Positions 1-64,000 of a stretch of DNA of 64,000 bases are shown one piece after another. Made by a program: the position numbers and the translations under genes. Source of the DNA: Rhodococcus triatomae BKS 15-14 (GTDB lineage: Bacteria > Actinomycetota > Actinomycetes > Mycobacteriales > Mycobacteriaceae); contig AODO01000038.1 in the NCBI GenBank assembly GCA_000341795.1, positions 1 to 64,000 of the forward strand. The letters are read 5' to 3'. Each line of letters starts with the position of its first letter. The first letter of the stretch is position 1. The notes beneath the pieces are model-generated. The model was not told the DNA's origin. It did no database searches and saw nothing but the letters and a program-made list of their open reading frames with translations.

Positions 1-234
1 CCACCTGCCGATCTCGATCTGCCGGTCGAGCGGCAGGTCGCGGTACCAGGCGGTCGCTCCGAGTGGGTCGAGGGCGGGTGAGAGGACCCATCGCGGGTCG
101 TTCGGGTCGATCGCGAATTCCGGTGCGTCCCAAGGGACGTCGAGGTAGGGATCGAAACTCCGGTGCACGGACCCCTCGGACAGGGTCAGCAGAGCCGCGT
201 GGTAGTCCGAATCGTGAATCCCGCTGTACCGCAT
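1..234 (-). CDS. AurF-like diiron oxygenase, N-terminal part (runs off the window)
   Basis: Only the first 78 codons are present; the gene continues beyond position 1. The start is ATG at 234. The translation contains SVHRSFDPYLDVPWDAPEF, then DPRWVLSPALDPLG, WYRDLPLDRQIEIG, which I recognise as the N-terminus of the AurF / p-aminobenzoate N-oxygenase family of diiron enzymes common in mycolic-acid actinobacteria. The metal ligands lie further into the protein and are not visible, so substrate and activity cannot be judged. A good promoter with an embedded inverted repeat lies upstream (307-335). Confidence 0.75.
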   Translation of the reverse strand, partial: MRYSGIHDSDYHAALLTLSEGSVHRSFDPYLDVPWDAPEFAIDPNDPRWVLSPALDPLGATAWYRDLPLDRQIEIGRW

Positions 235-306
235 CGTCGTCGAAGCCTCTCCGTCGCCGGCCGCTCGGCCCCTCGGGCCGGTGTCGTCGGTGTGCCAGTG
301 CGGCCG

Positions 307-335
307 AATTTACTGGGACTCGTGGTCCCATGCAA
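307..335 (-). promoter_or_regulatory. Promoter with embedded operator for the AurF-like gene
   Basis: On the minus strand, TTGCAT (335-330) is followed after exactly 17 nt by TAAATT (312-307), a good sigma70-type promoter. The spacer is almost entirely an inverted repeat, TGGGAC-N5-GTCCCA (314-330), placed where a repressor would block RNA polymerase. The regulator is not identified; AurF-family genes are often next to TetR regulators, but that side is outside the window. Confidence 0.55.
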
Positions 336-380
336 GTGCCGGCACGAATGCCGACGCGACCGGCGCCTACCATTCCCGGC

Positions 381-671
381 GTGAGCATTTCCCTGTGTTG
401 CCTGCTGTGGGCGCGTCCCGGCCAGGAAGAAGGCCTGCGGACGTACGAGAACCGGGTACTGACCCTGATCACCGAACACGGCGGACGGGTCGTCCAGCGC
501 GCCCGCACCGACGGCTCCGGAGATCAGCCCGTCGAGATCCAGTTGTTCACCTTCGACTCACAGGCGGCACTCGACGGCTACATGAACGACGAGCGGCGTC
601 TCGCCCTGGCCGACGAGCGGGACCGCGTGGTCGCCCGCACCGAGTTGATGCACGTCACCCTGGACGGGTGA
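381..671 (+). CDS. Small dimeric alpha/beta-barrel-like protein (DUF1330/EthD type)
   Basis: This encodes 96 aa from a GTG at 381. TACCAT (368-373) sits 7 nt before the start, so the mRNA is probably leaderless. The protein has the pattern of ferredoxin-like dimeric alpha/beta barrels: an N-terminal strand, a helix (EEGLRTYENRVLTLITEHGG), a strand, a helix with FDSQAALDGYMNDERR, and a last strand. The family assignment is by overall look only and no function is implied. The gene is divergent from the AurF-like gene. Confidence 0.6.
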   Translation: MSISLCCLLWARPGQEEGLRTYENRVLTLITEHGGRVVQRARTDGSGDQPVEIQLFTFDSQAALDGYMNDERRLALADERDRVVARTELMHVTLDG

Positions 672-763
672 ACATCCGAGGTCGGCGAAATCCCGTTGCC
701 CGGTGGGGGCGGTGACCGTACCGTCGGAGGGGTAACCGTTTCCCAGCCGAAGGAGCCGTCCAC

Positions 764-1255
764 GTGATGGTGCCCGTCACCGAAGCCGACATCCGGGCGT
801 CGTTCGTCAACTGTTCGAAGGGCGACGCCAAGCGGCTGTCGATTCCGCGCGACCTGAGTGATCGCCCCTGGCAGGACCTGGACTTCCTCGGCTGGGGGGA
901 TCCGACGCTGCGCGGACGTTGCTACATCGTCGTGCCCATCGGAGACGAGCTCGCAGGCGTCGCATTTCGCTACGAGACCGGAGGGACGGGCAAGGCGCAG
1001 ATGTGCGCGATCTGCAAGACCACCCACACCGGCGGCGGGGTCTCGTTGATGACCGCCCAGAAGGCCGGCGAGGCGGGCAGGCGCGGCAACACCATCGGGA
1101 TCTACATGTGCACGGACCTGGCGTGCTCGCTGTATGCGCGGAACAAGCGGAGGCCGAGCGCGGGCAATCGCTACCGCGAGACGCTGAGCATCGAGGAACG
1201 AGTCGACCGGGTCCGCGAGAACATCACCTCGTTCGTCACGGGCCTGTCCACCTGA
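764..1255 (+). CDS. FBP domain protein (EF-G-binding, FusB-like zinc finger)
   Basis: The protein is 163 aa and starts at GTG 764, 8 nt after AAGGAG; an ATG follows at 767. It matches the actinobacterial FBP family, related to the C-terminal treble-clef zinc finger of FusB/EF-G-binding proteins. Likely zinc ligands are CAIC near residue 86 and two cysteines in CTDLAC near residue 125, with the conserved SLYARNKRR tail. Members bind elongation factor G and can release it from stalled ribosomes; whether this one confers fusidic acid tolerance is not known. It ends before a GC-rich hairpin shared with the convergent reductase gene. Confidence 0.8.
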   Translation: MMVPVTEADIRASFVNCSKGDAKRLSIPRDLSDRPWQDLDFLGWGDPTLRGRCYIVVPIGDELAGVAFRYETGGTGKAQMCAICKTTHTGGGVSLMTAQKAGEAGRRGNTIGIYMCTDLACSLYARNKRRPSAGNRYRETLSIEERVDRVRENITSFVTGLST

Positions 1256-1283
1256 TCCGGCACGGCGACACCCGGAAACGACT

Positions 1284-1315
1284 CGGGCCCGAGCGGCACA
1301 CGCCGCCCGGGCCCG
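1284..1315. terminator. Bidirectional GC-rich hairpin terminator
   Basis: Two 14-nt arms (1284-1297 and 1302-1315) are inverted repeats with a single mismatch around a 4-nt loop, between the convergent FBP-domain and FMN reductase genes. Confidence 0.6.
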
Positions 1316-1328
1316 GGAACGAATCGGA

Positions 1329-1892
1329 TCAGGCGCTGACGAGTGCGCCCGCCGCCGCCACGAGACCGGCGACCACGGCACCGACCTGCGCCGCGACCTC
1401 GGCGTTCTCCTTCGGGTGCTTGTCACCGAACTTGTCGATGGTGCCGCCGATCGAGATGGAGACGTCCTCGAGCACCTCGCCACCGGCGATGCGGACGGCC
1501 TTGCGGGTGTCCTCGTGCGCCCACTGCGCGGCATTGCCGGACGGCGACGCACTGACCACCGCGACGGGCTTGGACTTGACCGCACCCGCGCCGTACGGCC
1601 GCGAGATCCAGTCGATCGCGTTCTTGAGGACGGCCGGGATGGTGCCGTTGTACTCGGGGGTGACGAGCAGCAGCGCGTCGGCCTCGTTCGCTGCGGCGCG
1701 CAGCGCGGCCACGGACGCGGGAACGTCGTCGTTGTCGAGGTCCTCGTTGTAGAAGGGCACCTCACCGAGGCCCTCGTAGATCACGACGTCGGTTCCCTCG
1801 GGAGCGACGTGCGACGCGGTCTCGGCGAGCTGGCGGTTGACGGAGGCGGCACGCAGGCTGCCGACGAGAGCGAGAACGCGAGTCTGAGACAT
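1329..1892 (-). CDS. NAD(P)H-dependent FMN reductase family protein
   Basis: 187 aa from ATG 1892. The N-terminal GSLRAASVNRQL is the flavin phosphate-binding loop of the NADPH-dependent FMN reductase family, and VTPEYNGTIPAVLKNAIDW is the second family signature. Such flavoproteins reduce quinones, azo dyes, chromate or free FMN in the cytosol; the natural substrate cannot be read from sequence. It is divergent from a TetR regulator across a 94-bp gap holding a perfect palindrome, so it is probably repressed by that regulator and induced by an electrophile or quinone (inference). Confidence 0.85.
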   Translation of the reverse strand: MSQTRVLALVGSLRAASVNRQLAETASHVAPEGTDVVIYEGLGEVPFYNEDLDNDDVPASVAALRAAANEADALLLVTPEYNGTIPAVLKNAIDWISRPYGAGAVKSKPVAVVSASPSGNAAQWAHEDTRKAVRIAGGEVLEDVSISIGGTIDKFGDKHPKENAEVAAQVGAVVAGLVAAAGALVSA

Positions 1893-1946
1893 GGTGATGA
1901 TCCTTCGAAGTACGTGGGTCCGGTCGTTCCGACTCAGACTCTAACC

Positions 1947-1958
1947 GGACCGCGGTCC
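1947..1958. promoter_or_regulatory. Palindromic operator between FMN reductase and TetR genes
   Basis: GGACCGCGGTCC is a perfect 12-bp palindrome in the divergent promoter region, flanked by AA and TT two bases further out. It overlaps the expected -35 area of the TetR gene (its -10, TACCAT, is at 1975-1980) and lies upstream of the reductase start. Position and symmetry fit an autoregulatory TetR operator. Confidence 0.6.
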
Positions 1959-1986
1959 ACTTTTGTTCCCGCACTACCATCGTCCT

Positions 1987-2586
1987 GTGCACCCCACGAC
2001 GGTCCCGATGGCGGACGACTCCGGCGCCGAACGCTGCGACGCCGCCCGCAACCGGGCATTGCTGCTGGATGCGGCCGCTCTTCTGGTCGCCGAGCGCGGA
2101 GCCGACGCGGTCACGATGGATGCCGTGGCGGCCCAGGCGGGTGTGGGCAAGGGCACAGTGTTCCGCCGCTTCGGCAGTCGCTCCGGCCTCATGCACGCCC
2201 TGCTCGACCACACCGAATCCGAACTCCAGCAGGCCTACCTCCACGGCCCTCCACCGCTCGGGCCCGGCGCCGACCCGATCGAGCGACTCGTCGCCTACGG
2301 TCGCGCACGGCTGGCCATGGTCGAGGTGCAGGGGGACGTCCTGCGCGCGGTGGAGAGTTCCCCGGAACTCCGGTTCGGCGGACCGGCACGCCAGGTCAGC
2401 CTGGTCCACGTCCGCACCCTGCTGAGGGACGCCGGCACACCGGGCGATCTCCCCCTCCTCGCGCAGAGCCTGCTCGCGCCCCTCGAGGCGTCGCTGGTCC
2501 TGCACCAGGTCCGCGACCTCCACATGCCCATAGACCGGATCGCCGACGCCTGGGAGGACCTGGTACGCCGAATCACCGCGAGGTGA
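1987..2586 (+). CDS. TetR family transcriptional regulator
   Basis: 199 aa if translation starts at GTG 1987, which lies 6 nt after the -10-like TACCAT and would be leaderless; ATG 2008 is an alternative. The N-terminal helix-turn-helix is typical (LLLDAAALLVAERGADAVTM, then AAQAGVGKGTVFRRFGSRSG). The C-terminal ligand domain is divergent, as usual. It most likely represses itself and the adjacent FMN reductase through the palindrome at 1947-1958. Confidence 0.88.
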   Translation: MHPTTVPMADDSGAERCDAARNRALLLDAAALLVAERGADAVTMDAVAAQAGVGKGTVFRRFGSRSGLMHALLDHTESELQQAYLHGPPPLGPGADPIERLVAYGRARLAMVEVQGDVLRAVESSPELRFGGPARQVSLVHVRTLLRDAGTPGDLPLLAQSLLAPLEASLVLHQVRDLHMPIDRIADAWEDLVRRITAR

Positions 2587-2622
2587 TCCGCAACGCGTCA
2601 CCGGTCACTACGATCTGCGGTC

Positions 2623-3405
2623 ATGCGCATCCTTCGCCTCGCGGTGCTCGCGATCGTGGCCGCCGCCCTCGCCGCGTGTTCCGAGTCCGGTTCCGCGGCA
2701 TCCGATTCGCCCCAGTCGGATCTCTTCGGCCGCACCTTCGTCTCCACCGCGGTCGACGGCGCCCAGATTCCCGGCGGCGGACCTGTGACCCTCGAGTTCA
2801 TCGAGCCCGACCGCATCGCAGGCACGGCCGGATGCAACCGGGCGACGGGCACCGCCGACTTCTCGGGCGGCACGATCGTGACCGGACCGCTGGCGACCAC
2901 GATGATGGCGTGCATGGGCGAGAAGGCGGACTCGGACCAGTGGCTCGCCTCGTTCCTCGCCGCGGCGCCCGCCTGGGACCTCGACGGCGACACCCTCACC
3001 CTGCGCACCGAGGCGTCGACCGTGACCCTCCTCGATCGCAAGGTCGCCCGACCCGACCGGCCCCTGACCGGGACGACCTGGGTGGTCGACACGACGATCA
3101 CACCCCTCGCCGTCACCTCGTCGGTCGCGATCGAGAAGGCCGCGGCGACACTGCAGATCGCCGACGACGGAACGGTCACCGGATCGACGGGGTGCAACTC
3201 GTTCACCGGCCGCGCCGAGGTGTCCGGCGAGACGGTCACCTTCGGTCCACTCGCGACGACGCGCCGGGCCTGCGTCCCCGAGCTCGCCGAGGTGGAGCAG
3301 GCGGTGCTGGCCACCCTCACCGGAACCGCCACCGCGACAGTCGAATCCGACCGTCTGCAACTGATGAACACGAACGGGACCGGACTGGGGTTGCGCGCGC
3401 AGTGA
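2623..3405 (+). CDS. Lipoprotein with two META (HslJ-like) domains
   Basis: 260 aa from ATG 2623, with TACGAT (2609-2614) 8 nt upstream suggesting a leaderless transcript. The N-terminus is a lipoprotein signal peptide ending in the lipobox LAAC (Cys19). Two META-type repeats follow, each with the motif GTAGCNRATG or GSTGCNSFTG and a later ATTMMAC or ATTRRAC segment. META/HslJ domains are found in exported or envelope proteins linked to heat and antibiotic stress; biochemical function is unknown. Probably anchored on the outer face of the membrane. Confidence 0.85.
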   Translation: MRILRLAVLAIVAAALAACSESGSAASDSPQSDLFGRTFVSTAVDGAQIPGGGPVTLEFIEPDRIAGTAGCNRATGTADFSGGTIVTGPLATTMMACMGEKADSDQWLASFLAAAPAWDLDGDTLTLRTEASTVTLLDRKVARPDRPLTGTTWVVDTTITPLAVTSSVAIEKAAATLQIADDGTVTGSTGCNSFTGRAEVSGETVTFGPLATTRRACVPELAEVEQAVLATLTGTATATVESDRLQLMNTNGTGLGLRAQ

Positions 3406-3460
3406 TGTCACCGACGACGACGGACACCGGCCCCTGGTGGCCCGTCTGGCGCGGCGGCCG

Positions 3461-4015
3461 TCAGTAGTGTGCGTCGAGCCACGCGCCGAGTTCGCGCGCG
3501 CTGGCGTCGACCCGGGCAGGCCAGTCCATCGCGGACTCGTCGGCGTTGTCGCTGACGTGCTTGACGAGCCGGCAGACTGCCCCCATGCGGGCGCAGGCGG
3601 CCGCGATCGCGAACCCCTCCATGTCGACGAGGTCGGCGCGCCGGGCGAGGCTCGCGCGCTGTTCCGGATCGGTGACGAAGACGTCCCCGGTGGCGAGGAC
3701 CGAGCCGTCCCCGTCGGGGAGTGAGATCTCCTCCACCGCGGGATAGCCCAGCGATCGCAGGACATCCGCACTCAGGTCGTGGTTGACGACGCGTGAGGGT
3801 ACGAACAGGCCGGCGTGGTGATCGTGCAGCGCGCCGGCGGTGCCGACGTTGACGACGACGGGCCTCGCCTCCGGCGGATGACCCGCGAGCGCCGCGGTGA
3901 CCGCTATCGCGGCGTCGACCTTGCCTATTCCGGTGTGGAGCACGCCGAAACGTGCCGGCACGTGCGCGGCTTCGACGGCGGTGGCGGAGACGACGAGAAC
4001 GGGGGTGTTGATCAC
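3461..4015 (-). CDS. MTA/SAH-type nucleosidase (purine nucleoside phosphorylase superfamily)
   Basis: 184 aa from GTG 4015 (VINTPVLVVSAT). It carries the core signatures of the superfamily: HTGIGKVDAAI, VVNVGTAGAL, VDMEGFAIA (ribose-binding Met-Glu) and KHVSDNADE with the catalytic Asp. It is shorter than typical MTA/SAH nucleosidases (about 230 aa), as in related actinobacterial nucleosidases. It probably hydrolyses an adenosine-derived nucleoside; a futalosine-type substrate is possible. Divergent from nadE with a 52-bp gap. Confidence 0.8.
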   Translation of the reverse strand: MINTPVLVVSATAVEAAHVPARFGVLHTGIGKVDAAIAVTAALAGHPPEARPVVVNVGTAGALHDHHAGLFVPSRVVNHDLSADVLRSLGYPAVEEISLPDGDGSVLATGDVFVTDPEQRASLARRADLVDMEGFAIAAACARMGAVCRLVKHVSDNADESAMDWPARVDASARELGAWLDAHY

Positions 4016-4067
4016 CGGCAGACTGTAGCCTTCGCGCCGCCGCGTGCTCCTCGATAGAGTCACGCGC

Positions 4068-4907
4068 ATGTCCACACTGCGTGCGCGAATCCTGGAGGAA
4101 CTCGGCGCCAAGCCGACCATCGACCCGGCCGACGAGGTGCGTACCCGCATCGACTTCCTCAAGGCGTACCTGCGCTCCACCCCGGCGACGGGATTCGTCC
4201 TCGGCATCAGCGGCGGGCAGGACAGCACTCTGGCCGGACGGCTGTGCCAACTGGCCGCCGAGGAACTGCGTGCCGAGGGCCACGACGCCGAGTTCGTCGC
4301 GGTCCGGTTGCCCTACGGCGTGCAGGCCGACGAACACGACGCACAGGTGGCTCTGGGATTCATCCGGCCGGACCGGTCGATCACCGTCAACATCAAGCCC
4401 GGCGCCGATGCGGCCGTCGCGGAGAGCGCGGCCGGTCTCGCGGAAGTGCTCGGGCACAACGGTGAGCTCCGGGACTTCGTGCGCGGCAACGTCAAGGCCC
4501 GTGAGCGGATGGTCGTCCAGTACGCCATCGCGGGCGAACTGGGTCGTCTCGTGGTCGGCACCGACCACGCCGCGGAGGCGATCACCGGCTTCTTCACCAA
4601 GTACGGCGACGGCGGGGTCGACATGACCCCCTTGACCGGACTGTCCAAGCGGCAGGGTGCGGCGCTGCTCCAGCACCTCGGCGCGCCGGAGTCCACGTGG
4701 CGCAAGGTCCCCACCGCAGACCTCGAGGACGATCGCCCGGCACTTCCCGACGAGGAGGCGCTGGGCCTGCGGTACGACGAGATCGACGACTACCTCGAGG
4801 GCCGCGAGGTCACCCCCGACATCGCTCGGAAGATCGAGACCATGTTCCTCGGCACCCGACACAAGCGGGCAGCGCCGGTGACCCCGCTCGACGACTGGTG
4901 GAAGTAG
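4068..4907 (+). CDS. nadE: Ammonia-dependent NAD+ synthetase
   Basis: 279 aa from ATG 4068; TAGAGT lies 7 nt upstream (4055-4060), suggesting a leaderless start. It contains the ATP-pyrophosphatase P-loop SGGQDST (residues 48-54), [11 protein letters not shown], and [22 protein letters not shown]. The enzyme amidates nicotinic acid adenine dinucleotide to NAD+. There is no glutaminase (nitrilase) domain, unlike the long NadE of M. tuberculosis, so this is the NH3-dependent, E. coli-type form. It is followed after 4 nt by an NAD(P)-binding reductase, probably co-transcribed. Confidence 0.93.
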
Positions 4908-4911
4908 CGCG

Positions 4912-5685
4912 ATGAGCACCGTCCTGGTCGTCGGAGGCACCGGTACCGCGGGTTCGGCCGCGGTGTCGGAGCTCGCCGCCCGCGGCCACACGGTCCGGGT
5001 GCTCAGTCGGCACGCGCCCGTCGATCTGCCTGCCGGGGTGACGCACACACCGGGGGACCTCACGACGGGGACCGGTGTGAGCGAGGCACTCACCGGCGTG
5101 GATGTGGTCGTCAGCGCGGTGAACGGACAGACCAGGGCGACCCGCCCCGTCTTCACGGAGGGCGCTCGCACCCTGACCGCGGCCGCGCGCGAGGCCGGGG
5201 TGCGGCGCCTGGTGCTGCTGTCCATCGTCGGCGTCGACGAGGTCACGTTCGGCTACTACCAGGCACTCGTCGAGCAGGAGCGGATCTTCGCGGCGTGCGG
5301 GGTGGACACCACCGTCGTACGGTGTACCCAGTTCCATTCCCTGGTGCGGTCGGTGTTCGCCACCACTGCCCGATTCGGGGTCCTGCCCGCCGTGCGCGGT
5401 GCCCGGTTCCAGTCGATCGCACCGGCGGAGGTGGGCCGGGCGCTGGCCGACGCGGCGTCGGCACGATCGCCCGGCGCCCGCATCGAGATCGGTGGCCCGG
5501 AGCCCGAGTCGATGCGCGACCTCGCGAACACGTGGAAGCGGGTCACCGGGTCGAGGGCCGTCGTCGTCCCGCTGCCGGTACCCGGCGCAGCCGGCCGATT
5601 TCTGCGCGAGGGTCGCAATCTGACTCCGGAGAACAGGTACGGCACAGTCACTTTCGAAGAATGGCTCGCCGACAGTCGGGGCTGA
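4912..5685 (+). CDS. NmrA-like NAD(P)-binding protein
   Basis: 257 aa from ATG 4912, four bases after nadE. The N-terminal VLVVGGTGTAGSAAV is a Rossmann dinucleotide-binding loop of atypical SDR/NmrA type, followed by GDLTTGTGVSEALTGVDVVVS. No catalytic YxxxK is evident, as in NmrA-like redox sensors and isoflavone-reductase relatives. Function is unknown. The stop codon directly abuts the convergent moaD. Confidence 0.8.
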   Translation: MSTVLVVGGTGTAGSAAVSELAARGHTVRVLSRHAPVDLPAGVTHTPGDLTTGTGVSEALTGVDVVVSAVNGQTRATRPVFTEGARTLTAAAREAGVRRLVLLSIVGVDEVTFGYYQALVEQERIFAACGVDTTVVRCTQFHSLVRSVFATTARFGVLPAVRGARFQSIAPAEVGRALADAASARSPGARIEIGGPEPESMRDLANTWKRVTGSRAVVVPLPVPGAAGRFLREGRNLTPENRYGTVTFEEWLADSRG

Positions 5686-5979
5686 TCACCCGCCCGCGAA
5701 GGGTGGAAGCACATCGACCCGGGGACCGACGACATCGTCGAGGTCGCGGGTCAGCTCGTCGTTCTGCAGGTAGGCCGCGACGTCGAGCACGCGCGCCATC
5801 GCCTGGCCGTGCCGGTCGACCAGCGCGGCACGCAACTGACCGAGAGTGGCACCCCCGGTGATCGACAGCTGCTCCTCGACGCATCCGGCGGCCTCGGCGG
5901 CGGCCGCGAAGTGACGCACGGTCACCACCACCGTCTCCGGCGTCGCCTGCGCCGCCGCGTTCCCAACCGTCTCAACCAC
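5686..5979 (-). CDS. moaD: Molybdopterin synthase sulfur carrier subunit MoaD
   Basis: 97 aa from a GTG at 5979 that overlaps the moaA stop by 8 nt, indicating translational coupling. The protein is ubiquitin-like and ends in [10 protein letters not shown]; the terminal Gly-Gly is adenylated and then carries the thiocarboxylate used by MoaE to make molybdopterin. Its partner MoaE is encoded at 9335-9748 on the other strand. Confidence 0.9.
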
Positions 5980-7039
5980 CGATGGCTCCCATGCTGCGTT
6001 GCGGCGGCGCGAAGCCGTCCGCGTCGATGCCGTGTCCGGCCCACTTGGTCCACATCGCGCCGCGCCACAGCGTCGCGATGTCGTCGTCGCTCGCCCCCGC
6101 CCGCATCGCATCCCGCAGGTCGATCTCGCTGTCGCTGAAGAGGCAGGAACGTACCGTGCCCTCGGCAGTGAGACGGGTGCGGTCGCAGTCCTCGCAGAAG
6201 TTCCGGGTGACGGACGCGATGATGCCGACGGTGGCCGGTCCGCCGTCGACGAGCCATTCCTCGGCGGGGGCGGAGGGATCCTCGCGCCCGGCTTCGGTGA
6301 GGGCGAACCGCTCGCCGAGGACGTCGAGCAGATGCTGTGCGTCCACCATCGTGGTCCGGTCCCACGCCTGATCGGCGTCGAGAGGCATCTCCTCGATGAA
6401 CCGGAGGTGCGCACCCTCGTCCAGGCACCACTGCAGGAGATCCACTGCACCGGTGAGCGTTTCGGGCATCAGGACGGCGTTGATCTTCAGCGGCGTCAGG
6501 CCGGCGCGGGCCGCCGCGCGGATCCCCGCGAGCACCGCGGGCAGCCTGTCCCGCCGGGTGAGTTCGGCGAAGTGGTCGCGATCGACGGTGTCGAGGGAGA
6601 TGTTCACGCGGGACAGCCCGGCATCGACGAGACCCTGGGCACGGTGCTCGAGACCGACCGCATTGGTCGTCATCGACAGCGGCGTCCCCGGCACGGCTCG
6701 GGCGCAGCCGCCGATGATGTCCTCGAGATCCCGGCGCATCAGCGGCTCACCGCCGGTGAACCGCACCTCGCGGACTCCGAGATCGCGCACCGCGATCGTG
6801 ACCAGCCGGACGATCTCGGCGGCGTTCAGCAGTCTCTGCTGCGGAATGACCGGCAGGCCCTCGGCAGGCATGCAGTACGTGCATCGCAACGAGCACTTCT
6901 CGGTGATGGAGACACGCAGGTCCCGGGCCACGCGCCCGAAGCGGTCCACCAGTTCCGGGGTGTCGGGGCGGCCCGACACGTCGACCCGGCCGAGAACGGT
7001 GGGCAGGCCGATCGACACCGGCCGCACGGTCGCCGTCAT
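5972..7039 (-). CDS. moaA: GTP 3',8-cyclase MoaA
   Basis: 355 aa. ATG 7039 was chosen because a good ribosome site (GGAGGTGGAG) precedes it; an in-frame ATG at 7057 lies on that site. The radical SAM cluster is CSLRCTYC near residues 47-54, with FTGGEPLMR for SAM binding. The C-terminal second 4Fe-4S cluster uses CEDCDRTR and SCLF cysteines, and the protein ends in Gly-Gly, as required for activity in this family. It converts GTP to 3',8-cyclo-H2GTP, the first step of molybdenum cofactor synthesis. Confidence 0.95.
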
Positions 7040-7171
7040 CGGATCTCCACCTCCCACATGTGACCAGTATGCCGAGTCCGTGTAACGCGGAGGTTATCCA
7101 CCGCGCGGGTCGCGGTGTCGGACCCTGGCCGCCCGCCGCCTAGGATGGGTCACCACGCCACCGGGAGGGCC

Positions 7172-8356
7172 ATGACCAGCAGATCCGTCGACGAGCACGC
7201 AGGCATCGTCCGGCAGCTGCTCTCCCGCGCGTTGACGCCCGGAAGCGAAACGGTCCCGGTGCCCGACGCACTCGGCAGGGTCCTCGCCGAGGACGTCCGT
7301 GCACCGATCGACCTGCCCGTGTTCCGGAACTCCCAGATGGACGGCTATGCCGTCGACGCCGCGTCCCTGCACGAGGTGCCGGTCTCGTTGCCGGTGACGG
7401 CCACGGTCGCGGCCGGCGACGCCGGACCCGACCGGCTCGCCCCCGGCACGGCGGTCAAGATCATGACCGGCGCTCCCGTCCCCGTCGGCGCCGACTGTGT
7501 GGTCCCCGTCGAGGACACCGACACGGACGGCGGCGTCGTCCGGATCCACGCCGCTCGCCGACCCGGCGAGTTCGTCCGGGACCGGGGCAGCGACGTCACC
7601 GCCGGCACCCTGCTGCTGGCGGCCGGCGCGGCCCTCACCGCACGACATCTGGCGATGCTCGCCGCCGTCGGCCTCGCCGAGGTGCCGGTCTTGCGCCGCC
7701 CACGGTTCGCGGTGATCGCGACGGGCGCCGAACTCGTGCCACCGGGCAGCTCACTGGGCCCGGGGCAGATCTTCGAGTCGAACTCCGTCGCGCTCGCCGC
7801 GAGCGTGCGCGCCAACGGCGGTGACGCCGTCCTGGTCGGACACAGCACGGACGTGCCGGACCACTTCCGCGAACTGCTCGAGCGCGCCGTTGCCGCCGCC
7901 GACGTCGTCCTCACCTCCGGCGGGGTGTCGATGGGGGACTTCGAGGTGGTCCGCGAGGTCCTGACACCGCTCGGCGGCTGGTTCGGCCACGTCGCGATGC
8001 AGCCGGGCGGACCACAGGGCCTGACAACGGTCGACGGCGTGCCGGTGCTCAGCTTCCCCGGAAATCCGGTGAGCACCCTGATCTCCTTCGAGGTGTTCGC
8101 CAGGGGCGAGCTGCGCCGCTGCGCCGGGCTCGCACCGGTGCCCACCGACCGTGCGACGCTCACGGTGCCCGCGCACTCCCCGCCGGGGAAGCGGCAGTTC
8201 CTTCGGGGACGGCGGGTCACCGATGGGGTGACACTGGAGTCGGGTCCGGGATCGCATCTGGTGGCGGCGTTGGCCCGGGCCGACGTGCTGCTCGACATTC
8301 CGGAGGACGTGACGACGATGCAGGCAGGAGACGACGTGCGGGTGTGGGAGCTGTGA
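7172..8356 (+). CDS. moeA: Molybdopterin molybdenumtransferase MoeA
   Basis: 394 aa from ATG 7172 behind GGGAGG; a TAGGAT -10 box lies at 7141-7146. It shows the MoeA order of motifs: FRNSQMDGYAV, KIMTGAPVPVGADCVV, the molybdopterin-binding FAVIATGAEL and TSGGVSMGD, then PGNPVST. It inserts molybdate into adenylated molybdopterin. It is divergent from moaA and overlaps the following moaC-moaB fusion by 4 nt. Confidence 0.95.
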   Translation: MTSRSVDEHAGIVRQLLSRALTPGSETVPVPDALGRVLAEDVRAPIDLPVFRNSQMDGYAVDAASLHEVPVSLPVTATVAAGDAGPDRLAPGTAVKIMTGAPVPVGADCVVPVEDTDTDGGVVRIHAARRPGEFVRDRGSDVTAGTLLLAAGAALTARHLAMLAAVGLAEVPVLRRPRFAVIATGAELVPPGSSLGPGQIFESNSVALAASVRANGGDAVLVGHSTDVPDHFRELLERAVAAADVVLTSGGVSMGDFEVVREVLTPLGGWFGHVAMQPGGPQGLTTVDGVPVLSFPGNPVSTLISFEVFARGELRRCAGLAPVPTDRATLTVPAHSPPGKRQFLRGRRVTDGVTLESGPGSHLVAALARADVLLDIPEDVTTMQAGDDVRVWEL

Positions 8357-9342
8357 GCGGGAATCTGACGCACCTCGACGACGAGGGCCGCGCCCGGATG
8401 GTCGACGTGAGCGCCAAGGCGAACACCACGCGTATCGCGGTCGCCGCCGGTGAACTGCAGACCACTCCCGAGGTCGTCGCACTGGTCCGGGCGGACGACA
8501 TGCCCAAGGCCGACGTGCTCGCCACCGCCCGGATCGCCGGCATCGCGGGCGCCAAGCGCACCTCCGAGCTCATTCCCCTGTGCCATCAGCTCGCACTGTC
8601 GTCGGTCAAGGTCGAGTTCGGCTTCACCGAATCGACCATCACCATCGAGGCCCGCGCGAAGACCACAGGGCAGACCGGCGTGGAGATGGAGGCACTCACC
8701 GCCGTGGCCGTCGCCGGACTGACGTTGCACGACATGGTGAAGGCGGTGGATCCCGCCGCGGTGCTGAACGGAGTCCGGCTGCTGACGAAGTCCGGCGGCA
8801 AGCGCGGGAACTGGGTGCGCGAGGACGCGGTCTCGGCACCGACGGTGGAATCCGAGCCGGCGTCGGAGCGGTCGGCGGTCGTTCTGGTGGCATCGACCGC
8901 CGGCGCCGCGGGAACCCGGACCGACACCACCGGCCCGGCGCTCGCCGACTGGCTCGGCGGGCTCGGCTTCACGGTCCGCGGGCCGCTCGTGTGCGCGGAC
9001 GCGGACATCGACGCCGGTCTCGCGGAGGCACTGCGCGGCGCGCCTGCACTGGTGGTCACCACCGGGGGCACCGGCGCCTCGCCCACCGACCGCACCCCGG
9101 AGGCCACCGCGGCGGTGCTCGATCGTGAGCTCCCAGGTCTGGCGGAGGCCATGCGCCGCAAGGGAACCGAGAAGATCGCTCACGCCTCGCTGAGCCGAGG
9201 GCTCGCCGGACTCGTCGGACGTACCGTGGTCGTGAACCTGCCGGGCTCCCCCGGCGGGGTGCGGGACGGCATGGCGGTCCTGGAACCGGTACTCGATCAC
9301 CTGCTCGCGCAGGTCGCAGGCGGAGGAATGCACGATGAGTGA
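8353..9342 (+). CDS. moaCB: Bifunctional MoaC-MoaB (MogA-like) fusion
   Basis: 329 aa from a GTG that overlaps the moeA stop by 4 nt. Residues about 1-155 are MoaC, cyclic pyranopterin monophosphate synthase (MVDVSAKANTTRIA, LIPLCHQLAL, VEMEALTAVAVAGLT, MVKAVD). After a short linker, residues about 175-320 are a MoaB/MogA-type adenylyltransferase (VVTTGGTGASPTDRTPEAT, NLPGSPGG). The fusion joins an early and a late step of molybdenum cofactor synthesis in one polypeptide; it is known in rhodococci and some other actinobacteria. Confidence 0.93.
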   Translation: MSGNLTHLDDEGRARMVDVSAKANTTRIAVAAGELQTTPEVVALVRADDMPKADVLATARIAGIAGAKRTSELIPLCHQLALSSVKVEFGFTESTITIEARAKTTGQTGVEMEALTAVAVAGLTLHDMVKAVDPAAVLNGVRLLTKSGGKRGNWVREDAVSAPTVESEPASERSAVVLVASTAGAAGTRTDTTGPALADWLGGLGFTVRGPLVCADADIDAGLAEALRGAPALVVTTGGTGASPTDRTPEATAAVLDRELPGLAEAMRRKGTEKIAHASLSRGLAGLVGRTVVVNLPGSPGGVRDGMAVLEPVLDHLLAQVAGGGMHDE

Positions 9343-9748
9343 CCTGCTGGCAGCGATCTCCGACCAGCCTCTCGATCCGGCCGCGGTCGATGCCGCCGTC
9401 GCAGGCCCGGAGCACGGTGCGGTGGTCCTGTTCTCCGGCGTCGTGCGCAATCACGATGAGGGGCAGTCCGTTACCGCTCTCGAATACTCGGCGCACCCCG
9501 ACGCGGAGTCCTTCCTGCGCCGCTGTTGCGAACAGGTGTCCGCCGAGTCCGGACTGCCGGTGGCGGCGGTGCACCGGGTCGGCGCGCTGACGATCGGCGA
9601 CCTGGCGCTGGTCGCGGCGGTCGCTGCGCCCCACCGCGCCGAGGCGTTCGCGGCGTGCTCGCTGCTCGTGGAGCGGATCAAGGCCGAGGTCCCGATCTGG
9701 AAGCGCCAGCACTTCGTGGGCGGCGTCACCGAGTGGGTCGGCCTGTAG
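9335..9748 (+). CDS. moaE: Molybdopterin synthase catalytic subunit MoaE
   Basis: 137 aa; the ATG overlaps the end of the moaC-moaB fusion by 8 nt. The family features are GAVVLFSGVVRNHDEG, LEYSAHPDAE, HRVG, and the catalytic lysines in ERIKAEVPIWKRQHF. With MoaD it adds two sulfurs to cyclic pyranopterin monophosphate. Last gene of the moeA-moaCB-moaE operon. Confidence 0.95.
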   Translation: MSDLLAAISDQPLDPAAVDAAVAGPEHGAVVLFSGVVRNHDEGQSVTALEYSAHPDAESFLRRCCEQVSAESGLPVAAVHRVGALTIGDLALVAAVAAPHRAEAFAACSLLVERIKAEVPIWKRQHFVGGVTEWVGL

Positions 9749-10131
9749 GGCGCACCGAATGTCACACGAACGTTCACACCAATGTCGTTGGGCGCCACCG
9801 CTGACCGACGACGGCTCGAGTCGGCCCCGAGGGATCGACGTGTAACCCGGTGCGGCCGACGGCCCACGTCGACCGACCGGGGCGCGACCCCGGAGTGTGA
9901 CCCAGGCAACGGCAGGCACCCCACGCGGTCCGCTATGCTGACATCACTCGGCGCGAGCTTCACGGCGCCAGCCGTCGTGGATCGGTTTTCACGTGCCAGG
10001 CACGAACTCTTCTTACGGCGATCGATGTTGCCCACCGGCAATCTCGCCAACACTTGTGCCGATGTCGCACCCGGACCCGCGGTCCCGTGCCGATCGGCGC
10101 AACCCGATGCCCGAAAGGCACTCGCACACAC
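9749..10131 (+). other. 383-bp gap: upstream region and probable long 5' leader of the helicase gene
   Basis: No credible gene is visible. TATGCT at 9934-9939 is a possible -10 box; the -35 is poor. If used, it gives an untranslated leader of about 185 nt before the helicase ATG. Long leaders are common for cold-inducible DEAD-box helicase genes, but I see no recognisable riboswitch or cold-box motif. Confidence 0.35.
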
Positions 10132-11700
10132 ATGACAGCGACCTTCGCCGAACTCGGCGTGCCCGCTCCCCTCGTGACAGCTCTCACCGGCGCCGGAATC
10201 AGCGCGCCGTTCCCGATCCAGGTCGACACGCTCCCCGACACCCTCGCAGGCCGGGACGTCCTCGGACGCGGGAAGACCGGCAGCGGCAAGACCCTCGCCT
10301 TCTCGATTCCGATGGCAGCCCGCCTCGCCGGTTCGACCGCGTCCCGGCGCCGCGCGAGCCAGCCCCGCGGACTGGTTCTCGCCCCGACCCGTGAGCTCGC
10401 GACCCAGATCACCGCGACACTGGAGCCGCTCGCCTCCGCCGCCGGACTCAGGGTGACCACCATCTTCGGAGGCGTCTCCCAGCACCGGCAGGTCAAGGCG
10501 CTCGAAGCGGGTGTCGACATCGTCGTGGCCTGCCCCGGCCGTCTCGAGGACCTGATGAAGCAGCGTCTCGTGTTCCTCGACGCCGTCGAGATCACCGTGC
10601 TCGACGAGGCCGATCACATGGCCGATCTCGGCTTCCTGCCCGGCGTGACCCGCATTCTCAAGGCCACGCCCACCGGCGGCCAGCGACTGTTGTTCTCGGC
10701 AACGCTCGACAACGGTGTCGACGTCCTCGTCAAGAAGTTCCTGACCAACGAGGTTCTGCACTCCGTGGACGAGGCGAACTCGCCTGTCGCGGCCATGACC
10801 CACCACATCTTCGACGTCTCGGGCGCGGCGGACAAGAAGGATCTCGTACACAAACTGGCATCCGGTACCGGTCGCCGAATCCTGTTCATGCGCACCAAGC
10901 ATCAGGCACGCAAGCTCGCCAAGCAGCTCACGGAGGCGGGCATCCCGTCCGTCGACCTGCACGGCAATCTCTCGCAGAACGCCCGCGACCGCAACCTCGC
11001 CGCGTTCTCGTCGGGTGAGGCACGGGTTCTCGTCGCGACCGACGTCGCGGCCCGCGGTGTCCACGTCGACGACGTGGAACTCGTCGTGCACGTCGACCCG
11101 CCCGCCGAGCACAAGGCGTACCTGCATCGCTCGGGCCGCACCGCGCGTGCCGGCAGCGCAGGCGACGTCGTCACGGTGGTCCTCCCGGAGCAGCGCAAGG
11201 ATCTCGCGGTCCTGATGCGCAAGGCCAAGATCACGGTCACCCCCCAGCAGGTCACCGCGAGCTCCGCTGCCGTCACCGAACTGGTCGGCGAGATCGCTCC
11301 GCACGTCGTGCCCGTGCCGAAGCCGGTGGCACAGCCGGCGGGCCAGGGCGGCGGTCGCCGTGGCGGCGGGCAGCGCGGCCGAGGCGGCAACGGAGGCCAG
11401 GGCGGCGGATCGCGGCGACAGCAGGAGACGTCGGCGTCCGGCACCGAGAGGCGCAGCGGCACAGCGGGTTCCACCACCCGCTCGACCGGGGGCCGGGGAC
11501 GCGACGCCGCAGCCCGCACCGGCGGCGAGCGCGGCGGTACCCGGAACGGGCGGAACGGGGCGTCCGCCGGCCGCACCGGCTCCGGCAACGCACGTGGCCG
11601 CTCGTCCAGCCCCGTCACCGTCTACAGCAGCGAGACGCCGAGCACGGACACCTCGCGCGGCGGCGACAACAGGCGGCGCCGACGCGCGACCCGTCCGTAG
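10132..11700 (+). CDS. DEAD-box RNA helicase with RGG-rich tail
   Basis: 522 aa from ATG 10132. Helicase motifs occur in order: PFPIQ (Q motif), GKTGSGKT (I, about residue 46), PTRELA, DEAD at about 158, SAT at about 188, and in the second RecA domain ATDVAARGVHV and HRSGRTARAG. From about residue 400 the protein becomes a low-complexity tail rich in Gly, Arg, Ser and Thr with RGG-like segments, typical of RhlE-type helicases acting in ribosome assembly and RNA decay at low temperature. The tail probably binds RNA non-specifically and may favour condensates (inference). Confidence 0.92.
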   Translation: MTATFAELGVPAPLVTALTGAGISAPFPIQVDTLPDTLAGRDVLGRGKTGSGKTLAFSIPMAARLAGSTASRRRASQPRGLVLAPTRELATQITATLEPLASAAGLRVTTIFGGVSQHRQVKALEAGVDIVVACPGRLEDLMKQRLVFLDAVEITVLDEADHMADLGFLPGVTRILKATPTGGQRLLFSATLDNGVDVLVKKFLTNEVLHSVDEANSPVAAMTHHIFDVSGAADKKDLVHKLASGTGRRILFMRTKHQARKLAKQLTEAGIPSVDLHGNLSQNARDRNLAAFSSGEARVLVATDVAARGVHVDDVELVVHVDPPAEHKAYLHRSGRTARAGSAGDVVTVVLPEQRKDLAVLMRKAKITVTPQQVTASSAAVTELVGEIAPHVVPVPKPVAQPAGQGGGRRGGGQRGRGGNGGQGGGSRRQQETSASGTERRSGTAGSTTRSTGGRGRDAAARTGGERGGTRNGRNGASAGRTGSGNARGRSSSPVTVYSSETPSTDTSRGGDNRRRRRATRP

Positions 11701-11709
11701 TCGCGGCAC

Positions 11710-11750
11710 CGATCGAGCCCGCAGCGCCCAACGCGCTGCGGGCTCGATCG
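11710..11750. terminator. Strong bidirectional terminator
   Basis: Two 17-nt arms (11710-11726, 11734-11750) are perfectly complementary around a 7-nt loop, between the convergent helicase and GTPase genes. Confidence 0.8.
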
Positions 11751-11782
11751 CGTTCCGCCCGACGCGGGACCGCCGCGGGCGG

Positions 11783-12847
11783 TCAGGACTCGACGACGTA
11801 GCGGTGGACGGCGGTCATCGCCTCGGGCCCGTCGTCGGCAGACGGATCGGCGACGCACCGCACGAGATCACGCTCGATCGCCCCGGTGTCGATGTCCGCG
11901 CCGATCAGGACGAGCTCTGTGCGCCGGTGCACACCGCGTCCCCACGGCGCCCGGTCGAACCGGATGTGCCGGCCGACGGTCTGCACGAGGTATCGCTCGG
12001 TGTGGCCCTCGATCCCGAAGTACACGAAGCCCTTCACCCGGTACAGGCCGGACGGCGGCTCCTCCAGGAAGTGCGCGAGGGCCCGCGGAGCCATCGGTGC
12101 GGCCGAGGTGAAGGTGATGCTGCGGTATCCGTCGTGCAGGTGGGTGTGCCCGTCTCCGCCGTGGCACTGCTCCTGCTCGAGCAGCAACTCGTCGAGACGC
12201 AACTGGCGTGGCTCGTCGTCGACACGGACGACCTCGTCGAACAGCAGTCGCGGATCGATCCGACCGTGGGTGGTGGTGAGCACGGGAGCACGTTCGGCCA
12301 ACCCTCCGATGCGATTCCGGACGGCGTCCGCCTCGCCGACGGACAGCAGGTCGGTCTTGTTCAGCACCACCAGATCGGCCATCCGCACGTGCAGGTCGAG
12401 TTCGGGGTGGCGGGTCCGGTTGACCTCGAATTCGGCGCCGTCGACGAGAACCACGAGCCCGCCGTAGCCGATGTGGGGGTTTTCGCTGCCGAGGATCATG
12501 CGTACGAGGGTCCGCGGCTCGGCGAGGCCGCTCGCCTCGACGACGATGACGTCGATGTCCGCCCGGGTGAGGCGGTCGAGCATCGCGTCCATCTCCTCGA
12601 CGTCGACGGCGCAGCACAGGCAGCCGTTGCTCAGGGACACGGTGGAGTCGACCTGGCCGGCGACGAGCATCGAGTCGATGCCGACCGATCCGAAGTCGTT
12701 GACGATCACACCGATCCGGACACCGTGATGTCCCCGAAGGAGATGGTTGAGCAGGCTCGTCTTGCCGGATCCGAGGAACCCGGCCACCAACACGACCGGG
12801 ATCAACCGCCGCGCCACCCGCACCTCCCTGCTCGATCGGGTGTCCAT
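11783..12847 (-). CDS. COG0523 (CobW/ZNG-type) GTPase, metallochaperone
   Basis: 354 aa from ATG 12847; GTG 12817 (VARRLIPVVLVAG) is a credible alternative. It has the Walker A loop GFLGSGKT, the family metal-binding motif GCLCC, EASGLAEP, NKTD, and the C-terminal CobW_C domain (YRVKGFVYF). A short His/Asp-rich stretch, HGGDGHTHLHDGY, lies between domains and may bind metal. COG0523 proteins load zinc or other metals into target enzymes. No cobalamin genes are nearby, so a zinc or generic metallochaperone role is more likely than CobW. No Zur box was recognised. Confidence 0.88.
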   Translation of the reverse strand: MDTRSSREVRVARRLIPVVLVAGFLGSGKTSLLNHLLRGHHGVRIGVIVNDFGSVGIDSMLVAGQVDSTVSLSNGCLCCAVDVEEMDAMLDRLTRADIDVIVVEASGLAEPRTLVRMILGSENPHIGYGGLVVLVDGAEFEVNRTRHPELDLHVRMADLVVLNKTDLLSVGEADAVRNRIGGLAERAPVLTTTHGRIDPRLLFDEVVRVDDEPRQLRLDELLLEQEQCHGGDGHTHLHDGYRSITFTSAAPMAPRALAHFLEEPPSGLYRVKGFVYFGIEGHTERYLVQTVGRHIRFDRAPWGRGVHRRTELVLIGADIDTGAIERDLVRCVADPSADDGPEAMTAVHRYVVES

Positions 12848-13158
12848 CGTAGTGGCCCTCCGCCGCCTCGCCCGGGCATCGCACCGGACGGTGACGCGGC
12901 GCATGCCCCCGGAGCACCGATCCGACGGCGCCCTGACGTCGCCGAGTGTTCACTCGGCGGAAACGTGCGAGAAATCCCCAGTACACGGCCGTTCGTATTG
13001 TGGCGTCGCTCACATTTCCGAAGAAAAGCCGGTCGCATCACACAGGCACACCTGAACGTTGCGGCTCCCTGATTATCTCGGTGTAATAACGGCGCGTTAC
13101 ATGTCGTTCCGGCATGCTTCACGCATCCAGGACCTCACCTTCCGTGAAAGAGAACCTC
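12848..13158. other. 311-bp intergenic region between divergent genes
   Basis: The region lies between the COG0523 GTPase and the secreted protein. It is less GC-rich near 13060-13110, where TAATAA-like sequence (about 13083-13090) could serve as a -10 for the plus-strand gene. A short inverted repeat CGAGTG-TT-CACTCG occurs near 12941-12956. No gene or RNA was recognised. Confidence 0.3.
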
Positions 13159-13869
13159 ATGAAGCGAACTGCTGCCGTGGTCGGCGCACTGGGATTGACC
13201 ATCGGCCTCGGCGCCGGGGTTGCCACCGCGAACGCTCCGGTCGAGCCGGCCCCCGCGGAGGCCGTTCCCGCCGAGGCCACTGCCACGGAATCCGAGCCGG
13301 ACGAGTTCGCGACCGGGTCGATGGCGATCGACACCATCGTGCGCGCCGCCAACGAGGAGGACGCCGCCGGCGCCGTGGCGACCGCCGTCGGCACGATGAC
13401 GGTCGACGGACTGCGCGAGTGCGGACTGGGCATGCTGATCGGCACCACGACCGACGAGTTCACTCCCCGCAACGTCGGCACCTTCCTCAGCGTGGCGGGC
13501 AAGCGCCTGGTCGCGATCGCCCAGGGTCCCGCCGCCGTCGTCTCGGTGGTCGCGGGCGGCTGCGTGGAACGCTCTCTCCTCATGGCGTTCGACGTCCCGG
13601 CGGGGCACGCGAAGATCAGTGGATCTGTCGCGTCGCTGGCCCTCGGCGGCCTGCTCGGCACCGGCCTGCTCGCCACCGCTTCAAGCGACACCGGCCTGCT
13701 CGACGCCGCGTCGTCCGACACCGCATCCGCCGACAGCGCGTCCTCCGACACCTCGTCTGCTGACACCGCATCCGCCGACACCGGGTCGGAGGGACTGCTC
13801 GACGCGGGCTCGCTCGCGGCCAGCGAGCCGGTCTCGGAGACTCTCATGGCCGGCACCGCCGGACTCTGA
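13159..13869 (+). CDS. Secreted protein with Ser/Asp/Ala-rich C-terminal repeats
   Basis: 236 aa from ATG 13159; AGAG about 7 nt upstream is a weak ribosome site. Residues 1-25 form a classical signal peptide ending ATANA. A Pro/Glu/Ala-rich segment and a globular region of about 110 residues with two Cys (ECGLGM, GGCVE) follow. From about residue 175 the sequence is built of short repeats of the type SSDTASAD, ending in SEGLLDAGSLAASEP. I do not recognise the family. The low-complexity acidic tail suggests a cell-wall-spanning or surface-displayed protein. Confidence 0.75.
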   Translation: MKRTAAVVGALGLTIGLGAGVATANAPVEPAPAEAVPAEATATESEPDEFATGSMAIDTIVRAANEEDAAGAVATAVGTMTVDGLRECGLGMLIGTTTDEFTPRNVGTFLSVAGKRLVAIAQGPAAVVSVVAGGCVERSLLMAFDVPAGHAKISGSVASLALGGLLGTGLLATASSDTGLLDAASSDTASADSASSDTSSADTASADTGSEGLLDAGSLAASEPVSETLMAGTAGL

Positions 13870-13887
13870 TCCCCCCGGAACCCGCGA

Positions 13888-13922
13888 CGAGGGCCGGACA
13901 CCGTGACGGTGTCCGGCCCTCG
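13888..13922. terminator. Strong bidirectional terminator
   Basis: A 16-bp perfect stem (13888-13903 with 13907-13922) closes on a 3-nt loop between the convergent secreted-protein and amidase genes. Confidence 0.85.
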
Positions 13923-13938
13923 TTGCGCCGGCGCCGGG

Positions 13939-15027
13939 TCAGGCGAGAAGGTCGAGCAGAGTGTCCAGCAACTCGGCGAACACTCCGAGGTCCTGCTCGT
14001 TCGCCAGTTCCTGCACGATGTCGAGGTCGAGCGCCGACAGCAGGGTCCGCAACAGTTCGAGACCCTGGCCGACCACCGAGGGGGACGCGGCCTCTTCCGG
14101 ATTCTGTGCGGGCGACGAGTCGCCGGTCACGGAGGCGTCGGAGGGAGCCGGGTCCGGCGCCGTCGCCGCACCTGGTGTGGTCGCCCCGCTCGGATCCGGG
14201 GACGGGGCGGCGGCCGCCTCACCCATCAGGTAGTCGACCGCGCCCACGATGATCGCGACCGCGTGCTTGAGACGTCCGTCCTGACTCTCCAGGACCGCCG
14301 CGTCGTCGGGGTTCGACCCGTTGCCCATCTCGACGAACGCGAGCGGCACCGTGGTGAGCGCGGGACCCGCGAGGTCGGAGCGGGACTGGATGCCGTCGAC
14401 GACGCCGGCGTAGTTGGCGGGAACGAAACCGGCCTCGCGGTACGCGTCCCGGATCGCGACGGTCGCGGCATTGCCTGCACCCGACTGGACCTCCTCGACC
14501 GTCGCGTCGGGCACCGGGAGCGTGGGCACGATCAGGTGGAACCCGCGCGCCGTCGGTCCCTGCCCGGCGGCGGTGGAGTCGGCGTGGATGCTGACGGCGA
14601 GATCGGCTCCCGACGCATTCGCCGCCCGCGCTCGCTCGTCGACGCAGCCACCCCAGCCGCTGTCGTCCTGTCGGCTCAGTTCGACCGCCGCCCCCAGCTT
14701 CTCCAGCCCGGCCTTGACCAGCTGTGCGACATCCCAGGTGATGGTGTGCTCCGGCACCCCACCGAGAGTCGTCATGCCGGTCGTCTGACAGTCCTTGGTA
14801 CCGCCGCGACCGTCGTCGACCTGACGCGAGAGATCCTCGTCGTGGGCGGTGCCCTGGTGACCGGGGTCGAGGAACACGGTGCGGCCGGCGAGCGGCGTCG
14901 TCGCCGCGGCGCCCTCGGCGACCGGGGCGGGGTCGGCGGCGGTGGCCGGCTGCGCACCGGCCACCGGCGTGAGTGCCACGGTCATCGCGATCGCCGCGAA
15001 GCCCGCCGTGAGAAAGGTCTTGGTCAT
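13939..15027 (-). CDS. N-acetylmuramoyl-L-alanine amidase (Ami1/Rv3717-like)
   Basis: 362 aa from ATG 15027; an in-frame GTG at 15090 would add 21 residues before the signal peptide. Residues 1-25 are a signal peptide (AAIAMTVALTPVAGA). The zinc amidase_3 domain spans about residues 48-265, with FLDPGHQG (His57), SIHADS and FVEMGN giving the metal ligands and catalytic Glu. A Pro/Ala/Ser linker and a Leu/Asp-rich C-terminal segment follow. It cleaves the amide between MurNAc and the stem peptide in the cell wall during division and turnover. Confidence 0.9.
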   Translation of the reverse strand: MTKTFLTAGFAAIAMTVALTPVAGAQPATAADPAPVAEGAAATTPLAGRTVFLDPGHQGTAHDEDLSRQVDDGRGGTKDCQTTGMTTLGGVPEHTITWDVAQLVKAGLEKLGAAVELSRQDDSGWGGCVDERARAANASGADLAVSIHADSTAAGQGPTARGFHLIVPTLPVPDATVEEVQSGAGNAATVAIRDAYREAGFVPANYAGVVDGIQSRSDLAGPALTTVPLAFVEMGNGSNPDDAAVLESQDGRLKHAVAIIVGAVDYLMGEAAAAPSPDPSGATTPGAATAPDPAPSDASVTGDSSPAQNPEEAASPSVVGQGLELLRTLLSALDLDIVQELANEQDLGVFAELLDTLLDLLA

Positions 15028-15227
15028 CGTGAGATGGGAGCGCCGTCCCGGCGCACCGCTCTCCTTTCGGCCGACTGGTCGAGCTGCCACTTCAGCACCT
15101 CAGGTCACAGGCGAACCAAGTGAACCATTCGACACAGCGGTCACGGGAGTGCTCCACCCCTCCGGAGCGGGAACCGATGACGTTCCGTGACCTTCGCCCT
15201 CATCGGCGCGGCGAGCGACGACGCGCC

Positions 15228-16277
15228 TCAGATGTGGAACAGCATCGTCTCGGCGGTCAGCCCCGGACCGAAGGCCATCGCACAGCCCGCGCCGGTCGGA
15301 CCCCCTTCCTCGGCACGTTTCATGATCTCGGCGAGGACGAACAGGATCGTGGCCGACGACATGTTGCCGTAGTTCTCCAGGACGTGCCGTGACGCCGACA
15401 GCGCGTCGGGCGCGAGCTCGATGCCGTCCTGCACCGCGTCGAGAATGGACCGCCCACCCGGATGGACCGCCCAGAGATCGATCGACTCCTTCGACGCGCC
15501 CGCGAGTATCTCCTTGAGGTTGGGGCCGTCGAGCGCCCGCCCGAGGGCGCCGGGCACCTTCCCGGACAGCACCATGTCGAATCCGATGTCACCGATGCGC
15601 CAGGTGATGAGATCCGCCGATTCGGGCACCATGACCGCCTTGAACGAGTCCATCGCGATGCCCTCCTCGTCGCCCGTCACGAGGACTGCCGCGCAACCGT
15701 CGCCGAACACGAGGAACGACAGCATCGTCTCGAGCGATTCGGACCGCTGCAGGTGCAGCGAGCACAACTCCAGACTGACGACCAGGACGCGGGCGTTCGG
15801 TTCGGACCTGACGATGTGGTGCGCGAGCTTGAGCCCGTTGATTCCTGCGAAGCAACCCATGAACCCGATCTGCGTGCGCTCCACCGACCGGGGCACGCCG
15901 CACCGCTTGATGATCTCGAAATCGATTCCAGGCGAATAGAACCCCGTGCAGGTGATGACGATCAGGTGAGTGATCTCCGCGGCCCTGTCACCGAGTTCGA
16001 GCCCGTCGACGGCGCGGACCGCGAGGTCCGGTGCACTGCGCTCGAACTCGATCATGCGCGTCTCGGTGTTCACCGTGTTGGGGTCGTCACCGTAGAACGT
16101 CGCGGGCGAGCCGATACCCGCGTAGCGGTGGGAGATCTGCGACCGGTCCGCCATCCGACGGAACAGCAGTTGCTTGCGCCGCTCGGTGAACGTCGCGTCC
16201 GCGAACTCGACGAATGCCTGATGGACGTCGTGTTCGGGCACCACGGTACTGATGCGATTGATGTGGGCAGTGGTCAT
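15228..16277 (-). CDS. Type III polyketide synthase
   Basis: 349 aa from ATG 16277. The catalytic triad of the chalcone synthase superfamily is present: Cys142 in GFMGCFAG, His272 in WAVHPGG, Asn305 in NYGNMSSAT. These homodimeric enzymes condense an acyl-CoA starter with malonyl-CoA units to resorcinols or pyrones. No methyltransferase or oxidase lies beside it, but a glycosyltransferase is divergently encoded 221 bp away, so the product may be glycosylated (inference). Rhodococcal homologues exist; the product here is unknown. Confidence 0.93.
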   Translation of the reverse strand: MTTAHINRISTVVPEHDVHQAFVEFADATFTERRKQLLFRRMADRSQISHRYAGIGSPATFYGDDPNTVNTETRMIEFERSAPDLAVRAVDGLELGDRAAEITHLIVITCTGFYSPGIDFEIIKRCGVPRSVERTQIGFMGCFAGINGLKLAHHIVRSEPNARVLVVSLELCSLHLQRSESLETMLSFLVFGDGCAAVLVTGDEEGIAMDSFKAVMVPESADLITWRIGDIGFDMVLSGKVPGALGRALDGPNLKEILAGASKESIDLWAVHPGGRSILDAVQDGIELAPDALSASRHVLENYGNMSSATILFVLAEIMKRAEEGGPTGAGCAMAFGPGLTAETMLFHI

Positions 16278-16498
16278 TGAGGCACTCCGAAACAGACGAG
16301 GGGGTAGCGGGACGTGACCGCGAAGAACGAAGGATCACCAACTGGACACTCGTACAGGGGGATTCGAGGCCAGGTTCGGGTGAACCCTCGGCAGCGCTGA
16401 AGTTAGCGCACCCTTATCGTCGACGCAAGCGGTAGGTTGTCGCCTGCCACCTCACCCGCTCGTCGACGCGTCGCCGAGCCACCCCCGAAAGGACCTGC

Positions 16499-17785
16499 GT
16501 GGCTTCGATTCTGCTGTGCAGCGCCCCACTCACCGGTCACGTCCAGCCCATGCTGGCCATCGGACGTCGCCTCGTGACGGACGGCCACGACGTAGCGATC
16601 CTGACCGGGCGGGCGTTCGCCGAACGCGCCGAGCGGGCCGGAATCCGCTTCGTTCCACTGCCTCCGAGCTGCGACTACGACGACACACGACTGGACGACC
16701 GCTTTCCCGGCCGATCCCGGTACCCGGCGTTCCTGCGGTCATTGTTCGACGCGGAGCGGATGTTCGCCGCCCTCGCCGGCGACCAGTACCGCGCCGTCAC
16801 GGCGGCTGTCGAGCTGGTCGCTGCGGACGTGGTGATCGTGGAGAACCTGTTCATGGGCGCGCTTCCACTCCTGACAACCGAACCGGACGGTCGCCCAGAT
16901 GTTTTCGCGGTGTGCACCTCACCCCTGATGGCCACCAGTGTCGACACGGCGCCGTTCGGCCCGGGATTGTCGCCGTCGACCGGCCCGGTGAGCCGTACCC
17001 GGAACCGCCTCCTCAACGCAGGCGCACGACGAGTGGTGATGCGCCGTGCACAGCGGATCGCATCGGTCGAGACCCGGCGTGTCATCGGCAGCGATCCGGC
17101 GTGCTTCCTCCTGGACTGGCCACTGCTCGCCGACGACACGTTCGTGCTGACCACACACGGTTTCGAGTATCCGCGCCCGGACGTCGACGATCGCCTCAGC
17201 TTCGTCGGACCGATCCTTCCAGCCGCACCACGGGACTGGTCGACTCCACCGTGGTGGGATCGCCTGATCACCGATCGGCCGGTTGTGCTCGTCACACAGG
17301 GCACCCTCGACAACCACGATCTCGGCACTCTCATCGATCCGACCGTCGATGCACTCGCCGACACGGACGCCCTCGTCATCGCGGCCACCGGCGGCCGTCC
17401 TGCCGACGCCGTTCACAGCGCCCCGTCCAACGTCGTGGTCACCGAGTTCGTCCCGTTCTCCCTGCTCCTCCCGCACGTGGACGTGATGGTCACCAACGGC
17501 GGCTGGGGTGGCGTGCATTTCGCTCTGTCCCACGGGGTTCCCCTCGTCGTCGCGGGGAGCACCGAGGACAAGGCGGAGATCGGAGCGCGGGTCGCGCGGT
17601 CCGGCGCCGGAATCAGGATCCGGACCGGATCCCCCTCCCCCGCCGCGCTACGCCGGGCCGTGTCCGAGGTCCTCGCCGACGGCCGATACGCGGCGCGTGC
17701 CCGGGAACTGGCAGCGGACCTGGCCTGCCACGACGCCACGGAATCGATCGCGAGGCGCGTTCGCGAGGTTGCCGCGTCAACGTAG
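16499..17785 (+). CDS. GT1-family glycosyltransferase (UGT/macrolide type)
   Basis: 428 aa from GTG 16499 after GAAAGGA. The N-terminus, LLCSAPLTGHVQPMLAIG, is the acceptor domain start typical of MGT/UGT enzymes with the catalytic His in GHVQP. The C-terminal donor domain has VVLVTQGTLDN and the signature FVPFSLLLPHVDVMVTNGGWG, with GVPLVVAGSTEDK. Such enzymes transfer a sugar from a nucleotide donor to phenolic, macrolide or lipid aglycones. The divergent type III PKS is the obvious source of an aglycone. Confidence 0.88.
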   Translation: MASILLCSAPLTGHVQPMLAIGRRLVTDGHDVAILTGRAFAERAERAGIRFVPLPPSCDYDDTRLDDRFPGRSRYPAFLRSLFDAERMFAALAGDQYRAVTAAVELVAADVVIVENLFMGALPLLTTEPDGRPDVFAVCTSPLMATSVDTAPFGPGLSPSTGPVSRTRNRLLNAGARRVVMRRAQRIASVETRRVIGSDPACFLLDWPLLADDTFVLTTHGFEYPRPDVDDRLSFVGPILPAAPRDWSTPPWWDRLITDRPVVLVTQGTLDNHDLGTLIDPTVDALADTDALVIAATGGRPADAVHSAPSNVVVTEFVPFSLLLPHVDVMVTNGGWGGVHFALSHGVPLVVAGSTEDKAEIGARVARSGAGIRIRTGSPSPAALRRAVSEVLADGRYAARARELAADLACHDATESIARRVREVAAST

Positions 17786-17824
17786 CACCCCACCGCGAGC
17801 CGGATCTGGGTTATGTTGCCGCCC

Positions 17825-18499
17825 ATGCGTAAACGTGTGTTGTGGATCGTCGGGGCGGTACTCGCGGTTGCAGTAATTGCGGTCGGCGTGGGGCCGTGGG
17901 CGTACGCCAAGTTCTTCCACGGCGATCAGCCGGATGCACTGGGACTGACCGGTGAGGCGTCCGGCGCGTCCGGTTCCCTCGCCGGAAACTGGACGGTCGT
18001 CCCGGAGTCCGCGGCCGGCTACGAGGTCTGGGAGACACTCAACGGTCAGCGCGTGTTCGTGCGCGGTCAGACCCAGGACGTGACCGGTACTGCCACCGTG
18101 GAGGATTCGACGTTGACGGCGGGGACCGTCGAGGTCGACGTCGCGAGCATCGCCACCGACAGCGAACGCCGGGACGCGATGTTCGACATGATGATCATGA
18201 ACACCGGCTCGTTCCCGACCGCGACCTTCGAGCTCACCGAGCCGATCGATCTGTCGACCGTGCCGGAGGACGGTTCGACGATCTCCGTCCCCGTCGCCGG
18301 GAAGTTGACGCTCCGAGGCCAGACACGGGATGTGACAAGCACTTTCGACATCCGCCGCTCGGGTGAGAGGCTCGAGACGGCGGGCGCGATCGACGTGGCA
18401 TGGACCGACTACCAGGTGCAGAAGCCGACGACGTTCCCGAACATCGTCGTCGAGGACGCCGGCCAGGTGCAGTTCTCGATCGTGTTGGGCAAGTCCTGA
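17825..18499 (+). CDS. YceI family protein, membrane-anchored
   Basis: 224 aa from ATG 17825, preceded at 7 nt by TATGTT (17812-17817), so probably leaderless. Residues 5-27 are a transmembrane anchor. The rest is a YceI lipocalin-like beta-barrel (GNWTVVPESAAGYEVWE, VEVDVASIATDSERRDAMF, FPTATFELTEPI), a fold that binds isoprenoids or other amphiphiles. Expected to face the outside of the membrane. The next gene begins at or just after its stop. Confidence 0.9.
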   Translation: MRKRVLWIVGAVLAVAVIAVGVGPWAYAKFFHGDQPDALGLTGEASGASGSLAGNWTVVPESAAGYEVWETLNGQRVFVRGQTQDVTGTATVEDSTLTAGTVEVDVASIATDSERRDAMFDMMIMNTGSFPTATFELTEPIDLSTVPEDGSTISVPVAGKLTLRGQTRDVTSTFDIRRSGERLETAGAIDVAWTDYQVQKPTTFPNIVVEDAGQVQFSIVLGKS

Positions 18500-18519
18500 C
18501 CCCCTCGGGCGCGGACGTC

Positions 18520-20031
18520 GTGGTCGTCGGAGCCGGTCCGACCGGCCTGACGGCCGCGACGCTGCTCGCGCGGCAGGGCGTCCGGTGCGTGGTCGTCGAA
18601 CGACACACCGATCCGTATCCCCTCCCGCGCGCGGTCCACCTCGACGACGAGGTCCTGCGGATCGCGCAGGCAGCCGGTGTCGCCGACGCCGTCGCCGCCG
18701 TCTGCGAACCGGCACTGGGGCTGCGCCTGGTCGACGGCCACCTCCGCACCCTGCTGGAACTCCGTCGCGACAAGGCGGTCGGCGCGCACGGGTGGCCCGA
18801 GACGAACATGTTCGACCAACCCGATCTCGAGCGGGTACTCCGGACCGGCCTGATCCGGCATCCGGAGGTCACCCTGCTCCCCGGCCACGAGGTCACCGAC
18901 CTCTCGGTCCGGCGTGACGGCCGCGCCGACGTCGCCGTTCGACCGACGAAGGGTGTCGAATCACACACCGTTACAGCCGGTTTCGTCCTCGCATGCGACG
19001 GAGCCGGCAGCGGCCTGCGCGATCGGATCGGCAGTCGCATGCGGAATCTCGGCTTCGACCAGCACTGGCTGGTCGTCGACCTCCGGTGCGAACGCGACCT
19101 CGACCTCTGGGCCGGCGTCCACCAGATCTGTGCAGGCACCGACTCCGGCACCTTCATGCGGATCGGTGAACACCGCTACCGGTGGGAGTTCCGGATTCCC
19201 GCACCCGGTTCGGTCACCGACGCCGAGGTGGCGGCCCGGCTCCAACCGTGGTTCCCCGACGGCGCCGCGACCGTACTCCGGCACACGGTCCACTCCCACC
19301 GAGCGGCGGTGGCCGACACCTGGCGACGCGGGCCGGTGTTCCTGCTCGGCGACGCCGCCCATCTGACACCGCCGTTCATCGGTCAAGGCATGGGTGCGGG
19401 CCAGCGGGACGCCATGAACCTCGCTTGGAAGATCGCGGCCGTGCTGGCGGGGCGGGCGGACGACTCCCTCCTCGACACCTACCAGCCCGAGCGGCGCGCC
19501 CATGTCGTCACCGCGGTGCTCGGGGCGGTCCTCGTCGGCCGCGCGATGGCGGCACCGACCGCGCTGCATCCCGTCCTGCGGTGTGTCGCGCGGCTTCCGA
19601 ATCCCGACCCGATCGCGCGCCGCGTCCTCGCGCCCCGCCTGCGCGGAGGCGTGCTCGCCGGTCGACGCTCGCGGTCTCCGATCGGCGCGACACTGCCGCA
19701 GTGGTTCCGTGCCGACGGCAGCCGTACGGACGACGTGCTCGGTCCGGGGTTCGCAGTTCTGGGAACGTGGGACGACGACGAGACATTCGGTGCGCTCGCC
19801 GACGACGTCGGGGCCCGCCGGATCAGCGTGGCCGACCTGCCCGAGTCCGCGACCTGGCTCGCGCGACACCGGTTGCGGGCCGCGGTGATCCGGCCCGATC
19901 GTGTCGTGCTCGCCGTCGTCGACGACCGCGGACGCGTCCACGGAGCACGTGCCTTCCGCGGAGGTCAGGGGCGGCGGGTGAAGTTCAGGTGGGTGACGCC
20001 GCCCGGCGACGCCACGGTCTCGATGTCGTAG
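18520..20031 (+). CDS. FAD-dependent aromatic monooxygenase (MhpA-like)
   Basis: About 503 aa from GTG 18520. The frame is open from ATG 18400 with no other ATG, GTG or TTG between; a CTG at 18496 overlapping the yceI stop is also possible, so the start is uncertain. It has the Rossmann loop VVVGAGPTGLTAATLLA, RAVHLDDEV, and the GD motif GDAAHLTPPFIGQGMGAGQRD of class A flavin hydroxylases, close to 3-(3-hydroxyphenyl)propionate hydroxylases. It probably hydroxylates a phenolic ring using NAD(P)H and O2. Its last 67 nt overlap the convergent reductase gene. Confidence 0.85.
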   Translation: MVVGAGPTGLTAATLLARQGVRCVVVERHTDPYPLPRAVHLDDEVLRIAQAAGVADAVAAVCEPALGLRLVDGHLRTLLELRRDKAVGAHGWPETNMFDQPDLERVLRTGLIRHPEVTLLPGHEVTDLSVRRDGRADVAVRPTKGVESHTVTAGFVLACDGAGSGLRDRIGSRMRNLGFDQHWLVVDLRCERDLDLWAGVHQICAGTDSGTFMRIGEHRYRWEFRIPAPGSVTDAEVAARLQPWFPDGAATVLRHTVHSHRAAVADTWRRGPVFLLGDAAHLTPPFIGQGMGAGQRDAMNLAWKIAAVLAGRADDSLLDTYQPERRAHVVTAVLGAVLVGRAMAAPTALHPVLRCVARLPNPDPIARRVLAPRLRGGVLAGRRSRSPIGATLPQWFRADGSRTDDVLGPGFAVLGTWDDDETFGALADDVGARRISVADLPESATWLARHRLRAAVIRPDRVVLAVVDDRGRVHGARAFRGGQGRRVKFRWVTPPGDATVSMS

Positions 20032-20624
20032 GCGTCCTCGAGGCCCTCCAGCCCGTCCCACAGCCGCACCCCCCTGCCGAGCAGAACCGGAACCTGCACG
20101 ACGTGCAGGTGGTCGATGAGGCCGGCGGCGAGGAAGTCCCGAACCACCGTCGGCCCACCGCCGATCCTGACGTCGAGCCCGCCGGCCGCCTCCCGGGCCT
20201 GCTCGAGAGCCTCCTCCGGTGTGGCGTCGAGGAAGTGGAAGACGTTGCCACCCTCCATCTCCAGGGTGGGCCGTGGATGGTGGGTGAGGACGAAAACCGG
20301 CGTGTGGAAGGGCGGGTTCGGACCCCACCAGCCCTTCCACTCGTCGTCGGCACCGAGGTCTGTCCACGGACCGGTCTGCGGACCGAACTTGCCCCGGCCC
20401 ATGATCTCCGCTCCGATCCCGACCGCATGACGCTGCGCGAACGCATCGTCGACTCCCTCGGACCCGCCGTCCTCGCCGACCATCGACCGCCAGAAGCGGG
20501 TCGCGAACATCCACTGGTGCAATCGCTCACCGGCATGTCCGAACGGCGCGTCGAAGCCGAGCCCCTCACCGGTGCCGAAACCGTCGAGCGAGACCGTGAA
20601 ATTCTGTACGCGGACCTTCGACAT
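19965..20624 (-). CDS. Dihydrofolate reductase-like (RibD C-terminal) family protein
   Basis: 219 aa from ATG 20624. The fold signatures are VSLDGFGTGEG, AEIMGRGKFG, VFVLTHHPRP, and GGGPTVVRDFLAAGLIDHLHVVQVPVLLG, characteristic of the RibD C-terminal/DHFR superfamily. NAD(P)H-dependent reduction of a pteridine- or pyrimidine-like compound is likely but unproven. Its C-terminal coding end overlaps the convergent monooxygenase by 67 nt. Confidence 0.85.
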   Translation of the reverse strand: MSKVRVQNFTVSLDGFGTGEGLGFDAPFGHAGERLHQWMFATRFWRSMVGEDGGSEGVDDAFAQRHAVGIGAEIMGRGKFGPQTGPWTDLGADDEWKGWWGPNPPFHTPVFVLTHHPRPTLEMEGGNVFHFLDATPEEALEQAREAAGGLDVRIGGGPTVVRDFLAAGLIDHLHVVQVPVLLGRGVRLWDGLEGLEDAYDIETVASPGGVTHLNFTRRP

Positions 20625-20686
20625 CGCTACCTCCCCTGGAATGAACGTGCACGGTGTGTGCCCGCCGATGTGCCTATCATCACCGC

Positions 20687-21304
20687 ATGGGGGGACACCG
20701 GGGAGTTCGAGAACACGTCGTCGCCGAACGGGCCGAGCTGGTCGGCCTGCTCGCGGAGCTCACCGACGAGCAGTGGCGGACGCCGTCCCTGTGCGGCGGC
20801 TGGACAGTTCGCGACGTCGCCGTACATCTGAGCCTCGACACCGTCACGCCGGGCAGGTATGCACGGATGTTCCTGCGGCGGCCGATGCCCGACGCGTTCA
20901 ACGACCACTGGGTGGCCTCGCAGCGCCACGTCTCGACGGACGCTCTGGTCGCCGGGCTCGCGGAGTCGGCGAGGTCGAGCTGGTTCACCCGCTACGCACC
21001 CCGGCTCGCGCTCTCCGATCACACGGTGCACCAGCAGGACGTCCGGCGGCCCCTCGGGCTGCCGCGCACGATCGACGAGGACAGGCTGCGGCTCGTGCTG
21101 GACCGGCCCGACCCGTTCGCGTTCCCACGCCGGTTCACCCGTGGTCTGACGTTCGTCGCGACCGACCTCGACTGGCGCCGCGGGACCGGACCCGAGGTCA
21201 CCGGCCCGGGCGAGTCGTTGGCGTTGGCGATGGTGGGGCGACCGATCGTGCTCGACGAGTTGTCCGGTCCCGGCGTGCCGACGCTGCGGGCCCGGATCGT
21301 CTGA
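20687..21304 (+). CDS. Maleylpyruvate isomerase-family mycothiol-dependent enzyme
   Basis: 205 aa from ATG 20687, with TATCAT (20675-20680) 6 nt upstream, so probably leaderless. The N-terminal helical bundle has the DinB/MDMPI pattern (LAELTDEQWRTPSLCGGWTV, DVAVHLS), with metal-binding His in the second motif, and HTVHQQDVRRPLG further on. These enzymes use mycothiol, the actinobacterial thiol, for isomerisation or conjugation; the substrate is unknown. Confidence 0.82.
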   Translation: MGGHRGVREHVVAERAELVGLLAELTDEQWRTPSLCGGWTVRDVAVHLSLDTVTPGRYARMFLRRPMPDAFNDHWVASQRHVSTDALVAGLAESARSSWFTRYAPRLALSDHTVHQQDVRRPLGLPRTIDEDRLRLVLDRPDPFAFPRRFTRGLTFVATDLDWRRGTGPEVTGPGESLALAMVGRPIVLDELSGPGVPTLRARIV

Positions 21305-21464
21305 CGGGAACCGCGCGCCGGCGCTGCGTCCTCGCCGGAGAACGGGCCTCGGACGACCGGTTCCCTGGAGCACCGAACCGGAGTTGGTGGTCCGAAGGAG
21401 CCGACCGCAGCGCGGGAGCGGACGCTCTCCTGACGGAGACGGCTCCGCGGCCTAGCGTCGAACC

Positions 21465-22829
21465 ATGCCGAGCATGCGCTCTCCCCGCGTCCCGAGCCGG
21501 ACGAGGCTCACCGTCGCCCTCACCGGAGCCCTCCTGCTCGGTGTCTGTGCCTGCGGGTCGCAGGGCACCGGCACCGGCACCGGCGCCGCTTCGACCTCGC
21601 CGTCCGCGATCACCGGCACGCCCGCGACCGGACTCGGTGTCGGCGCACTCGGCCCGGTCGGCCTCACCGTCACGGAGGGAACGGATGCCGGTTCCGCCGA
21701 AGGCAGATCGCTCGACGTCCCCCCGGGATGGACCGCGGAGGTGTGGGCGGACGTCCCCGGTGCACGGCTCGCGGCGTGGGCGCCCGACGGGAGCCTGGTC
21801 GTGTCCACCGGCGACCGCGGCGTCGTCACCCGCCTGCGGTCCGCTTCCGACGGCTCGGCGCCGGTCTCCTCCCTCCTGCTCGACGAGCTGGACGATCCCC
21901 AGGGCGTGGCGTTCGCCGACCGGAACGGACGGGCGGTCCTCGTGGTGGGCGAGGACACACGGATCGTCTCGTGGGACTACACCGACGGGACCGTGTCGAA
22001 CCGACGCGTGCTGGTCGACGGACTCCCCTCCTCCGGTCACGGCAGGAAAGCCGTGACCGTGCGGGGCGACACGGTGTTCTACAGCCTCGGGTCGAGCGGG
22101 AACCGGGAGCCCGCGGACCGCACCGAGGACCCGCAACGAGCCACGCTCTGGCAGGTGCGTCTCGACGGGACCGGGAACGGCGTCGTCGCCACGGGTGTCC
22201 GCAACGGGTTCGGCCTCGACGTCGCCCCGGACGGGACGCTGTTCGTCGCGGTGAACCAGTCGGACAACCAGCCGTACCCCTTCCGGGACGACGACGGCGC
22301 GTACGAGCGGCTGGTGCGGGAGTACGTCGACGAGAACCCGATCGAGCAGGTTTCCCGCGTCACCCCCGGAACCGAGCTGGGCTGGCCGCTGTGTGTGCCG
22401 GACACCCGTGGTGGCGGCGTCACCGAGGTGCCGTACGTGAACGACCCCGTGACCAACGCGAACGGGCAGGAACTCGACTGCGCCGGCATCCCCGACACCA
22501 TGGTCGGTCTGCCGGCCCATTCCGCGCCCCTCGGCCTCGAGTTCACCGCGGGGACCGCGCTGGAGCCGGTCCTCGGGAGCGGCGCACTGATCACGGCGCA
22601 CGGATCGTGGAACCGTGAACCTCCGCGGCCACCGTTCGTCGCGTTCAGCCGCTGGGACGACGCCACGGCCACGCTCGGCGCCCCGGTCGAACTGGTCACC
22701 GGGTTCCAGCTCGACGACGGCTCCCGGTGGGGTCGCGCCGTCACCTCCGTCCCCGGTCCGGACGGATCGCTGTACGTCACGGACGACGAGGCCGGCCTCG
22801 TTTATCGGCTCACGCCCGGCGGGGAATGA
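21465..22829 (+). CDS. PQQ-dependent sugar dehydrogenase-like lipoprotein
   Basis: 454 aa from ATG 21465 (ATG 21474 possible); TAGCGT lies 6 nt upstream. The signal peptide ends in the lipobox-like VCAC. The rest is a six-bladed beta-propeller of the glucose/sorbosone dehydrogenase family: VDGLPSSGHGRKAVTVRGD, VATGVRNGFGLDVAPDG, NPIEQVSRVTPGTELGWPLC, LITAHGSWNREPP. Family members oxidise sugars with PQQ outside the membrane. No PQQ synthesis genes are nearby, so cofactor and substrate are unverified. Confidence 0.85.
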   Translation: MPSMRSPRVPSRTRLTVALTGALLLGVCACGSQGTGTGTGAASTSPSAITGTPATGLGVGALGPVGLTVTEGTDAGSAEGRSLDVPPGWTAEVWADVPGARLAAWAPDGSLVVSTGDRGVVTRLRSASDGSAPVSSLLLDELDDPQGVAFADRNGRAVLVVGEDTRIVSWDYTDGTVSNRRVLVDGLPSSGHGRKAVTVRGDTVFYSLGSSGNREPADRTEDPQRATLWQVRLDGTGNGVVATGVRNGFGLDVAPDGTLFVAVNQSDNQPYPFRDDDGAYERLVREYVDENPIEQVSRVTPGTELGWPLCVPDTRGGGVTEVPYVNDPVTNANGQELDCAGIPDTMVGLPAHSAPLGLEFTAGTALEPVLGSGALITAHGSWNREPPRPPFVAFSRWDDATATLGAPVELVTGFQLDDGSRWGRAVTSVPGPDGSLYVTDDEAGLVYRLTPGGE

Positions 22830-22856
22830 CCGTCCCCGCCGCCTCGTTGACCAGAC

Positions 22857-23267
22857 ATGACGACACTCGAGATCTCCCCACGAGTAGCCGAGCGCCTGAG
22901 CGGCGAAGAGGTCATCTGGCTGACGACCGTGCGCCGTGACCTCGGCCCGACGCCGACGCCGGTCTGGTTCCTCTGGACAGAGGGCGGATTCCTCCTCTTC
23001 AGCGAACCCGGCACGGCCAAACTGCGCAACATCGCAGCCGCGCCCGGGGTGACGCTGCATCTCAATTCGGACGCCCACGGCGGCGACGTCGCCGTGTTCA
23101 CCGGGAAGGCCACGATCGACGAGTCCGGGCCGACTGCGGCCGAGTGGGCCGCCTACGTCGAGAAGTACGAACGAGGTTTCGCGTCGATCGCCATGTCACC
23201 CGAGGAGTTCCGGCGGTCGTACTCCGTCCTCGTGCGGGTGGCGCCGGATCGGCTCCGCGCCTGGTGA
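22857..23267 (+). CDS. F420-dependent PPOX-class oxidoreductase
   Basis: 136 aa from ATG 22857. The split-barrel fold starts with SGEEVIWLTTVRRDLGPTPTPVWFLW, followed by KLRNIAAAPGVTLHLN, which fits the TIGR03667-type F420-dependent group related to Rv3369. Such proteins reduce small molecules with reduced coenzyme F420. It is the last chromosomal gene before the integrated element. Confidence 0.87.
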   Translation: MTTLEISPRVAERLSGEEVIWLTTVRRDLGPTPTPVWFLWTEGGFLLFSEPGTAKLRNIAAAPGVTLHLNSDAHGGDVAVFTGKATIDESGPTAAEWAAYVEKYERGFASIAMSPEEFRRSYSVLVRVAPDRLRAW

Positions 23268-23271
23268 CGAA

Positions 23272-23303
23272 AGAACCCCTCCGACCTGAGTCGGAGGGGT
23301 TCT
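23272..23303 (+). terminator. Terminator hairpin left of the element
   Basis: A 14-bp perfect stem (23272-23285 with 23290-23303) has a 4-nt loop and directly precedes attL. It terminates the F420 oxidoreductase gene and, before integration, would also have lain just beyond the tRNA-Ala 3' end. Confidence 0.85.
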
Positions 23304-23307
23304 CTTC

Positions 23308-23351
23308 TGTGGAGCTAAGGGGACTCGAACCCCTGACCCCCACACTGCCAG
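23308..23351. repeat. attL: 44-bp direct repeat of the tRNA-Ala 3' half
   Basis: This copy is identical to 33242-33285 and diverges immediately on both sides. It corresponds to the tRNA from the anticodon loop to 2 nt past its 3' end; the 5' half of a tRNA is absent here, so it is not a functional gene. Confidence 0.92.
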
Positions 23352-23374
23352 ACTGGAAACGTATGTATCGCCCT

Positions 23375-23469
23375 GTTTCGCCTGGTTTCATCCAGTTCAC
23401 GAAAAGCGTTCGCCACCACCAATTCTTGTGCCGCTCAGTTTCGCTGAGTGTCACCTAGTTCCATCTGGA
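23375..23469 (+). repeat. Phased 10-bp repeats, candidate integrase arm-type sites
   Basis: Five imperfect units with a 10-bp register start at 23375 (GTTTCGCCTG), 23385 (GTTTCATCCA), 23438 (GTTTCGCTGA), 23448 (GTGTCACCTA) and 23458 (GTTCCATCTG). They form a pair and a triplet within 120 bp of attL, on the arm side expected for integrase or excisionase binding. Related units occur inverted at 29674-29713. Confidence 0.5.
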
Positions 23470-23551
23470 CAAGGACGCCGAATGGACGCTCCGGGCACCG
23501 CCGGAGTGCCAGCACCAGGCATCTGCACCCCTGTCTGTGAGGGTGCGCAGC

Positions 23552-23809
23552 ATGACGACAGAGGCAGAAGTCAGGCAGGCCCCGCACCCAGCGACTCGGT
23601 CGGCGTCCGAGTGGTCCCTGATCCACGCGCGGGCGGTCCGGGAAGGCACAGACGGGTCACTAGAGGATCGGGCCGCGGTGGTTGCGTGCGCGTACTGGCG
23701 CATCCGCAGGGTGGTGAACGACACGCGCCCCGTGATCGGAGGCAGTGCCGCAGACCTCCTGATGGCCGAACTCGACGAGCACGCGTCGACGTGGGTGGTG
23801 GCCCGGTGA
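23552..23809 (+). CDS. Hypothetical protein, first gene of the left operon of the element
   Basis: 85 aa from ATG 23552. I do not recognise a domain. The sequence is mostly helical and charged (SASEWSLIHARAVREG, DRAAVVACAYWRIRRVV), soluble, with no signal peptide. The stop overlaps the GTG of the next gene by 4 nt, so the two are translationally coupled. Confidence 0.6.
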   Translation: MTTEAEVRQAPHPATRSASEWSLIHARAVREGTDGSLEDRAAVVACAYWRIRRVVNDTRPVIGGSAADLLMAELDEHASTWVVAR

Positions 23810-24483
23810 GCCCCTGGCGGAAGCGTGGCACCGCGACCGCGCCTCCCAGTCCGAGCCAGGACGAGCAGCGGGTGCGGCGTCGGAACCGGCTGCCGGTCGA
23901 GTACGGGCCGAGTTTTTCGCTCCCCGCCGAGGTGGAGGCGATCGTGCAGCCGCTCGCGGAGCGGGTCGCCGCGATGCGTGGCCGGCACATGGTCGCGCCG
24001 GAGGTGGACGCGCTGGTGACTGCGACGCACAAGGCGGTGGTGGATCTCACCCGGCAGGTGGCGATCGGTGAGGCGGCCGGGAGGACGCGGCACCTGACGG
24101 GTACCGACCAGATCGCGGCGCGTGCGGCGTTGGTGGATGCGGTGGAGCTGCCGGAGCGTCCGGCGACGGTGGGTGCCGCGTTGGCGTCGGTGGCGTGGGG
24201 GTGGGAGTTGGTGTCGGCGGCGGAGCGGGTGTCGGCGGTGTTGTCGACGCGCCTGGGTGGGCCGCAGGTGGTGCGTGGGATGCAGTGGTCCGAGCGGGTG
24301 TTGGTGGCGTTGCGGCCGGTGGATGCCGCGGCCGTGGCGTTGGAGCAGCGCTTGGATCGTCTGGAGCGGGCGACGGCGGACCGCGCTCGGCAGCAGGCGG
24401 TGTCGCCGAGGGAGAAGGCGCTGGCGTTGCTGGCGTCGATGGATCTGCAGCCACTGGACGTCCTCGGTGGAGGTGAGCGATGA
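23806..24483 (+). CDS. Hypothetical helical protein in the left operon of the element
   Basis: 225 aa from a GTG overlapping the previous stop. The N-terminal 30 residues are basic and disordered; the rest looks all-helical and Ala/Val/Glu-rich (AEVEAIVQPLAERVAAM, ALEQRLDRLERATADRARQQ). No family was recognised. A coiled-coil stretch near the C-terminus could mediate oligomerisation. Codon choice is unusual for the window (many GTG, TTG and GCG codons), consistent with transferred DNA. It overlaps the peptidase gene by 4 nt. Confidence 0.65.
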   Translation: MSPWRKRGTATAPPSPSQDEQRVRRRNRLPVEYGPSFSLPAEVEAIVQPLAERVAAMRGRHMVAPEVDALVTATHKAVVDLTRQVAIGEAAGRTRHLTGTDQIAARAALVDAVELPERPATVGAALASVAWGWELVSAAERVSAVLSTRLGGPQVVRGMQWSERVLVALRPVDAAAVALEQRLDRLERATADRARQQAVSPREKALALLASMDLQPLDVLGGGER

Positions 24484-25112
24484 GCGGGCGGGATGCGTTG
24501 GTCGAGCAGATCGCGGCAGCGTGCGTGCACGAGGCGAGTCACTGCGTGGCCGCGGTTGCGGCCGGTGGACGGATCCGCGGGTGTTGGGTGGCGCGTGAGC
24601 TGGTCGACATCGGCGTCGACGATGCGGGCGGGGTGCTGTACGACGGCGTCAGCGGGGGCGCCGACCGGGATGCGACGCTGGCTGGTTCGGCGGGGGAAGC
24701 GTTGTGGCGGTTCGGGCCGTATCCGACTGTGCGGCAGTTCGACGAGGTGTGGCGTCGGTCGGGTGCTGCGGACCGTGAGGCGGTTCTGTTGGCTGACGCT
24801 GCGGACGTGTCGACCGGGTTCAGGTCCGGCCTGGGTGAGATTGCGTCGACGTTGCGGGCGGTGTGGGAGCCGGTGGTGGTGCCGTTGGCTGCCCGGTTGG
24901 CGGGGACGGGGACGTTGATGCATTCGGAGGTGTGCGAAGTGTTGGGTGTGTCGATGCTCGGGCAGGGCCGGTTTCCGGTGGTGGCGTCCTTCGGTGCGGT
25001 GTCGGCTCCGGCGAGGTTGGCGGAGCACGTGGAGCGGTTCGCGAGGCCGTTGCCGGGGGTTCATGTGAGGCGTGCGACTGCTGCGGCGGTGCGTGAGCGG
25101 TGGGCGTCGTGA
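24480..25112 (+). CDS. Stand-alone HExxH peptidase domain (FtsH/M41-like)
   Basis: 210 aa from ATG 24480, overlapping the previous stop by 4 nt. Residues 17-21 are HEASH, an HExxH zinc site in a helix (ACVHEASHCVAAVAAGG), followed by ATLAGSAGEALWRFG, which resembles the segment after the zinc site in the M41 (FtsH) protease domain. No AAA ATPase or transmembrane domain accompanies it. It could be a small zinc protease acting on a host or phage regulator, or an ImmA-like relative; the third zinc ligand is not obvious, so activity is uncertain. Confidence 0.6.
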   Translation: MSGRDALVEQIAAACVHEASHCVAAVAAGGRIRGCWVARELVDIGVDDAGGVLYDGVSGGADRDATLAGSAGEALWRFGPYPTVRQFDEVWRRSGAADREAVLLADAADVSTGFRSGLGEIASTLRAVWEPVVVPLAARLAGTGTLMHSEVCEVLGVSMLGQGRFPVVASFGAVSAPARLAEHVERFARPLPGVHVRRATAAAVRERWAS

Positions 25113-25258
25113 GCGGGGAGCGGGTGTCGGTGGGTCGTGGCGGTCGTGATCCTCGGCCACCGGTGCCGGTGCCGGTGAGGTTGCAGCCGCAGCGGAAGCG
25201 GACCCATGAGCGGGCGGCAGCGCGTGCGGCTCGTACCGCTGGCCGTCTCGCGGGATGA
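25109..25258 (+). CDS. Small basic protein (49 aa)
   Basis: 49 aa from a GTG overlapping the peptidase stop by 4 nt. The sequence is Arg/Pro/Val-rich (DPRPPVPVPVRLQPQRKRTH) and ends in an Ala/Arg-rich helix. No family was recognised. Overlap with its neighbour is the main evidence that it is translated. Confidence 0.4.
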   Translation: MSGERVSVGRGGRDPRPPVPVPVRLQPQRKRTHERAAARAARTAGRLAG

Positions 25259-25286
25259 AGGAGCGGTGGTGAAGGGAGGTATGGGC

Positions 25287-25475
25287 GTGCATAGGAGCTC
25301 GGACCGGCGGCGGGCGAGGGATGTCCTGTCGGCGAAGCAGGCGAAGGGTTCGGTTGCGTTGTCGCGTGCGGAACTCGATGGGGCGCCGCCGTTGCTGGAT
25401 GGTCGGTCGCGGCGGCGGGAGCGGCGGCGGTTGGAGCGTGCGGCGGCGAAGGCTGCCCGGAGGGCGTGGGCGTGA
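25287..25475 (+). CDS. Small basic hypothetical protein (62 aa)
   Basis: GTG 25287 was chosen because GGAGG ends 7 nt before it; the ATG at 25281 lies too close to that site. The protein has many Arg residues at both ends (RSSDRRRARDVLSAKQAKGS, RSRRRERRRLERAAAKAARR) and may bind nucleic acid. No family was recognised. It overlaps the next gene by 4 nt. Confidence 0.45.
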   Translation: MHRSSDRRRARDVLSAKQAKGSVALSRAELDGAPPLLDGRSRRRERRRLERAAAKAARRAWA

Positions 25476-25660
25476 CGGGTGGTCGGGGTGCGCGGTTCTG
25501 GCATGTGGTGCTTGCCGTGGAGGTCGTGGTGATCGTCCTGCTGCTGGTTCTTCGGTCGGGTCCGGAGTCGGCGGTGGTGATCCGGGAACGGGTCCAGGTT
25601 GACCCGATCGCGGCTGCTGGTGTGGCACGCCTGGCGGGTGAGCGTGTCTGGCAGGCATGA
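25472..25660 (+). CDS. Small single-pass membrane protein
   Basis: 62 aa from a GTG overlapping the previous stop. One strong hydrophobic segment (WHVVLAVEVVVIVLLLVL, about residues 10-28) is followed by a short polar tail. Last gene of the left operon. Topology suggests a membrane anchor; superinfection exclusion or a peptidase partner are open possibilities, without direct evidence. Confidence 0.5.
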   Translation: MTGGRGARFWHVVLAVEVVVIVLLLVLRSGPESAVVIRERVQVDPIAAAGVARLAGERVWQA

Positions 25661-25710
25661 ATCACGGTGATGCACAGAGGAACACGCGGACGTACCCTGC
25701 CGAACTCATG

Positions 25711-25802
25711 TAGACTCAAGCCGTGCAACCAGCACACACCCGCTCGGAGTAGCCCGAGCGGTAATGGGAATTGAGGCCCTTCCGGAGAGATCCGGTGGGG
25801 CC
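25711..25802 (+). promoter_or_regulatory. Promoter and two-hairpin leader of the excisionase-like gene
   Basis: TAGACT (25711-25716) is a good -10 box. Downstream lie a perfect 8-bp hairpin (25740-25747 with 25754-25761, loop AGTAGC) and a second hairpin, GGCCC-TT-CCGGA-GAGA-TCCGG-TG-GGGCC (25775-25802), followed by TTCGTC. The second looks like an attenuator, leaving about 55 nt to the ATG at 25858. Confidence 0.45.
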
Positions 25803-25857
25803 TTCGTCGTCCCCGCCCCACTTCTCCCCGGAAGGCCAGGGAGAGCAGGGCAGCAGC

Positions 25858-26115
25858 ATGAAGAAGACCACGGTCGACACCACGGCGAGCAACCGCCGGA
25901 TCAACAAGCAGGCCGCGGAGCCGAAGTTCACGGTCGAGGACCTGCGGAAGAACCCGACGTGCACCATCCCGCAGGCCGGGGAAATCCTCGGGTTGGGTCG
26001 GGTCGCCGCATACGAGCTCGCGAAGAAGGGCGGGATCAAGACGATCCAGCTCAGCGAGCGGACGTACCGGGTGCCGTCCCGGTGGTTACTGGAGCTGATC
26101 GGCGAGGAAGCGTGA
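25858..26115 (+). CDS. Excisionase-like helix-turn-helix protein
   Basis: 85 aa from ATG 25858. After a basic N-terminus it has a MerR-type/AlpA-like winged helix: FTVEDLRKNPTCTIPQAGEI, then LGLGRVAAYELAKKGGIKTI and YRVPSRWLLELIG. This HTH_17 pattern is typical of recombination directionality factors of actinobacterial integrative elements and phages. It lies about 5.4 kb from the integrase rather than beside it, so a transcriptional role is also possible. Confidence 0.7.
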   Translation: MKKTTVDTTASNRRINKQAAEPKFTVEDLRKNPTCTIPQAGEILGLGRVAAYELAKKGGIKTIQLSERTYRVPSRWLLELIGEEA

Positions 26116-26260
26116 AGGCCGGTGATCGCACTGGCGACGTTCACCCTCCCGGCCCGGCGCCCTCGTCCTGGGGCTGACGTCCACGTGACGGCCTCGAATG
26201 AGGGTGTCCCTCGGGGGAATCATCGCCTGGGGGGCTTCGAAGCGCTGCGGCACGTACGAC
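26116..26260 (+). other. Gap after the excisionase-like gene with a possible 25-codon ORF
   Basis: A short ORF from ATG 26198 to 26275 reads MRVSLGGIIAWGASKRCGTY and then DGVHV. It ends in the same GVHV-stop that closes the 30660-30929 gene at the start of the second leader cassette. No ribosome site is evident, so translation is doubtful; it may be the relic of a longer gene. Confidence 0.25.
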
Positions 26261-26425
26261 GGGGTCCACGTGTAGGGACTTTCAGCGAATCCGAATACCT
26301 CCACAACCGATCCGCTGTAACGGCTGCGTGCGGGGATAGTCTCGCCAAAACCCTTACACCACAACACAATTCAGGGGTTCTGTGAATGGGAGCGGCCCCG
26401 ACCGGAAGGGCAGCCAGTCGGGGCC
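26261..26425 (+). promoter_or_regulatory. Leader cassette A (repeated at 30915-31073)
   Basis: Blocks shared with cassette B are GGGGTCCACGTGTAG (26261), ACTTTCA (26278), TCCGAATACC (26290), CGCCAAAACCCTT (26343) and ATTCA (26369), with inter-block distances conserved within 1 nt over 113 bp. The unconserved stretch at about 26309-26340 can fold. A hairpin with 9-bp arms (26394-26402, 26417-26425) follows. An AAGGAG at 26441-26446 and a hairpin at 26459-26482 come next, without a clear start codon. It is probably a regulatory leader for the replication operon. Confidence 0.55.
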
Positions 26426-26527
26426 AGGGGCGCTCACCAGAAGGAGTGTTCGCTACCGCCGACGCCGAGTCTACGGCGTCGGAGCGGCGGCGACAGCAGC
26501 AACGACGACGGAAAGGACGTGGTGGGC

Positions 26528-26692
26528 GTGAGTGTGTTCGACGGTGGCCTGCAACCGAACGGCGACTTCCACCGGTACGACGCGCTCGGCGGGTACCGGC
26601 CCGGAGCGGGACGGAGGAAGCCGAAGCCAGACGACGCGGTCAGGGTGGACGTGGGTGTCCAGCCTGAGCCGGCTGAGGAGGCCGAACGGTGA
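26528..26692 (+). CDS. Small protein upstream of the replication initiator
   Basis: 54 aa from GTG 26528 (GTG 26522 possible) after AAGGA. The sequence VSVFDGGLQPNGDFHRYDAL then GGYRPGAGRRKPKP is followed by an acidic C-terminus. No family was recognised. Its stop overlaps the initiator GTG by 4 nt, which supports real translation and coupling. Confidence 0.5.
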   Translation: MSVFDGGLQPNGDFHRYDALGGYRPGAGRRKPKPDDAVRVDVGVQPEPAEEAER

Positions 26693-27795
26693 CCGGCTGG
26701 ACGAAGCTGCAGTGGTACAAGGACGTCATCGGATGCCACACGCACCTGACTCCGCGGGAGCGGTGGGTGCTGATTGCGGTCGCCGCTCACACCAGACGGG
26801 ACGGGCGCCGCTGCTACGCGTCGAAGGCGACGCTCGCCTTGGAGACCGGTGTCGCGAAGGGAGACATCGGCGGTGTCCTGCAGGCTTTGGTGAGGAAGGG
26901 CTATCTGGAGCTGACCGAGCAGGGCGGCAACGCGAACGGCTATCGGCGGTCGAACGTGTACGCGTTGGTGCGGGAGATGCCGCATCGGAAGCCTGGAGAG
27001 AGGGCTGCCGTCGAGGAGTCGGAGGAGTCGGAGCAGACCCCCGCAAGGGGGGGTGAAACGCACCCCCTTGCGAAGGCAGCAAGGGGGGGTGAAGCGCACC
27101 CCCTTGAAGCGGATGAAGGGGGTGCGTTTCACGGAACGAAGGGGGTGCGTTCCACAGAACGAAGGGGGGGTGAAGCGCACCCCCCATCAGGTACTAACGA
27201 TCAGGGTAAAAACGATCACCCCCCCGCTGCGCGTGGGGGTTCCCCCCTACCCCCCACGACGGCAGCGGCGAACGGCACGAACGGGGCGGCGAAAAACGGG
27301 GCGCACACGCTCACGCCAATCGAGCTGTCGAAGCTCGCGATGACGACGCTCACCGTCCCGCCAACCGGCGACGTCGACTGGAAGCGCATCCGCGGAGACG
27401 ACGAGGCGTTCCGCCGGTACCTCCGCACCCTCGGCTACCCGCCAGCCGCCATCGACAGGGCCGTCCACCGCTCCGCGATCGAAGCACCGAGCGCCGCAGC
27501 CAAGGCCGCGGCCCGCGAACTCATCGCCGTGCGCGCCGACGACACCCAGAACCTCGAACCGCTCTGGGAGCCGTACCAGATCCAGCGAGCCGTCCGCGAC
27601 GTCGGAGCCCCCGCCGTCCTCGCCGCCCTCACCGCCCGCCCGGCAACGCTCGACGAACTCGCCGCACCCGACACCCCGAACCGCCGCCTCTTCGGCCTCG
27701 CCGTCGACCTGCTCGAACTCCGAGGAGAGATCGCCGCCGACGCCGGGGGCCGGTACCAGCGCACCCACACCCGCACGAACGGAGCCCGACGATGA
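26689..27795 (+). CDS. Replication initiator-like protein carrying iterons in its gene
   Basis: 368 aa from a GTG overlapping the previous stop. Residues about 1-100 resemble the winged-helix N-terminus of phage replication proteins (LTPRERWVLIAVAAHTRRDG, YASKATLALETGVAKGDIGG, LVRKGYLELTEQGG). A Gly/His/Pro-rich linker (about 105-190) is encoded by iteron-like DNA. The C-terminal half is helical (DVDWKRIRGDDEAFRRYLR) and not recognised. The arrangement mirrors lambda O, where the origin lies inside the initiator gene. It ends in an ATGA overlap with the zinc-binding protein gene. Confidence 0.65.
   Translation: MTGWTKLQWYKDVIGCHTHLTPRERWVLIAVAAHTRRDGRRCYASKATLALETGVAKGDIGGVLQALVRKGYLELTEQGGNANGYRRSNVYALVREMPHRKPGERAAVEESEESEQTPARGGETHPLAKAARGGEAHPLEADEGGAFHGTKGVRSTERRGGEAHPPSGTNDQGKNDHPPAARGGSPLPPTTAAANGTNGAAKNGAHTLTPIELSKLAMTTLTVPPTGDVDWKRIRGDDEAFRRYLRTLGYPPAAIDRAVHRSAIEAPSAAAKAAARELIAVRADDTQNLEPLWEPYQIQRAVRDVGAPAVLAALTARPATLDELAAPDTPNRRLFGLAVDLLELRGEIAADAGGRYQRTHTRTNGARR
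27053..27222 (+). repeat. Iteron array and AT-richer segment: candidate replication origin
   Basis: Five copies of the 15-mer GTGRARCGCACCCCC start at 27053 (+), 27089 (+), 27118 (-), 27141 (-) and 27170 (+), where (-) copies read GGGGGTGCGTTYCAC. Several also form hairpins with flanking GCAAGGGGG. Immediately downstream, 27186-27217 is locally AT-richer (GTACTAACGATCAGGGTAAA), a possible unwinding element. All of this lies inside the initiator coding sequence. Confidence 0.7.
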
Positions 27796-28058
27796 CCGGT
27801 AACCCGCCGATCCGCTGCAACGGCTGCGACGCGACATGGACAGCGCTGGGCGCTTGCCACTGCACCGGCTGCCACGAGACGTTCACCGGCCTGACCGCAT
27901 TCGAGAAGCACCGCCGCGACGGCCACTGCCACGACCCCGCCTCGGTCGGGCTCGTCCCCGCGAACCGCGGCTGGACCGGCTGGGGATGGCCCGGACACCC
28001 CGACCGCACCTACCCCGACGACGCAACAGGCCCGCACGCCTCTAGGAGCGAGCCGTAG
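27792..28058 (+). CDS. FDXHR-type putative zinc-binding protein
   Basis: 88 aa from an ATG overlapping the initiator stop by 4 nt. Its pattern CNGCDATWTALGACHCTGCH, then FTGLTAFEKHRRDGHC, with two CxxC-like pairs and a His-containing zinc site, is the small zinc-binding protein common in actinophages and actinobacterial mobile elements. Function unknown; a nucleic-acid or protein adaptor is plausible. Confidence 0.7.
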   Translation: MTGNPPIRCNGCDATWTALGACHCTGCHETFTGLTAFEKHRRDGHCHDPASVGLVPANRGWTGWGWPGHPDRTYPDDATGPHASRSEP

Positions 28059-28148
28059 AGCCACGAACCCGCTCACCCCTACCGGGAACCCCAGAACGCC
28101 GACCGCGCACACCACAGACCCGCACAGCCCCGAAACGGAGGAACCGCG

Positions 28149-28409
28149 ATGAGACACCCCAGCCGGCCAACCCCCAGCCCCGCGCGGCTCCTCGAATCGA
28201 GGATCGACGGCAACTCGACCATCGACGTCGCACGCACGAACGGAGTCAGCACGGCCCACGTTCGGCGGCTGGTACGGACCGAACTCGACCGCCTCGGATA
28301 CCGAGGAGTCGGCGAACTCGACGCCCTCGTCCAACTCCGCTCCGCCGCCCTCGACGCAATGTGGGAGCAACGCCACCCAGGAGAACCCATGCCCGAGGAG
28401 CAGCCGTGA
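28149..28409 (+). CDS. Small helix-turn-helix protein
   Basis: 86 aa from ATG 28149 with GGAGGAACC upstream. ESRIDGNSTIDVARTNGVST, then AHVRRLVRTELDRLGY, looks like a resolvase/Hin-type or sigma-like HTH that reads DNA with a second Arg-rich helix. No larger domain. It overlaps the next gene by 4 nt, suggesting a joint function, for example DNA recognition for the terminase-like protein. Confidence 0.5.
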   Translation: MRHPSRPTPSPARLLESRIDGNSTIDVARTNGVSTAHVRRLVRTELDRLGYRGVGELDALVQLRSAALDAMWEQRHPGEPMPEEQP

Positions 28410-28921
28410 CCGGCAACGGGAACCGGTCAGGACGTGGCCGACGGCAACGCGGAGTCGCCCGGTCCGGGCGCAGCGAAGCCCAGATCGCCCGCGCCCAGCG
28501 CGCCCTCGACCTCCGCGTGAACGGGGCGTCGTGGCAGCAGATCGCCGAGGAGGTGGGGTTCCGTGACCCGAGTTCCGCCGCCCGGCTGGTCCACAGGTAT
28601 CAGGCCGATCTGGGGGCCGAGCTGTCGGACGAGTTGCGCCTGATCGACCTGGAGCGCGCCCGGCTGTTGTTCGCGAAGGCGCGGCAACGGCTGTTCCAGG
28701 TGGAGCAACGAGGCGGCACTGACAGCGACTGGGTGAAGGTGTTCGCACAGGCGTTGAACGCGGCCCACTTCCACGCGAAGGTCGCCGGGAACGTGGACCG
28801 GCGGGTGGAGGTCGAGGTGTCGTCGACGCCGCAGGAGGTCCGCGACCTCCGGGACCAGTTCATCGAACTGCAGGCGCTCCGAGCGGTGGATCCGGTGGAC
28901 GCCGAAGTCGTCGAGGAGTAG
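28406..28921 (+). CDS. Small-terminase-like (TerS) DNA-binding protein
   Basis: 171 aa from a GTG overlapping the previous stop by 4 nt. A basic N-terminus (GNRSGRGRRQRGVARSG) precedes AQRALDLRVNGASWQQIAEE and VGFRDPSSAARLVHRY, a helix-turn-helix of the form seen in actinophage small terminases, then a helical oligomerisation-like region (LIDLERARLLFAKARQRLFQ) and an acidic tail. Family placement is by pattern, not alignment. A satellite TerS would let the element redirect a helper phage's packaging motor; a plain transcription factor is the alternative. Confidence 0.45.
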   Translation: MTGNGNRSGRGRRQRGVARSGRSEAQIARAQRALDLRVNGASWQQIAEEVGFRDPSSAARLVHRYQADLGAELSDELRLIDLERARLLFAKARQRLFQVEQRGGTDSDWVKVFAQALNAAHFHAKVAGNVDRRVEVEVSSTPQEVRDLRDQFIELQALRAVDPVDAEVVEE

Positions 28922-29060
28922 GCGGACGAGTCTCACAACCAAACATCTGAGACGAGCGAGCGAAAGGTGTTGCAGTGCAGCATCTCCCACCTCACGCGTC
29001 TCACAACTCATCGCAAATCAAAACTGTGCGGGTACCACTTTTGAAACTAGGATCGGTTGC
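28922..29060 (+). promoter_or_regulatory. Repeat-containing region upstream of the serine recombinase
   Basis: GTCTCACAAC occurs twice in direct orientation (28930-28939, 28998-29007), and TGAGAC (28948-28953) is inverted to the first copy, giving GTCTCA-N12-TGAGAC. The region is comparatively AT-rich before the ATG at 29061. These may be recombinase binding sites (res-like subsites) or operators. Confidence 0.4.
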
Positions 29061-29645
29061 ATGACAACGCAATTGGGCTACACGAGAGTCAGCACCCACC
29101 ATCAGTCCCTCGACCAGCAGGACGACGAACTCCGCGCCGCCGGAGTGCCTGCCGACCGCATCTACGCCGACCGGATGACCGGCACGTCCACGAAGGAGCA
29201 GCGGCCCGGCCTCACCGCCCTCCTCGACTACGCCCGCGAGGGTGACGTCATCGTCGTCGTCGGCATCGACCGCCTGGGCCGGAACGCCGCCGAGGTGATG
29301 CTGACGATCCGAGACCTCGGCCAACGCGGCATCGTCCTCCGCTCGCTGAGGGAGGGCATCGACACCGGCAACGCGACGGGCCGGATGATCGCGGGCATCT
29401 TCGCGTCGCTGGCGGAGCTGGAGTTGGAGTTGCAGCACGAGCGCCGGGCCGCAGCCGCAGCCGCCCGGAAGGCGCGCGGCCTGCCGGTCGGACGGCCGCC
29501 GAAGCTGCGACCGGATCAGGTCGCGCTCGCCGGGCGGATGAAGGCGGCAGGGGAACCTGTCGACGTCATCGCCGCGGCGCTGGGCGTGTCGAGGGCGACG
29601 ACGTACCGGGCCGTCAACCTCCACGCAGCAGGCGACGGTCTGTGA
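29061..29645 (+). CDS. Small serine recombinase (resolvase/invertase family)
   Basis: 194 aa from ATG 29061. The catalytic domain begins LGYTRVSTHHQS with nucleophile Ser11, followed by the conserved DRMTG, VGIDRLGRN and the E-helix GNATGRMIAGIFASLAELE; a C-terminal HTH (VDVIAAALGVSRATTYRAV) completes it. Such enzymes resolve or invert DNA between short sites. It lies between the two leader cassettes and beside phased repeats. It is not of the large serine integrase type, so it is unlikely to integrate the element. Confidence 0.9.
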   Translation: MTTQLGYTRVSTHHQSLDQQDDELRAAGVPADRIYADRMTGTSTKEQRPGLTALLDYAREGDVIVVVGIDRLGRNAAEVMLTIRDLGQRGIVLRSLREGIDTGNATGRMIAGIFASLAELELELQHERRAAAAAARKARGLPVGRPPKLRPDQVALAGRMKAAGEPVDVIAAALGVSRATTYRAVNLHAAGDGL

Positions 29646-29656
29646 CATGCGTCACA
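29641..29656. promoter_or_regulatory. Inverted repeat at the recombinase stop codon
   Basis: TGTGAC-ATGC-GTCACA spans the stop codon of the serine recombinase gene and is a plausible operator for the downstream winged-helix gene. Confidence 0.3.
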
Positions 29657-29673
29657 AATCGGCGAACCAGCAG

Positions 29674-29713
29674 AAACCCACCGATACCCACCGCAACTCA
29701 CCGAAACACCCTG
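29674..29713 (-). repeat. Second phased 10-bp repeat array, inverted relative to the attL array
   Basis: Read on the minus strand, the units are GTTTCGGTGA, GTTGCGGTGG, GTATCGGTGG and a partial GTTTCTG, in exact 10-bp register. The first differs from the attL unit GTTTCGCTGA at one base. An 11-mer GTTCACGAAAA lies near both arrays (23395-23405 and 29763-29773). Confidence 0.5.
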
Positions 29714-29824
29714 CGCGGCAACGCCAGCGGCACCCCTTGCCTGCCTCGGAGGTCGGATCTAGGTTCACGAAAACCAACACCAGCCAAGCGCAGCCAGACT
29801 GCGCGACACCCGCCAGGAGAAGAG

Positions 29825-30109
29825 ATGCCGCCCCCCAACACCATCACCGAGCACGTCGTCGAGGTGTACCGCGCCCTACGCGACGCCGACGGATGGCTCA
29901 CCCCACAGGAGATCGCCGACCGCGCAGGCATCTCCAACCGCTCCGCCCTCCGCCACGCCAGCCGCCTCGTCGCCGAAGGGCTGGCCGAACTGGTCGAGAC
30001 GGTCCCGTACCGGTATCGGCTCGCCGGACCGCAGACCGGCGCATTCCACGCCCGAATGGCGAAAATCGCTGCGGCGCTCGGTACCCCACTCGACGAACCC
30101 GCCAACTAG
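29825..30109 (+). CDS. Winged-helix regulator
   Basis: 94 aa from ATG 29825 after AGGAGAAGAG. VYRALRDADGWLTPQEIADR, then AGISNRSALRHASRLVAEGL and a wing (TVPYRYRLAG) form a MarR/IclR-like winged helix-turn-helix without a ligand domain. It probably controls one of the element's promoters. It is monocistronic: it has its own upstream region and is followed by a strong terminator. Confidence 0.7.
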   Translation: MPPPNTITEHVVEVYRALRDADGWLTPQEIADRAGISNRSALRHASRLVAEGLAELVETVPYRYRLAGPQTGAFHARMAKIAAALGTPLDEPAN

Positions 30110-30166
30110 GCGGCTCAGCAGGTCAGGGGTCGGCGGTAGGCTGCGAAGCCTCTCCTGGCGGGGAGC

Positions 30167-30199
30167 GGAGGGGGTGAACCGCATCGGTTCACCCCCTCC
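30167..30199 (+). terminator. Terminator hairpin within the element
   Basis: A 15-bp perfect stem (30167-30181 with 30185-30199) has a 3-nt loop, after the winged-helix gene. Its arms contain GGGGGTGAACCGCA, resembling the iteron core; this may be coincidence. Confidence 0.7.
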
Positions 30200-30345
30200 T
30201 CCGTCTCCCGCGCCCGTAACACGAATCGGGTTGCGGCACAACCCTTTCCACTGGCTTCGCGGGACGCCGTCAACTAGGCTGAAAGTACCTGCTAGACAGG
30301 CATTTTCACCGGAACGAGCCGGGGAAACGACACGGGAGAGAGCCC

Positions 30346-30660
30346 ATGAACGAGATCAACATGAAGGTCGCGGACACCGCGTTGGAGGCAGTGCACCGCG
30401 CCGGAGTCCAGTTCGTGCTGGCCGCACGCGACAACGTGAAGCGCAGCCAGAACGCGCTCGACGCCCTGACGTCCGGCCTGCTGCCGTCGTTCACCGAAAC
30501 GACGAACCTCCGACCCCTGGAAGACCAGCTCCGGATGGCCGTCGACCTGGCGTTGGTGGCGGGCGTCCCGGCCCCGCTGGTCGCCCTCGCCGCGCGAGAC
30601 GACGAAGAGTACTTCGGCGCCCGGATGGACTGGCACCGCGCAGCAGAGCAGGCCGCGTGA
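30346..30660 (+). CDS. Hypothetical protein of the element
   Basis: 104 aa from ATG 30346 after GGGAGAGAG. It is helical and soluble (DTALEAVHRAGVQFVLAARD, LRMAVDLALVAGVPAPLVAL, DDEEYFGARMDWHRAAEQ). No family was recognised. The stop overlaps the next ATG by 1 nt. An upstream -10 candidate, TAGGCT or TAGACA, lies near 30276-30297. Confidence 0.6.
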   Translation: MNEINMKVADTALEAVHRAGVQFVLAARDNVKRSQNALDALTSGLLPSFTETTNLRPLEDQLRMAVDLALVAGVPAPLVALAARDDEEYFGARMDWHRAAEQAA

Positions 30661-30929
30661 TGAGCACGCAGATCGAGCAGGTGCGGGCGACCGCCGAACT
30701 GTGGTCGTGGGCCGAGGTTCAGGCCGACGACCGGCACGTGGTGTTCCGGAACCAGGCGGGGGACGGCGACGTCGCGTTGACGGTGCAGTGGGGCAGGTCA
30801 ACGGGTCAGGTCCTGTCCGCGTGGCTGGTCCGCGAAGGCCGGATCACGACGGTGGTCGGTGCTGCGGCCAGTGGGAAGGTCGCCGAAGTGCAGTACGCCC
30901 TGCAGACCCACACGGGGGTCCACGTGTAG
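30660..30929 (+). CDS. Hypothetical protein ending at leader cassette B
   Basis: 89 aa from ATG 30660, overlapping the previous stop by 1 nt. It appears alpha/beta, with SWAEVQADDRHVVFRNQAGD, then VALTVQWGRSTGQVLSAWLV. No family was recognised. The last codons and stop (GVHV) fall inside the first conserved block of leader cassette B. Confidence 0.6.
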   Translation: MSTQIEQVRATAELWSWAEVQADDRHVVFRNQAGDGDVALTVQWGRSTGQVLSAWLVREGRITTVVGAAASGKVAEVQYALQTHTGVHV

Positions 30930-31073
30930 CCACTTTCACGGGTTCCGAATACCCCAACCACCGAACCCGGCAATCGGGACGTAGGCGGGAAAGATCGCCA
31001 AAACCCTTCCACTACAACAACATTCAAGGTGTCCCGGCCTCCCGCCTCCTGCTACGGGGCGGGCGGCCGGGAC
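30915..31073 (+). promoter_or_regulatory. Leader cassette B (repeat of 26261-26425)
   Basis: Conserved blocks are at 30915, 30932, 30944, 30996 and 31022. A short hairpin, CCCG-GCAAT-CGGG, occupies the unconserved middle. A GC-rich hairpin follows, with outer arms 31031-31039 and 31065-31073 and inner arms 31041-31046 and 31058-31063. The next gene (DUF488-like) starts 35 nt later, so this is probably the leader of the int operon. Confidence 0.55.
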
Positions 31074-31107
31074 GCCCCCAGTGAACCACACGAGGGAGAG
31101 CACGCTG

Positions 31108-31491
31108 ATGTCGTACGAGATCGCGACATGCAGTTATCGAGAGTGGCGCCCGGAGATGGGCGTACCGATCCGCACCAGCCGAGGTGCACCCCGCGGCTGG
31201 CAAGGCGAGTTGCCCGCCTGGGCCGCGGTGTATCCGACGTGGCCGATGCGGCAGATCACCGACCGCGACGAGTTCACCCGCCGGTACCTGGCCCGCCTCG
31301 ACGGGTACGGCGTCGAGCACGCCGCCGCAGACCTGGCCGCCATAGCCGACGAGACGAACGCCGACACGCTCATCCTCTGTTGCTTCGAGGTCAGCTTGAG
31401 CGAACGGATCTGGTGCCACCGCAGTGTCCTGGCTGCATGGCTGTCCGACCGGCTCGGTATCGACGTCCCCGAGCTGGGAGCGCACCGATGA
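31108..31491 (+). CDS. DUF488-like phage protein
   Basis: 127 aa from ATG 31108, 9 nt after GAGGGAG. It shows the DUF488 pattern: ATCSYREWRPEMGVPIRTSR, WAAVYPTW, and the C-terminal signature LILCCFEVSLSERIWCHRSV then LAAWLSDRLGIDVPEL with Cys, Glu, Cys and His/Arg in the usual places. Small DUF488 proteins are frequent in actinophages; function is unknown. It is translationally coupled to int by an ATGA overlap. Confidence 0.7.
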   Translation: MSYEIATCSYREWRPEMGVPIRTSRGAPRGWQGELPAWAAVYPTWPMRQITDRDEFTRRYLARLDGYGVEHAAADLAAIADETNADTLILCCFEVSLSERIWCHRSVLAAWLSDRLGIDVPELGAHR

Positions 31492-32654
31492 CCGACGACC
31501 GCGCCCAGTACACGCAGGACAGCGTCCAGAAGCTCCCGAGCGGGAAATGGCGAGCGCGGCCGACGCTCGGACGTGACCCGAAGACCGGGGAGGCGGTGCG
31601 GCCGACGAAGACGTTCCCGACGAAGACCGCAGCGCGGGAGTGGGTGAAGGAGCAGCGCCGCCAGTGGGACTCCCACACGTGGTCCGCCCGGTCGGACAGG
31701 ACGTTCAACGAGTGCGCCGACCACTGGCTGTCGGTGCGGGACGCCGACCCGGACGTCTCCGCGAACACGTGCCGCGCCGACCGCGAATCCCTCGCGTACT
31801 CCCGGCGGGCGTTCGGGGAGGTCAACGTCCAGCGGCTCACCCCAGCCGGGCTCGTCGACTGGTCACTCACCGTGACCAGCCGAACCGGGGAGCCCCTGGC
31901 GGCGTCGACGCGACGCCGTGCGATCGGGAGTGTGCAGCAGGTGCTGCGGCACGCGATGCGGATGCGGTGGATCACGTTCGACCCGAGTTCCGAGCTGACC
32001 GCCCCGAAGCAGCGGGAGGTGGTTGCCGCCGAGGCCGACGACGTGTGGACGCCACGGCAGATGGAGACGTTCCTGGAGTCGGTGTTGGAGCATCGACTGG
32101 CGGGATGCTTCGCGTTGTCGCTCCTCGGGTTGCGGCGGGAGGAGGTCGCCGGGCTCCGCTGGAGCGACCTGGACCTCGTCCTCGGCGAGTTGCGTATCCG
32201 GCAGGCACGCGTCGACGTCAACGGTGTCGACGTCATCGTTCCACCGAAGACGGCGCGGTCGGTGCGGGACCTTCCCATCCCGGAGCGGGAGTTGGCGATC
32301 CTCCGCAGGATGCACGCCGGGCATCGCCGCGAACGCCTCGCGCTCGGGTCTCCCCTCCAACCGACCGATCTCCTCCTCGTAGGGATCGACGGGAGCCCGC
32401 TGCCGGTGAGGCGGTACACCGAGTTGTTCCGGGATCGCCGCACGCGGGCGGGTCTGCCTCCGGTCCTCCTGCGGAACCTGCGGCATAGCTCGGTGTCGCG
32501 GATGCGGGCTGCGGGTGTGCCGGCCGATGTGGTCGCCGCGTGGCATGGACACTCTGAGCGGATGACGACGGCGGTCTACGGGCGGGTGACGGATGACCGG
32601 TTGAAGGCAGCAGTGCAGGTGTTGGAGAAGGCGAGCGGAGGAGAGTGGACATGA
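31488..32654 (+). CDS. int: Tyrosine site-specific integrase
   Basis: 388 aa from ATG 31488. The N-terminal arm-binding domain (KLPSGKWRARPTLGRDPKTG) is followed by a SAM-like core-binding domain and the catalytic domain: Arg216 in LGLRREEVAGLRW, the hairpin Lys in PPKTARSVRDLPI, Arg332-His333 in LRNLRHSS, His355 in WHGHSERMTT, and Tyr364 nucleophile in TAVYGRV. The usual first His of the HxxR box is Arg329. It integrates the element into tRNA-Ala; attR lies about 590 bp downstream. Confidence 0.92.
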   Translation: MTDDRAQYTQDSVQKLPSGKWRARPTLGRDPKTGEAVRPTKTFPTKTAAREWVKEQRRQWDSHTWSARSDRTFNECADHWLSVRDADPDVSANTCRADRESLAYSRRAFGEVNVQRLTPAGLVDWSLTVTSRTGEPLAASTRRRAIGSVQQVLRHAMRMRWITFDPSSELTAPKQREVVAAEADDVWTPRQMETFLESVLEHRLAGCFALSLLGLRREEVAGLRWSDLDLVLGELRIRQARVDVNGVDVIVPPKTARSVRDLPIPERELAILRRMHAGHRRERLALGSPLQPTDLLLVGIDGSPLPVRRYTELFRDRRTRAGLPPVLLRNLRHSSVSRMRAAGVPADVVAAWHGHSERMTTAVYGRVTDDRLKAAVQVLEKASGGEWT

Positions 32655-33136
32655 ACGAGATGTGGCTACCGGTGGTCCGGTACATGGGCCTGTACGAGGT
32701 GTCCGACCTGGGCCGGGTGCGGGCGGAACGCAATGGCCTCATCCGCAAGTTGTATCGAGACCCCGATGGCTACCTCCGTGTCGGCCTCAGCCATGACGGG
32801 CGCAGCGAGACGAGGGGTGTGCATCAACTCGTCCTCGCCGCGTTCGTCGGGCCGTGCCCGACTGGCTTCGTGTGTCGCCATCTGGACGGGAACCCGGCGA
32901 ACAACGGGCTCTCGAACCTCGGGTACGGGACGCGGTCTGAGAACAACGTCGACGCAGTCGAGCACGGCACCAATCGGAACGCGGCGAAGACGAAGTGCGT
33001 GAACGGCCACGAGTTCACACCGGAGAACACGTACGTATGGACACACCGGGATGGGCGGACGATGCGCCAGTGTCGGAAGTGTGATCGCGACCGTAAGCGC
33101 GCTCGCCGCGCGACCGCCGGTGAGACGAAAATCTGA
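32651..33136 (+). CDS. NUMOD4-HNH endonuclease
   Basis: 161 aa from ATG 32651, overlapping the int stop by 4 nt. It begins with a NUMOD4 motif (MWLPVVRYMGLYEVSDLGRV) and an HNH nuclease core (GVHQLVLAAFVGPCPTGFVC, RHLDGNPANNGLSNLGYGT). A C-terminal treble-clef-like zinc site is formed by CVNGHEF and CRKC. It resembles free-standing homing endonucleases of phages. In this setting it may be a passenger or give an advantage over other phages. Confidence 0.88.
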   Translation: MNEMWLPVVRYMGLYEVSDLGRVRAERNGLIRKLYRDPDGYLRVGLSHDGRSETRGVHQLVLAAFVGPCPTGFVCRHLDGNPANNGLSNLGYGTRSENNVDAVEHGTNRNAAKTKCVNGHEFTPENTYVWTHRDGRTMRQCRKCDRDRKRARRATAGETKI

Positions 33137-33192
33137 CCGAACAAGGACGCGTAAAGGACACACCGGCGTTGTCCGCGGCAGTGCCGGACAGA

Positions 33193-33229
33193 CGAAAACC
33201 CCATCTGACCACTTCAGATGGGGTTTTCG
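33193..33229. terminator. Bidirectional terminator at the right end of the element
   Basis: A 16-bp perfect stem (33193-33208 with 33214-33229) has a 5-nt loop with A and T tracts on both sides. It terminates the int-HNH operon from the left and the tRNA-Ala gene from the right, replacing the chromosomal terminator now separated beyond attL. Confidence 0.88.
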
Positions 33230-33241
33230 TGTGAGGTCCTT

Positions 33242-33285
33242 TGTGGAGCTAAGGGGACTCGAACCCCTGACCCCCACACTGCCAG
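33242..33285. repeat. attR: 44-bp direct repeat, 3' half of tRNA-Ala
   Basis: Identical to 23308-23351. It restores an intact tRNA-Ala gene after insertion. Confidence 0.92.
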
Positions 33286-33316
33286 TGTGGTGCGCTACCA
33301 GCTGCGCCATAGCCCC
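33244..33316 (-). tRNA. tRNA-Ala(GGC)
   Basis: The 73-nt cloverleaf starts GGGGCTA and ends TAGCTCC plus discriminator A; CCA is not encoded. D arm GCGC/GCGC, anticodon arm CCACA-CTGGCAG-TGTGG with anticodon GGC, and T arm AGGGG-TTCGAGT-CCCCT are all intact. The 3' part from the anticodon loop onward is supplied by the element. Confidence 0.96.
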
Positions 33317-33487
33317 GTGTTCACTTGTCCGAGCCCGGTTCGGCTGGTCCGGATTGCTCCGGGCCGTTCCGCTCTCGCCTGGAAAAAGTTACACCACCAT
33401 CTGTTGCGGCAACAAATCGGCTGGTCATGATCATTTTCCACCGGCCCGGTAGTCGGCGCCGCATCGACGCCGACCACCGGAAGGTCG

Positions 33488-34234
33488 TCAGTTCAGCTCC
33501 GACACCCAGTTCGGGTTGCCGAGCGCGTCGATGACGGTGCCGTCGTGGATCACCGCGGGGGTCCCGGCTGCGCCCGTGGCGGCGAGTGCCTCCCGCCCGG
33601 CCTGCGCGGCCGCGGTCGCCTCGGCGACCTTCGTGCCGTCGGCGATGCAGGTGGCCGCCTCGTCGCTCGCGCCCGCATCCCGGGCGAGGTCCGCGAGATC
33701 GGCGTTGCTGAGATCGGAGCTGCCGTTCTCCGCGGGCTGGTTGTCCGACGAGAACAGTGCGGTGTGGAACGCCGAGAAGGCGATCGCGTCGCCGCTGTCG
33801 GCGACGCACATCAGGGCACCTGCCGCGCGGGACGAGTAGTCACCGCTCGCCGACAACCGGTTGAGGAAGTCCAGGGTGTGGTAGCGGACCGCGAGGGCGC
33901 CCTCGTCGATCTTCTGGGCCATCTCCTGGCCGTTGGTGTGCTCGAGTTCCGCGCAGTACGGGCACATCGGATCCTCGTAGAGGTCGATGGTGGTGGTCGC
34001 GTCGGGCAGACCGACCAGGATCGCGCCGTCCGCGTCGGTCGTCACCTGCACGGCCGAGTTCGACACCCCGCCGTAGCCCTCGTTGCGGGGCTTGCTGCGG
34101 TTGCTGCTCCACAGCACACCGACGATCACGACGACGGCGATCACCACCACCGCGAGGCCACCGAGGATGTACGTCGATCGGCTCGACGTGGCCTGCGGTG
34201 CCGCCTTGACGGGTTTGACCTTCTTGCTGCTCAC
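33488..34234 (-). CDS. Membrane-anchored DsbA-like thiol oxidoreductase (Rv2969c-like)
   Basis: 248 aa from ATG 34234. A basic N-terminus is followed by one transmembrane segment (about residues 23-44) and an extracytoplasmic thioredoxin-fold domain with the redox motif CPYC in YEDPMCPYCAELE and cis-Pro segment GTPAVIHDG. It introduces or isomerises disulfides in exported proteins. A MauE/DoxX-like membrane protein lies just upstream and may pass electrons to or from it. Confidence 0.9.
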   Translation of the reverse strand: MSSKKVKPVKAAPQATSSRSTYILGGLAVVVIAVVVIVGVLWSSNRSKPRNEGYGGVSNSAVQVTTDADGAILVGLPDATTTIDLYEDPMCPYCAELEHTNGQEMAQKIDEGALAVRYHTLDFLNRLSASGDYSSRAAGALMCVADSGDAIAFSAFHTALFSSDNQPAENGSSDLSNADLADLARDAGASDEAATCIADGTKVAEATAAAQAGREALAATGAAGTPAVIHDGTVIDALGNPNWVSELN

Positions 34235-34291
34235 GGTGCGGTCCTCCGGTCCGGTATGTCCGTGGATGGATTCGGCTGGGTAAATGCCGTT

Positions 34292-34798
34292 TTACTGTGT
34301 CACTTCTTGCTGAGCGGGCACTGAGAGCGTGGCGCGCGAGCCGGGCCCCAGCGCCAGCGGACCACGCGGAAACACGATCAGCCACGCGGCGAGCGCAAGG
34401 AAACCGACGTCGCGAGCGATCTCGCGGACGTAATCCCAGTCGTCGACGTCCGCGGCGCCGCCGCCACCGAAGCATCCGCAGTCGATGGACAGACCCCGCG
34501 CCCAGACCGAGGCGATGACGCCGATCAGGACGAGCAGCATCGCCGCCGACGCCACGGCGGTCGCACGCACCGCGAGTCCGATCAGCAGCAACAGACCGAG
34601 CGCGATCTCGAGCATCGGCATCACCGCCGCGACCGGGCGAACGAGGCCCTCCGGCAGCAGCAGGTAGGCGCGTACCGCGACCACCGTCTGCGTCGGGTCG
34701 GCGAGCTTCACGCCCCCGGATGTCAACCAGACGGCCGCCAGACCGAGGCGGGCGAACAGACTGACGACGGGCTTCCACACGAGTCTCACCGTACTCAC
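34292..34798 (-). CDS. MauE/DoxX-family redox membrane protein
   Basis: 168 aa from GTG 34798. It has four hydrophobic helices (LFARLGLAAVWLTSGGVKL, PMLEIALGLLLLIGLAV, AAMLLVLIGVIASVWA, DVGFLALAAWLIVF) and the MauE hallmark IDCGCFGG between helices three and four. MauE-type proteins are membrane thiol redox partners for disulfide formation. It lies 57 bp upstream of the DsbA-like gene on the same strand, forming a likely operon and functional pair. Confidence 0.85.
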   Translation of the reverse strand: MSTVRLVWKPVVSLFARLGLAAVWLTSGGVKLADPTQTVVAVRAYLLLPEGLVRPVAAVMPMLEIALGLLLLIGLAVRATAVASAAMLLVLIGVIASVWARGLSIDCGCFGGGGAADVDDWDYVREIARDVGFLALAAWLIVFPRGPLALGPGSRATLSVPAQQEVTQ

Positions 34799-34818
34799 GC
34801 GACGCGTACATTCGATTC

Positions 34819-35619
34819 ATGGATGACGTGGCGTCACCTGGTCCCGGCAGCTCCCGGTCATCGCCTGCCGGGCCGGGACGACCGGCCGGGCAGCCGCCCG
34901 ACCTCCCCCACGGCTCGTTGCCGCACGAGTTCGACCACCGGCACGCCGACGTCTCCGGCGGATGGCTGCGTGCGGCCGCGTTCGGGGCGATGGACGGGTT
35001 GGTGACGAACACCTCACTGCTCGCCGGTGTCGGCGGTGCCGGTCTCGCCGCGAACGAGATCGTGATGAGCGGAATCGCCGGTCTGGCGGCCGGTGCGTTC
35101 TCGATGGCGCTCGGCGAATACGCATCGGTGTCGACGGCGAACCATCAGATAGACGCAGAGGTCCGGGTCGAGCGCCGGGCCCAGAAGCGGCATCCCGTGT
35201 CCGAGCAGACCGAGTTGGTCGGCACGTTCGTGGAGATGGGCATGAGCGAGTCGACCGCGCTGGCCGCGGCGGCGGAAGTGCATCGCGACCCCGAGCACGC
35301 CGTCACCATCCACCTGACCCACGAACTCGGTGTCGACCCGACGGAGAAGCCGTCCCCGCTGGTCGCGGGGGCGTCCTCGTTCGTCATGTTCGCGATCGGC
35401 GCGATCATTCCGTTGATCCCGTATCTGCTGGGATTCGAGTCGTTGGTGGCGGGCCTGGCGGTCGGGTGCGCCGGCCTGCTCCTCGTCGGTGCCACGACCT
35501 CCTACCTGACGTCGCAACCGCTGCTCCGCGGGGCGGTCAGGCAGCTGGTCTTCGGGCTCGTCGCCGTCGGTGCCACCTATCTGGTGGGCCACCTGATCGG
35601 CGTGGCCGTCACGGGCTGA
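34819..35619 (+). CDS. VIT1/CCC1-family metal transporter
   Basis: 266 aa from ATG 34819, 6 nt after TACATT (34807-34812), so probably leaderless. A Pro/Gly-rich N-terminus of about 45 residues precedes five helices of the CCC1/VIT1 family, with GAMDGLVTNTSLLAGV, GLAAGAFSMALGEYASV and a cytosolic metal-binding loop with E/H residues (EMGMSESTALAAAAEVHRDP). Family members export or store Fe2+ or Mn2+. Confidence 0.9.
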   Translation: MDDVASPGPGSSRSSPAGPGRPAGQPPDLPHGSLPHEFDHRHADVSGGWLRAAAFGAMDGLVTNTSLLAGVGGAGLAANEIVMSGIAGLAAGAFSMALGEYASVSTANHQIDAEVRVERRAQKRHPVSEQTELVGTFVEMGMSESTALAAAAEVHRDPEHAVTIHLTHELGVDPTEKPSPLVAGASSFVMFAIGAIIPLIPYLLGFESLVAGLAVGCAGLLLVGATTSYLTSQPLLRGAVRQLVFGLVAVGATYLVGHLIGVAVTG

Positions 35620-35635
35620 TCGACCGCCGGCCCGG

Positions 35636-36910
35636 CTACTTCGGCTGCGCCCCGCGTGCGCCGGCGCCCGTGTCCCCGCCCGCGACGGGAGCACCGCGTC
35701 CCGCCGTCCGGGGCACCATCGCCCACGCGACGAGCGCCGGCACCGTCAGTGCGCCGGTGATCGCGAACGCGACGCCGTAGGACACCTGTTCCGCGAGAAG
35801 ACCCGCGACCAGCGGGCCGAGAACCGACCCCACGTCCGACGCCATCTGGAATGCGGCGAGCACGGGACCACCGCGCGCCTTCGACCCGACCACATCGGCG
35901 ACGGCGGCCTGTTGCGACGGGTTCATGAACCCCGACCCCACCCCGGCCAGCGCGGACAGCGCGAACAGCACCCACAGGTTCGGGCTGAATCCGAGCAGCG
36001 CGGTCGACGTACCCGCCACGGCGAGTCCGATCAGCACGAACGGGCGACGCCCGTGCGCGTCGGAGAGTCGTCCGGCCTGGATCTGCACGAGCGCGTTCCC
36101 GATCGCGAAGACGGTCAACGCGATGCCGGCGTAGCCCTCACCCGCATTCAGCGCCTGGACCACCAGGAGCGGCACCAGCGCCACCCGGACGCCGAACACC
36201 GCCCACCCGTTGACGAAGTTCGACAGCAGCGCGGCCCGGTAGATCGGCGACCGCACGGCCTCGCGGAACGTCATCGACTCCACGTGCCCCGACTGCTCGG
36301 GTTCGGCGAGCGGTGAGTCCTTGAGCCGCAGGTACACGACGGCCGCCGCGATCAGCAGGGCCACGGCGTAGATGAGGAAGGGCACCCGCAACCCGAATCC
36401 GACGAGCCCCGCACCGACGAGCGGGCCGCCGATGCTGCCGAACAGGAACGAGGTGGCGTACAGGCCGGACACCCGGCCACGCATGTGCGCGGGGGTGATG
36501 CGGATCAGCAGGCCGAGCGCGGAGACCGTGAACATCGTCGAGCCGATGCCGCCGAGCCCGCGGAACACGAGCAGTTGCCAGTAGCCGGACGCGAACGCCA
36601 CCGCACCCGTCGACACGGCCACGATCGGCAGCCCGGTGAGGTAGACGGGCCGCTCCCCCAGCCGCTGCACCAGCGAACCGCTGACCGGCGCGAACACGAG
36701 CCGCATGAACGCGAAAGACGAGATGACCACGGTCGCCGCGAACGCGCCGACCCCGAAACTGACGGCGAACTGCGGCAACGCGGGGGCGACGATGCCGTAG
36801 CCGAGCGCGATGACGAACGCCGCGCTGACCAGCACCCAGATCTCGGAAGGGAGCCGCGTCGACGACGTCGGGGCGTTCGTCTCCGGGCTGTCTGCTGTCG
36901 GCTCACTCAT
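35636..36910 (-). CDS. Major facilitator superfamily transporter
   Basis: 424 aa from ATG 36910. Twelve hydrophobic segments are discernible, with MFS loop motifs GSLVQRLGERPVYL and AGRLSDAHGRRPFVL, and an RGLGGIGSTMF motif in helix four to five that resembles drug/H+ antiporters of the DHA1 group. It probably exports a small molecule. Substrate unknown. Confidence 0.88.
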   Translation of the reverse strand: MSEPTADSPETNAPTSSTRLPSEIWVLVSAAFVIALGYGIVAPALPQFAVSFGVGAFAATVVISSFAFMRLVFAPVSGSLVQRLGERPVYLTGLPIVAVSTGAVAFASGYWQLLVFRGLGGIGSTMFTVSALGLLIRITPAHMRGRVSGLYATSFLFGSIGGPLVGAGLVGFGLRVPFLIYAVALLIAAAVVYLRLKDSPLAEPEQSGHVESMTFREAVRSPIYRAALLSNFVNGWAVFGVRVALVPLLVVQALNAGEGYAGIALTVFAIGNALVQIQAGRLSDAHGRRPFVLIGLAVAGTSTALLGFSPNLWVLFALSALAGVGSGFMNPSQQAAVADVVGSKARGGPVLAAFQMASDVGSVLGPLVAGLLAEQVSYGVAFAITGALTVPALVAWAMVPRTAGRGAPVAGGDTGAGARGAQPK

Positions 36911-36956
36911 CTCGGGTCGAATGGTAGGCGCGTGCGGCGCGCACCCCGATGACGGG

Positions 36957-38597
36957 TCACGCGCCGGCGAGCGCTCCCTGCACGACGTCGCGGGCCGCCT
37001 CCTGCACCTGCGCGAGATGCTCGGGGCCGCGGAAGGACTCCGCGTAGATCTTGTACTTGTCCTCGGTTCCGGACGGCCGCGCCGCGAACCACGCACTCTC
37101 GGTGCACACCTTCAGCCCACCGAGCGGTGCACCGTTGCCGGGTGCGGCGGTGAGTGTCGCGGTGATCGGCTCCCCCGCGAGCTCGGTCGCGGTGACCGCA
37201 TCCGGGGACAGCGCGGCCAGCGCCGCCTTCTGGGCCCGGTCCGCAGGCGCGTCGACGCGTGCGTAGACCGGATCACCGAACCGGTCGACCAGCTGTCCGT
37301 ACCGCTGAGACGGCGACACCCCGGTGACCGCGAGGATCTCCGACGCCAGCAGCGCCATCACGATGCCGTCCTTGTCGGTTGTCCACACCCGGCCGTCGCG
37401 ACGTAGGAAGGATGCGCCCGCGCTCTCCTCGCCGCCGAAGCCGAGTTCCCCGGACAGGAGCCCGGGCACGAACCACTTGAACCCGACGGGTACCTCGACC
37501 AGGTCCCGGCCGAGGCCTGCGACCACGCGGTCGATCATCGACGAGCTGACGAGCGTCTTGCCGACCTTCGTGTCAACGCGCCACTCCTCGCGGTGCGTGA
37601 ACAGATGGTCGATGGCGACGGCGAGGTAGTGGTTCGGGTTCATGAGCCCGGCGTCGGGGGTGACGATGCCGTGCCGGTCCGAGTCGGCGTCGTTTCCGGT
37701 CGCGATGTCGTAGCGGTCCCGCGACCCGATCAGCGAAGCCATCGCGTTCGGCGACGAGCAGTCCATCCGGATCTTGCCGTCGGTGTCGAGGGTCATGAAC
37801 CGCCAGGTGGCGTCGACCAGCGGGTTCACCACCGTGAGGTCGAGTCGGTGCCGCTGCGCGATCTCGCCCCAGTAGTCGACGGCGGCGCCGCCCATCGGGT
37901 CGGCACCGATCCGGACACCGGCGGCGCGGACGGCGTCGAGATCCACCATCGCCGGGAGGTCGTCGACGTAGCTGCCGAGGAAGTCGAACGGGTGCACCAC
38001 GGTCGCGAGCGCCGTCGCCAGCGACACCCTCCGCACGCCGGCGAGTCCGGCGGCGAGCAGTTCGTTCGCCCGGTCCTGGATCACCGACGTCGCATCGGAT
38101 CCTGCCGGTCCGCCGTGGGGCGGGTTGTACTTGAATCCGCCGTCGCGGGGCGGATTGTGGGAGGGGGTGACGACGATGCCGTCGGCCGGCGCCGACGGTC
38201 CGGACTCGTTGTGCCGCAGGACGGCGTGGCTGACGGCCGGGGTGGGTGTGTACCGGCCTGCGGCGTCGACGAGCACCTCGACGTCGTTGCCGCCGAGCAC
38301 CTCGAGGGCACTGGTCCAGGCCGGCTCGGACAACGCGTGGGTGTCCCGCCCCAGGTACAGCGGCCCGGTGATGCCCTGCGACGCGCGGTACTCCACGATC
38401 GCCTGCGTCGTTGCCAGGATGTGGGCCTCGTTGAACGCGCCGTCGAGGCTGGACCCGCGGTGCCCGGAGGTGCCGAACGCCACCCGCTGATCCGGGTCGT
38501 CGGCGTCCGGGACGACAGTGAAGTAGGCGGTCACCAGGTGGGCGAGATCCTCGAGATCCTGCGCCTGCGCCGGCTGACCGGCCCGTTCATGTGCCAC
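36957..38597 (-). CDS. pgm: Phosphoglucomutase (alpha-D-glucose type)
   Basis: 546 aa from ATG 38597. The active-site serine loop is [20 protein letters not shown], preceded by [12 protein letters not shown]; metal-binding [12 protein letters not shown], the sugar-binding [11 protein letters not shown] and the phosphate-binding [10 protein letters not shown] follow in order. It interconverts glucose 1-phosphate and glucose 6-phosphate for glycogen, trehalose and cell-wall precursors. Confidence 0.96.
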
Positions 38598-38754
38598 GAC
38601 GACCTCCTGGGTTCGCTTGGGTGCAGCGTCATTCGATCACGACGCGGGTACCCGCGTCGCGGTGGCGAGTCGGAGCAGCCGCCCCCGGGTGATCGTCGCC
38701 GCAGGCTCGCTCCGCGAGGCCGCCGGCTGGATCGGATCGGCGTGCGTGTGCCGG

Positions 38755-39126
38755 TCACGCGAGAAGCGCACTGCCGGCGACGAATCCGAGCGCCGCCGCG
38801 GCCACACCGGCCACGACGCTCACCGCGACGTTGAGGACCGCGACTGCGCGTGCGCCGGTCTCGAGCAGGCGGACCGTCTCGTACCCGAAGGTGCTGTAGG
38901 TGGTCAGGGCCCCGCAGAACCCGGTCCCGAGCACCGTCCACAGAGCGCTGTCGTGCGCGGTCGCGCCCCCGGCCAGGAAGCCGAGGACCAGCGACCCGAT
39001 CAGGTTGACGCACAACGTGCCCCACGGGAACACGGAGTCGTGGCGCGACTGGACGGTGCGGTCGAGGAGGAAGCGTGCGGGAGCGCCGATCGCGCCGCCG
39101 ACGACCACGAGCAGGACCGTGGTCAC
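38755..39126 (-). CDS. crcB: Fluoride channel subunit CrcB/FluC (second copy)
   Basis: 123 aa from GTG 39126. Four transmembrane helices carry the Fluc signatures VGGAIGAPARFLLDR, PWGTLCVNLIGSLVLGF and GTGFCGALTTYSTFGYE; Asn and the Phe/Thr/Ser residues line the fluoride path. The start overlaps the DUF190 gene end by 4 nt. In actinobacteria two different Fluc proteins can form a heterodimeric channel, which the gene pair here suggests. Confidence 0.93.
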   Translation of the reverse strand: MTTVLLVVVGGAIGAPARFLLDRTVQSRHDSVFPWGTLCVNLIGSLVLGFLAGGATAHDSALWTVLGTGFCGALTTYSTFGYETVRLLETGARAVAVLNVAVSVVAGVAAAALGFVAGSALLA

Positions 39127-39479
39127 CGGGCCCTCACGCGCACCTGCTCGACCGGCTCCACGGTCACCGTCGCCTGGGTGAGAAGTTCCGCGATCGTCGG
39201 CAGGAAGGCGCGTATCCGGTCCTCGTCGTCGACGACCACGACGAGAACCGGCAGGCCGTCCGCGAGGTCGAGCATCCGGGTGGTGTGGATGTGTGACGAG
39301 GCTCCGTAGCCCTCGATCCCACGCCAGACGCTGGCACCGGCGAGACCTGCGTCGCGGGCCCGTCGGACGATCTCCTGGAAAGCCGGCCTGTGGTGCCACA
39401 GGTCGTCGGCGCCGAGCAGCATCGACAATCGCACTGCGGAAATCGATTCGAGGACGAACGGCTTCGGGTCCTCAGCCAT
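39123..39479 (-). CDS. DUF190 family protein
   Basis: 118 aa from ATG 39479, overlapping the upstream crcB by 8 nt and the downstream crcB by 4 nt. It is a PII-like alpha/beta protein (LSMLLGADDLWHHRPAFQEI, GASVWRGIEGYGASSHIHTT, LPVLVVVVDDEDRIRAFLPT). DUF190 genes recur inside crcB operons, so a role in fluoride resistance or its regulation is likely; mechanism unknown. Confidence 0.9.
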   Translation of the reverse strand: MAEDPKPFVLESISAVRLSMLLGADDLWHHRPAFQEIVRRARDAGLAGASVWRGIEGYGASSHIHTTRMLDLADGLPVLVVVVDDEDRIRAFLPTIAELLTQATVTVEPVEQVRVRAR

Positions 39480-39891
39480 CGCGGGATCCTTTCGTGACCG
39501 CCACGCCGACCGCGGCGCGGGTGAACCACACTCCGGCGACGACCGCCGTGAATGCCGCGACGAGCGTTCCAGCCAGGTAGGTGAACGCAAGCACGGGCCG
39601 TCCCCCGTCTGCGAGGCCGACGATCTCGACGGCGTAGGTGGAGAACGTGGTGAAACCGCCGAGCACCCCCACGCCGAGGAACGGGCGCCACAGCCGATGC
39701 GCCGTCCACGCCTCGGTGACGAGGACGAGGAGGATGCCGATCAACAGGCAGCCGAGGACGTTGACGCCGAACGTCGCCCACGGGAACGCGTCCGGACCGA
39801 CGGGCATCATGCGGGCGACGGCGTACCGGGCGAGAGACCCCAGCCCTCCACCCACGGCCACCACCACCACGACAGCCCCGTCGCCCTGCAT
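39472..39891 (-). CDS. crcB: Fluoride channel subunit CrcB/FluC (first copy)
   Basis: 139 aa from ATG 39891, overlapping the LON-domain gene stop by 1 nt. The signatures are VGGGLGSLARYAVAR, PWATFGVNVLGCLLIG and GVLGGFTTFSTYAVE, with four helices. It is only distantly similar to the other copy, as expected for a dual-topology pair that evolved into two dedicated subunits. No fluoride riboswitch was recognised upstream of the operon. Confidence 0.93.
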   Translation of the reverse strand: MQGDGAVVVVVAVGGGLGSLARYAVARMMPVGPDAFPWATFGVNVLGCLLIGILLVLVTEAWTAHRLWRPFLGVGVLGGFTTFSTYAVEIVGLADGGRPVLAFTYLAGTLVAAFTAVVAGVWFTRAAVGVAVTKGSRDG

Positions 39892-40553
39892 CAGGCGTCC
39901 TCCTCGGCACCACCCGGGTCCGCGAGCCGGAACCGCAACGCAGCCACGACGTCGGCGAGCGCGTCGCAGAGCACGAGCACGCGTTCGCACGGTCCCGGCG
40001 CGGACAGCACCCGCAGCCTGTCGATCGCACCGATCGGGAGACTGCGGGCGAGGGCGAACCCGCGGTCTCCGTCCGATCCGGGCAGGTCGTCCCAGACGGG
40101 CACCGACCACGAGGGGTGTCCCTGGAGCGCCGACCACCGCGCGTGGAGACCGCCGAACTCGGCGAGCCGGTCGGTCAGTTCACGCGCCGACGCCGCCGAC
40201 ACCTCCGACGGCTCGTCGGGCCACTCGGTGACCGCTGCCCGCGGATACGGGTCGTCGGGCAGCCACTCGTCGACGCGGATCCGCTGCTCGCCGACACAGC
40301 CGATCAGCAGTCGGGCGCCGCCCCCGGGGCGACACGAGGTGATTCGGGCGATCGTGCCGACACCGGTGCGCTCGTCGCCCCCGCCGACCTCGTGACCGCG
40401 GGCGATCAGCACCACCCCGAACCGCAACCGGTCGGGCTGTGCGAGGCAGTGGTCCACCATCGCCAGATAGCGCGGCTCGAACACCTGGAGGGGCAGAACC
40501 TCACCGGGGAACAGCACGGTTCCGAGCGGGAACATCGGCAGATCGGTCGACAC
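39891..40553 (-). CDS. LON substrate-binding-domain protein
   Basis: 220 aa from ATG 40553. It contains only the N-terminal LON domain (LPMFPLGTVLFPGEVLPLQV, FEPRYLAMVDHCL, FGVVLIARGHEVGG, GTIARI), without ATPase or protease domains. Such stand-alone proteins are common and poorly understood. It leads the four-gene operon with the fluoride channel genes through a 1-nt TGATG overlap. Confidence 0.88.
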   Translation of the reverse strand: MSTDLPMFPLGTVLFPGEVLPLQVFEPRYLAMVDHCLAQPDRLRFGVVLIARGHEVGGGDERTGVGTIARITSCRPGGGARLLIGCVGEQRIRVDEWLPDDPYPRAAVTEWPDEPSEVSAASARELTDRLAEFGGLHARWSALQGHPSWSVPVWDDLPGSDGDRGFALARSLPIGAIDRLRVLSAPGPCERVLVLCDALADVVAALRFRLADPGGAEEDA

Positions 40554-40618
40554 CGGGTCAGGTTAGCGCTGCGAGCGGCCGCCCGGAGCCGTAGCCTTGC
40601 CGATGGAAGGGGACGACC

Positions 40619-41815
40619 ATGCACTCTGTGCTCCGGCGGACCACGACCGCCCTCGCTGCCCTGTTCGCCACCGCGCTGCTCGCCGCCCCGATCGCGCCAC
40701 CTGCCGGGGCGCAGCCGACGACGCCCGTAGCGGATCCGGACCCGTTCTACCGGGCGCCGCCGGATGTCGCGGCCCGCACCAACGGAGACGTGCTGCGCGT
40801 GCGACCCGTCGACGTCTCCCGATACGGCAATGCCGACGGTTGGCAGCTGCTGTTCCGGTCCACGAACTCGGCCGGCGCACCGATCGCCGCGGCGACGACG
40901 GTGATGGTGCCGCGTGGCGCGGTCGATCCGCCGCTGGTGTCGTTCCAGGCGATCATCAATTCCCTCGGCACTCAGTGCGGGCCGTCGCACACCCTGTTCA
41001 CCGGCGGGCTCACCGAGACGCCTGCGCTGACGCCGCTGCTGCTGCGCGGATGGGCGGTCGCACTGCCGGATCATCTCGGGCCGACCAGCGCCTACGGCGC
41101 CGCCAAGCTCGGTGGGCAGATCGTGCTCGACGGGATCCGCGCCGTGAAACGGCTACCGGATTTCCGTCTGGTACGCAGCCCGGTCGGGCTGGTCGGCTAC
41201 TCCGGTGGCGGGATGGCCTCGGGATGGGCTGCGGCACTCGCACCGTCGTACGCGCCCGAGCTGCCGATCGTCGGGGTCGCTCAGGGCGGTGTCCCGACGA
41301 ATCTGTCCGAACTCGCGTCCGGTCTGGGCCTGGCACCGCACCCGCTGTTCGGGCTGGCGTTCGCCGCGACCCTCGGCCTCGAACGCGAATATCCCGGCCG
41401 CATCGCACCTTCCGCGTTCCTCACACCGTCGGGCGCGGCCCTGCGCGACACCATCGCCAACGCCTGCCAGGAGCAGATCATCAACGCCGGGGCCGGCCGC
41501 AGCACACCCGAGGTGACGGCCGATCCGGGGCGGGTGCTCGCGCCGGAGATGCGTGCGGTGTTCGACGAGAACAGCCTGCTGTCCTATCCGGGGGTCCCCC
41601 GGGCCCCGGTGTTCGCATGGCACGGCGCCACCGACCAACTCTCCCCCGCGTCAACGGTTGCGGCGACGATGAGCCGGTGGTGTCGCGGCGGGACCCCCGT
41701 CGTGCTGAACGTGCTGCCGGGCGATCACGGTCCGGCGGCACTGGAGGGCATCCCCGGCGCCGTCGCGTTCCTCGGCGACCGCTTCGCCGGGCTGCCCGCC
41801 CAGAGCAACTGCTGA
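40619..41815 (+). CDS. Secreted lipase (LIP family)
   Basis: 398 aa from ATG 40619 after GGAAGGGG. It has a signal peptide of about 31 residues (ALFATALLAAPIAPPAGA), then an alpha/beta hydrolase of the secretory LIP family with nucleophile Ser195 in GYSGGG, HGATDQLSP contributing the acid, and His in PGDHG. Several cysteines (TQCGPSH, NACQEQ, RWCRGG, SNC) suggest disulfides. It probably hydrolyses triacylglycerols or related esters outside the cell. Confidence 0.9.
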   Translation: MHSVLRRTTTALAALFATALLAAPIAPPAGAQPTTPVADPDPFYRAPPDVAARTNGDVLRVRPVDVSRYGNADGWQLLFRSTNSAGAPIAAATTVMVPRGAVDPPLVSFQAIINSLGTQCGPSHTLFTGGLTETPALTPLLLRGWAVALPDHLGPTSAYGAAKLGGQIVLDGIRAVKRLPDFRLVRSPVGLVGYSGGGMASGWAAALAPSYAPELPIVGVAQGGVPTNLSELASGLGLAPHPLFGLAFAATLGLEREYPGRIAPSAFLTPSGAALRDTIANACQEQIINAGAGRSTPEVTADPGRVLAPEMRAVFDENSLLSYPGVPRAPVFAWHGATDQLSPASTVAATMSRWCRGGTPVVLNVLPGDHGPAALEGIPGAVAFLGDRFAGLPAQSNC

Positions 41816-41842
41816 GCCCCGTCCCGTCACCCCAGTTTTGGG

Positions 41843-41972
41843 TGAAGGTGGCCTTCATGCGGGTGAACGAGATGAAGGCCACCTTCAGCCGACCCAGTGA
41901 GATGAATGCCACCTTCGGCCGACTGGGTGAAGGTGGCCTTCATGCGGGTGAACGAGATGAAGGCCACCTTCA
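41843..41972. repeat. Tandem long palindromic repeat (REP-like)
   Basis: Two palindromes have identical 16-nt arms, TGAAGGTGGCCTTCAT and ATGAAGGCCACCTTCA, each separated by the same 13-nt loop (41843-41887 and 41928-41972). A half-element, GATGAATGCCACCTTC (41901-41916), lies between. The 3' unit is nearly a copy of the 5' one. It could also terminate the lipase transcript. Confidence 0.85.
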
Positions 41973-41988
41973 GCCGATTGGGCGGGGA

Positions 41989-42321
41989 TCAGCGGCCCGG
42001 CCAGGGCGGCAGCGGCGGCTTGACCCACGTGATCTTCTCGTCCGCGTGGGCGGGTACCGACCGCGGATCGTCCGGATGAGCGTCCGCCCAGCGGGTCTTC
42101 TCGTCGAGCAGCTCCGCGACGACGGTCCACGTCTCCCTCGTGCTCGGTGGATTCGCTCCCGCCTCGCGGGCCAGCTTGCGCAGCCGATCGTCGGTCATCG
42201 CGAGCAGTTCGTCGCCGGTGATCGCGCGGTCCCACACGAATCGCGCCAGATTCAGGGCCTTGTCCCGGCGTCGACGCGCGGCGGCCTCGGTGTGCGCGAA
42301 ATCGGCGGGTTCCTGGTCCAC
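41989..42321 (-). CDS. Conserved hypothetical protein
   Basis: About 110 aa from GTG 42321 (GTG 42342 would add 7 residues). Its sequence is helical with a basic patch (EAAARRRRDKALNLARFVWD), TDDRLRKLAREAG, and a tryptophan-rich C-terminus (KITWVKPPLPPWPG). No family with known function was recognised. It lies downstream of tmRNA on the same strand, beyond a strong terminator. Confidence 0.6.
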   Translation of the reverse strand: MDQEPADFAHTEAAARRRRDKALNLARFVWDRAITGDELLAMTDDRLRKLAREAGANPPSTRETWTVVAELLDEKTRWADAHPDDPRSVPAHADEKITWVKPPLPPWPGR

Positions 42322-42361
42322 GCGGCCAGCGTAGCGACCCACCGCCCGGCCCCGGACACGA

Positions 42362-42395
42362 CGAGGGCCCCGGACCGTGTGGTCCGGGGCCCTCG
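42362..42395. terminator. Terminator of tmRNA
   Basis: A 15-bp perfect GC-rich stem (42362-42376 with 42381-42395) closes on a GTGT loop immediately 3' of the tmRNA gene. Confidence 0.85.
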
Positions 42396-42399
42396 TTCG

Positions 42400-42767
42400 T
42401 GGAGCTGCCGGGAATTGAACCCGGGTCCTACGCAGCTTCGCCTGGGCTTCTCCGTGTGCAGTTCGCTATGCCTCTACTTGGATCTCCCGGTCTCGCGAAC
42501 AAGCCGTGATGACGATCCCAGTCACTGTGAGATGTCCCGTCCGACTCCGTGACCGAGCCGTGCGGTGAAGCCCTCTAGCTGATGCCAGGACCCGACCCGA
42601 GGGCGAGATCGGACTGACAGACACGCTTCGCTACTTAGGCAGCGAGAGCGTAGTCGCGCTGATTGGAATCGGCGCTTAATTGGTTGCATCGACGCTTACG
42701 GTGGTCTCTTGCCTGCACCGACACGCTTCCCCTGACTCAACGTACGCAGTCGAAACCGTTCAGCCCC
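42400..42767 (-). ncRNA. ssrA: tmRNA (transfer-messenger RNA)
   Basis: The RNA of about 368 nt starts GGGGCTGAACGGTTTCGACT at 42767 and ends with a T arm (GACCCGGGTTCAATTCCCGG) and CAGCTCC plus A; the 5' and 3' ends form the tRNA-Ala-like acceptor stem. The internal reading frame (42673-42635) encodes the tag ADSNQRDYALAA followed by TAA. It rescues stalled ribosomes together with SmpB, encoded at 48137-48613. Confidence 0.97.
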
Positions 42768-42976
42768 GTACGTACCCAGCAACCTGCTGGGACCACACAC
42801 TGTAACGCCCCGCCGCCGAGATTTCATCCCCATTTCTTCACCGCATGTCGCGAGCGCCTTCTCGGCATGTCGCGAGCAAATATCTGGACATTCGTCCAAC
42901 TGCGACCTACGCTGCGGACCGTTACGCGACGGTTGATCCACCACACATTCGGTCGACGGGGAGACTTCGGACACAG

Positions 42977-45085
42977 ATGAGACTTGTAGCCCGCCTAGGC
43001 CGCGTCCTGCCCGCGATCGGTCTCGCCGTCGCGCTGGCCGCCGGCGCCGTCACCGCCTCCGCGGCGCCCGCGGAGTCCCCCACCCTCCCGGGCGACGATC
43101 CGGTGTTCGGACTCGCGAACGGCTGCTACGCGCTGCGGTCCGAAACCGCCGGCGCCTTCGTCCGCGTCACCCCCGACGGACCCCGGGCCGACGCGCGGAC
43201 CGCGGACGAGGCGGAGGCGTTCCGATTGCACGCCGCACAGCTCGGCCGGTTCATGTTCTACGGGCGCGGCGGCGACATGCTCGCCCACGACAACGGCAAG
43301 GCGGTCGTCACCACCCGCGACGCGACGCCGTCGACCGACTGGACGCTGACCCACACCGACGGCGTGTACAGCATCACCGCGACCTCGAACGGCACGCAGC
43401 TCACCGCGCACGACGGCCGCCTGTGGTCGACCGAGCCGGGCGTCGACTCCGACGGCGGCCGTTTCACCCTCACCCGAACCGAGGGTTGCGCCGACTTCCC
43501 CGACTCGGAGGTCAACGCGACCGGCACCCCGCTGTCGGGGACGGGTCCGAACGGCGAGGTCCGCGGCTTCATCGACACCCACGTGCACATGAACGCGAAC
43601 CTGTTCATCGGCGGCGACGTGCACTGCGGCACCCCCTACGACCCGCAGGGCATCACCGTCGCACTGCGTGACTGCGAGGACCACGGCAGCGACGGCCTGC
43701 CCGCGTTGCTGGAGAACGTGATCTCCCACGGCAGCCCGTTCGAGACCCACGACACCACGGGGTGGCCCACGTTCGCCGATTTCCCGTCGCACGACTCGCT
43801 GACCCACGAGCAGACGTACTACAAGTGGGTGGAGCGGGCGTGGCGGGGTGGTCTGCGCATCTTCACGAATCTGCTGGTGAACAACCACGTTCTGTGCGAG
43901 GTGTACCCGCTCAAGAGTCGCTCCTGCAACGACATGGACACCGTCCGCGAGCAGGCGGCGCAGGCCCACGCCATCCAGGACTACGTGGACGCCCAGTACG
44001 GCGGACCCGGGCGTGGCTGGTTCCGGATCGTCCGCTCCCCGGAGGAGGTTCGGCGGGTCGCCGCCGAGGGCAAACTCGCCGTCACGCTCGGGATCGAGGT
44101 GTCGGAACCGTTCGGGTGCGGCATCCAGGACGGCGTCGCCCAGTGCTCCGAGGCCGACGTCGACCGCGGCCTCGACGAGGTGTACGCGATGGGCGTGCGC
44201 CAGATGATCGTCACGCACAAGTTCGACAACGCGTTCGGGGGCGTCCGCTTCGACCCGGGCGTGCAGGGTGTCGCGGTGAACGCGGGCAACTTCCTCGGCA
44301 CGGGCCGGTTCTGGGAGGCGGAGCCCTGCACGACCGCCGAGCACGACAACCCGCTGCTGTCGGTGGGCGACGGTCCGGCACAGGCGCTCGCTGCACTGCC
44401 GCCCGGCGTGACCACGCCGGTCTACCCGGACGGACCGCTGTGCAACGTGCGGGGTCTGACCCCTCTCGGCGAGCACATGATCCGCGGCATGATGGACCGC
44501 GGCATGATCGTGGACATCGACCACATGAGCGTCAAGACCGCGGACGCGACGCTGAACATCCTCGAGGACGCCGGGTACTCGGGTGTCGTGTCCAGCCACA
44601 GCTGGTCGGACTCCAAGTTCTACGAGCGGATCTACGCACTCGGTGGATTCGTGGCGCTGTACGCGGGCCAGCTCGACGCGCAGGAACGCGAGCCCGGCCA
44701 GGACCCCAAGGCGGATCGCGCCGGCGGCTTCATCACGTCGTGGCGTGAGGCACGGGCGCAACGCAGCGACGACTACTACTTCGGTTTCGGGTACGGCGCG
44801 GACACCAACGGCTTCGGACCGCAGGCCGCCCCGCGCAAGGATGCGGCCGAGCATCCGCTGACCTACCCGTACACCACCTTCGACGGCGGCACCGTGATGG
44901 ACCGGCAACGCACCGGCGAGCGTGTCTTCGACGTCAACACCGACGGAGTCGCCCAGTACGGCCTGATCCCCGACTGGATCGCCGACATGCGGAACGCCGC
45001 CGGCGCGGACGGCGACCGGATCATCGACGACATGAGCCGGGGCGCCGAGGCGTACCTGCAGATGTGGGAGCGCGTCGCGAAGTAG
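42977..45085 (+). CDS. Secreted membrane-dipeptidase-like (M19) amidohydrolase
   Basis: 702 aa from ATG 42977. It has a signal peptide (residues 1-32, ending ASAAPA), an N-terminal beta-rich domain (about 40-180) that looks like a beta-trefoil/RICIN or fascin-type module, and then a TIM-barrel beginning FIDTHVHMNANLF with an HxH metal site, further His in DIDHMSVKT and SSHSWSD. The last part matches the M19 dipeptidase group. It may cleave dipeptides or other amides outside the cell. The M19 assignment is moderate; other amidohydrolases are possible. Confidence 0.75.
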   Translation: MRLVARLGRVLPAIGLAVALAAGAVTASAAPAESPTLPGDDPVFGLANGCYALRSETAGAFVRVTPDGPRADARTADEAEAFRLHAAQLGRFMFYGRGGDMLAHDNGKAVVTTRDATPSTDWTLTHTDGVYSITATSNGTQLTAHDGRLWSTEPGVDSDGGRFTLTRTEGCADFPDSEVNATGTPLSGTGPNGEVRGFIDTHVHMNANLFIGGDVHCGTPYDPQGITVALRDCEDHGSDGLPALLENVISHGSPFETHDTTGWPTFADFPSHDSLTHEQTYYKWVERAWRGGLRIFTNLLVNNHVLCEVYPLKSRSCNDMDTVREQAAQAHAIQDYVDAQYGGPGRGWFRIVRSPEEVRRVAAEGKLAVTLGIEVSEPFGCGIQDGVAQCSEADVDRGLDEVYAMGVRQMIVTHKFDNAFGGVRFDPGVQGVAVNAGNFLGTGRFWEAEPCTTAEHDNPLLSVGDGPAQALAALPPGVTTPVYPDGPLCNVRGLTPLGEHMIRGMMDRGMIVDIDHMSVKTADATLNILEDAGYSGVVSSHSWSDSKFYERIYALGGFVALYAGQLDAQEREPGQDPKADRAGGFITSWREARAQRSDDYYFGFGYGADTNGFGPQAAPRKDAAEHPLTYPYTTFDGGTVMDRQRTGERVFDVNTDGVAQYGLIPDWIADMRNAAGADGDRIIDDMSRGAEAYLQMWERVAK

Positions 45086-45208
45086 AGGTCACAGCTGGGG
45101 CACGCGCGGCCGATTCGCCCGGATCGGCCCGCGGGTCCCGCCTAGACTCGACTCCGAGCCGGCATCGCCGCCGCCCTGGCGACATCGCCCGGCGTGAGGA
45201 GGCTCGAC

Positions 45209-47254
45209 GTGGCCGACCGATCATCGTCCCGTTCCCAGCCGGCCGCACCCGCCACCGAGCAGATACGGAACGTCGTCGTCGTCGGTTGCAGCGGTGTCGG
45301 GAAGACCACGCTCACCGAGTCGCTCGCGCTGGCCGCGGGTGCGATCACGAAGGCGGGCCGCGTCGCCGACTGCACCACGGTCTCCGATTTCGAGGACATC
45401 GAACACCAGCAGCAGCGGTCGGTGCAGTTGTCGGTGCTTCCGCTGGACTGGAACGGTGTGCGCATCAACGTCCTCGACCCGCCGGGGCATCCCGACTTCG
45501 ATGCAGAACTGCGCGCCGGGATCCGCGCCGCCGACGCCGGTGTGTTCGTGGTGTCCGCGACCGATCCCGTCACCGCGCCGACCCGTGCCCTGTGGCGCGA
45601 GGCCACCGACGCCGGTGTGCCGCGCGCGATCGTCGTGTCGAAACTCGACCAGGCCCGCGAGAGCTTCGACGACATCCTGACGCTGTGCCACGACGCCTTC
45701 GGGCTCGGCCCCGACACCCTGCGCGCCGTCTACGAGCCCGTGCTGAAGGGCGGCGCGCCCACCGGGTCGATCGACCTGCTCACCGGCCGGACCTACGGCG
45801 ACGTCGAGCCCGCACCGGACACCGCCGCCGCTCGGGAGAGCCTCGTCGAGGCGATCTCCGGCCTCGACGACACCCTCATGGAGCGGTACCTCGCCGGGGA
45901 GGACCTCGACACCGACGCGCTGTTCGCCGGGCTGCGGCACGAGATCGTCGACTGCACCCTGCATCCCGCGCTCGCCGTCACAGACACCGGATTCGGTGCG
46001 GCGGAACTCCTCGACCTGATCGCCGGTGCCTTCCCCGACCCCACGCACCGCGTCGGTCCGGGCCCGGATGCGGACCCCGACGCACCACTGACCGCTCAGG
46101 TCATCCGGATCACCGGTGACGCGTACGTCGGCCGCATCAACCTGGTCCGGGTGTTCGCCGGGACACTCCGTCCGGACACCCACGTGCAGGTGATCGGCGA
46201 CGGCGTCGTCGCCGAGGACCGGCTGACGACACTGGCCGGTCCCTTCGGCAAGGCCACCCACCCGGTTCCGGAGGCCAGGGCGGGCGACATCGTGTGCGTG
46301 CCGAAGGTCGCGTCGACCCGCATCGGCGACACCCTCGCCGACGATGCCGCGGCCACGCCGATGCCGCCGTGGCCGCTACCCGCCGCGTTGCTCCCGATCG
46401 GTGTGGAGGCGCACAGCAAGGCAGACGACGACAAGCTGTCGCAGGCGTTGGCCCGGTTGGTGGTCGAGGATCCCGCACTCCGGCTCGAACAGAACCCGCA
46501 GACACACCAGATCGTGTTGTGGTGCACCGGTGAGGCACACGCCGAGGTCACCCTCGACCGGCTCCGCACCCGACACGGCGTGCACGTCGACACCGTCCCG
46601 TACCGGGTGGCGCTGCGGGAAACGTTCGGCGGCAGCGCATCCGGCCACGGTCGGCTCGTGAAACAGTCCGGCGGCCACGGACAGTATGCGATCTGCGATC
46701 TCGAGGTCGAGCCACTGCCCGCGGGCTCGGGGTTCGAGTTCGCGGTGAAGATCGTCGGCGGATCGGTCCCGAAGAACTTCATCCCGTCGGTGGAGAAGGG
46801 GGTCCGGACCCAGCTGTCGTCGGGGGTCGCGACCGGCAACCCCCTCGTCGACGTGCGCGTCACCCTCGTCGACGGGAAGGCGCACTCCGTCGACTCCTCC
46901 GACGCCGCCTTCCAGACCGCGGCCGCGCTCGCGATCAAGGACGCCGCGGGACACACCGAGATCCGACTGCTCGAACCGGTCGCCGCGGTACGGGTGATCC
47001 TGCCCGACGACTACCTCGGCGCCGTCCTCGGCGATCTGTCGGCCCGCCGCGGCCACGTCCTCGGCACCGAGACACCCGAGCCCGGCACCGCCCTGCTGCG
47101 CGCCGAGGTTCCGGAGATCGAACTCGCCCGCTATCCGGTGGACCTCCGGTCGCTGACGCACGGCACCGCCGAGTTCGCGCGCGCCCACATCCGGTACGAC
47201 GTCATGCCCGCGGCCGTCGCCGCCAGGCACACCGGCAACGGTCACGCCGACTGA
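45209..47254 (+). CDS. fusA2: Elongation factor G-like protein EF-G2
   Basis: 681 aa from GTG 45209, 6 nt after GAGGAGG; the in-frame GTG 45194 overlaps that site. The G domain has GCSGVGKTTL, DPPGHPDF and SKLD in place of NKxD. Domains II-V follow (RINLVRVFAGTLRPDTHVQV, FGGSASGHGRLVKQSGGHGQ, LLEPVAAVRVILPDDYLG). It matches the mycobacterial FusA2 (Rv0120c) paralogue, which binds GTP but lacks clear translocase activity. A role in ribosome stress response is possible. Confidence 0.88.
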   Translation: MADRSSSRSQPAAPATEQIRNVVVVGCSGVGKTTLTESLALAAGAITKAGRVADCTTVSDFEDIEHQQQRSVQLSVLPLDWNGVRINVLDPPGHPDFDAELRAGIRAADAGVFVVSATDPVTAPTRALWREATDAGVPRAIVVSKLDQARESFDDILTLCHDAFGLGPDTLRAVYEPVLKGGAPTGSIDLLTGRTYGDVEPAPDTAAARESLVEAISGLDDTLMERYLAGEDLDTDALFAGLRHEIVDCTLHPALAVTDTGFGAAELLDLIAGAFPDPTHRVGPGPDADPDAPLTAQVIRITGDAYVGRINLVRVFAGTLRPDTHVQVIGDGVVAEDRLTTLAGPFGKATHPVPEARAGDIVCVPKVASTRIGDTLADDAAATPMPPWPLPAALLPIGVEAHSKADDDKLSQALARLVVEDPALRLEQNPQTHQIVLWCTGEAHAEVTLDRLRTRHGVHVDTVPYRVALRETFGGSASGHGRLVKQSGGHGQYAICDLEVEPLPAGSGFEFAVKIVGGSVPKNFIPSVEKGVRTQLSSGVATGNPLVDVRVTLVDGKAHSVDSSDAAFQTAAALAIKDAAGHTEIRLLEPVAAVRVILPDDYLGAVLGDLSARRGHVLGTETPEPGTALLRAEVPEIELARYPVDLRSLTHGTAEFARAHIRYDVMPAAVAARHTGNGHAD

Positions 47255-47259
47255 CGGTC

Positions 47260-48120
47260 TCAGGCGATCGCGATCATCGCGACCGCCGCGACGGCCAGCA
47301 CCATGCCGAACCGCTGCACCGGTCCCACACGCTCCCCGAGCATCGTCATCGCCAGCAGCACCGTCGCCGCCGGGTACAGCGACCCGATCACCGCGACGAG
47401 TGAGAGCATGCCGCCCGAGAACGCGAACATCATGGCGCCGTTCGCGAGCACGTCCAGGAGCGCGATCCCGACCGCGAGCCGGGCGACGTCGCGTGGTGGC
47501 AGCCGGAACTGACCCGAACCGGCGGCGACCACCCACACCACCGCCGTGGCCGCGCCTCGCGACACCGCGAGCGGCCAGAGCCCCGAGTCGTCGCCGATCC
47601 GGTCGAGACCGATGAACGAGACCGCGAACGCGAGACCCGATCCGACGGTCAGCCACGCGACCGTCGAGGTGAAGCGCGCCCGGTGCCCGTCAACTGCCTC
47701 CCCTGCCGCCTCGGGCGTCTCCCGGCTGACGAGGACGACCGCGACCAGCGCGAGCACGACGCCCGCGACCGCGACCGCGCCGGGCCGCTCACCCGTGGCG
47801 AATCCGACCGCGACGGGAACACCTGCCACGAGCACCGCCGTCAGCGGGGACACCACCGACATCGGTCCGTCGGCCAGGGCCAGATAGAACCACCAGACGG
47901 CGAGACCGGACGCCATGCCGGACACGGCACCCCACAGCAGCGCCGACCGGGTCAGCTCGCCACCGGTGAACGGCGCGACCGCGAGCACCATCAGCAGCGA
48001 CACGGGGTACGAGACGAGCACCACCCGCAGCGCGGCGACCCGACGGGACGCCAGCCCGCCGACGAAGTCGCTGACGCCGTAGCCGACGGCCGCGACCAGG
48101 GCCAGCAGGACGGCGGTCAC
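47260..48120 (-). CDS. EamA/DMT-family transporter
   Basis: 286 aa from GTG 48120. Ten hydrophobic segments form two EamA repeats, with SDFVGGLASRRVAALRVVLV in the first and a matching helix set ending VGPVQRFGMVLAVAAVAMIA. DMT permeases export metabolites such as amino acids or take up small solutes. Convergent with fusA2 and 16 bp downstream of smpB. Confidence 0.88.
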   Translation of the reverse strand: MTAVLLALVAAVGYGVSDFVGGLASRRVAALRVVLVSYPVSLLMVLAVAPFTGGELTRSALLWGAVSGMASGLAVWWFYLALADGPMSVVSPLTAVLVAGVPVAVGFATGERPGAVAVAGVVLALVAVVLVSRETPEAAGEAVDGHRARFTSTVAWLTVGSGLAFAVSFIGLDRIGDDSGLWPLAVSRGAATAVVWVVAAGSGQFRLPPRDVARLAVGIALLDVLANGAMMFAFSGGMLSLVAVIGSLYPAATVLLAMTMLGERVGPVQRFGMVLAVAAVAMIAIA

Positions 48121-48136
48121 CGACGGGGCGTCGAGG

Positions 48137-48613
48137 TCAGCGGCTCATGCCCTTCACACGGCGGCCGATCTCGCGGGTGACCTCACGCTCGGCGGTGCGG
48201 CGGGCGATGTCCTGACGCTTGTCGTAGTCCTGCTTGCCCTTCGCGAGGGCGAGCTCGACCTTCACCTTGCCGTCGCTGAAGTACATGGACAGCGGAACCA
48301 GCGTCTGGTTCCCCTCGCGCGTCTTGCCGACGAGGCTGTCGATCTCGCGGCGGTGCAGCAACAGCTTGCGGGTGCGCCGCGGTGCGTGGTTCGTCCAACT
48401 GCCGTGGCCGTACTCCGGGATGTGCAGGCCCCGCAGCCACACTTCGCCGTCGTCGACGGTGGCGAACGCGTCGACCAGCGACGCCTTGCCCTCACGCAGA
48501 CTCTTCACCTCGGTACCGACGAGCGCGATGCCCGCCTCGACGGTGTCGAGGATGGTGTAGTTGTGCCGCGCCTTACGGTTCGTGGCGATGACCTTCCGGC
48601 CCTTTTCCTTCAC
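48137..48613 (-). CDS. smpB: SsrA-binding protein SmpB
   Basis: 158 aa from GTG 48613. It has the OB-fold core ([60 protein letters not shown]) and the basic C-terminal tail ([19 protein letters not shown]) that enters the decoding centre. It delivers tmRNA to stalled ribosomes. It is the last gene of the prfB-mscS-ftsE-ftsX-smpB arrangement conserved in actinobacteria, here interrupted by two inserted genes. Confidence 0.96.
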
Positions 48614-48750
48614 GTGCGGGCCCCTCCGGTCCACGACGATGCGCCGGAGGCGTGGTGCCACCGGCCTGGCTCACCGTCCACGATAGTTCGGTGGCCCGCC
48701 GCAGCACCAACGAGATTCCGGCGACGCCGTGACGGCGCCGCCGGAGTCCG

Positions 48751-49485
48751 TCACTTGTGCGGCACCGCCGCCGTCAGCCCGCCGTCCATGACGAACTCGG
48801 CACCGGTCGAGTACGACGACTCGTCGCTCGCGAGGAACACCACGAATGTCGCGACCTCCTCCGGCGCGGCGGGCCGGCCGAGTGGAATCTTCACGAGGTC
48901 CTCCGGCAGGCCCTCGGTCATCGGGGTGCGGATGAGGCCGGGGTGAATCGAGTTGACCCGGATGTTGTGCGGAGCGAGCTCCAGGGCGGCGGACTTCGCG
49001 AGCCCCCGCACGCCCCACTTGGTCGCGACGTACCCGTGCGCCCACGGGCTGCCTCGCAGGCCCTCGACGGAGGACACGTTGATGATCGATCCGCCGCCGG
49101 CGGCGATCATCGGCTCGACGACCACCTGCATCCCGAGGAAGGTGCCGGTGAGGTTGACGTCGAGGATCTGCTTCCACTTCGCGAGCTTGAGATGCTGCAG
49201 CGGCGCGCCGTTCACGATCCCCGCGTTGTTGACGAGCACGTTGATCGTGCCGAAGTCGTCGACGGCGGTCGCGACCGCGGCCGCCCAGTCGTCGGGCGAG
49301 GTGACGTCGAGGTGCACGTACCGCGCTGCGTCCCCCAGTTCCGCAGCGAGGGCCTTCCCCTCGTCGTCGAGGATGTCACCGATCACCACCTTCGCGCCCT
49401 CCGCCACGAGCATGCGCGCGTGTGCCGCCCCCATGCCTCGGGCGCCACCGCTGATAAGAGCAACTTTGTCGTCGACACGTCCCAT
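48751..49485 (-). CDS. SDR family oxidoreductase (hydroxysteroid dehydrogenase-like)
   Basis: 244 aa from ATG 49485. The classical SDR motifs are SGGARGMGAAHARMLVAEGA (cofactor loop), DVTSPDDW, NNAGIVNG, catalytic Ser in NVSSVEGLRG, and YVATK with Tyr/Lys, then HPGLIRTPM. It is NAD(H)-preferring by the acidic GDILDD loop. It resembles mycobacterial FabG3 (20-beta-hydroxysteroid dehydrogenase). Divergent from the dihydrodipicolinate reductase-like gene. Confidence 0.9.
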   Translation of the reverse strand: MGRVDDKVALISGGARGMGAAHARMLVAEGAKVVIGDILDDEGKALAAELGDAARYVHLDVTSPDDWAAAVATAVDDFGTINVLVNNAGIVNGAPLQHLKLAKWKQILDVNLTGTFLGMQVVVEPMIAAGGGSIINVSSVEGLRGSPWAHGYVATKWGVRGLAKSAALELAPHNIRVNSIHPGLIRTPMTEGLPEDLVKIPLGRPAAPEEVATFVVFLASDESSYSTGAEFVMDGGLTAAVPHK

Positions 49486-49504
49486 GGCTCGGAACGGTAC
49501 CGCG

Positions 49505-49545
49505 ACGAGACAGGTTTGTGAACAGGTTTATGGACAGCTGTCTGG
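49505..49545. promoter_or_regulatory. Candidate operator in the SDR/DapB-like divergent promoter
   Basis: A perfect palindrome GACAGCTGTC (49533-49542) and two direct copies of ACAGGTTT (near 49510 and 49523) lie in the 125-bp divergent gap. They could bind a regulator controlling both genes; no regulator gene is adjacent. Confidence 0.4.
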
Positions 49546-49610
49546 ATTGCCGTCTACTGTGGCGCGACGCACAGGCTCAGCGCACCCCCAACCGCAGGAG
49601 GTACACATCC

Positions 49611-50690
49611 ATGGCGATCCGTGTCGCCCACGTGGGCACCGGCAACGTCGGCCGGCTCGCACTGACCCAACTGATCGAGGACGCCAGGTTCGAGCTGGTC
49701 GCGGTGTGTGTGTCGACTCCCGAGAAGATCGGCAAGGACGCGGGGGATCTCGCCGGGACCGGCACCGTCACCGGCATCGTCGCGACCGGCGACCTCGAGG
49801 ACGTGATCGCCGCGACCCCCGACTGCGTCGTCTACTGCGCGATGGGCGACACCCGCACCGCCGAGGCGATCGCCGACTGCCGCACCTTCCTCGCAGCAGG
49901 CATCGACGTCGTCGGATCGGCGCCGGTCATCCTGCAGTACCCCTGGAACGTGATACCCGGCGACTACCCCGACAAGCTCGACGCATTCGCCTCCGAGCAC
50001 GGCGCGAGCCTGTTCGTCACCGGCGTCGACCCGGGCTTCGCGAACGACCTGATCCCGCTCGCGTTGGCGAGCACCTGCCAGCGGGTCGAACTGATCCGCT
50101 GCACCGAGATCGCCGACTACGCCACCTACGACGGCGCCGAGGTCATGTTCGACGTGATGGGTTTCGGCAAGCCGATGGACGAGATCCCGATGCTGTTGCA
50201 GCCCGGCGTCCTGTCGATCGCCTGGGGGACGACACTGCACCAGCTCGCGGCCGGTCTCGGCGTGACGCTCGACGGCATCACCGAGCAGTACGAGCGCGAA
50301 CCGGCGCCCGAGGCGTTCGACATCGCCGCCGGCCACGTGCCCGAAGGCAGTGTCGCCGCAATCCGGTTCGAGATCACCGGGACCGTCGACGGCACGCCCG
50401 CCGTCGTCGTCGAGCACGTCACCCGGCTGCGCGACGACCTGCGCCCCGACTGGGCCCGGCCGGCTCAGGACGGCGGCTCCTATCGCGTGGAGATCGTCGG
50501 CGAGCCGTCCTATCGCGTCGACATCTGCCCGACCAGCCGCAAGGGCGATCACAACCATGCCGCGATCGTGGCCGCCGCCGGGCGAATCGTGAACGCCATC
50601 CCCACCGTCGTCGCCGCGCCGCCCGGTATCCGCACGACGCTGGACCTGCCGCTGGTCACCGGCGAGGGGACGTACTCCCCGGCGACCTGA
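49611..50690 (+). CDS. Dihydrodipicolinate reductase-like NAD(P)-binding protein
   Basis: 359 aa from ATG 49611 with AGGAGG 8-9 nt upstream. It begins with AIRVAHVGTGNVGRLALTQL, a dinucleotide-binding loop, and has GAGIDVVGSAPVI-like core segments of DapB-related reductases. Actinobacteria have many such paralogues beside SDR and steroid or terpenoid catabolic genes; none of the lysine pathway is here. The substrate is unknown. Confidence 0.8.
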   Translation: MAIRVAHVGTGNVGRLALTQLIEDARFELVAVCVSTPEKIGKDAGDLAGTGTVTGIVATGDLEDVIAATPDCVVYCAMGDTRTAEAIADCRTFLAAGIDVVGSAPVILQYPWNVIPGDYPDKLDAFASEHGASLFVTGVDPGFANDLIPLALASTCQRVELIRCTEIADYATYDGAEVMFDVMGFGKPMDEIPMLLQPGVLSIAWGTTLHQLAAGLGVTLDGITEQYEREPAPEAFDIAAGHVPEGSVAAIRFEITGTVDGTPAVVVEHVTRLRDDLRPDWARPAQDGGSYRVEIVGEPSYRVDICPTSRKGDHNHAAIVAAAGRIVNAIPTVVAAPPGIRTTLDLPLVTGEGTYSPAT

Positions 50691-50699
50691 GACGAGAAC

Positions 50700-50738
50700 G
50701 CACCGGGCCCCGGCGACAGTGTCGCCGGGACCCGGTGC
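50700..50738. terminator. Bidirectional terminator
   Basis: Arms of 18 nt (50700-50717 with 50721-50738), complementary apart from a single mismatch, lie between convergent genes (the DapB-like gene and ftsX). Confidence 0.8.
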
Positions 50739-50755
50739 TTCGCGTCAGCGCAGCG

Positions 50756-51661
50756 TCATTCGCGGACGTAGAGGCGCAGCGTGACGTACGCGGTGATCGC
50801 GGCCATGCCGACACCGACGACGGCGAGAATCGGCGAGACCAGCAGGACGTCACTGTTGGAGATCCGGGCGACGATGTTGGCCTCGTAGACGTCGGCGAGG
50901 ACGTCGTCGACGAACAGGCTCTTCGCGGTGAAGAGCGACGCGATCGCGAGAATCGCGCCGACCATCGCCGCAGCCACCGCCTCGAGCAGGAAGGGCAGCT
51001 GCGTGTACCAGCGCGTGGCACCGACCAACCGCATGATCCCGACCTCGGTACGGCGGGTGAACGCGGCGATCTGGACCATGTTCGCGATCAACAGGATCGA
51101 CGCGATGGCCTGGACGACGGCGATCGCGAATGCGGCGTTGCGGATACCTCCGAGCACACTGAACAGCCGCTCCACGAGGTCCCGCTGGTTGAGCACACTG
51201 TCGACGCCGGGCCTGGTCGCGAACGCGTCCTCCACCACACCGAAGCGGTCCGGATCGGACAAACGCACCTTGAACGAGGCGGGCAGCGCCTCCGGGCTCA
51301 CCATCGCCGCCAGTTCGGGCTGGTCCTTGAAGACACGCTCCTTGGCGTCGGCGACCGCGTCCTCGCGGTTGAGGTACTGCACCGACACCACGGCGTCGGT
51401 GGCTTCGAGATCCTCACGCAGTCCGCGGCACAGATCGCCGGTGCATCCGGGATCGGAGGTGGAGACGTCGTCGGTGAGGAAGATCTGCACCTCCACGCGG
51501 TCCAGGAAGATCTGCTGGGTCTTCCCCGCCATCTGGACGACGAGCAGGCCGCCCCCGAACAGCGCGAGGGAGATCGCGGTGGTCAGGATCATCGCGACCG
51601 TCATGGTGATGTTGCGGCGCAGTCCGGTGAAGACCTCGCTGAAGATGAAGCTGGCGCGCAT
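50756..51661 (-). CDS. ftsX: Cell division protein FtsX
   Basis: 301 aa from ATG 51661. One N-terminal helix (NITMTVAMILTTAISLALFG), a periplasmic-side domain of about 110 residues with two Cys (DPGCTGDLCRGL), and three C-terminal helices (FAIAVVQAIASILLIANMVQ and others). With FtsE it forms the ABC-type complex that activates peptidoglycan hydrolases (RipC in mycobacteria) at division. Confidence 0.95.
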   Translation of the reverse strand: MRASFIFSEVFTGLRRNITMTVAMILTTAISLALFGGGLLVVQMAGKTQQIFLDRVEVQIFLTDDVSTSDPGCTGDLCRGLREDLEATDAVVSVQYLNREDAVADAKERVFKDQPELAAMVSPEALPASFKVRLSDPDRFGVVEDAFATRPGVDSVLNQRDLVERLFSVLGGIRNAAFAIAVVQAIASILLIANMVQIAAFTRRTEVGIMRLVGATRWYTQLPFLLEAVAAAMVGAILAIASLFTAKSLFVDDVLADVYEANIVARISNSDVLLVSPILAVVGVGMAAITAYVTLRLYVRE

Positions 51662-51711
51662 CGAAGTGGTGGTCCTTCGTGAGTCGGGGCGGTTTCGTCG
51701 GCGGCGGGGTG

Positions 51712-52401
51712 TCAGCGACCCACGCCGTAGACCCCCCTCGCCTCGTCACGCACCACCCGACCGAGATCGAGCTCGACCACCCGGCGGCGCATCGAGTCGA
51801 CGATGTGGTTGTCGTGGGTGGCCATCACGACCGTGGTGCCGGTCCTGTTGATCCGCTCCAGCAGCAGCATGATGTCACCGCTCGTGTCCGGGTCGAGGTT
51901 GCCGGTGGGCTCGTCGGCGAGCAGGACGAGCGGCCGGTTGACGAAGGCCCGCGCGATCGCCACGCGCTGCTGTTCGCCGCCGGAGAGCTCGTTCGGGAGG
52001 CGGTCGGCCTTGCCGGACAGTCCCACCAGGTCGAGCACTTCGGGCACGGTCCGCTCGATCACCGCACGGGGCTTGCCGATCACCTCGAGCGCGAACGCGA
52101 CGTTCTCGGCGACCGTCTTGCGCGTGAGGAGCCGGAAGTCCTGGAACACGCATCCCATGGACTGGCGCAGCTTCGGCACCCGCCGACCCGACAACCGGTT
52201 GACGTGGAAGTCGGCGACGTGGATGTCACCCGAGGTCGGGGTCTCCTCCTTGAGCAGCAGGCGCATGAAGGTGGACTTGCCCGAGCCGGACGCACCGATC
52301 AGGAAGACGAACTCCCCCTTGTCGATCGAGACGTTCACCTTGTCCAGCGCGGGCCGCGAGGACGCCTTGTAGGACTTGGACACATTCTCGACGCTGATCA
52401 C
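51712..52401 (-). CDS. ftsE: Cell division ATP-binding protein FtsE
   Basis: 229 aa from GTG 52401 ([11 protein letters not shown]), the size of M. tuberculosis FtsE. Walker A is [10 protein letters not shown]-loop region FQDFRLL, signature [14 protein letters not shown], Walker [12 protein letters not shown] and H-loop ATHD. It powers FtsX. The gene precedes ftsX by 50 bp on the same strand. Confidence 0.97.
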
Positions 52402-52518
52402 GAGGAGCCAGTGTAGACACGAGCCGGGCCGGGCACCGGGCACCACCGCGAGCCCCGTGCCGCGAACCCCGCAGACCCTGCGACGGCAACACCGCGGCGA
52501 ATCACGGCGCGTCCCGGA

Positions 52519-52992
52519 TCACGGGGTCGACGCGGTGGTGGGTGGAGATGCCGTCGGGGTGGCGGGGGCAGTCGTCTCGACCGCGACGCCGGGCGGCAAC
52601 TCGACTCCGGACGGAACCAGACCCGGCGGCAGCACGATCAGCGGCGACGTCGTCGGGCTGAGGCTCGTGCCGTTCGTGTCGCTCGCCCCTGCCGGTCCGG
52701 TCGTCGTGCTCGGCGGCGGAGTGGTCGTGGTCGGCGGGGGTGTGGTCGTGACCGGCGACTGTGGTTCCTGGGTCGTCGTCAGCGGCACGAGCACCGCCTC
52801 CTGCTGACCTGGTTCCGGTTCCCCGGACATGAAGTAGCCGCGAAGAATCGCGGTGCCGAGGAAGGCGACGATGAGTACCACCGTCGACGACCGGAAGCGT
52901 CCGATCCGCCGGGGCCAGGTCCACTTCCGGGCCGTCGACTCCTCGACGAACGCGCCGGCGTCGGCCTCGTGGGCTCCGTGCGGGCGGGTCAC
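52519..52992 (-). CDS. Pro/Thr-rich membrane protein (Rv3103c-like position)
   Basis: 157 aa from GTG 52992, overlapping the mscS gene end by 4 nt. One transmembrane helix (STVVLIVAFLGTAILRGYFM) is followed by an extracytoplasmic tail rich in Thr, Pro and Ser. It occupies the place of the proline-rich protein between ftsE and mscS/prfB in mycobacteria. Probably a cell-wall-spanning structural or scaffolding protein. Confidence 0.75.
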   Translation of the reverse strand: MTRPHGAHEADAGAFVEESTARKWTWPRRIGRFRSSTVVLIVAFLGTAILRGYFMSGEPEPGQQEAVLVPLTTTQEPQSPVTTTPPPTTTTPPPSTTTGPAGASDTNGTSLSPTTSPLIVLPPGLVPSGVELPPGVAVETTAPATPTASPPTTASTP

Positions 52993-53900
52993 GTCGCCTC
53001 CCCCTGGTCGATCGACAGGTCGGGCCCGATGAAGATGCCCTCCCTGCGCAGCGCGGCCGCGACCCGGATCCGCAGCGCGCGTCCCACCTCGAACTGCTTG
53101 CCCGGCAGCGTGCGCGCCACCATCCGGATGTTGACGGTGTCGAGCTCGATGGATTCGACGCCCATGACCGTCGGCTCGTCGAGGAGAAGGGGTTCGAGGT
53201 CGAGATCGGCGAAGGCCTCCCGGCCCACGGTCCGCAGGACGTCGTTGACGTGGTTGAGGTCGGCGGCGGCGGGGATCGGCACGTCGACGACGGCGCGGGC
53301 CCAGTCCTTCGACAGGTTGACGGCCTTGACGATCTGACCGTTGGGAACGGTGATGACCTCGCCGTCGGACGAGCGCAGGCGTGTCACCCGCAGCGTCACG
53401 TCCTCGACGGTGCCCGACGCGTCCTCCCCCGACCCGGTGATCGCGATGGTGACGACGTCACCGAAGCCGTACTGCTTCTCCGCGATGATGAAGAATCCGG
53501 CGAGGATGTCCTGGACGACGCGCTGGGCGCCGAAGCCGAGCGCGGCACCCAGCACGGTCGCGGGCGCGACGAGGCTGCTGATCGAGAACCCGAGCCGCTG
53601 CAACACCTCGAGCGCGACGAGGGTGTAGACGATCGTGACCAGCACCCAGGTGATCACCTGGGCGAGCGCGTGGCGATGCTTCGTCGCCTCGGACCGGACG
53701 AGGGCGTCGCCCTGGTTGTAGTTCTGATCGATGCGATCGGTGATCCGGTTCCCCGCCCAGGTCAGGAACCGTCCGATGAGCAGGCCACCGAGTACGTACA
53801 GGACGATCTCGAGACCACTCGACTTCAGCCAGCTGCTGAGGTTCGTGGTCTCGGGGAGCCACCCGGCCGCCAGGGTGACGGACACGACGGGTCCGGTCAA
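52989..53900 (-). CDS. Mechanosensitive channel of the MscS family
   Basis: 303 aa from ATG 53900. It has three or four hydrophobic helices, then the MscS pore helix region (ATVLGAALGFGAQRVVQDIL then AGFFIIAEKQYGFGD) and the beta domain (GTVEDVTLRVTRLRSSDGEV, ITVPNGQI). It releases solutes on hypo-osmotic shock. It directly follows prfB in the same direction. Confidence 0.92.
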   Translation of the reverse strand: MTGPVVSVTLAAGWLPETTNLSSWLKSSGLEIVLYVLGGLLIGRFLTWAGNRITDRIDQNYNQGDALVRSEATKHRHALAQVITWVLVTIVYTLVALEVLQRLGFSISSLVAPATVLGAALGFGAQRVVQDILAGFFIIAEKQYGFGDVVTIAITGSGEDASGTVEDVTLRVTRLRSSDGEVITVPNGQIVKAVNLSKDWARAVVDVPIPAAADLNHVNDVLRTVGREAFADLDLEPLLLDEPTVMGVESIELDTVNIRMVARTLPGKQFEVGRALRIRVAAALRREGIFIGPDLSIDQGEAT

Positions 53901-55004
53901 CTAGTCCTGCTCTCCCCGCATCCGCCAGCGGATGCCGGATTCGATGAACCCGTCGATGTCGCCGTCGAGAACGGCGGACGGGTTGTTGACCTCGTACTCG
54001 GTGCGCAGGTCCTTGACCATCTGGTACGGGTGCAGGACGTACGAGCGCATCTGGTTGCCCCAGGAGCTGCCGCCGTCACCCTTGAGTGCGTCCATCTCGG
54101 CGCGCTCCTCCTGGCGCTTGCGCTCGAGCAGCTTGGCCTGCAGCACCCGCATCGCGGACACCTTGTTCTGCAGCTGAGACTTCTCGTTCTGACAGGTGAC
54201 GACGATGCCGGTCGGGATGTGCGTCAGTCGCACGGCCGAGTCGGTGGTGTTGACGGACTGACCGCCGGGGCCGGACGAGCGGTAGACGTCGACGCGGACG
54301 TCGTTCTCGTCGATGTCGATGTGGTCGGTCGTCTCGACGACGGGAAGCACCTCGACCTCGGCGAAGGACGTCTGCCGGCGGCCCTGGTTGTCGAACGGGC
54401 TGATCCGGACGAGGCGGTGGGTGCCCATCTCGATGGACAGGGTGCCGTACGCGTAGGGGGCCTTCACCGCGAAGGTCGCGGACTTGATGCCGGCCTCCTC
54501 CGCGTAGGACGTGTCGTAGACCTCGACGCCGTAGCCGTGCTTCTCGGCCCAGCGGATGTACATACGCATCAGCATCTCGGCCCAGTCGGCCGCGTCGACG
54601 CCACCGGCGCCCGAGCGGATGTTCACGAGCGCGTCACGCTCGTCGTAGTCGCCGGAGAGCATCGTCTTGACTTCCATCGCGGCGATGTCCTCGCGGAGCT
54701 TGTGACGTTCCGCGTCCGCATCGGCGACGGCCTCGGCGCCGTCCTCCTCCGCGAGCTCGTACAGAACCTCCATGTCGTCCAGACGGGAACGCAGTTCCTC
54801 GACGCGGCGCAGTTCGGCCTGCGCGTGCGACAGCTGGCTGGTGACCTGCTGCGCGTGTTCCTGGTTGTTCCACAGGTCCGGGTCGGCGGCCTGGTGCTCG
54901 AGCTCGTCGATGCGGCGGCGCAGCTCCTCGATGTCGAGCACCGTCTCGACGGTGGTCAGAGTGGTGTCGAGCTCGGCGAGGTCAGCGGAAACGTCGGGAT
55001 GCAC
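53901..55004 (-). CDS. prfB: Peptide chain release factor 2
   Basis: 367 aa from GTG 55004. On the minus strand, TAGCCT lies 8 nt before this GTG, so a leaderless start is likely and supports the choice. The stop-codon-recognition tripeptide is SPF ([13 protein letters not shown]) and the catalytic loop is [10 protein letters not shown]. It terminates at UGA and UAA. The reading frame is continuous, so the programmed +1 frameshift of E. coli prfB is absent, as usual in actinobacteria. Confidence 0.97.
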
Positions 55005-55146
55005 GAGAATCAAGGCTACCGGGTCCGACCGGCGACACACGCGCCGCGGCCACTCTGCTCGGCTCGGGGTGCGCGGAACCCTTGTCAGGACGGTCGGTGC
55101 GGTGTTCCCTGCACGGATCCGCCCCTCCCGCCGAAGGAGAACCACC

Positions 55147-55644
55147 ATGACCGTGACCGACGACTATCTCCGCAACAACGCCGACTACGCCCGGTCGTTC
55201 AGCGGCCCGCTGCCGCTGCCGCCGAGCAAGCACGTGGCGGTGCTCGCATGTATGGATGCCCGGCTCGACGTGTACCGGATTCTCGGGTTGCGGGACGGCG
55301 AGGCGCACGTCATCCGCAACGCGGGCGGTGTCGTCACCGACGACGAGATCCGCTCCCTCGCGATCAGCCAGCGTCTGCTCGGGACCACCGAGATCATCCT
55401 GATCCACCACACCGACTGCGGGATGCTGACCTTCACCGACGACGACTTCAAGCGGTCCATCCAGGACGAGGTCGGCATCAAGCCCGCGTGGTCCGCGGAG
55501 GCGTTCGGCGACCTCGACGAGGACGTGCGCCAGTCGCTGCGGCGGATCGAGACGAGCCCGTTCGTGACCGCCACGACGTCACTGCGCGGGTTCGTCTTCG
55601 ACGTCGCGACCGGACTGCTGCGTGAGGTCGACGCGGCGTCCTGA
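55147..55644 (+). CDS. Beta-class carbonic anhydrase
   Basis: 165 aa from ATG 55147 after AAGGAGAACCACC. Zinc ligands are Cys35 in ACMDARLD with the Asp37-Arg39 dyad, His88 and Cys91 in HHTDCGM, matching the short mycobacterial beta-CA Rv1284 (about 163 aa). It interconverts CO2 and bicarbonate in the cytosol. Divergent from prfB. Confidence 0.93.
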
Positions 55645-55800
55645 GCCGTCGTGGCGCGCCTGCGTCCCCGTCTCGTGGGCGCACTGTCACCTCGTGTGCG
55701 GTGGACTGCCCACGAGGTGGCGGTGCGCCGGCACCACCCGAGCCGGGCAGCGGCGAACGAGCTGCAGTGACCTCACTCGGCGCCGGTAGCCTGTGTGCCC

Positions 55801-56589
55801 GTGACCGACTTCTCCGCCGACCTCCGGCTCGCCCTACGCATCGCCGACGCCGCCGACGCCATCACCCGGGACCGCTTCGGCGCCCTCGACCTGCACGTCG
55901 ACGACAAGCCCGACCTCACCCCGGTGTCGGATGCGGACCTCGCCGTCGAGCGGGAGGTGCGGTCGATCCTCGCCGCCGAACGTCCGGACGACGCGGTGCT
56001 CGGCGAGGAGTTCGGCGGCGACGCCGTGTTCGAGGGCAGACAGTGGGTGGTCGACCCGATCGACGGCACGAAGAACTTCGTCCGCGGCGTGCCCGTGTGG
56101 GCGACGTTGATCTCCCTGCTCCAGGACGGCGTTCCGGTGGTCGGCGTGGTGAGTGCACCGGCGCTGTCGCGGCGCTGGTGGGCGGCGACCGGCTCGGGGG
56201 CGTTCGCGTCCGTGGGTGACGGCGAACCGCGTGCGATCGCGGTGTCGTCGGTGGACGTGCTCGGGTCGGCCAGCCTGAGCTTCTCGAGCCTGTCCGGATG
56301 GAAGGACCGGGGCATCCGGGACCGTTTCGTGGACCTCACCGACGCGGTGTGGCGGGTCCGCGGCTACGGCGACTTCTTCTCCTACTGCCTCCTGGCGGAG
56401 GGCGCGCTCGAGATCGCGGCCGAACCGGAGGTGTCGCTGTGGGACCTCGCCGCACTGGACGTGCTGGTGCGCGAGGCCGGCGGCCGGTTCACGAACCTGG
56501 ACGGCGCGGCGGGCCCACACGGCGGCAGCGCCGTCGCCACGAACGGCGCCCTGCACGACGAGGTCCTCACCCGACTCGGAGCCGCCTGA
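55801..56589 (+). CDS. hisN: Histidinol-phosphatase HisN (IMPase family)
   Basis: 262 aa from GTG 55801; TAGCCT (55787-55792) lies 8 nt upstream, and GTG 55795 is an alternative. The inositol monophosphatase motifs are [19 protein letters not shown] and [19 protein letters not shown], with Mg2+ ligands in each. The family member adjacent to fadE24 in mycobacteria (Rv3137) is histidinol-phosphatase, which supports the name. Confidence 0.9.
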
Positions 56590-56777
56590 CCCGAGCGGCG
56601 ACGCCCTCGGGGCGCTGCCGGTCGGCCCGAAGCGGCTGCCGCTATCACGGCGCAGCGACGGGCACAAGGGCCGCACGGCTGGTTACGGGCACGGCGATCC
56701 CGGCCCGAAGGCGGAGTCCGATGCCGCCTCCGCCGCGAAGACTCGATGTCGATCCGCCGTCGACACCGAGGAGTTCC

Positions 56778-58337
56778 GTGACCGCCCGCACCACCACCCT
56801 GTCCCGCCGGTCCTTCCTGCTCGGACTCGCCGTCGCACCGGTCGCGCTGTCGGCGGCGTGCGCGGGGGACGGCGTCGGGCTCGCCACGCAACCCGCGGGG
56901 TCGGTGGCCGGTCGACGACCACTCCCGATCCCTCCGCTCGCGACGGCGACGACCGATGCGTCCGGAGTCCGGCGATTCGCTCTCACCGCGAGTCCTGGAT
57001 CCACCGAGATGCTGTCGGGTACGAGCACTTCCACGTGGGGATACAACGGTTCGGTCCTCGGCCCGACGATCCGCGCCCGACGTGGCGAGACGGTCGCCTT
57101 CACGATCGACAACGACCTTCCGGAGGCGACGACGGTGCACTGGCACGGTGTGCACGTGCCCGCCCGCTTCGACGGCGGCCCGCACCAGACGATCGAGCCG
57201 GGGGCGCGGTGGGAACCGACGTGGACGGTGAATCAGCCGGCGGCCACGCTCTGGTACCACCCGCACCCGCACGGCGCCACCGAGAAGCACGTGTATCGCG
57301 GCCTCGCCGGCTTCTTCCTCGTCGACGACGACGACACCTCGTCGAGGGACCTGCCGTCGACCTACGGAGTGGACGACGTCCCGATCGTCGTCCAGGACAA
57401 GCGGTTCGCGGCGGACGGCTCTCTGGACGAGTCGGGTTCCACCGATGTCGGTCTCCTCGGCGACACCGTCGTCGCGAACGGGTTCTCGGACACCTACCTG
57501 TCGGTGAGCACCGAACTGGTCCGGCTGCGCCTTCTCAACGGGTCCGCCGGGCGGATGTTCAACCTCGGGTTCTCGGACGACCGCGAGTTCGACATGGTCG
57601 CGAGCGACGGAGGTCTGCTCGCCGAACCGGTGCGGCTGACTCGAATCGCGCTCAGCCCCGGCGAACGAGCCGAGATCGTGGTGGCCGCAGGCGCCGCTCC
57701 GGTCCTGCTGCGTGCCTTCCCGTTCGAGGACGGCGCCGGTCTCGACGAGCCGGAGGCCGCGGCCGCCGGTGTGCACGACGACTTCGACGTCCTCGAGCTG
57801 CGTCCCGCGGCGACGCTCGGCCGCTCGACGGCCGTCCCCGCGATCCTGGCGACCGTGCCCCCGATGGACACGAACGCCGCGGTCGCTCACCGGGAGTTCG
57901 AACTGCAGTGGTTCATGATCAACGGGCAGCGGATGGACATGGCCCGCGTCGACTTCACGTCGACGGTGGACACCGTCGAGGTCTGGACCGTGCGCAACGT
58001 CGACAACTGGCCGCACAACTTCCACGTCCACGACACCCGGTTCCAGGTCCTCGACATCGACGGCGCGACGCCGCCGCCGGAGCTCCGCGGTTGGAAGGAC
58101 ACCGTCTACACGCCGCCGGGCAGCACGATTCGGCTGGCGCTGCGGTTCAGCGAGTACACCGACCCGGAGATGCCGTACATGTACCACTGTCACCTGCTCC
58201 TGCACGAGGACATGGGAATGATGGGCCAGTTCCTCGTGCTCGCCCCAGGCGAGCAGCCGCTCCCGACGGCCTCGGCTGCGGCTGCAACGGGGGCAGGGCA
58301 CACGCAGAATCCCGGCGGCGGCCACGGCGGCCACTGA
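56778..58337 (+). CDS. Secreted multicopper oxidase
   Basis: 519 aa from GTG 56778 after GAGGAG. A Tat signal (LSRRSFLLGLAVAPVALSAA) ends in a lipobox-like SAAC. Three cupredoxin-like domains carry the copper sites: HWHGVHV and WYHPHPHG in domain one, HNFHVHDTRFQVL and the T1/T2/T3 motif YHCHLLLHEDMGMMG in domain three. The His-rich C-terminus (GGGHGGH) may bind copper. CueO/bilirubin-oxidase-like; it may oxidise Cu(I), Mn, or phenolics. Confidence 0.92.
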   Translation: MTARTTTLSRRSFLLGLAVAPVALSAACAGDGVGLATQPAGSVAGRRPLPIPPLATATTDASGVRRFALTASPGSTEMLSGTSTSTWGYNGSVLGPTIRARRGETVAFTIDNDLPEATTVHWHGVHVPARFDGGPHQTIEPGARWEPTWTVNQPAATLWYHPHPHGATEKHVYRGLAGFFLVDDDDTSSRDLPSTYGVDDVPIVVQDKRFAADGSLDESGSTDVGLLGDTVVANGFSDTYLSVSTELVRLRLLNGSAGRMFNLGFSDDREFDMVASDGGLLAEPVRLTRIALSPGERAEIVVAAGAAPVLLRAFPFEDGAGLDEPEAAAAGVHDDFDVLELRPAATLGRSTAVPAILATVPPMDTNAAVAHREFELQWFMINGQRMDMARVDFTSTVDTVEVWTVRNVDNWPHNFHVHDTRFQVLDIDGATPPPELRGWKDTVYTPPGSTIRLALRFSEYTDPEMPYMYHCHLLLHEDMGMMGQFLVLAPGEQPLPTASAAAATGAGHTQNPGGGHGGH

Positions 58338-58348
58338 TCGGTCGTCGG

Positions 58349-58990
58349 TCAGGTCCTGCGATGCGCGAACACGGCCAGCCGCACCCGGTTGTCGCAGCCG
58401 GTCTTGTCCATCAGGTTCGCAATGTGGGACTTCACGGTGGACAGGCCCAGGTGCAGCCGGTCGGCGACCTCCTGGTTGCTCAGGCCCTCGCCGACCAGCG
58501 CCAGGACGTCCTCCTCGCGTCCGGTGAGTTCGACACTCGCCGTGGCGTCTCGTCGCCCTGCGTCCGCGCCACCGTCGACTGCCCGGTCGACGAGCCGTCG
58601 GAGCAGCGCGGGCGAGAACTGCAGGTCGCCGTCCGCCACGCGGCGAACGGCATCGAGCAGGTCGGCCGGCGCGGTGTCCTTGACGAGGTAGCCGGCCGCG
58701 CCCGCCGCGAGTGCCGGATAGAGATGGTCGTCGTCGTCGAAGGTGGTGAGCACCAACACCTTCGGCGGGGACGCTGCGGTGCGGATCTGCCGTGTCGCCT
58801 CGACGCCACCGACGCCGGGCATGCGCAGGTCCATCAGGATCACGTCCGGCGACAGCTCGACGGCCAGCCGGATCGCGTCGGCACCGTTCACCGCCTCCCC
58901 CACCACGGAGAGGTCGTCACTGGCCTCGATCAGCATGCGCAGGCCCGCACGCACCAACCGCTGGTCGTCGACGACGAGTACACGGATCAT
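58349..58990 (-). CDS. NarL/LuxR-family response regulator
   Basis: 213 aa from ATG 58990, overlapping the kinase stop by 4 nt. The receiver domain has the acidic pair VVDDQ, phospho-acceptor Asp54 in ILMDLRMPG, and Lys in [10 protein letters not shown]. The C-terminal LuxR-type HTH reads [20 protein letters not shown] then [20 protein letters not shown]. It forms a two-component system with the upstream kinase; targets unknown, possibly including the convergent oxidase gene. Confidence 0.95.
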
Positions 58991-60162
58991 CGGGGCTCCT
59001 CGGTCGGCGTGGCAGGCAGCCACACGCGGACTCGCCACTCGCCCTGGACGACATCGACGTCGACGTCGAGCGTGCCGTCGGCGAGCTCGACCCGCTCCGT
59101 CATGCCGATCAGGCCGTAGCCGCCGCCCGGTGCCGTCCTCGCGGCGCGGCGGCGGTTGACGACCGTCACGGACACGCCACCGTCGCGCGGAGCGGCCCGA
59201 ACCGCGACGGGGGCCGCCGGGTCGGCGTGCTTCATCACGTTGGTCAGGGATTCCTGGACCACCCTCAGCAGCGTGAGGCGACCGATCGCGTCGAGGTTCC
59301 GGATCCGGTGATCGACGTCCGAGTCGACGGTGAACCCGGCCGCACGCAGGCGGTCGACGGCCGCCTCGATCTCGGCGGGTACGGCATCGGAATCGATCAG
59401 CGCGACTTCGCCCAGATCCGGATCCCGCAGCGCCACCGTCATCCTGCGCACGTCGGAGAGCGCGCCGGTGGCGGTGGTGCGCACATCCTCGAGTACGTCA
59501 CGAATCCCCGGATCGGTGTCGGCGAGCACGTGCTGGGCGGCACCGATCCGCAACACGATCGACGCCATGTGGTGCGCGGTGAGGTCGTGCAGTTCGCGCG
59601 CGAGTGCGGTGCGTTCGGCCGCGCGAACCCGTGCGGCGTCGTCGACTCGACGTGCTTCCGCCTCGGCGGCGCGCGCCCGGAGCGTGGCGGCGAGGTCGCG
59701 CTGCGAGCGCAGGTACAAACCGAGGAGCAGTGGGAGGCCGACGGCCGCAACCGCTTCCACGGCGGTTGCGGGCCGCCAGAACGGACTGTGCTCCGCGGCG
59801 AGTCCCAGCAGTACCGCCGCGGCCCAGCACCCGGAGAGGAGGACGATCGCGTCCGTGCGCCGGGTCCGCATCACGGCCTCGGTCAACGCGACCGCTCCCA
59901 GATACGGGACGAGACCGGACAGCCCCCAGGCCTCCGTCGCGAACATCGGAATCGCGAGCGCCGACAGCGCGACCGACACCAGGGTCGGCCACCGCGCGCC
60001 GAGCAGGAACACGACCGCGGACGACATCGCGGCCAGCCAGTACCACGCCGGGACCTCGAACTCACCGGGGAAGTCGCTCGCCAGCAGCATCAGCGGGACG
60101 AGGACCAGCGGCAGCCCGCGCAGCAAGGCTGCCGGCGGGGTTCGCGGACGACGTTCGGGCAC
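58987..60162 (-). CDS. NarL-type sensor histidine kinase
   Basis: 391 aa from ATG 60162. Five or six hydrophobic helices make a sensor domain with little extracellular sequence; then a HisKA_3 dimerisation helix with phospho-His192 in [19 protein letters not shown], and an HATPase_c domain with [13 protein letters not shown] and [13 protein letters not shown]. DesK-like kinases of this form sense membrane or redox state. Confidence 0.93.
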
Positions 60163-60210
60163 CGATCCACAGTAGGCCCGGCGTCGGTTCCGCCGCCGGG
60201 CCCCGCGCCG

Positions 60211-61059
60211 TCAGCGGACGGGCAGGTGCACCGCCGTCACCAGTTCCACCTCCGGGGAGGCGCTCGGATCGGTGACGTAGACGTTGAAGTGGTGCGTGGT
60301 GACGTCGTCGCCGTCCCGCGCCGCGGACAGCCCTCGCTCGACGAGGAAGGCCGCGATCGCCTCGTGCGCCCGCGGGATCGCCTCGGCGTACGGCCCCGTC
60401 ACCGTGGCCACCACCACCCGCCGATCCGGCACCGTGACCGTGTGCAGTGGCGCGTCCGCCTCGGTCCCGGACGCGACGGGCAGGAACACCGACTCGTCGA
60501 CGTCGGCCTCCCGGAACTCGCCGTCGTGCTCGATGCACCCGCCGGGGCCGGTCGGGACGATGCCCTGCGCCTGCAGGGCGGGGATGAAGCGTTGCCACAG
60601 TTCACCTTCGGCGGCGTAGTCCGCGACGGTGCCCCGCAGGCACACGAGCGTGTGGGCGGGCATGTCGGTCAGTTCGACAGTGGTCATGACGATCTCCTCG
60701 GTTGTCTCGTCGAGCATTCGGTCCAGGGCACGCAGTCGTGTTCGCGCGAGGTCGGCCTCCTCGACCAGGGTGCGGCGGTGCATGCGCAGCGCACGCCGGT
60801 ATGCGGGGGTTCCGTCGGCGGCGAGCAGCGCCCCGATGGCGGACACGCCGAACCCCACGTCACGCAGTCGGCGGATGCGGGCGGCGTCGGCGATCTGCTG
60901 CGGCAGGTACCGCCGGTACCCGGTGGCGGCGTCGACGGCGGCCGGGATCAGCACGCCGTGTTCGTCGTAGTGCCGCAGCATCCGCACGCTGATGCGCGTC
61001 AGCGAGGAGAACTCACCGATCGCCATCAGGGTGCCGTCGGTTTCGGGAGTGTCGGCCAT
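60211..61059 (-). CDS. MerR-family regulator with GyrI-like effector domain
   Basis: 282 aa from ATG 61059. The MerR HTH (AIGEFSSLTRISVRMLRHYD then EHGVLIPAAVDAATGYRRY) is followed by a coiled coil, then a GyrI-like small-molecule-binding domain (about 125-282: VELTDMPAHTLVCLRGTVAD, ...EVELVTAVHLPV). This is the BmrR/SbtR-like architecture that activates drug-efflux promoters. No efflux gene is immediately beside it. Confidence 0.88.
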   Translation of the reverse strand: MADTPETDGTLMAIGEFSSLTRISVRMLRHYDEHGVLIPAAVDAATGYRRYLPQQIADAARIRRLRDVGFGVSAIGALLAADGTPAYRRALRMHRRTLVEEADLARTRLRALDRMLDETTEEIVMTTVELTDMPAHTLVCLRGTVADYAAEGELWQRFIPALQAQGIVPTGPGGCIEHDGEFREADVDESVFLPVASGTEADAPLHTVTVPDRRVVVATVTGPYAEAIPRAHEAIAAFLVERGLSAARDGDDVTTHHFNVYVTDPSASPEVELVTAVHLPVR

Positions 61060-61239
61060 GGATCAGAGTCTGCGGTCTCACACGGTGTGAGGGTCAAGTT
61101 CCGCCGAGACGCGTCGTCGACGTCGAACGAGGGGTCGCGCGGGGCTTCGTGACGGTGCGGGGAGAATCCGCGGGGATCGTCGCGAATATCGGCGCTCGCG
61201 TCCGGGAACCCCGATTCCCGTGTACTCTCGACTTCACTT

Positions 61240-61255
61240 CTTACTCCGGAGTAAG
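61240..61255. promoter_or_regulatory. 16-bp palindromic operator upstream of fadE24-fadE23
   Basis: CTTACTCCGGAGTAAG is a perfect palindrome 33 bp before the first possible fadE24 start. Outside it, ACTTC and GAAGT are further complementary at a wider spacing. It overlaps a -10-like TAAGAT (61252-61257), so a bound repressor would block transcription. A TetR-type regulator is likely but is not encoded here. Confidence 0.7.
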
Positions 61256-61287
61256 ATACGAAGTGTCCGAGTCCGTACACCGAGAAA

Positions 61288-62748
61288 ATGGTGATCATGA
61301 CCAAGCAAGACAGCGTCGCGAAGACCAACGGCGCGCGCAGCAGTGACACCCCGGCAGCCCGTCGCGAAGGTGACTCGACGGCTCGCCGCCCCCGCGACAC
61401 GTCCGCGGTCGGACTCAACCCGATCAAGCGGGACGCGATGGGTGCCGCCATGCGGGTGCTGACCAAGATCACCGGGTCGGACCTGGCCGAGAAGTACAAC
61501 CTGCGCGAGCCCATCAACCGGGTCACCTATCAGGGCACCAAGACCGGCTTCCAGACCCTCGGCGCGGCCACCCGCACCTTCGCGAAGGTCTCCGGAGGCG
61601 GCAAGCCCACCCGCCTGCCCGCGGGCGAGGCCAAGAACGCCGACTACTTCGACCTCACCCCCACCGACGAGCAGCAGATGATCGTCGAGACGGTGCGCGA
61701 CTTCGCCGCCGAGATCCTGCGCCCCGCCGCCGCCGGCGCCAACGACGCCGCCGCCGCACCCGCCGACCTCGGCAAGCGCGCCGCGGAACTCGGCATCACC
61801 CTGATCAACGTGCCCGAGGAGTTCGAGGGCGTCGCCACCGAACGCGGGGCCGTCACCAACTCTCTCGTCGCCGAGGCCCTCGCACACGGCGACATGGGCC
61901 TGGCCCTGCCGCTGCTCGCCCCGAGCGGCGTCGCGGTCGCGCTCACCCAGTTCGGCTCCGACGCCCAGCAGAAGACCTATCTGCCGTCGTTCACCGGCGA
62001 GAACGTGCCCACCGCCGCTGTCGTCGTCACCGAACCGCGCGCACTGTTCGACCCGTTCGCGTTGCAGACCAAGGCCGTTCGCTCCCCCAGCGGCTACCGG
62101 ATCAACGGCGTCAAGTCGTTCGTGCCCGCCGCCGCCGACGCCGAACTGTTCGTCGTCGCCGCCGAACTCGACGGCCGGCCCACGTTCTTCCTCGTCGAGT
62201 CCGACTCGAAGGGTCTTGTCGTGGAAGCGGATCCGAGCATGGGTCTGCGCGCCGCCGGACTCGGCCGACTCGTGCTCACCGACGTCGCCGTGCCCGAGTC
62301 CGCGATCCTCGGCGAGGCGGACGCCGACCAGCGTGCCGCCGACTACGCCGACGCGATCCGACTGGCCCGTCTCGGCTGGGCGTCGCTCGCCGTCGGTACC
62401 GGACAGGCCGTCCTCGACTACGTGATCCCGTACGTCAACGAGCGGGAGGCGTTCGGCGAGCCGATCAGCCACCGCCAGGCGGTCGCGTTCATGGTCGCCA
62501 ACATCGCCATCGAGCTGGACGGACTGCGGCTGGTGACCCTGCGCGGGGCCTCGCGCGCCGAGCAGGGCAAGTCGTTCGCCCGCGAGGCGGCACTGGCCCG
62601 CAAGCTCGCCACCGACAAGGGAATGCAGATCGGACTCGACGGCGTCCAGTTGCTCGGCGGACACGGGTTCACCAAGGAGCACCCGGTCGAACGCTGGTAC
62701 CGAGACCTTCGCGCCATCGGCGTTGCCGAGGGCATCGTCCTCATCTGA
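61288..62748 (+). CDS. fadE24: Acyl-CoA dehydrogenase (FadE24-like)
   Basis: 486 aa from ATG 61288; ATG 61297 (MTKQDS) is equally plausible. An N-terminal basic extension (about 100 residues) precedes the acyl-CoA dehydrogenase domain: DEQQMIVETVRDFAAEILRP, VTEPRALFDPFALQTKAVR, GLDGVQLLGGHGFTKEHPVE. It ends RDLRAIGVAEGIVLI, shorter than classical members. It matches M. tuberculosis FadE24 (Rv3139), next to FadE23. The two probably form a hetero-oligomer oxidising an acyl-CoA. Confidence 0.9.
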   Translation: MVIMTKQDSVAKTNGARSSDTPAARREGDSTARRPRDTSAVGLNPIKRDAMGAAMRVLTKITGSDLAEKYNLREPINRVTYQGTKTGFQTLGAATRTFAKVSGGGKPTRLPAGEAKNADYFDLTPTDEQQMIVETVRDFAAEILRPAAAGANDAAAAPADLGKRAAELGITLINVPEEFEGVATERGAVTNSLVAEALAHGDMGLALPLLAPSGVAVALTQFGSDAQQKTYLPSFTGENVPTAAVVVTEPRALFDPFALQTKAVRSPSGYRINGVKSFVPAAADAELFVVAAELDGRPTFFLVESDSKGLVVEADPSMGLRAAGLGRLVLTDVAVPESAILGEADADQRAADYADAIRLARLGWASLAVGTGQAVLDYVIPYVNEREAFGEPISHRQAVAFMVANIAIELDGLRLVTLRGASRAEQGKSFAREAALARKLATDKGMQIGLDGVQLLGGHGFTKEHPVERWYRDLRAIGVAEGIVLI

Positions 62749-62784
62749 CGCGCGAGCCCTCACACTCCACAGGAGAACATCACC

Positions 62785-63990
62785 GTGATCAATCTCGAAC
62801 TTCCCAAGAAGCTGAAGGCGTCGTCGAACCAGGCGCACCAGGTGGCTGCGCAGATCCTGCGCCCCGTGTCCCGCAAGTACGACCTCGCCGAACACGAGTA
62901 CCCCGTCGAACTGGACACGATGGCCGCGATGGTCGAGGGTCTCAACGACTCCGGCACCGGCGCGTCCGGCGCAGCCCTGGGCCGCGGCGACGAGCCGAAG
63001 GTGATCGGCAACGCCAACGGCGGCAACATGGCGTCCCTGATGAACGTCATCGAAACCTGCTGGGGCGATGTCGGTCTCACCCTCTCCATCCCCTACCAGG
63101 GCCTCGGCAACTCGGCGATCGCCGCCGTCGCGACCGACGAGCAGCTCGAACGATTCGGCAAGGTGTGGGCCTCGATGGCCATCACCGAGCCCGGTTTCGG
63201 TTCGGACTCCGCTGCCGTCACCACCACCGCCGTCCTGGATGGCGACGAGTGGGTCCTCAACGGGGAGAAGATCTTCGTCACGGCCGGCGAACGCTCCACC
63301 CACATCGTCGTGTGGGCGACGGTGGACAAGACGAAGGGCCGCGCCGCGATCAAGTCGTTCGTCGTTCCCCGCGATGCGCCCGGACTGTCGGTCGCACGCC
63401 TCGAGCACAAGCTCGGCATCAAGGCGTCCGACACCGCGGTGCTGCTGCTGCAGGACTGCCGGATTCCGAAGGACAACATCCTCGGCGATCCTGAAGTCAA
63501 CGTGGAGAAGGGTTTCGCCGGGGTCATGCAGACCTTCGACAACACCCGACCCATCGTCGCCGGCATGGCCGTCGGCCTCGGCCGTGCGGTGCTCGAGGAA
63601 CTTCGCGGCATCCTGACCGAGGCGGGCATCGAGGTCAGTTACGACGTCCCGGCCAACAACCAGCACGCCGCAGCGGCGGAGTTCCTGGCGATGGAGGCCG
63701 ACTGGGAGGCCGCGTACCTGCTGGCACTGCGCGCGACCTGGATGGCCGACAACAAGAAGCCGAACTCGCTCGAGGCGTCGATGTCGAAGGCGAAGGCCGG
63801 CCGTACCGGTACCGCGGTCTCACTCAAGGCCGTCGAACTCGCCGGCACCGAGGGCTACTCGCAGCGGCCGCTACTCGAGAAGTGGGCGCGGGACAGCAAG
63901 ATCCTCGACATCTTCGAAGGCACCCAGCAGATCCAGCAGCTGATCATCGCCCGCCGCCTGCTCGGGAAGTCGTCGACCGAGCTGAAGTAG
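62785..63990 (+). CDS. fadE23: Acyl-CoA dehydrogenase (FadE23-like)
   Basis: 401 aa from GTG 62785 after AGGAG, the exact size of M. tuberculosis FadE23 (Rv3140). Standard motifs: SMAITEPGFGSDSAAV, VLNGEKIFVTAGERSTHIVV, and KILDIFEGTQQIQQLIIARR, which carries the usual catalytic Glu. It lies 36 bp after fadE24 and is probably its complex partner. The operon is likely controlled from the palindrome at 61240-61255. Confidence 0.93.
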   Translation: MINLELPKKLKASSNQAHQVAAQILRPVSRKYDLAEHEYPVELDTMAAMVEGLNDSGTGASGAALGRGDEPKVIGNANGGNMASLMNVIETCWGDVGLTLSIPYQGLGNSAIAAVATDEQLERFGKVWASMAITEPGFGSDSAAVTTTAVLDGDEWVLNGEKIFVTAGERSTHIVVWATVDKTKGRAAIKSFVVPRDAPGLSVARLEHKLGIKASDTAVLLLQDCRIPKDNILGDPEVNVEKGFAGVMQTFDNTRPIVAGMAVGLGRAVLEELRGILTEAGIEVSYDVPANNQHAAAAEFLAMEADWEAAYLLALRATWMADNKKPNSLEASMSKAKAGRTGTAVSLKAVELAGTEGYSQRPLLEKWARDSKILDIFEGTQQIQQLIIARRLLGKSSTELK

Positions 63991-64000
63991 TCGACCGCTG

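What the first reader, a model, noticed from the sequence alone, without database searches (positions are those of the whole stretch)
23308..33285. 9.9-kb phage-satellite-like element integrated in tRNA-Ala(GGC)
Sequence shows 44-bp perfect direct repeats, an intact tRNA restored on one side, and a one-direction gene set: integrase, excisionase-like, initiator with origin, terminase-like, serine recombinase, HExxH peptidase, FDXHR, DUF488, HNH. No virion, lysis, Tra or relaxase genes are visible. Known satellites (PICI, PLE and others) combine integration, replication and packaging redirection; a rhodococcal family with this gene set is not one I recognise.
Basis: partly seen in the sequence, partly recalled or inferred. 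Interest (0 to 1): 0.85.

Follow-up and report, generated by a model that had tools for sequence, protein, structure and literature searches.

The report
Phage-satellite-like island in tRNA-Ala gene
A 9.9-kb island sits in a tRNA gene of an actinobacterium; relatives in other genera suggest it belongs to a family of small genetic parasites that probably travel inside the shells of certain actinobacterial viruses.

Summary
A 9.93-kb island, its called genes on one strand, lies between 44-bp perfect repeats in tRNA-Ala(GGC). In the 5 same-genus genomes examined the site is empty. No virion, lysis, portal or TerL family matched its proteins.

Comparison favours a phage satellite. Its gene g02 has relatives in 24 of 401 family genomes, host included. 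In 26 loci with a called g02, an HExxH peptidase gene starts within 2 kb downstream in 25, and a terminase-small-subunit-like gene (phrog_645) lies on the same strand in 22. Thirteen also carry a homologue of the phage 'major capsid pentamer protein', and 11 a same-strand large terminase. g02 and the peptidase had no match in 50,697 phage records.

These genes point to phages with separate hexamer and pentamer capsid proteins as likely helpers. The window's element lacks pentamer and TerL genes; its TerS-like protein groups with two phage proteins. Two PICI criteria fail: a 56-kb prophage uses the same att site, and int is not divergent from xis/rep. I call it a new satellite variant. Induction and packaging are untested.

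The parts
23308..23351 (.). attachment repeat, far end (44 bp, 3' part of tRNA-Ala)
   Evidence: single core copy and no island in 5 of 5 same-genus genomes
33242..33285 (.). attachment repeat overlapping the intact tRNA-Ala(GGC)
33243..33316 (-). intact tRNA-Ala(GGC), integration target
23537..23809 (+). g01, 90 aa, unknown (gene finder starts it at 23552)
   Evidence: no Pfam family at E<=1
23806..24483 (+). g02, 225 aa, element-specific core protein of unknown function (gene finder starts it at 23791)
   Evidence: A6 profile hits 24 of 401 family genomes, host included; no phage match
24480..25112 (+). g03, HExxH peptidase, FtsH/M41-like predicted fold without an AAA domain
   Evidence: no phage match
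25109..25258 (+). g04, about 49 aa, weak Arc-like repressor match
   Evidence: phrog_3431, E 0.002; not called by the gene finder
25269..25475 (+). g05, about 68 aa, unknown (gene finder starts it at 25206)
25466..25660 (+). g06, about 64 aa; membrane-spanning judged by eye
   Evidence: no family
25858..26115 (+). g07, HTH_17, excisionase-like
26519..26692 (+). g08, 57 aa, unknown
26689..27795 (+). g09, O-like replication initiator
27043..27187 (+). iteron cluster inside g09, likely replication origin
27792..28058 (+). g10, FDXHR zinc-binding protein
   Evidence: PF24071 7.8e-21
28149..28409 (+). g11, 86 aa, HTH-like, weak phrog_645 match
   Evidence: E 0.0019; TerS profile E about 0.03
28406..28921 (+). 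g12, terminase-small-subunit-like (phrog_645)
29061..29645 (+). g13, small serine recombinase (invertase/resolvase type)
29825..30109 (+). g14, winged-helix regulator-like
   Evidence: HTH_24 1.6e-5
30346..30660 (+). g15, 104 aa, unknown
30660..30929 (+). g16, 89 aa, unknown
31108..31491 (+). g17, 127 aa, DUF488-like, overlaps int by ATGA
31488..32654 (+). g18, tyrosine integrase
32645..33136 (+). g19, NUMOD4/HNH endonuclease (gene finder starts it at 32651)
26261..26376 (+). first copy of an imperfect direct repeat (segments 81% and 86% identical), function unknown
30915..31029 (+). second copy of that repeat, starting at the 3' end of g16

Best explanation
It is an integrated phage satellite, PICI-like in life style. 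Inferred cycle: the integrase (g18), with the xis-like g07, excises the circle through the tRNA-Ala core. The O-like initiator g09 fires the origin inside its own gene. When a helper phage enters, the TerS-like g12 directs the helper's large terminase to satellite DNA, which fills helper heads. g02 and the FtsH-like peptidase g03 are conserved family functions, perhaps acting on helper capsid assembly or on a repressor. Shown here: integration site, empty sites, gene content, the conserved core in other genera, homology of sister packaging genes to one group of phages, and no match to known virion families. Inferred: induction, replication, helper identity, packaging, and the roles of g02 and g03.
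For: Perfect att repeats; empty site in 5 of 5 same-genus genomes. Integrase relatives at E<=1e-60 in 12 of 401 family genomes, host included; 10 of these 12 lie beside tRNA-Ala(GGC). g02 in 24 of 401 genomes, 10 of 31 genera, host included. In 26 loci with called g02: HExxH starting within 2 kb downstream 25, TerS-like on the same strand 22, pentamer homologue between g02 and HExxH 13, same-strand TerL 11 (5 of the 26 were known before that search, and the profiles grew on these loci). Pentamer homologue: 61-68% identical in the 10 phage rows listed, 3 of the 10 annotated 'major capsid pentamer protein'. TerL best 64%. In a prophage at the same tRNA site a phrog_645 gene ends 3 bases before the TerL gene, the usual TerS slot. 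Viral fold library: 5 of the first 17 rows are named terminase small subunit, 2 of them at E<=0.001. g12 groups with Taptic and Soos proteins at 97/98 support. No FtsK/TraB or relaxase family among Pfam matches.
Against: No induction or packaging data. The host genome shows no Phage_portal, no PF03354 TerL, no sister-type TerL and no pentamer homologue, so no resident helper of that kind was found. The window's element lacks the pentamer and TerL genes of many sisters. phrog_645 is labelled 'Rnase E'; Taptic's copy lies 46 kb from TerL, and no TerL is annotated in the parts of Soos that I saw. PDB searches gave no clear TerS match, and the TM-scores of the five TerS-named viral matches are low (0.28-0.53). 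Pfam gives the prophage copy no TerS family. The tree has only 4 phage-type rows, and they fall in 3 places among the elements.
Confidence: 0.78

Rival explanations
1. A defective prophage: a temperate phage that lost its virion genes and is now a fossil.
For: Phage-type int, initiator, TerS-like and FDXHR genes. A 56-kb prophage with a 58-60% identical integrase occupies the same tRNA site in G181.
Against: g02 and HExxH had no match in 50,697 phage records but recur in other genera in conserved order. Reading frames are open, and HExxH is kept in 26 of 26 members.
Confidence: 0.1
2. A mobilizable or conjugative integrative element (IME/AICE type) that moves by plasmid or conjugation machinery.
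For: tRNA integration, own initiator, small size, serine recombinase.
Against: No FtsK/TraB, relaxase or plasmid replication family in Pfam at E<=1. The initiator had no match in 72,556 plasmid records, nor did a sister g02.
Confidence: 0.06
3. A satellite that does not redirect packaging by g12: g12 is an HTH regulator, and DNA enters helper heads through a cos/pac-like sequence alone (PICMI-like).
For: The phrog_645 label is not TerS; Taptic's homologue is far from TerL, and none is annotated near Soos's. PICMIs encode only three core proteins for excision and replication (PMC10803314 passages).
Against: phrog_645 gene directly before TerL in the G181 prophage. Several viral fold matches are named TerS. 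The gene recurs in 22 of 26 core loci.
Confidence: 0.2

Closest known systems
Phage-inducible chromosomal islands (SaPI/PICI)
   Same: Integrase, xis-like gene, own initiator and likely origin, TerS-like gene, no virion or lysis genes found, about 10 kb.
   Different: Called genes all on one strand, no divergent repressor pair seen, att site shared with a prophage, O-like initiator instead of primase. Criteria from PMC6092414 (passages).
cf-PICI and candidate Mycobacterium PICIs, with phiRv1/phiRv2
   Same: Small integrated actinobacterial elements. Sister L048 at the same tRNA carries a protease-capsid fusion.
   Different: The published Mycobacterium screen required integrase plus capsid (PMC10654092, passages); no capsid gene was found in the window's element, so that rule would not list it.
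SaPIbov5 (Ccm)
   Same: Thirteen of 26 core loci encode a homologue of a phage pentamer protein. Ccm, a capsid-protein homologue of SaPIbov5, forms the pentamers of small capsids (PMC8569155, passages).
   Different: Here the homologue is of a dedicated pentamer protein, and the window's element lacks it. No capsid has been seen.
PICMI (Vibrio satellites)
   Same: Small gene set, and a gene overlapping int by ATGA (PICMI iolg; PMC10803314 passages), seen in 7 of 7 integrases checked.
   Different: Positional likeness only. PICMIs carry a primase and alpA; no TerS is mentioned in the passages seen.
Streptomyces satellites MiniFlayer/MulchRoom
   Same: Actinobacterial satellites of tailed phages.
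   Different: They carry small and large terminase, portal, capsid and scaffold genes (PMC10690885, passages); this element does not.

Membership tests
PICI (criteria in PMC6092414) | integrase plus replication module | tested here: met
PICI (criteria in PMC6092414) | conserved organisation with divergent regulator pair, int opposite to xis/rep | tested here: not met
   called genes all on + strand, no divergent regulator. In sisters L022, L051 and L020 int is divergent
PICI (criteria in PMC6092414) | att site never occupied by prophages | tested here: not met
   G181 carries TerL, portal, protease and a 1609-aa tape-measure-sized gene behind a 58-60% identical integrase at tRNA-Ala(GGC), between two core copies (1 mismatch each) 56.4 kb apart
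PICI (criteria in PMC6092414) | no phage structural or lytic genes | tested here: met
   19 island proteins against Pfam and 18 of them in the right frame against PHROGs at E<=1: no virion or lysis family; one weak TerS hit (g13, E 0.4)
PICI (criteria in PMC6092414) | size about 12-15 kb | tested here: inconclusive
   9.93 kb; sisters 6.8-16.7 kb
PICI (criteria in PMC6092414) | genes exclusive to the element class | tested here: met
   only for g02 and HExxH: no match in 50,697 phage records
PICI (criteria in PMC6092414) | helper-dependent induction, interference and packaging | not testable with these tools
   needs experiments
cf-PICI | own capsid, portal, connectors, TerS and TerL | tested here: not met
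   no capsid, portal or TerL match in the island
AICE / conjugative element | FtsK/TraB-type translocase or relaxase | tested here: not met
terminase small subunit (g12) | HTH plus helical oligomerisation domain, gene next to TerL | tested here: inconclusive
   predicted HTH plus long helices (pLDDT 71); TerL neighbour only in a relative; PDB search inconclusive
M41 (FtsH-type) peptidase (g03) | HExxH and M41 fold | tested here: inconclusive
   HExxH in 26 of 26. First 26 Foldseek rows are all FtsH or related AAA proteases, best E 5.4e-3, model pLDDT 64. Pfam's only hint is M50B at 0.005

The most novel reading that the evidence does not exclude
An undescribed satellite family of one actinobacterial family (by the GTDB grouping used here), marked by a g02-[pentamer]-FtsH-like-peptidase cassette. 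It would parasitise phages whose shells use separate hexamer and pentamer proteins: sisters supply their own pentamer protein to force small shells and their own TerS/TerL to fill them. The window's element is a stripped form that kept g02 and the peptidase, lost pentamer and TerL, and took a TerS from a phage, so changing helper specificity.
Probability: 0.35. Interest if true: 0.82.

Novelty: new variant of a known kind. Interest (0 to 1): 0.62.

Why it matters
Experimental validation of satellites in actinobacteria is lagging (PMC10023795, passage), and the published Mycobacterium screen looked for integrase plus capsid (PMC10654092, passages). A family mostly without capsid genes, in 24 of 401 genomes, would be missed by that rule. 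Its borrowed genes name a testable helper group: phages with hexamer/pentamer shells or the same TerL, such as CRB2, Soos and Taptic. If the pentamer copy resizes helper heads, it would be a second, independent case of the trick known from SaPIbov5.

Tried and rejected

The join test carried too little left flank, so the empty site now rests. Two short finder-only ORFs (23309-23458, 26122-26385) had no Pfam family and were not scanned elsewhere.

Rows dropped: L107 (g02 not called by my gene finder) and the broken G032 fragment are outside the 26 loci. The A7 scan used 86 unassigned proteins of at least 75 aa from 14 repeat-bounded elements; only 25 of 35 matching families were shown.
Full report
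OBSERVATION. The window holds two perfect 44-bp repeats, 23308-23351 and 33242-33285, and no other copy within 3 mismatches. The right copy lies in an intact tRNA-Ala(GGC), 33243-33316 minus. The island is 9.93 kb, GC 68.6% against 70.0% for the rest of the window. In 5 of 5 same-genus genomes the stretch on the island's side of the tRNA holds a single core copy, no match to an island protein, and left-flank genes of the window in the same order. In G003 the homologue of the window's 20687-21304 gene ends about 0.6 kb from the core. In the other four genomes the nearest shared gene is the homologue of 13939-15027, 0.3 to 7.6 kb away. The two genes nearest the island (21.5-23.3 kb) were not found there, so the left flank has changed a little too. 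The direct join alignment agrees but carries only 12-39 bp of left flank in three genomes and none in two.

GENES. Called genes are all on the + strand. Coordinates and evidence are in 'parts'. The initiator g09 matches phage replication initiators (best 7.6e-10) and contains five copies of GTGAARCGCACCCCC within one mismatch, 0.03 expected. Repeated 11-mers also lie inside the initiator genes of Gordonia phage Chickadee, L060 and L059 (no control run), as in a lambda-O type origin (lambda recalled). g17 is DUF488-like at Pfam's cut-off. g03 is predicted to have an FtsH-like fold: the first 26 PDB rows are FtsH or related AAA proteases, none at E<=0.001 (best 5.4e-3; model pLDDT 64), so this is likely, not shown.

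THE SAME INTEGRASE AND SITE ELSEWHERE. Integrase relatives at E<=1e-60 occur in 12 of 401 family genomes, host included. Ten of these lie beside tRNA-Ala(GGC); in L056 and L058 no tRNA was found. Nine elements, the window's included, have repeats of 44 bp or more around 6.9-16.7 kb. L111, found through g02, sits in an identical tRNA with 13.7 kb between repeats. Contents vary: L022 and L051 share g02, HExxH, TerS-like and xis with the window. L048 carries a prohead protease-capsid fusion. L055 carries a DNA methylase and a ResIII helicase. L057 carries what look like insertion-sequence genes (judged by eye). G181 has a prophage there: TerL, portal and protease and a 1609-aa gene resembling a long gene of L058 (no tape-measure family in Pfam), with core copies 56.4 kb apart.

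THE CORE ACROSS INTEGRATION SITES. A g02 profile (A6) rang in 24 of 401 family genomes, 10 of 31 genera, host included. I fetched 22 further neighbourhoods and annotated them with local profiles grown on these loci. With W, L022, L051, L061 and L062 there are 26 loci with a called g02. HExxH starts on the same strand within 2 kb downstream in 25 (not L100). TerS-like lies on the same strand in 22 (not L098, L100, L105, L117). The pentamer homologue lies between g02 and HExxH in 13. TerL lies on the same strand in 11. Repeats overlap tRNA-Val, Leu, Pro and Ala genes in several; others have large serine integrases. In 14 repeat-bounded elements (one of them, L020, without g02), 86 otherwise unassigned proteins gave no virion, tail or lysis family among the 25 of 35 PHROG families shown. 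L117 has a capsid gene (PF05065 3.4e-16) beside a shortened g02.

LINK TO PHAGES. The pentamer homologue (phrog_779) of L062 matches 503 phage records, best 68%; of the 10 rows listed, 3 name it 'major capsid pentamer protein' and 7 'hypothetical protein'. It has no Pfam family. CRB2 and Soos carry it next to or near their major capsid gene. TerL of L051 is 64% identical to prophiT49-1 and 51% to Taptic. The TerS-like family matches Taptic gp64, Soos gp19 (annotated terminase small subunit; the homologues in Sting and Clawz are called DNA binding, hypothetical or Rnase E), and a phrog_645 gene that ends 3 bases before TerL in the G181 prophage. In a tree of 30 rows W's protein groups with Taptic and Soos (97/98) and apart from the 25 other element rows. 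The other two phage-type rows fall elsewhere, L063 beside L061, L022 and L106 (95/94), and the prophage row on a long branch with L020. So phage and element copies are mixed, and W's copy may be a captured phage allele: a lead, not proof. g02 (three queries) and HExxH (two) have no match in the phage records at E<=0.01.

ORDER. In L051 and L062 the order is xis, replication gene, TerS, C12, serine recombinase, g02, pentamer, HExxH, TerL. On the circle the window has g02, HExxH, xis-like, initiator, TerS-like, serine recombinase in the same relative order, but int and att sit between the recombinase and g01. I read this as a moved integration module. In W the gene overlapping int by ATGA is g17; in the six other integrases checked it is a different conserved gene (C02).

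HELPER. The host genome shows no Phage_portal, PF03354 TerL, sister-type TerL or pentamer match; all four searches had controls that rang. A helper would have to come from outside, or be of a type these models miss.

MECHANISM AND LIMITS. Best reading: a satellite with its own integration and replication, and packaging steered by g12. g02 and g03 flank the pentamer gene in 13 loci, which suggests a role in head assembly. An alternative for g03 is cleavage of a repressor, as HExxH ImmA does in ICEBs1 (recalled). Neither is tested. PICI membership fails on two tested criteria, so I say 'works like a PICI', not 'is a PICI'. Papers: only passages or listings were seen.

Noticed in passing
G000:C34, locus L060 about 4621-13082: A second satellite-like element in the same genome: large serine integrase, O-like initiator, major head protein (phrog_10), terminase small subunit (phrog_1496) and head-tail adaptor (phrog_137); no PF04860 portal in the genome. 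Resembles phiRv1-type elements (recalled).
   Followed up: partly
window 26261-26376 and 30915-31029: Imperfect direct repeat (segments 81% and 86% identical) flanking the 4.65-kb initiator-to-g16 block; the second copy starts at the 3' end of g16.
   Followed up: partly
L061 1-13243: A viral-collection contig holds a sister element (int to HExxH, about 6.5 kb) convergent with head genes (capsid-like, putative portal and TerL judged by eye) across a tRNA cluster.
   Followed up: partly
L055 10741-15296: An element at the same tRNA carries an N6/N4 DNA methylase followed by a ResIII helicase, possibly a type III restriction-type defence cargo.
   Followed up: partly
window 41898-42489 (-): ARAGORN reports a second, permuted tmRNA overlapping the real tmRNA at 42399-42767; probably an artefact.
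   Followed up: no
OR475291.1, MK059749.1: Annotation: CRB2's 'terminase small subunit' gp7 shows no likeness to the phrog_645 family, while phrog_645 itself is labelled 'Rnase E'.
   Followed up: partly
window 21465-23267: The two genes just left of the island (sugar-dehydrogenase-like by eye, and a 136-aa gene) were not found beside the tRNA in G003, which shares genes up to 21304; possibly a second local gain or loss.
   Followed up: no
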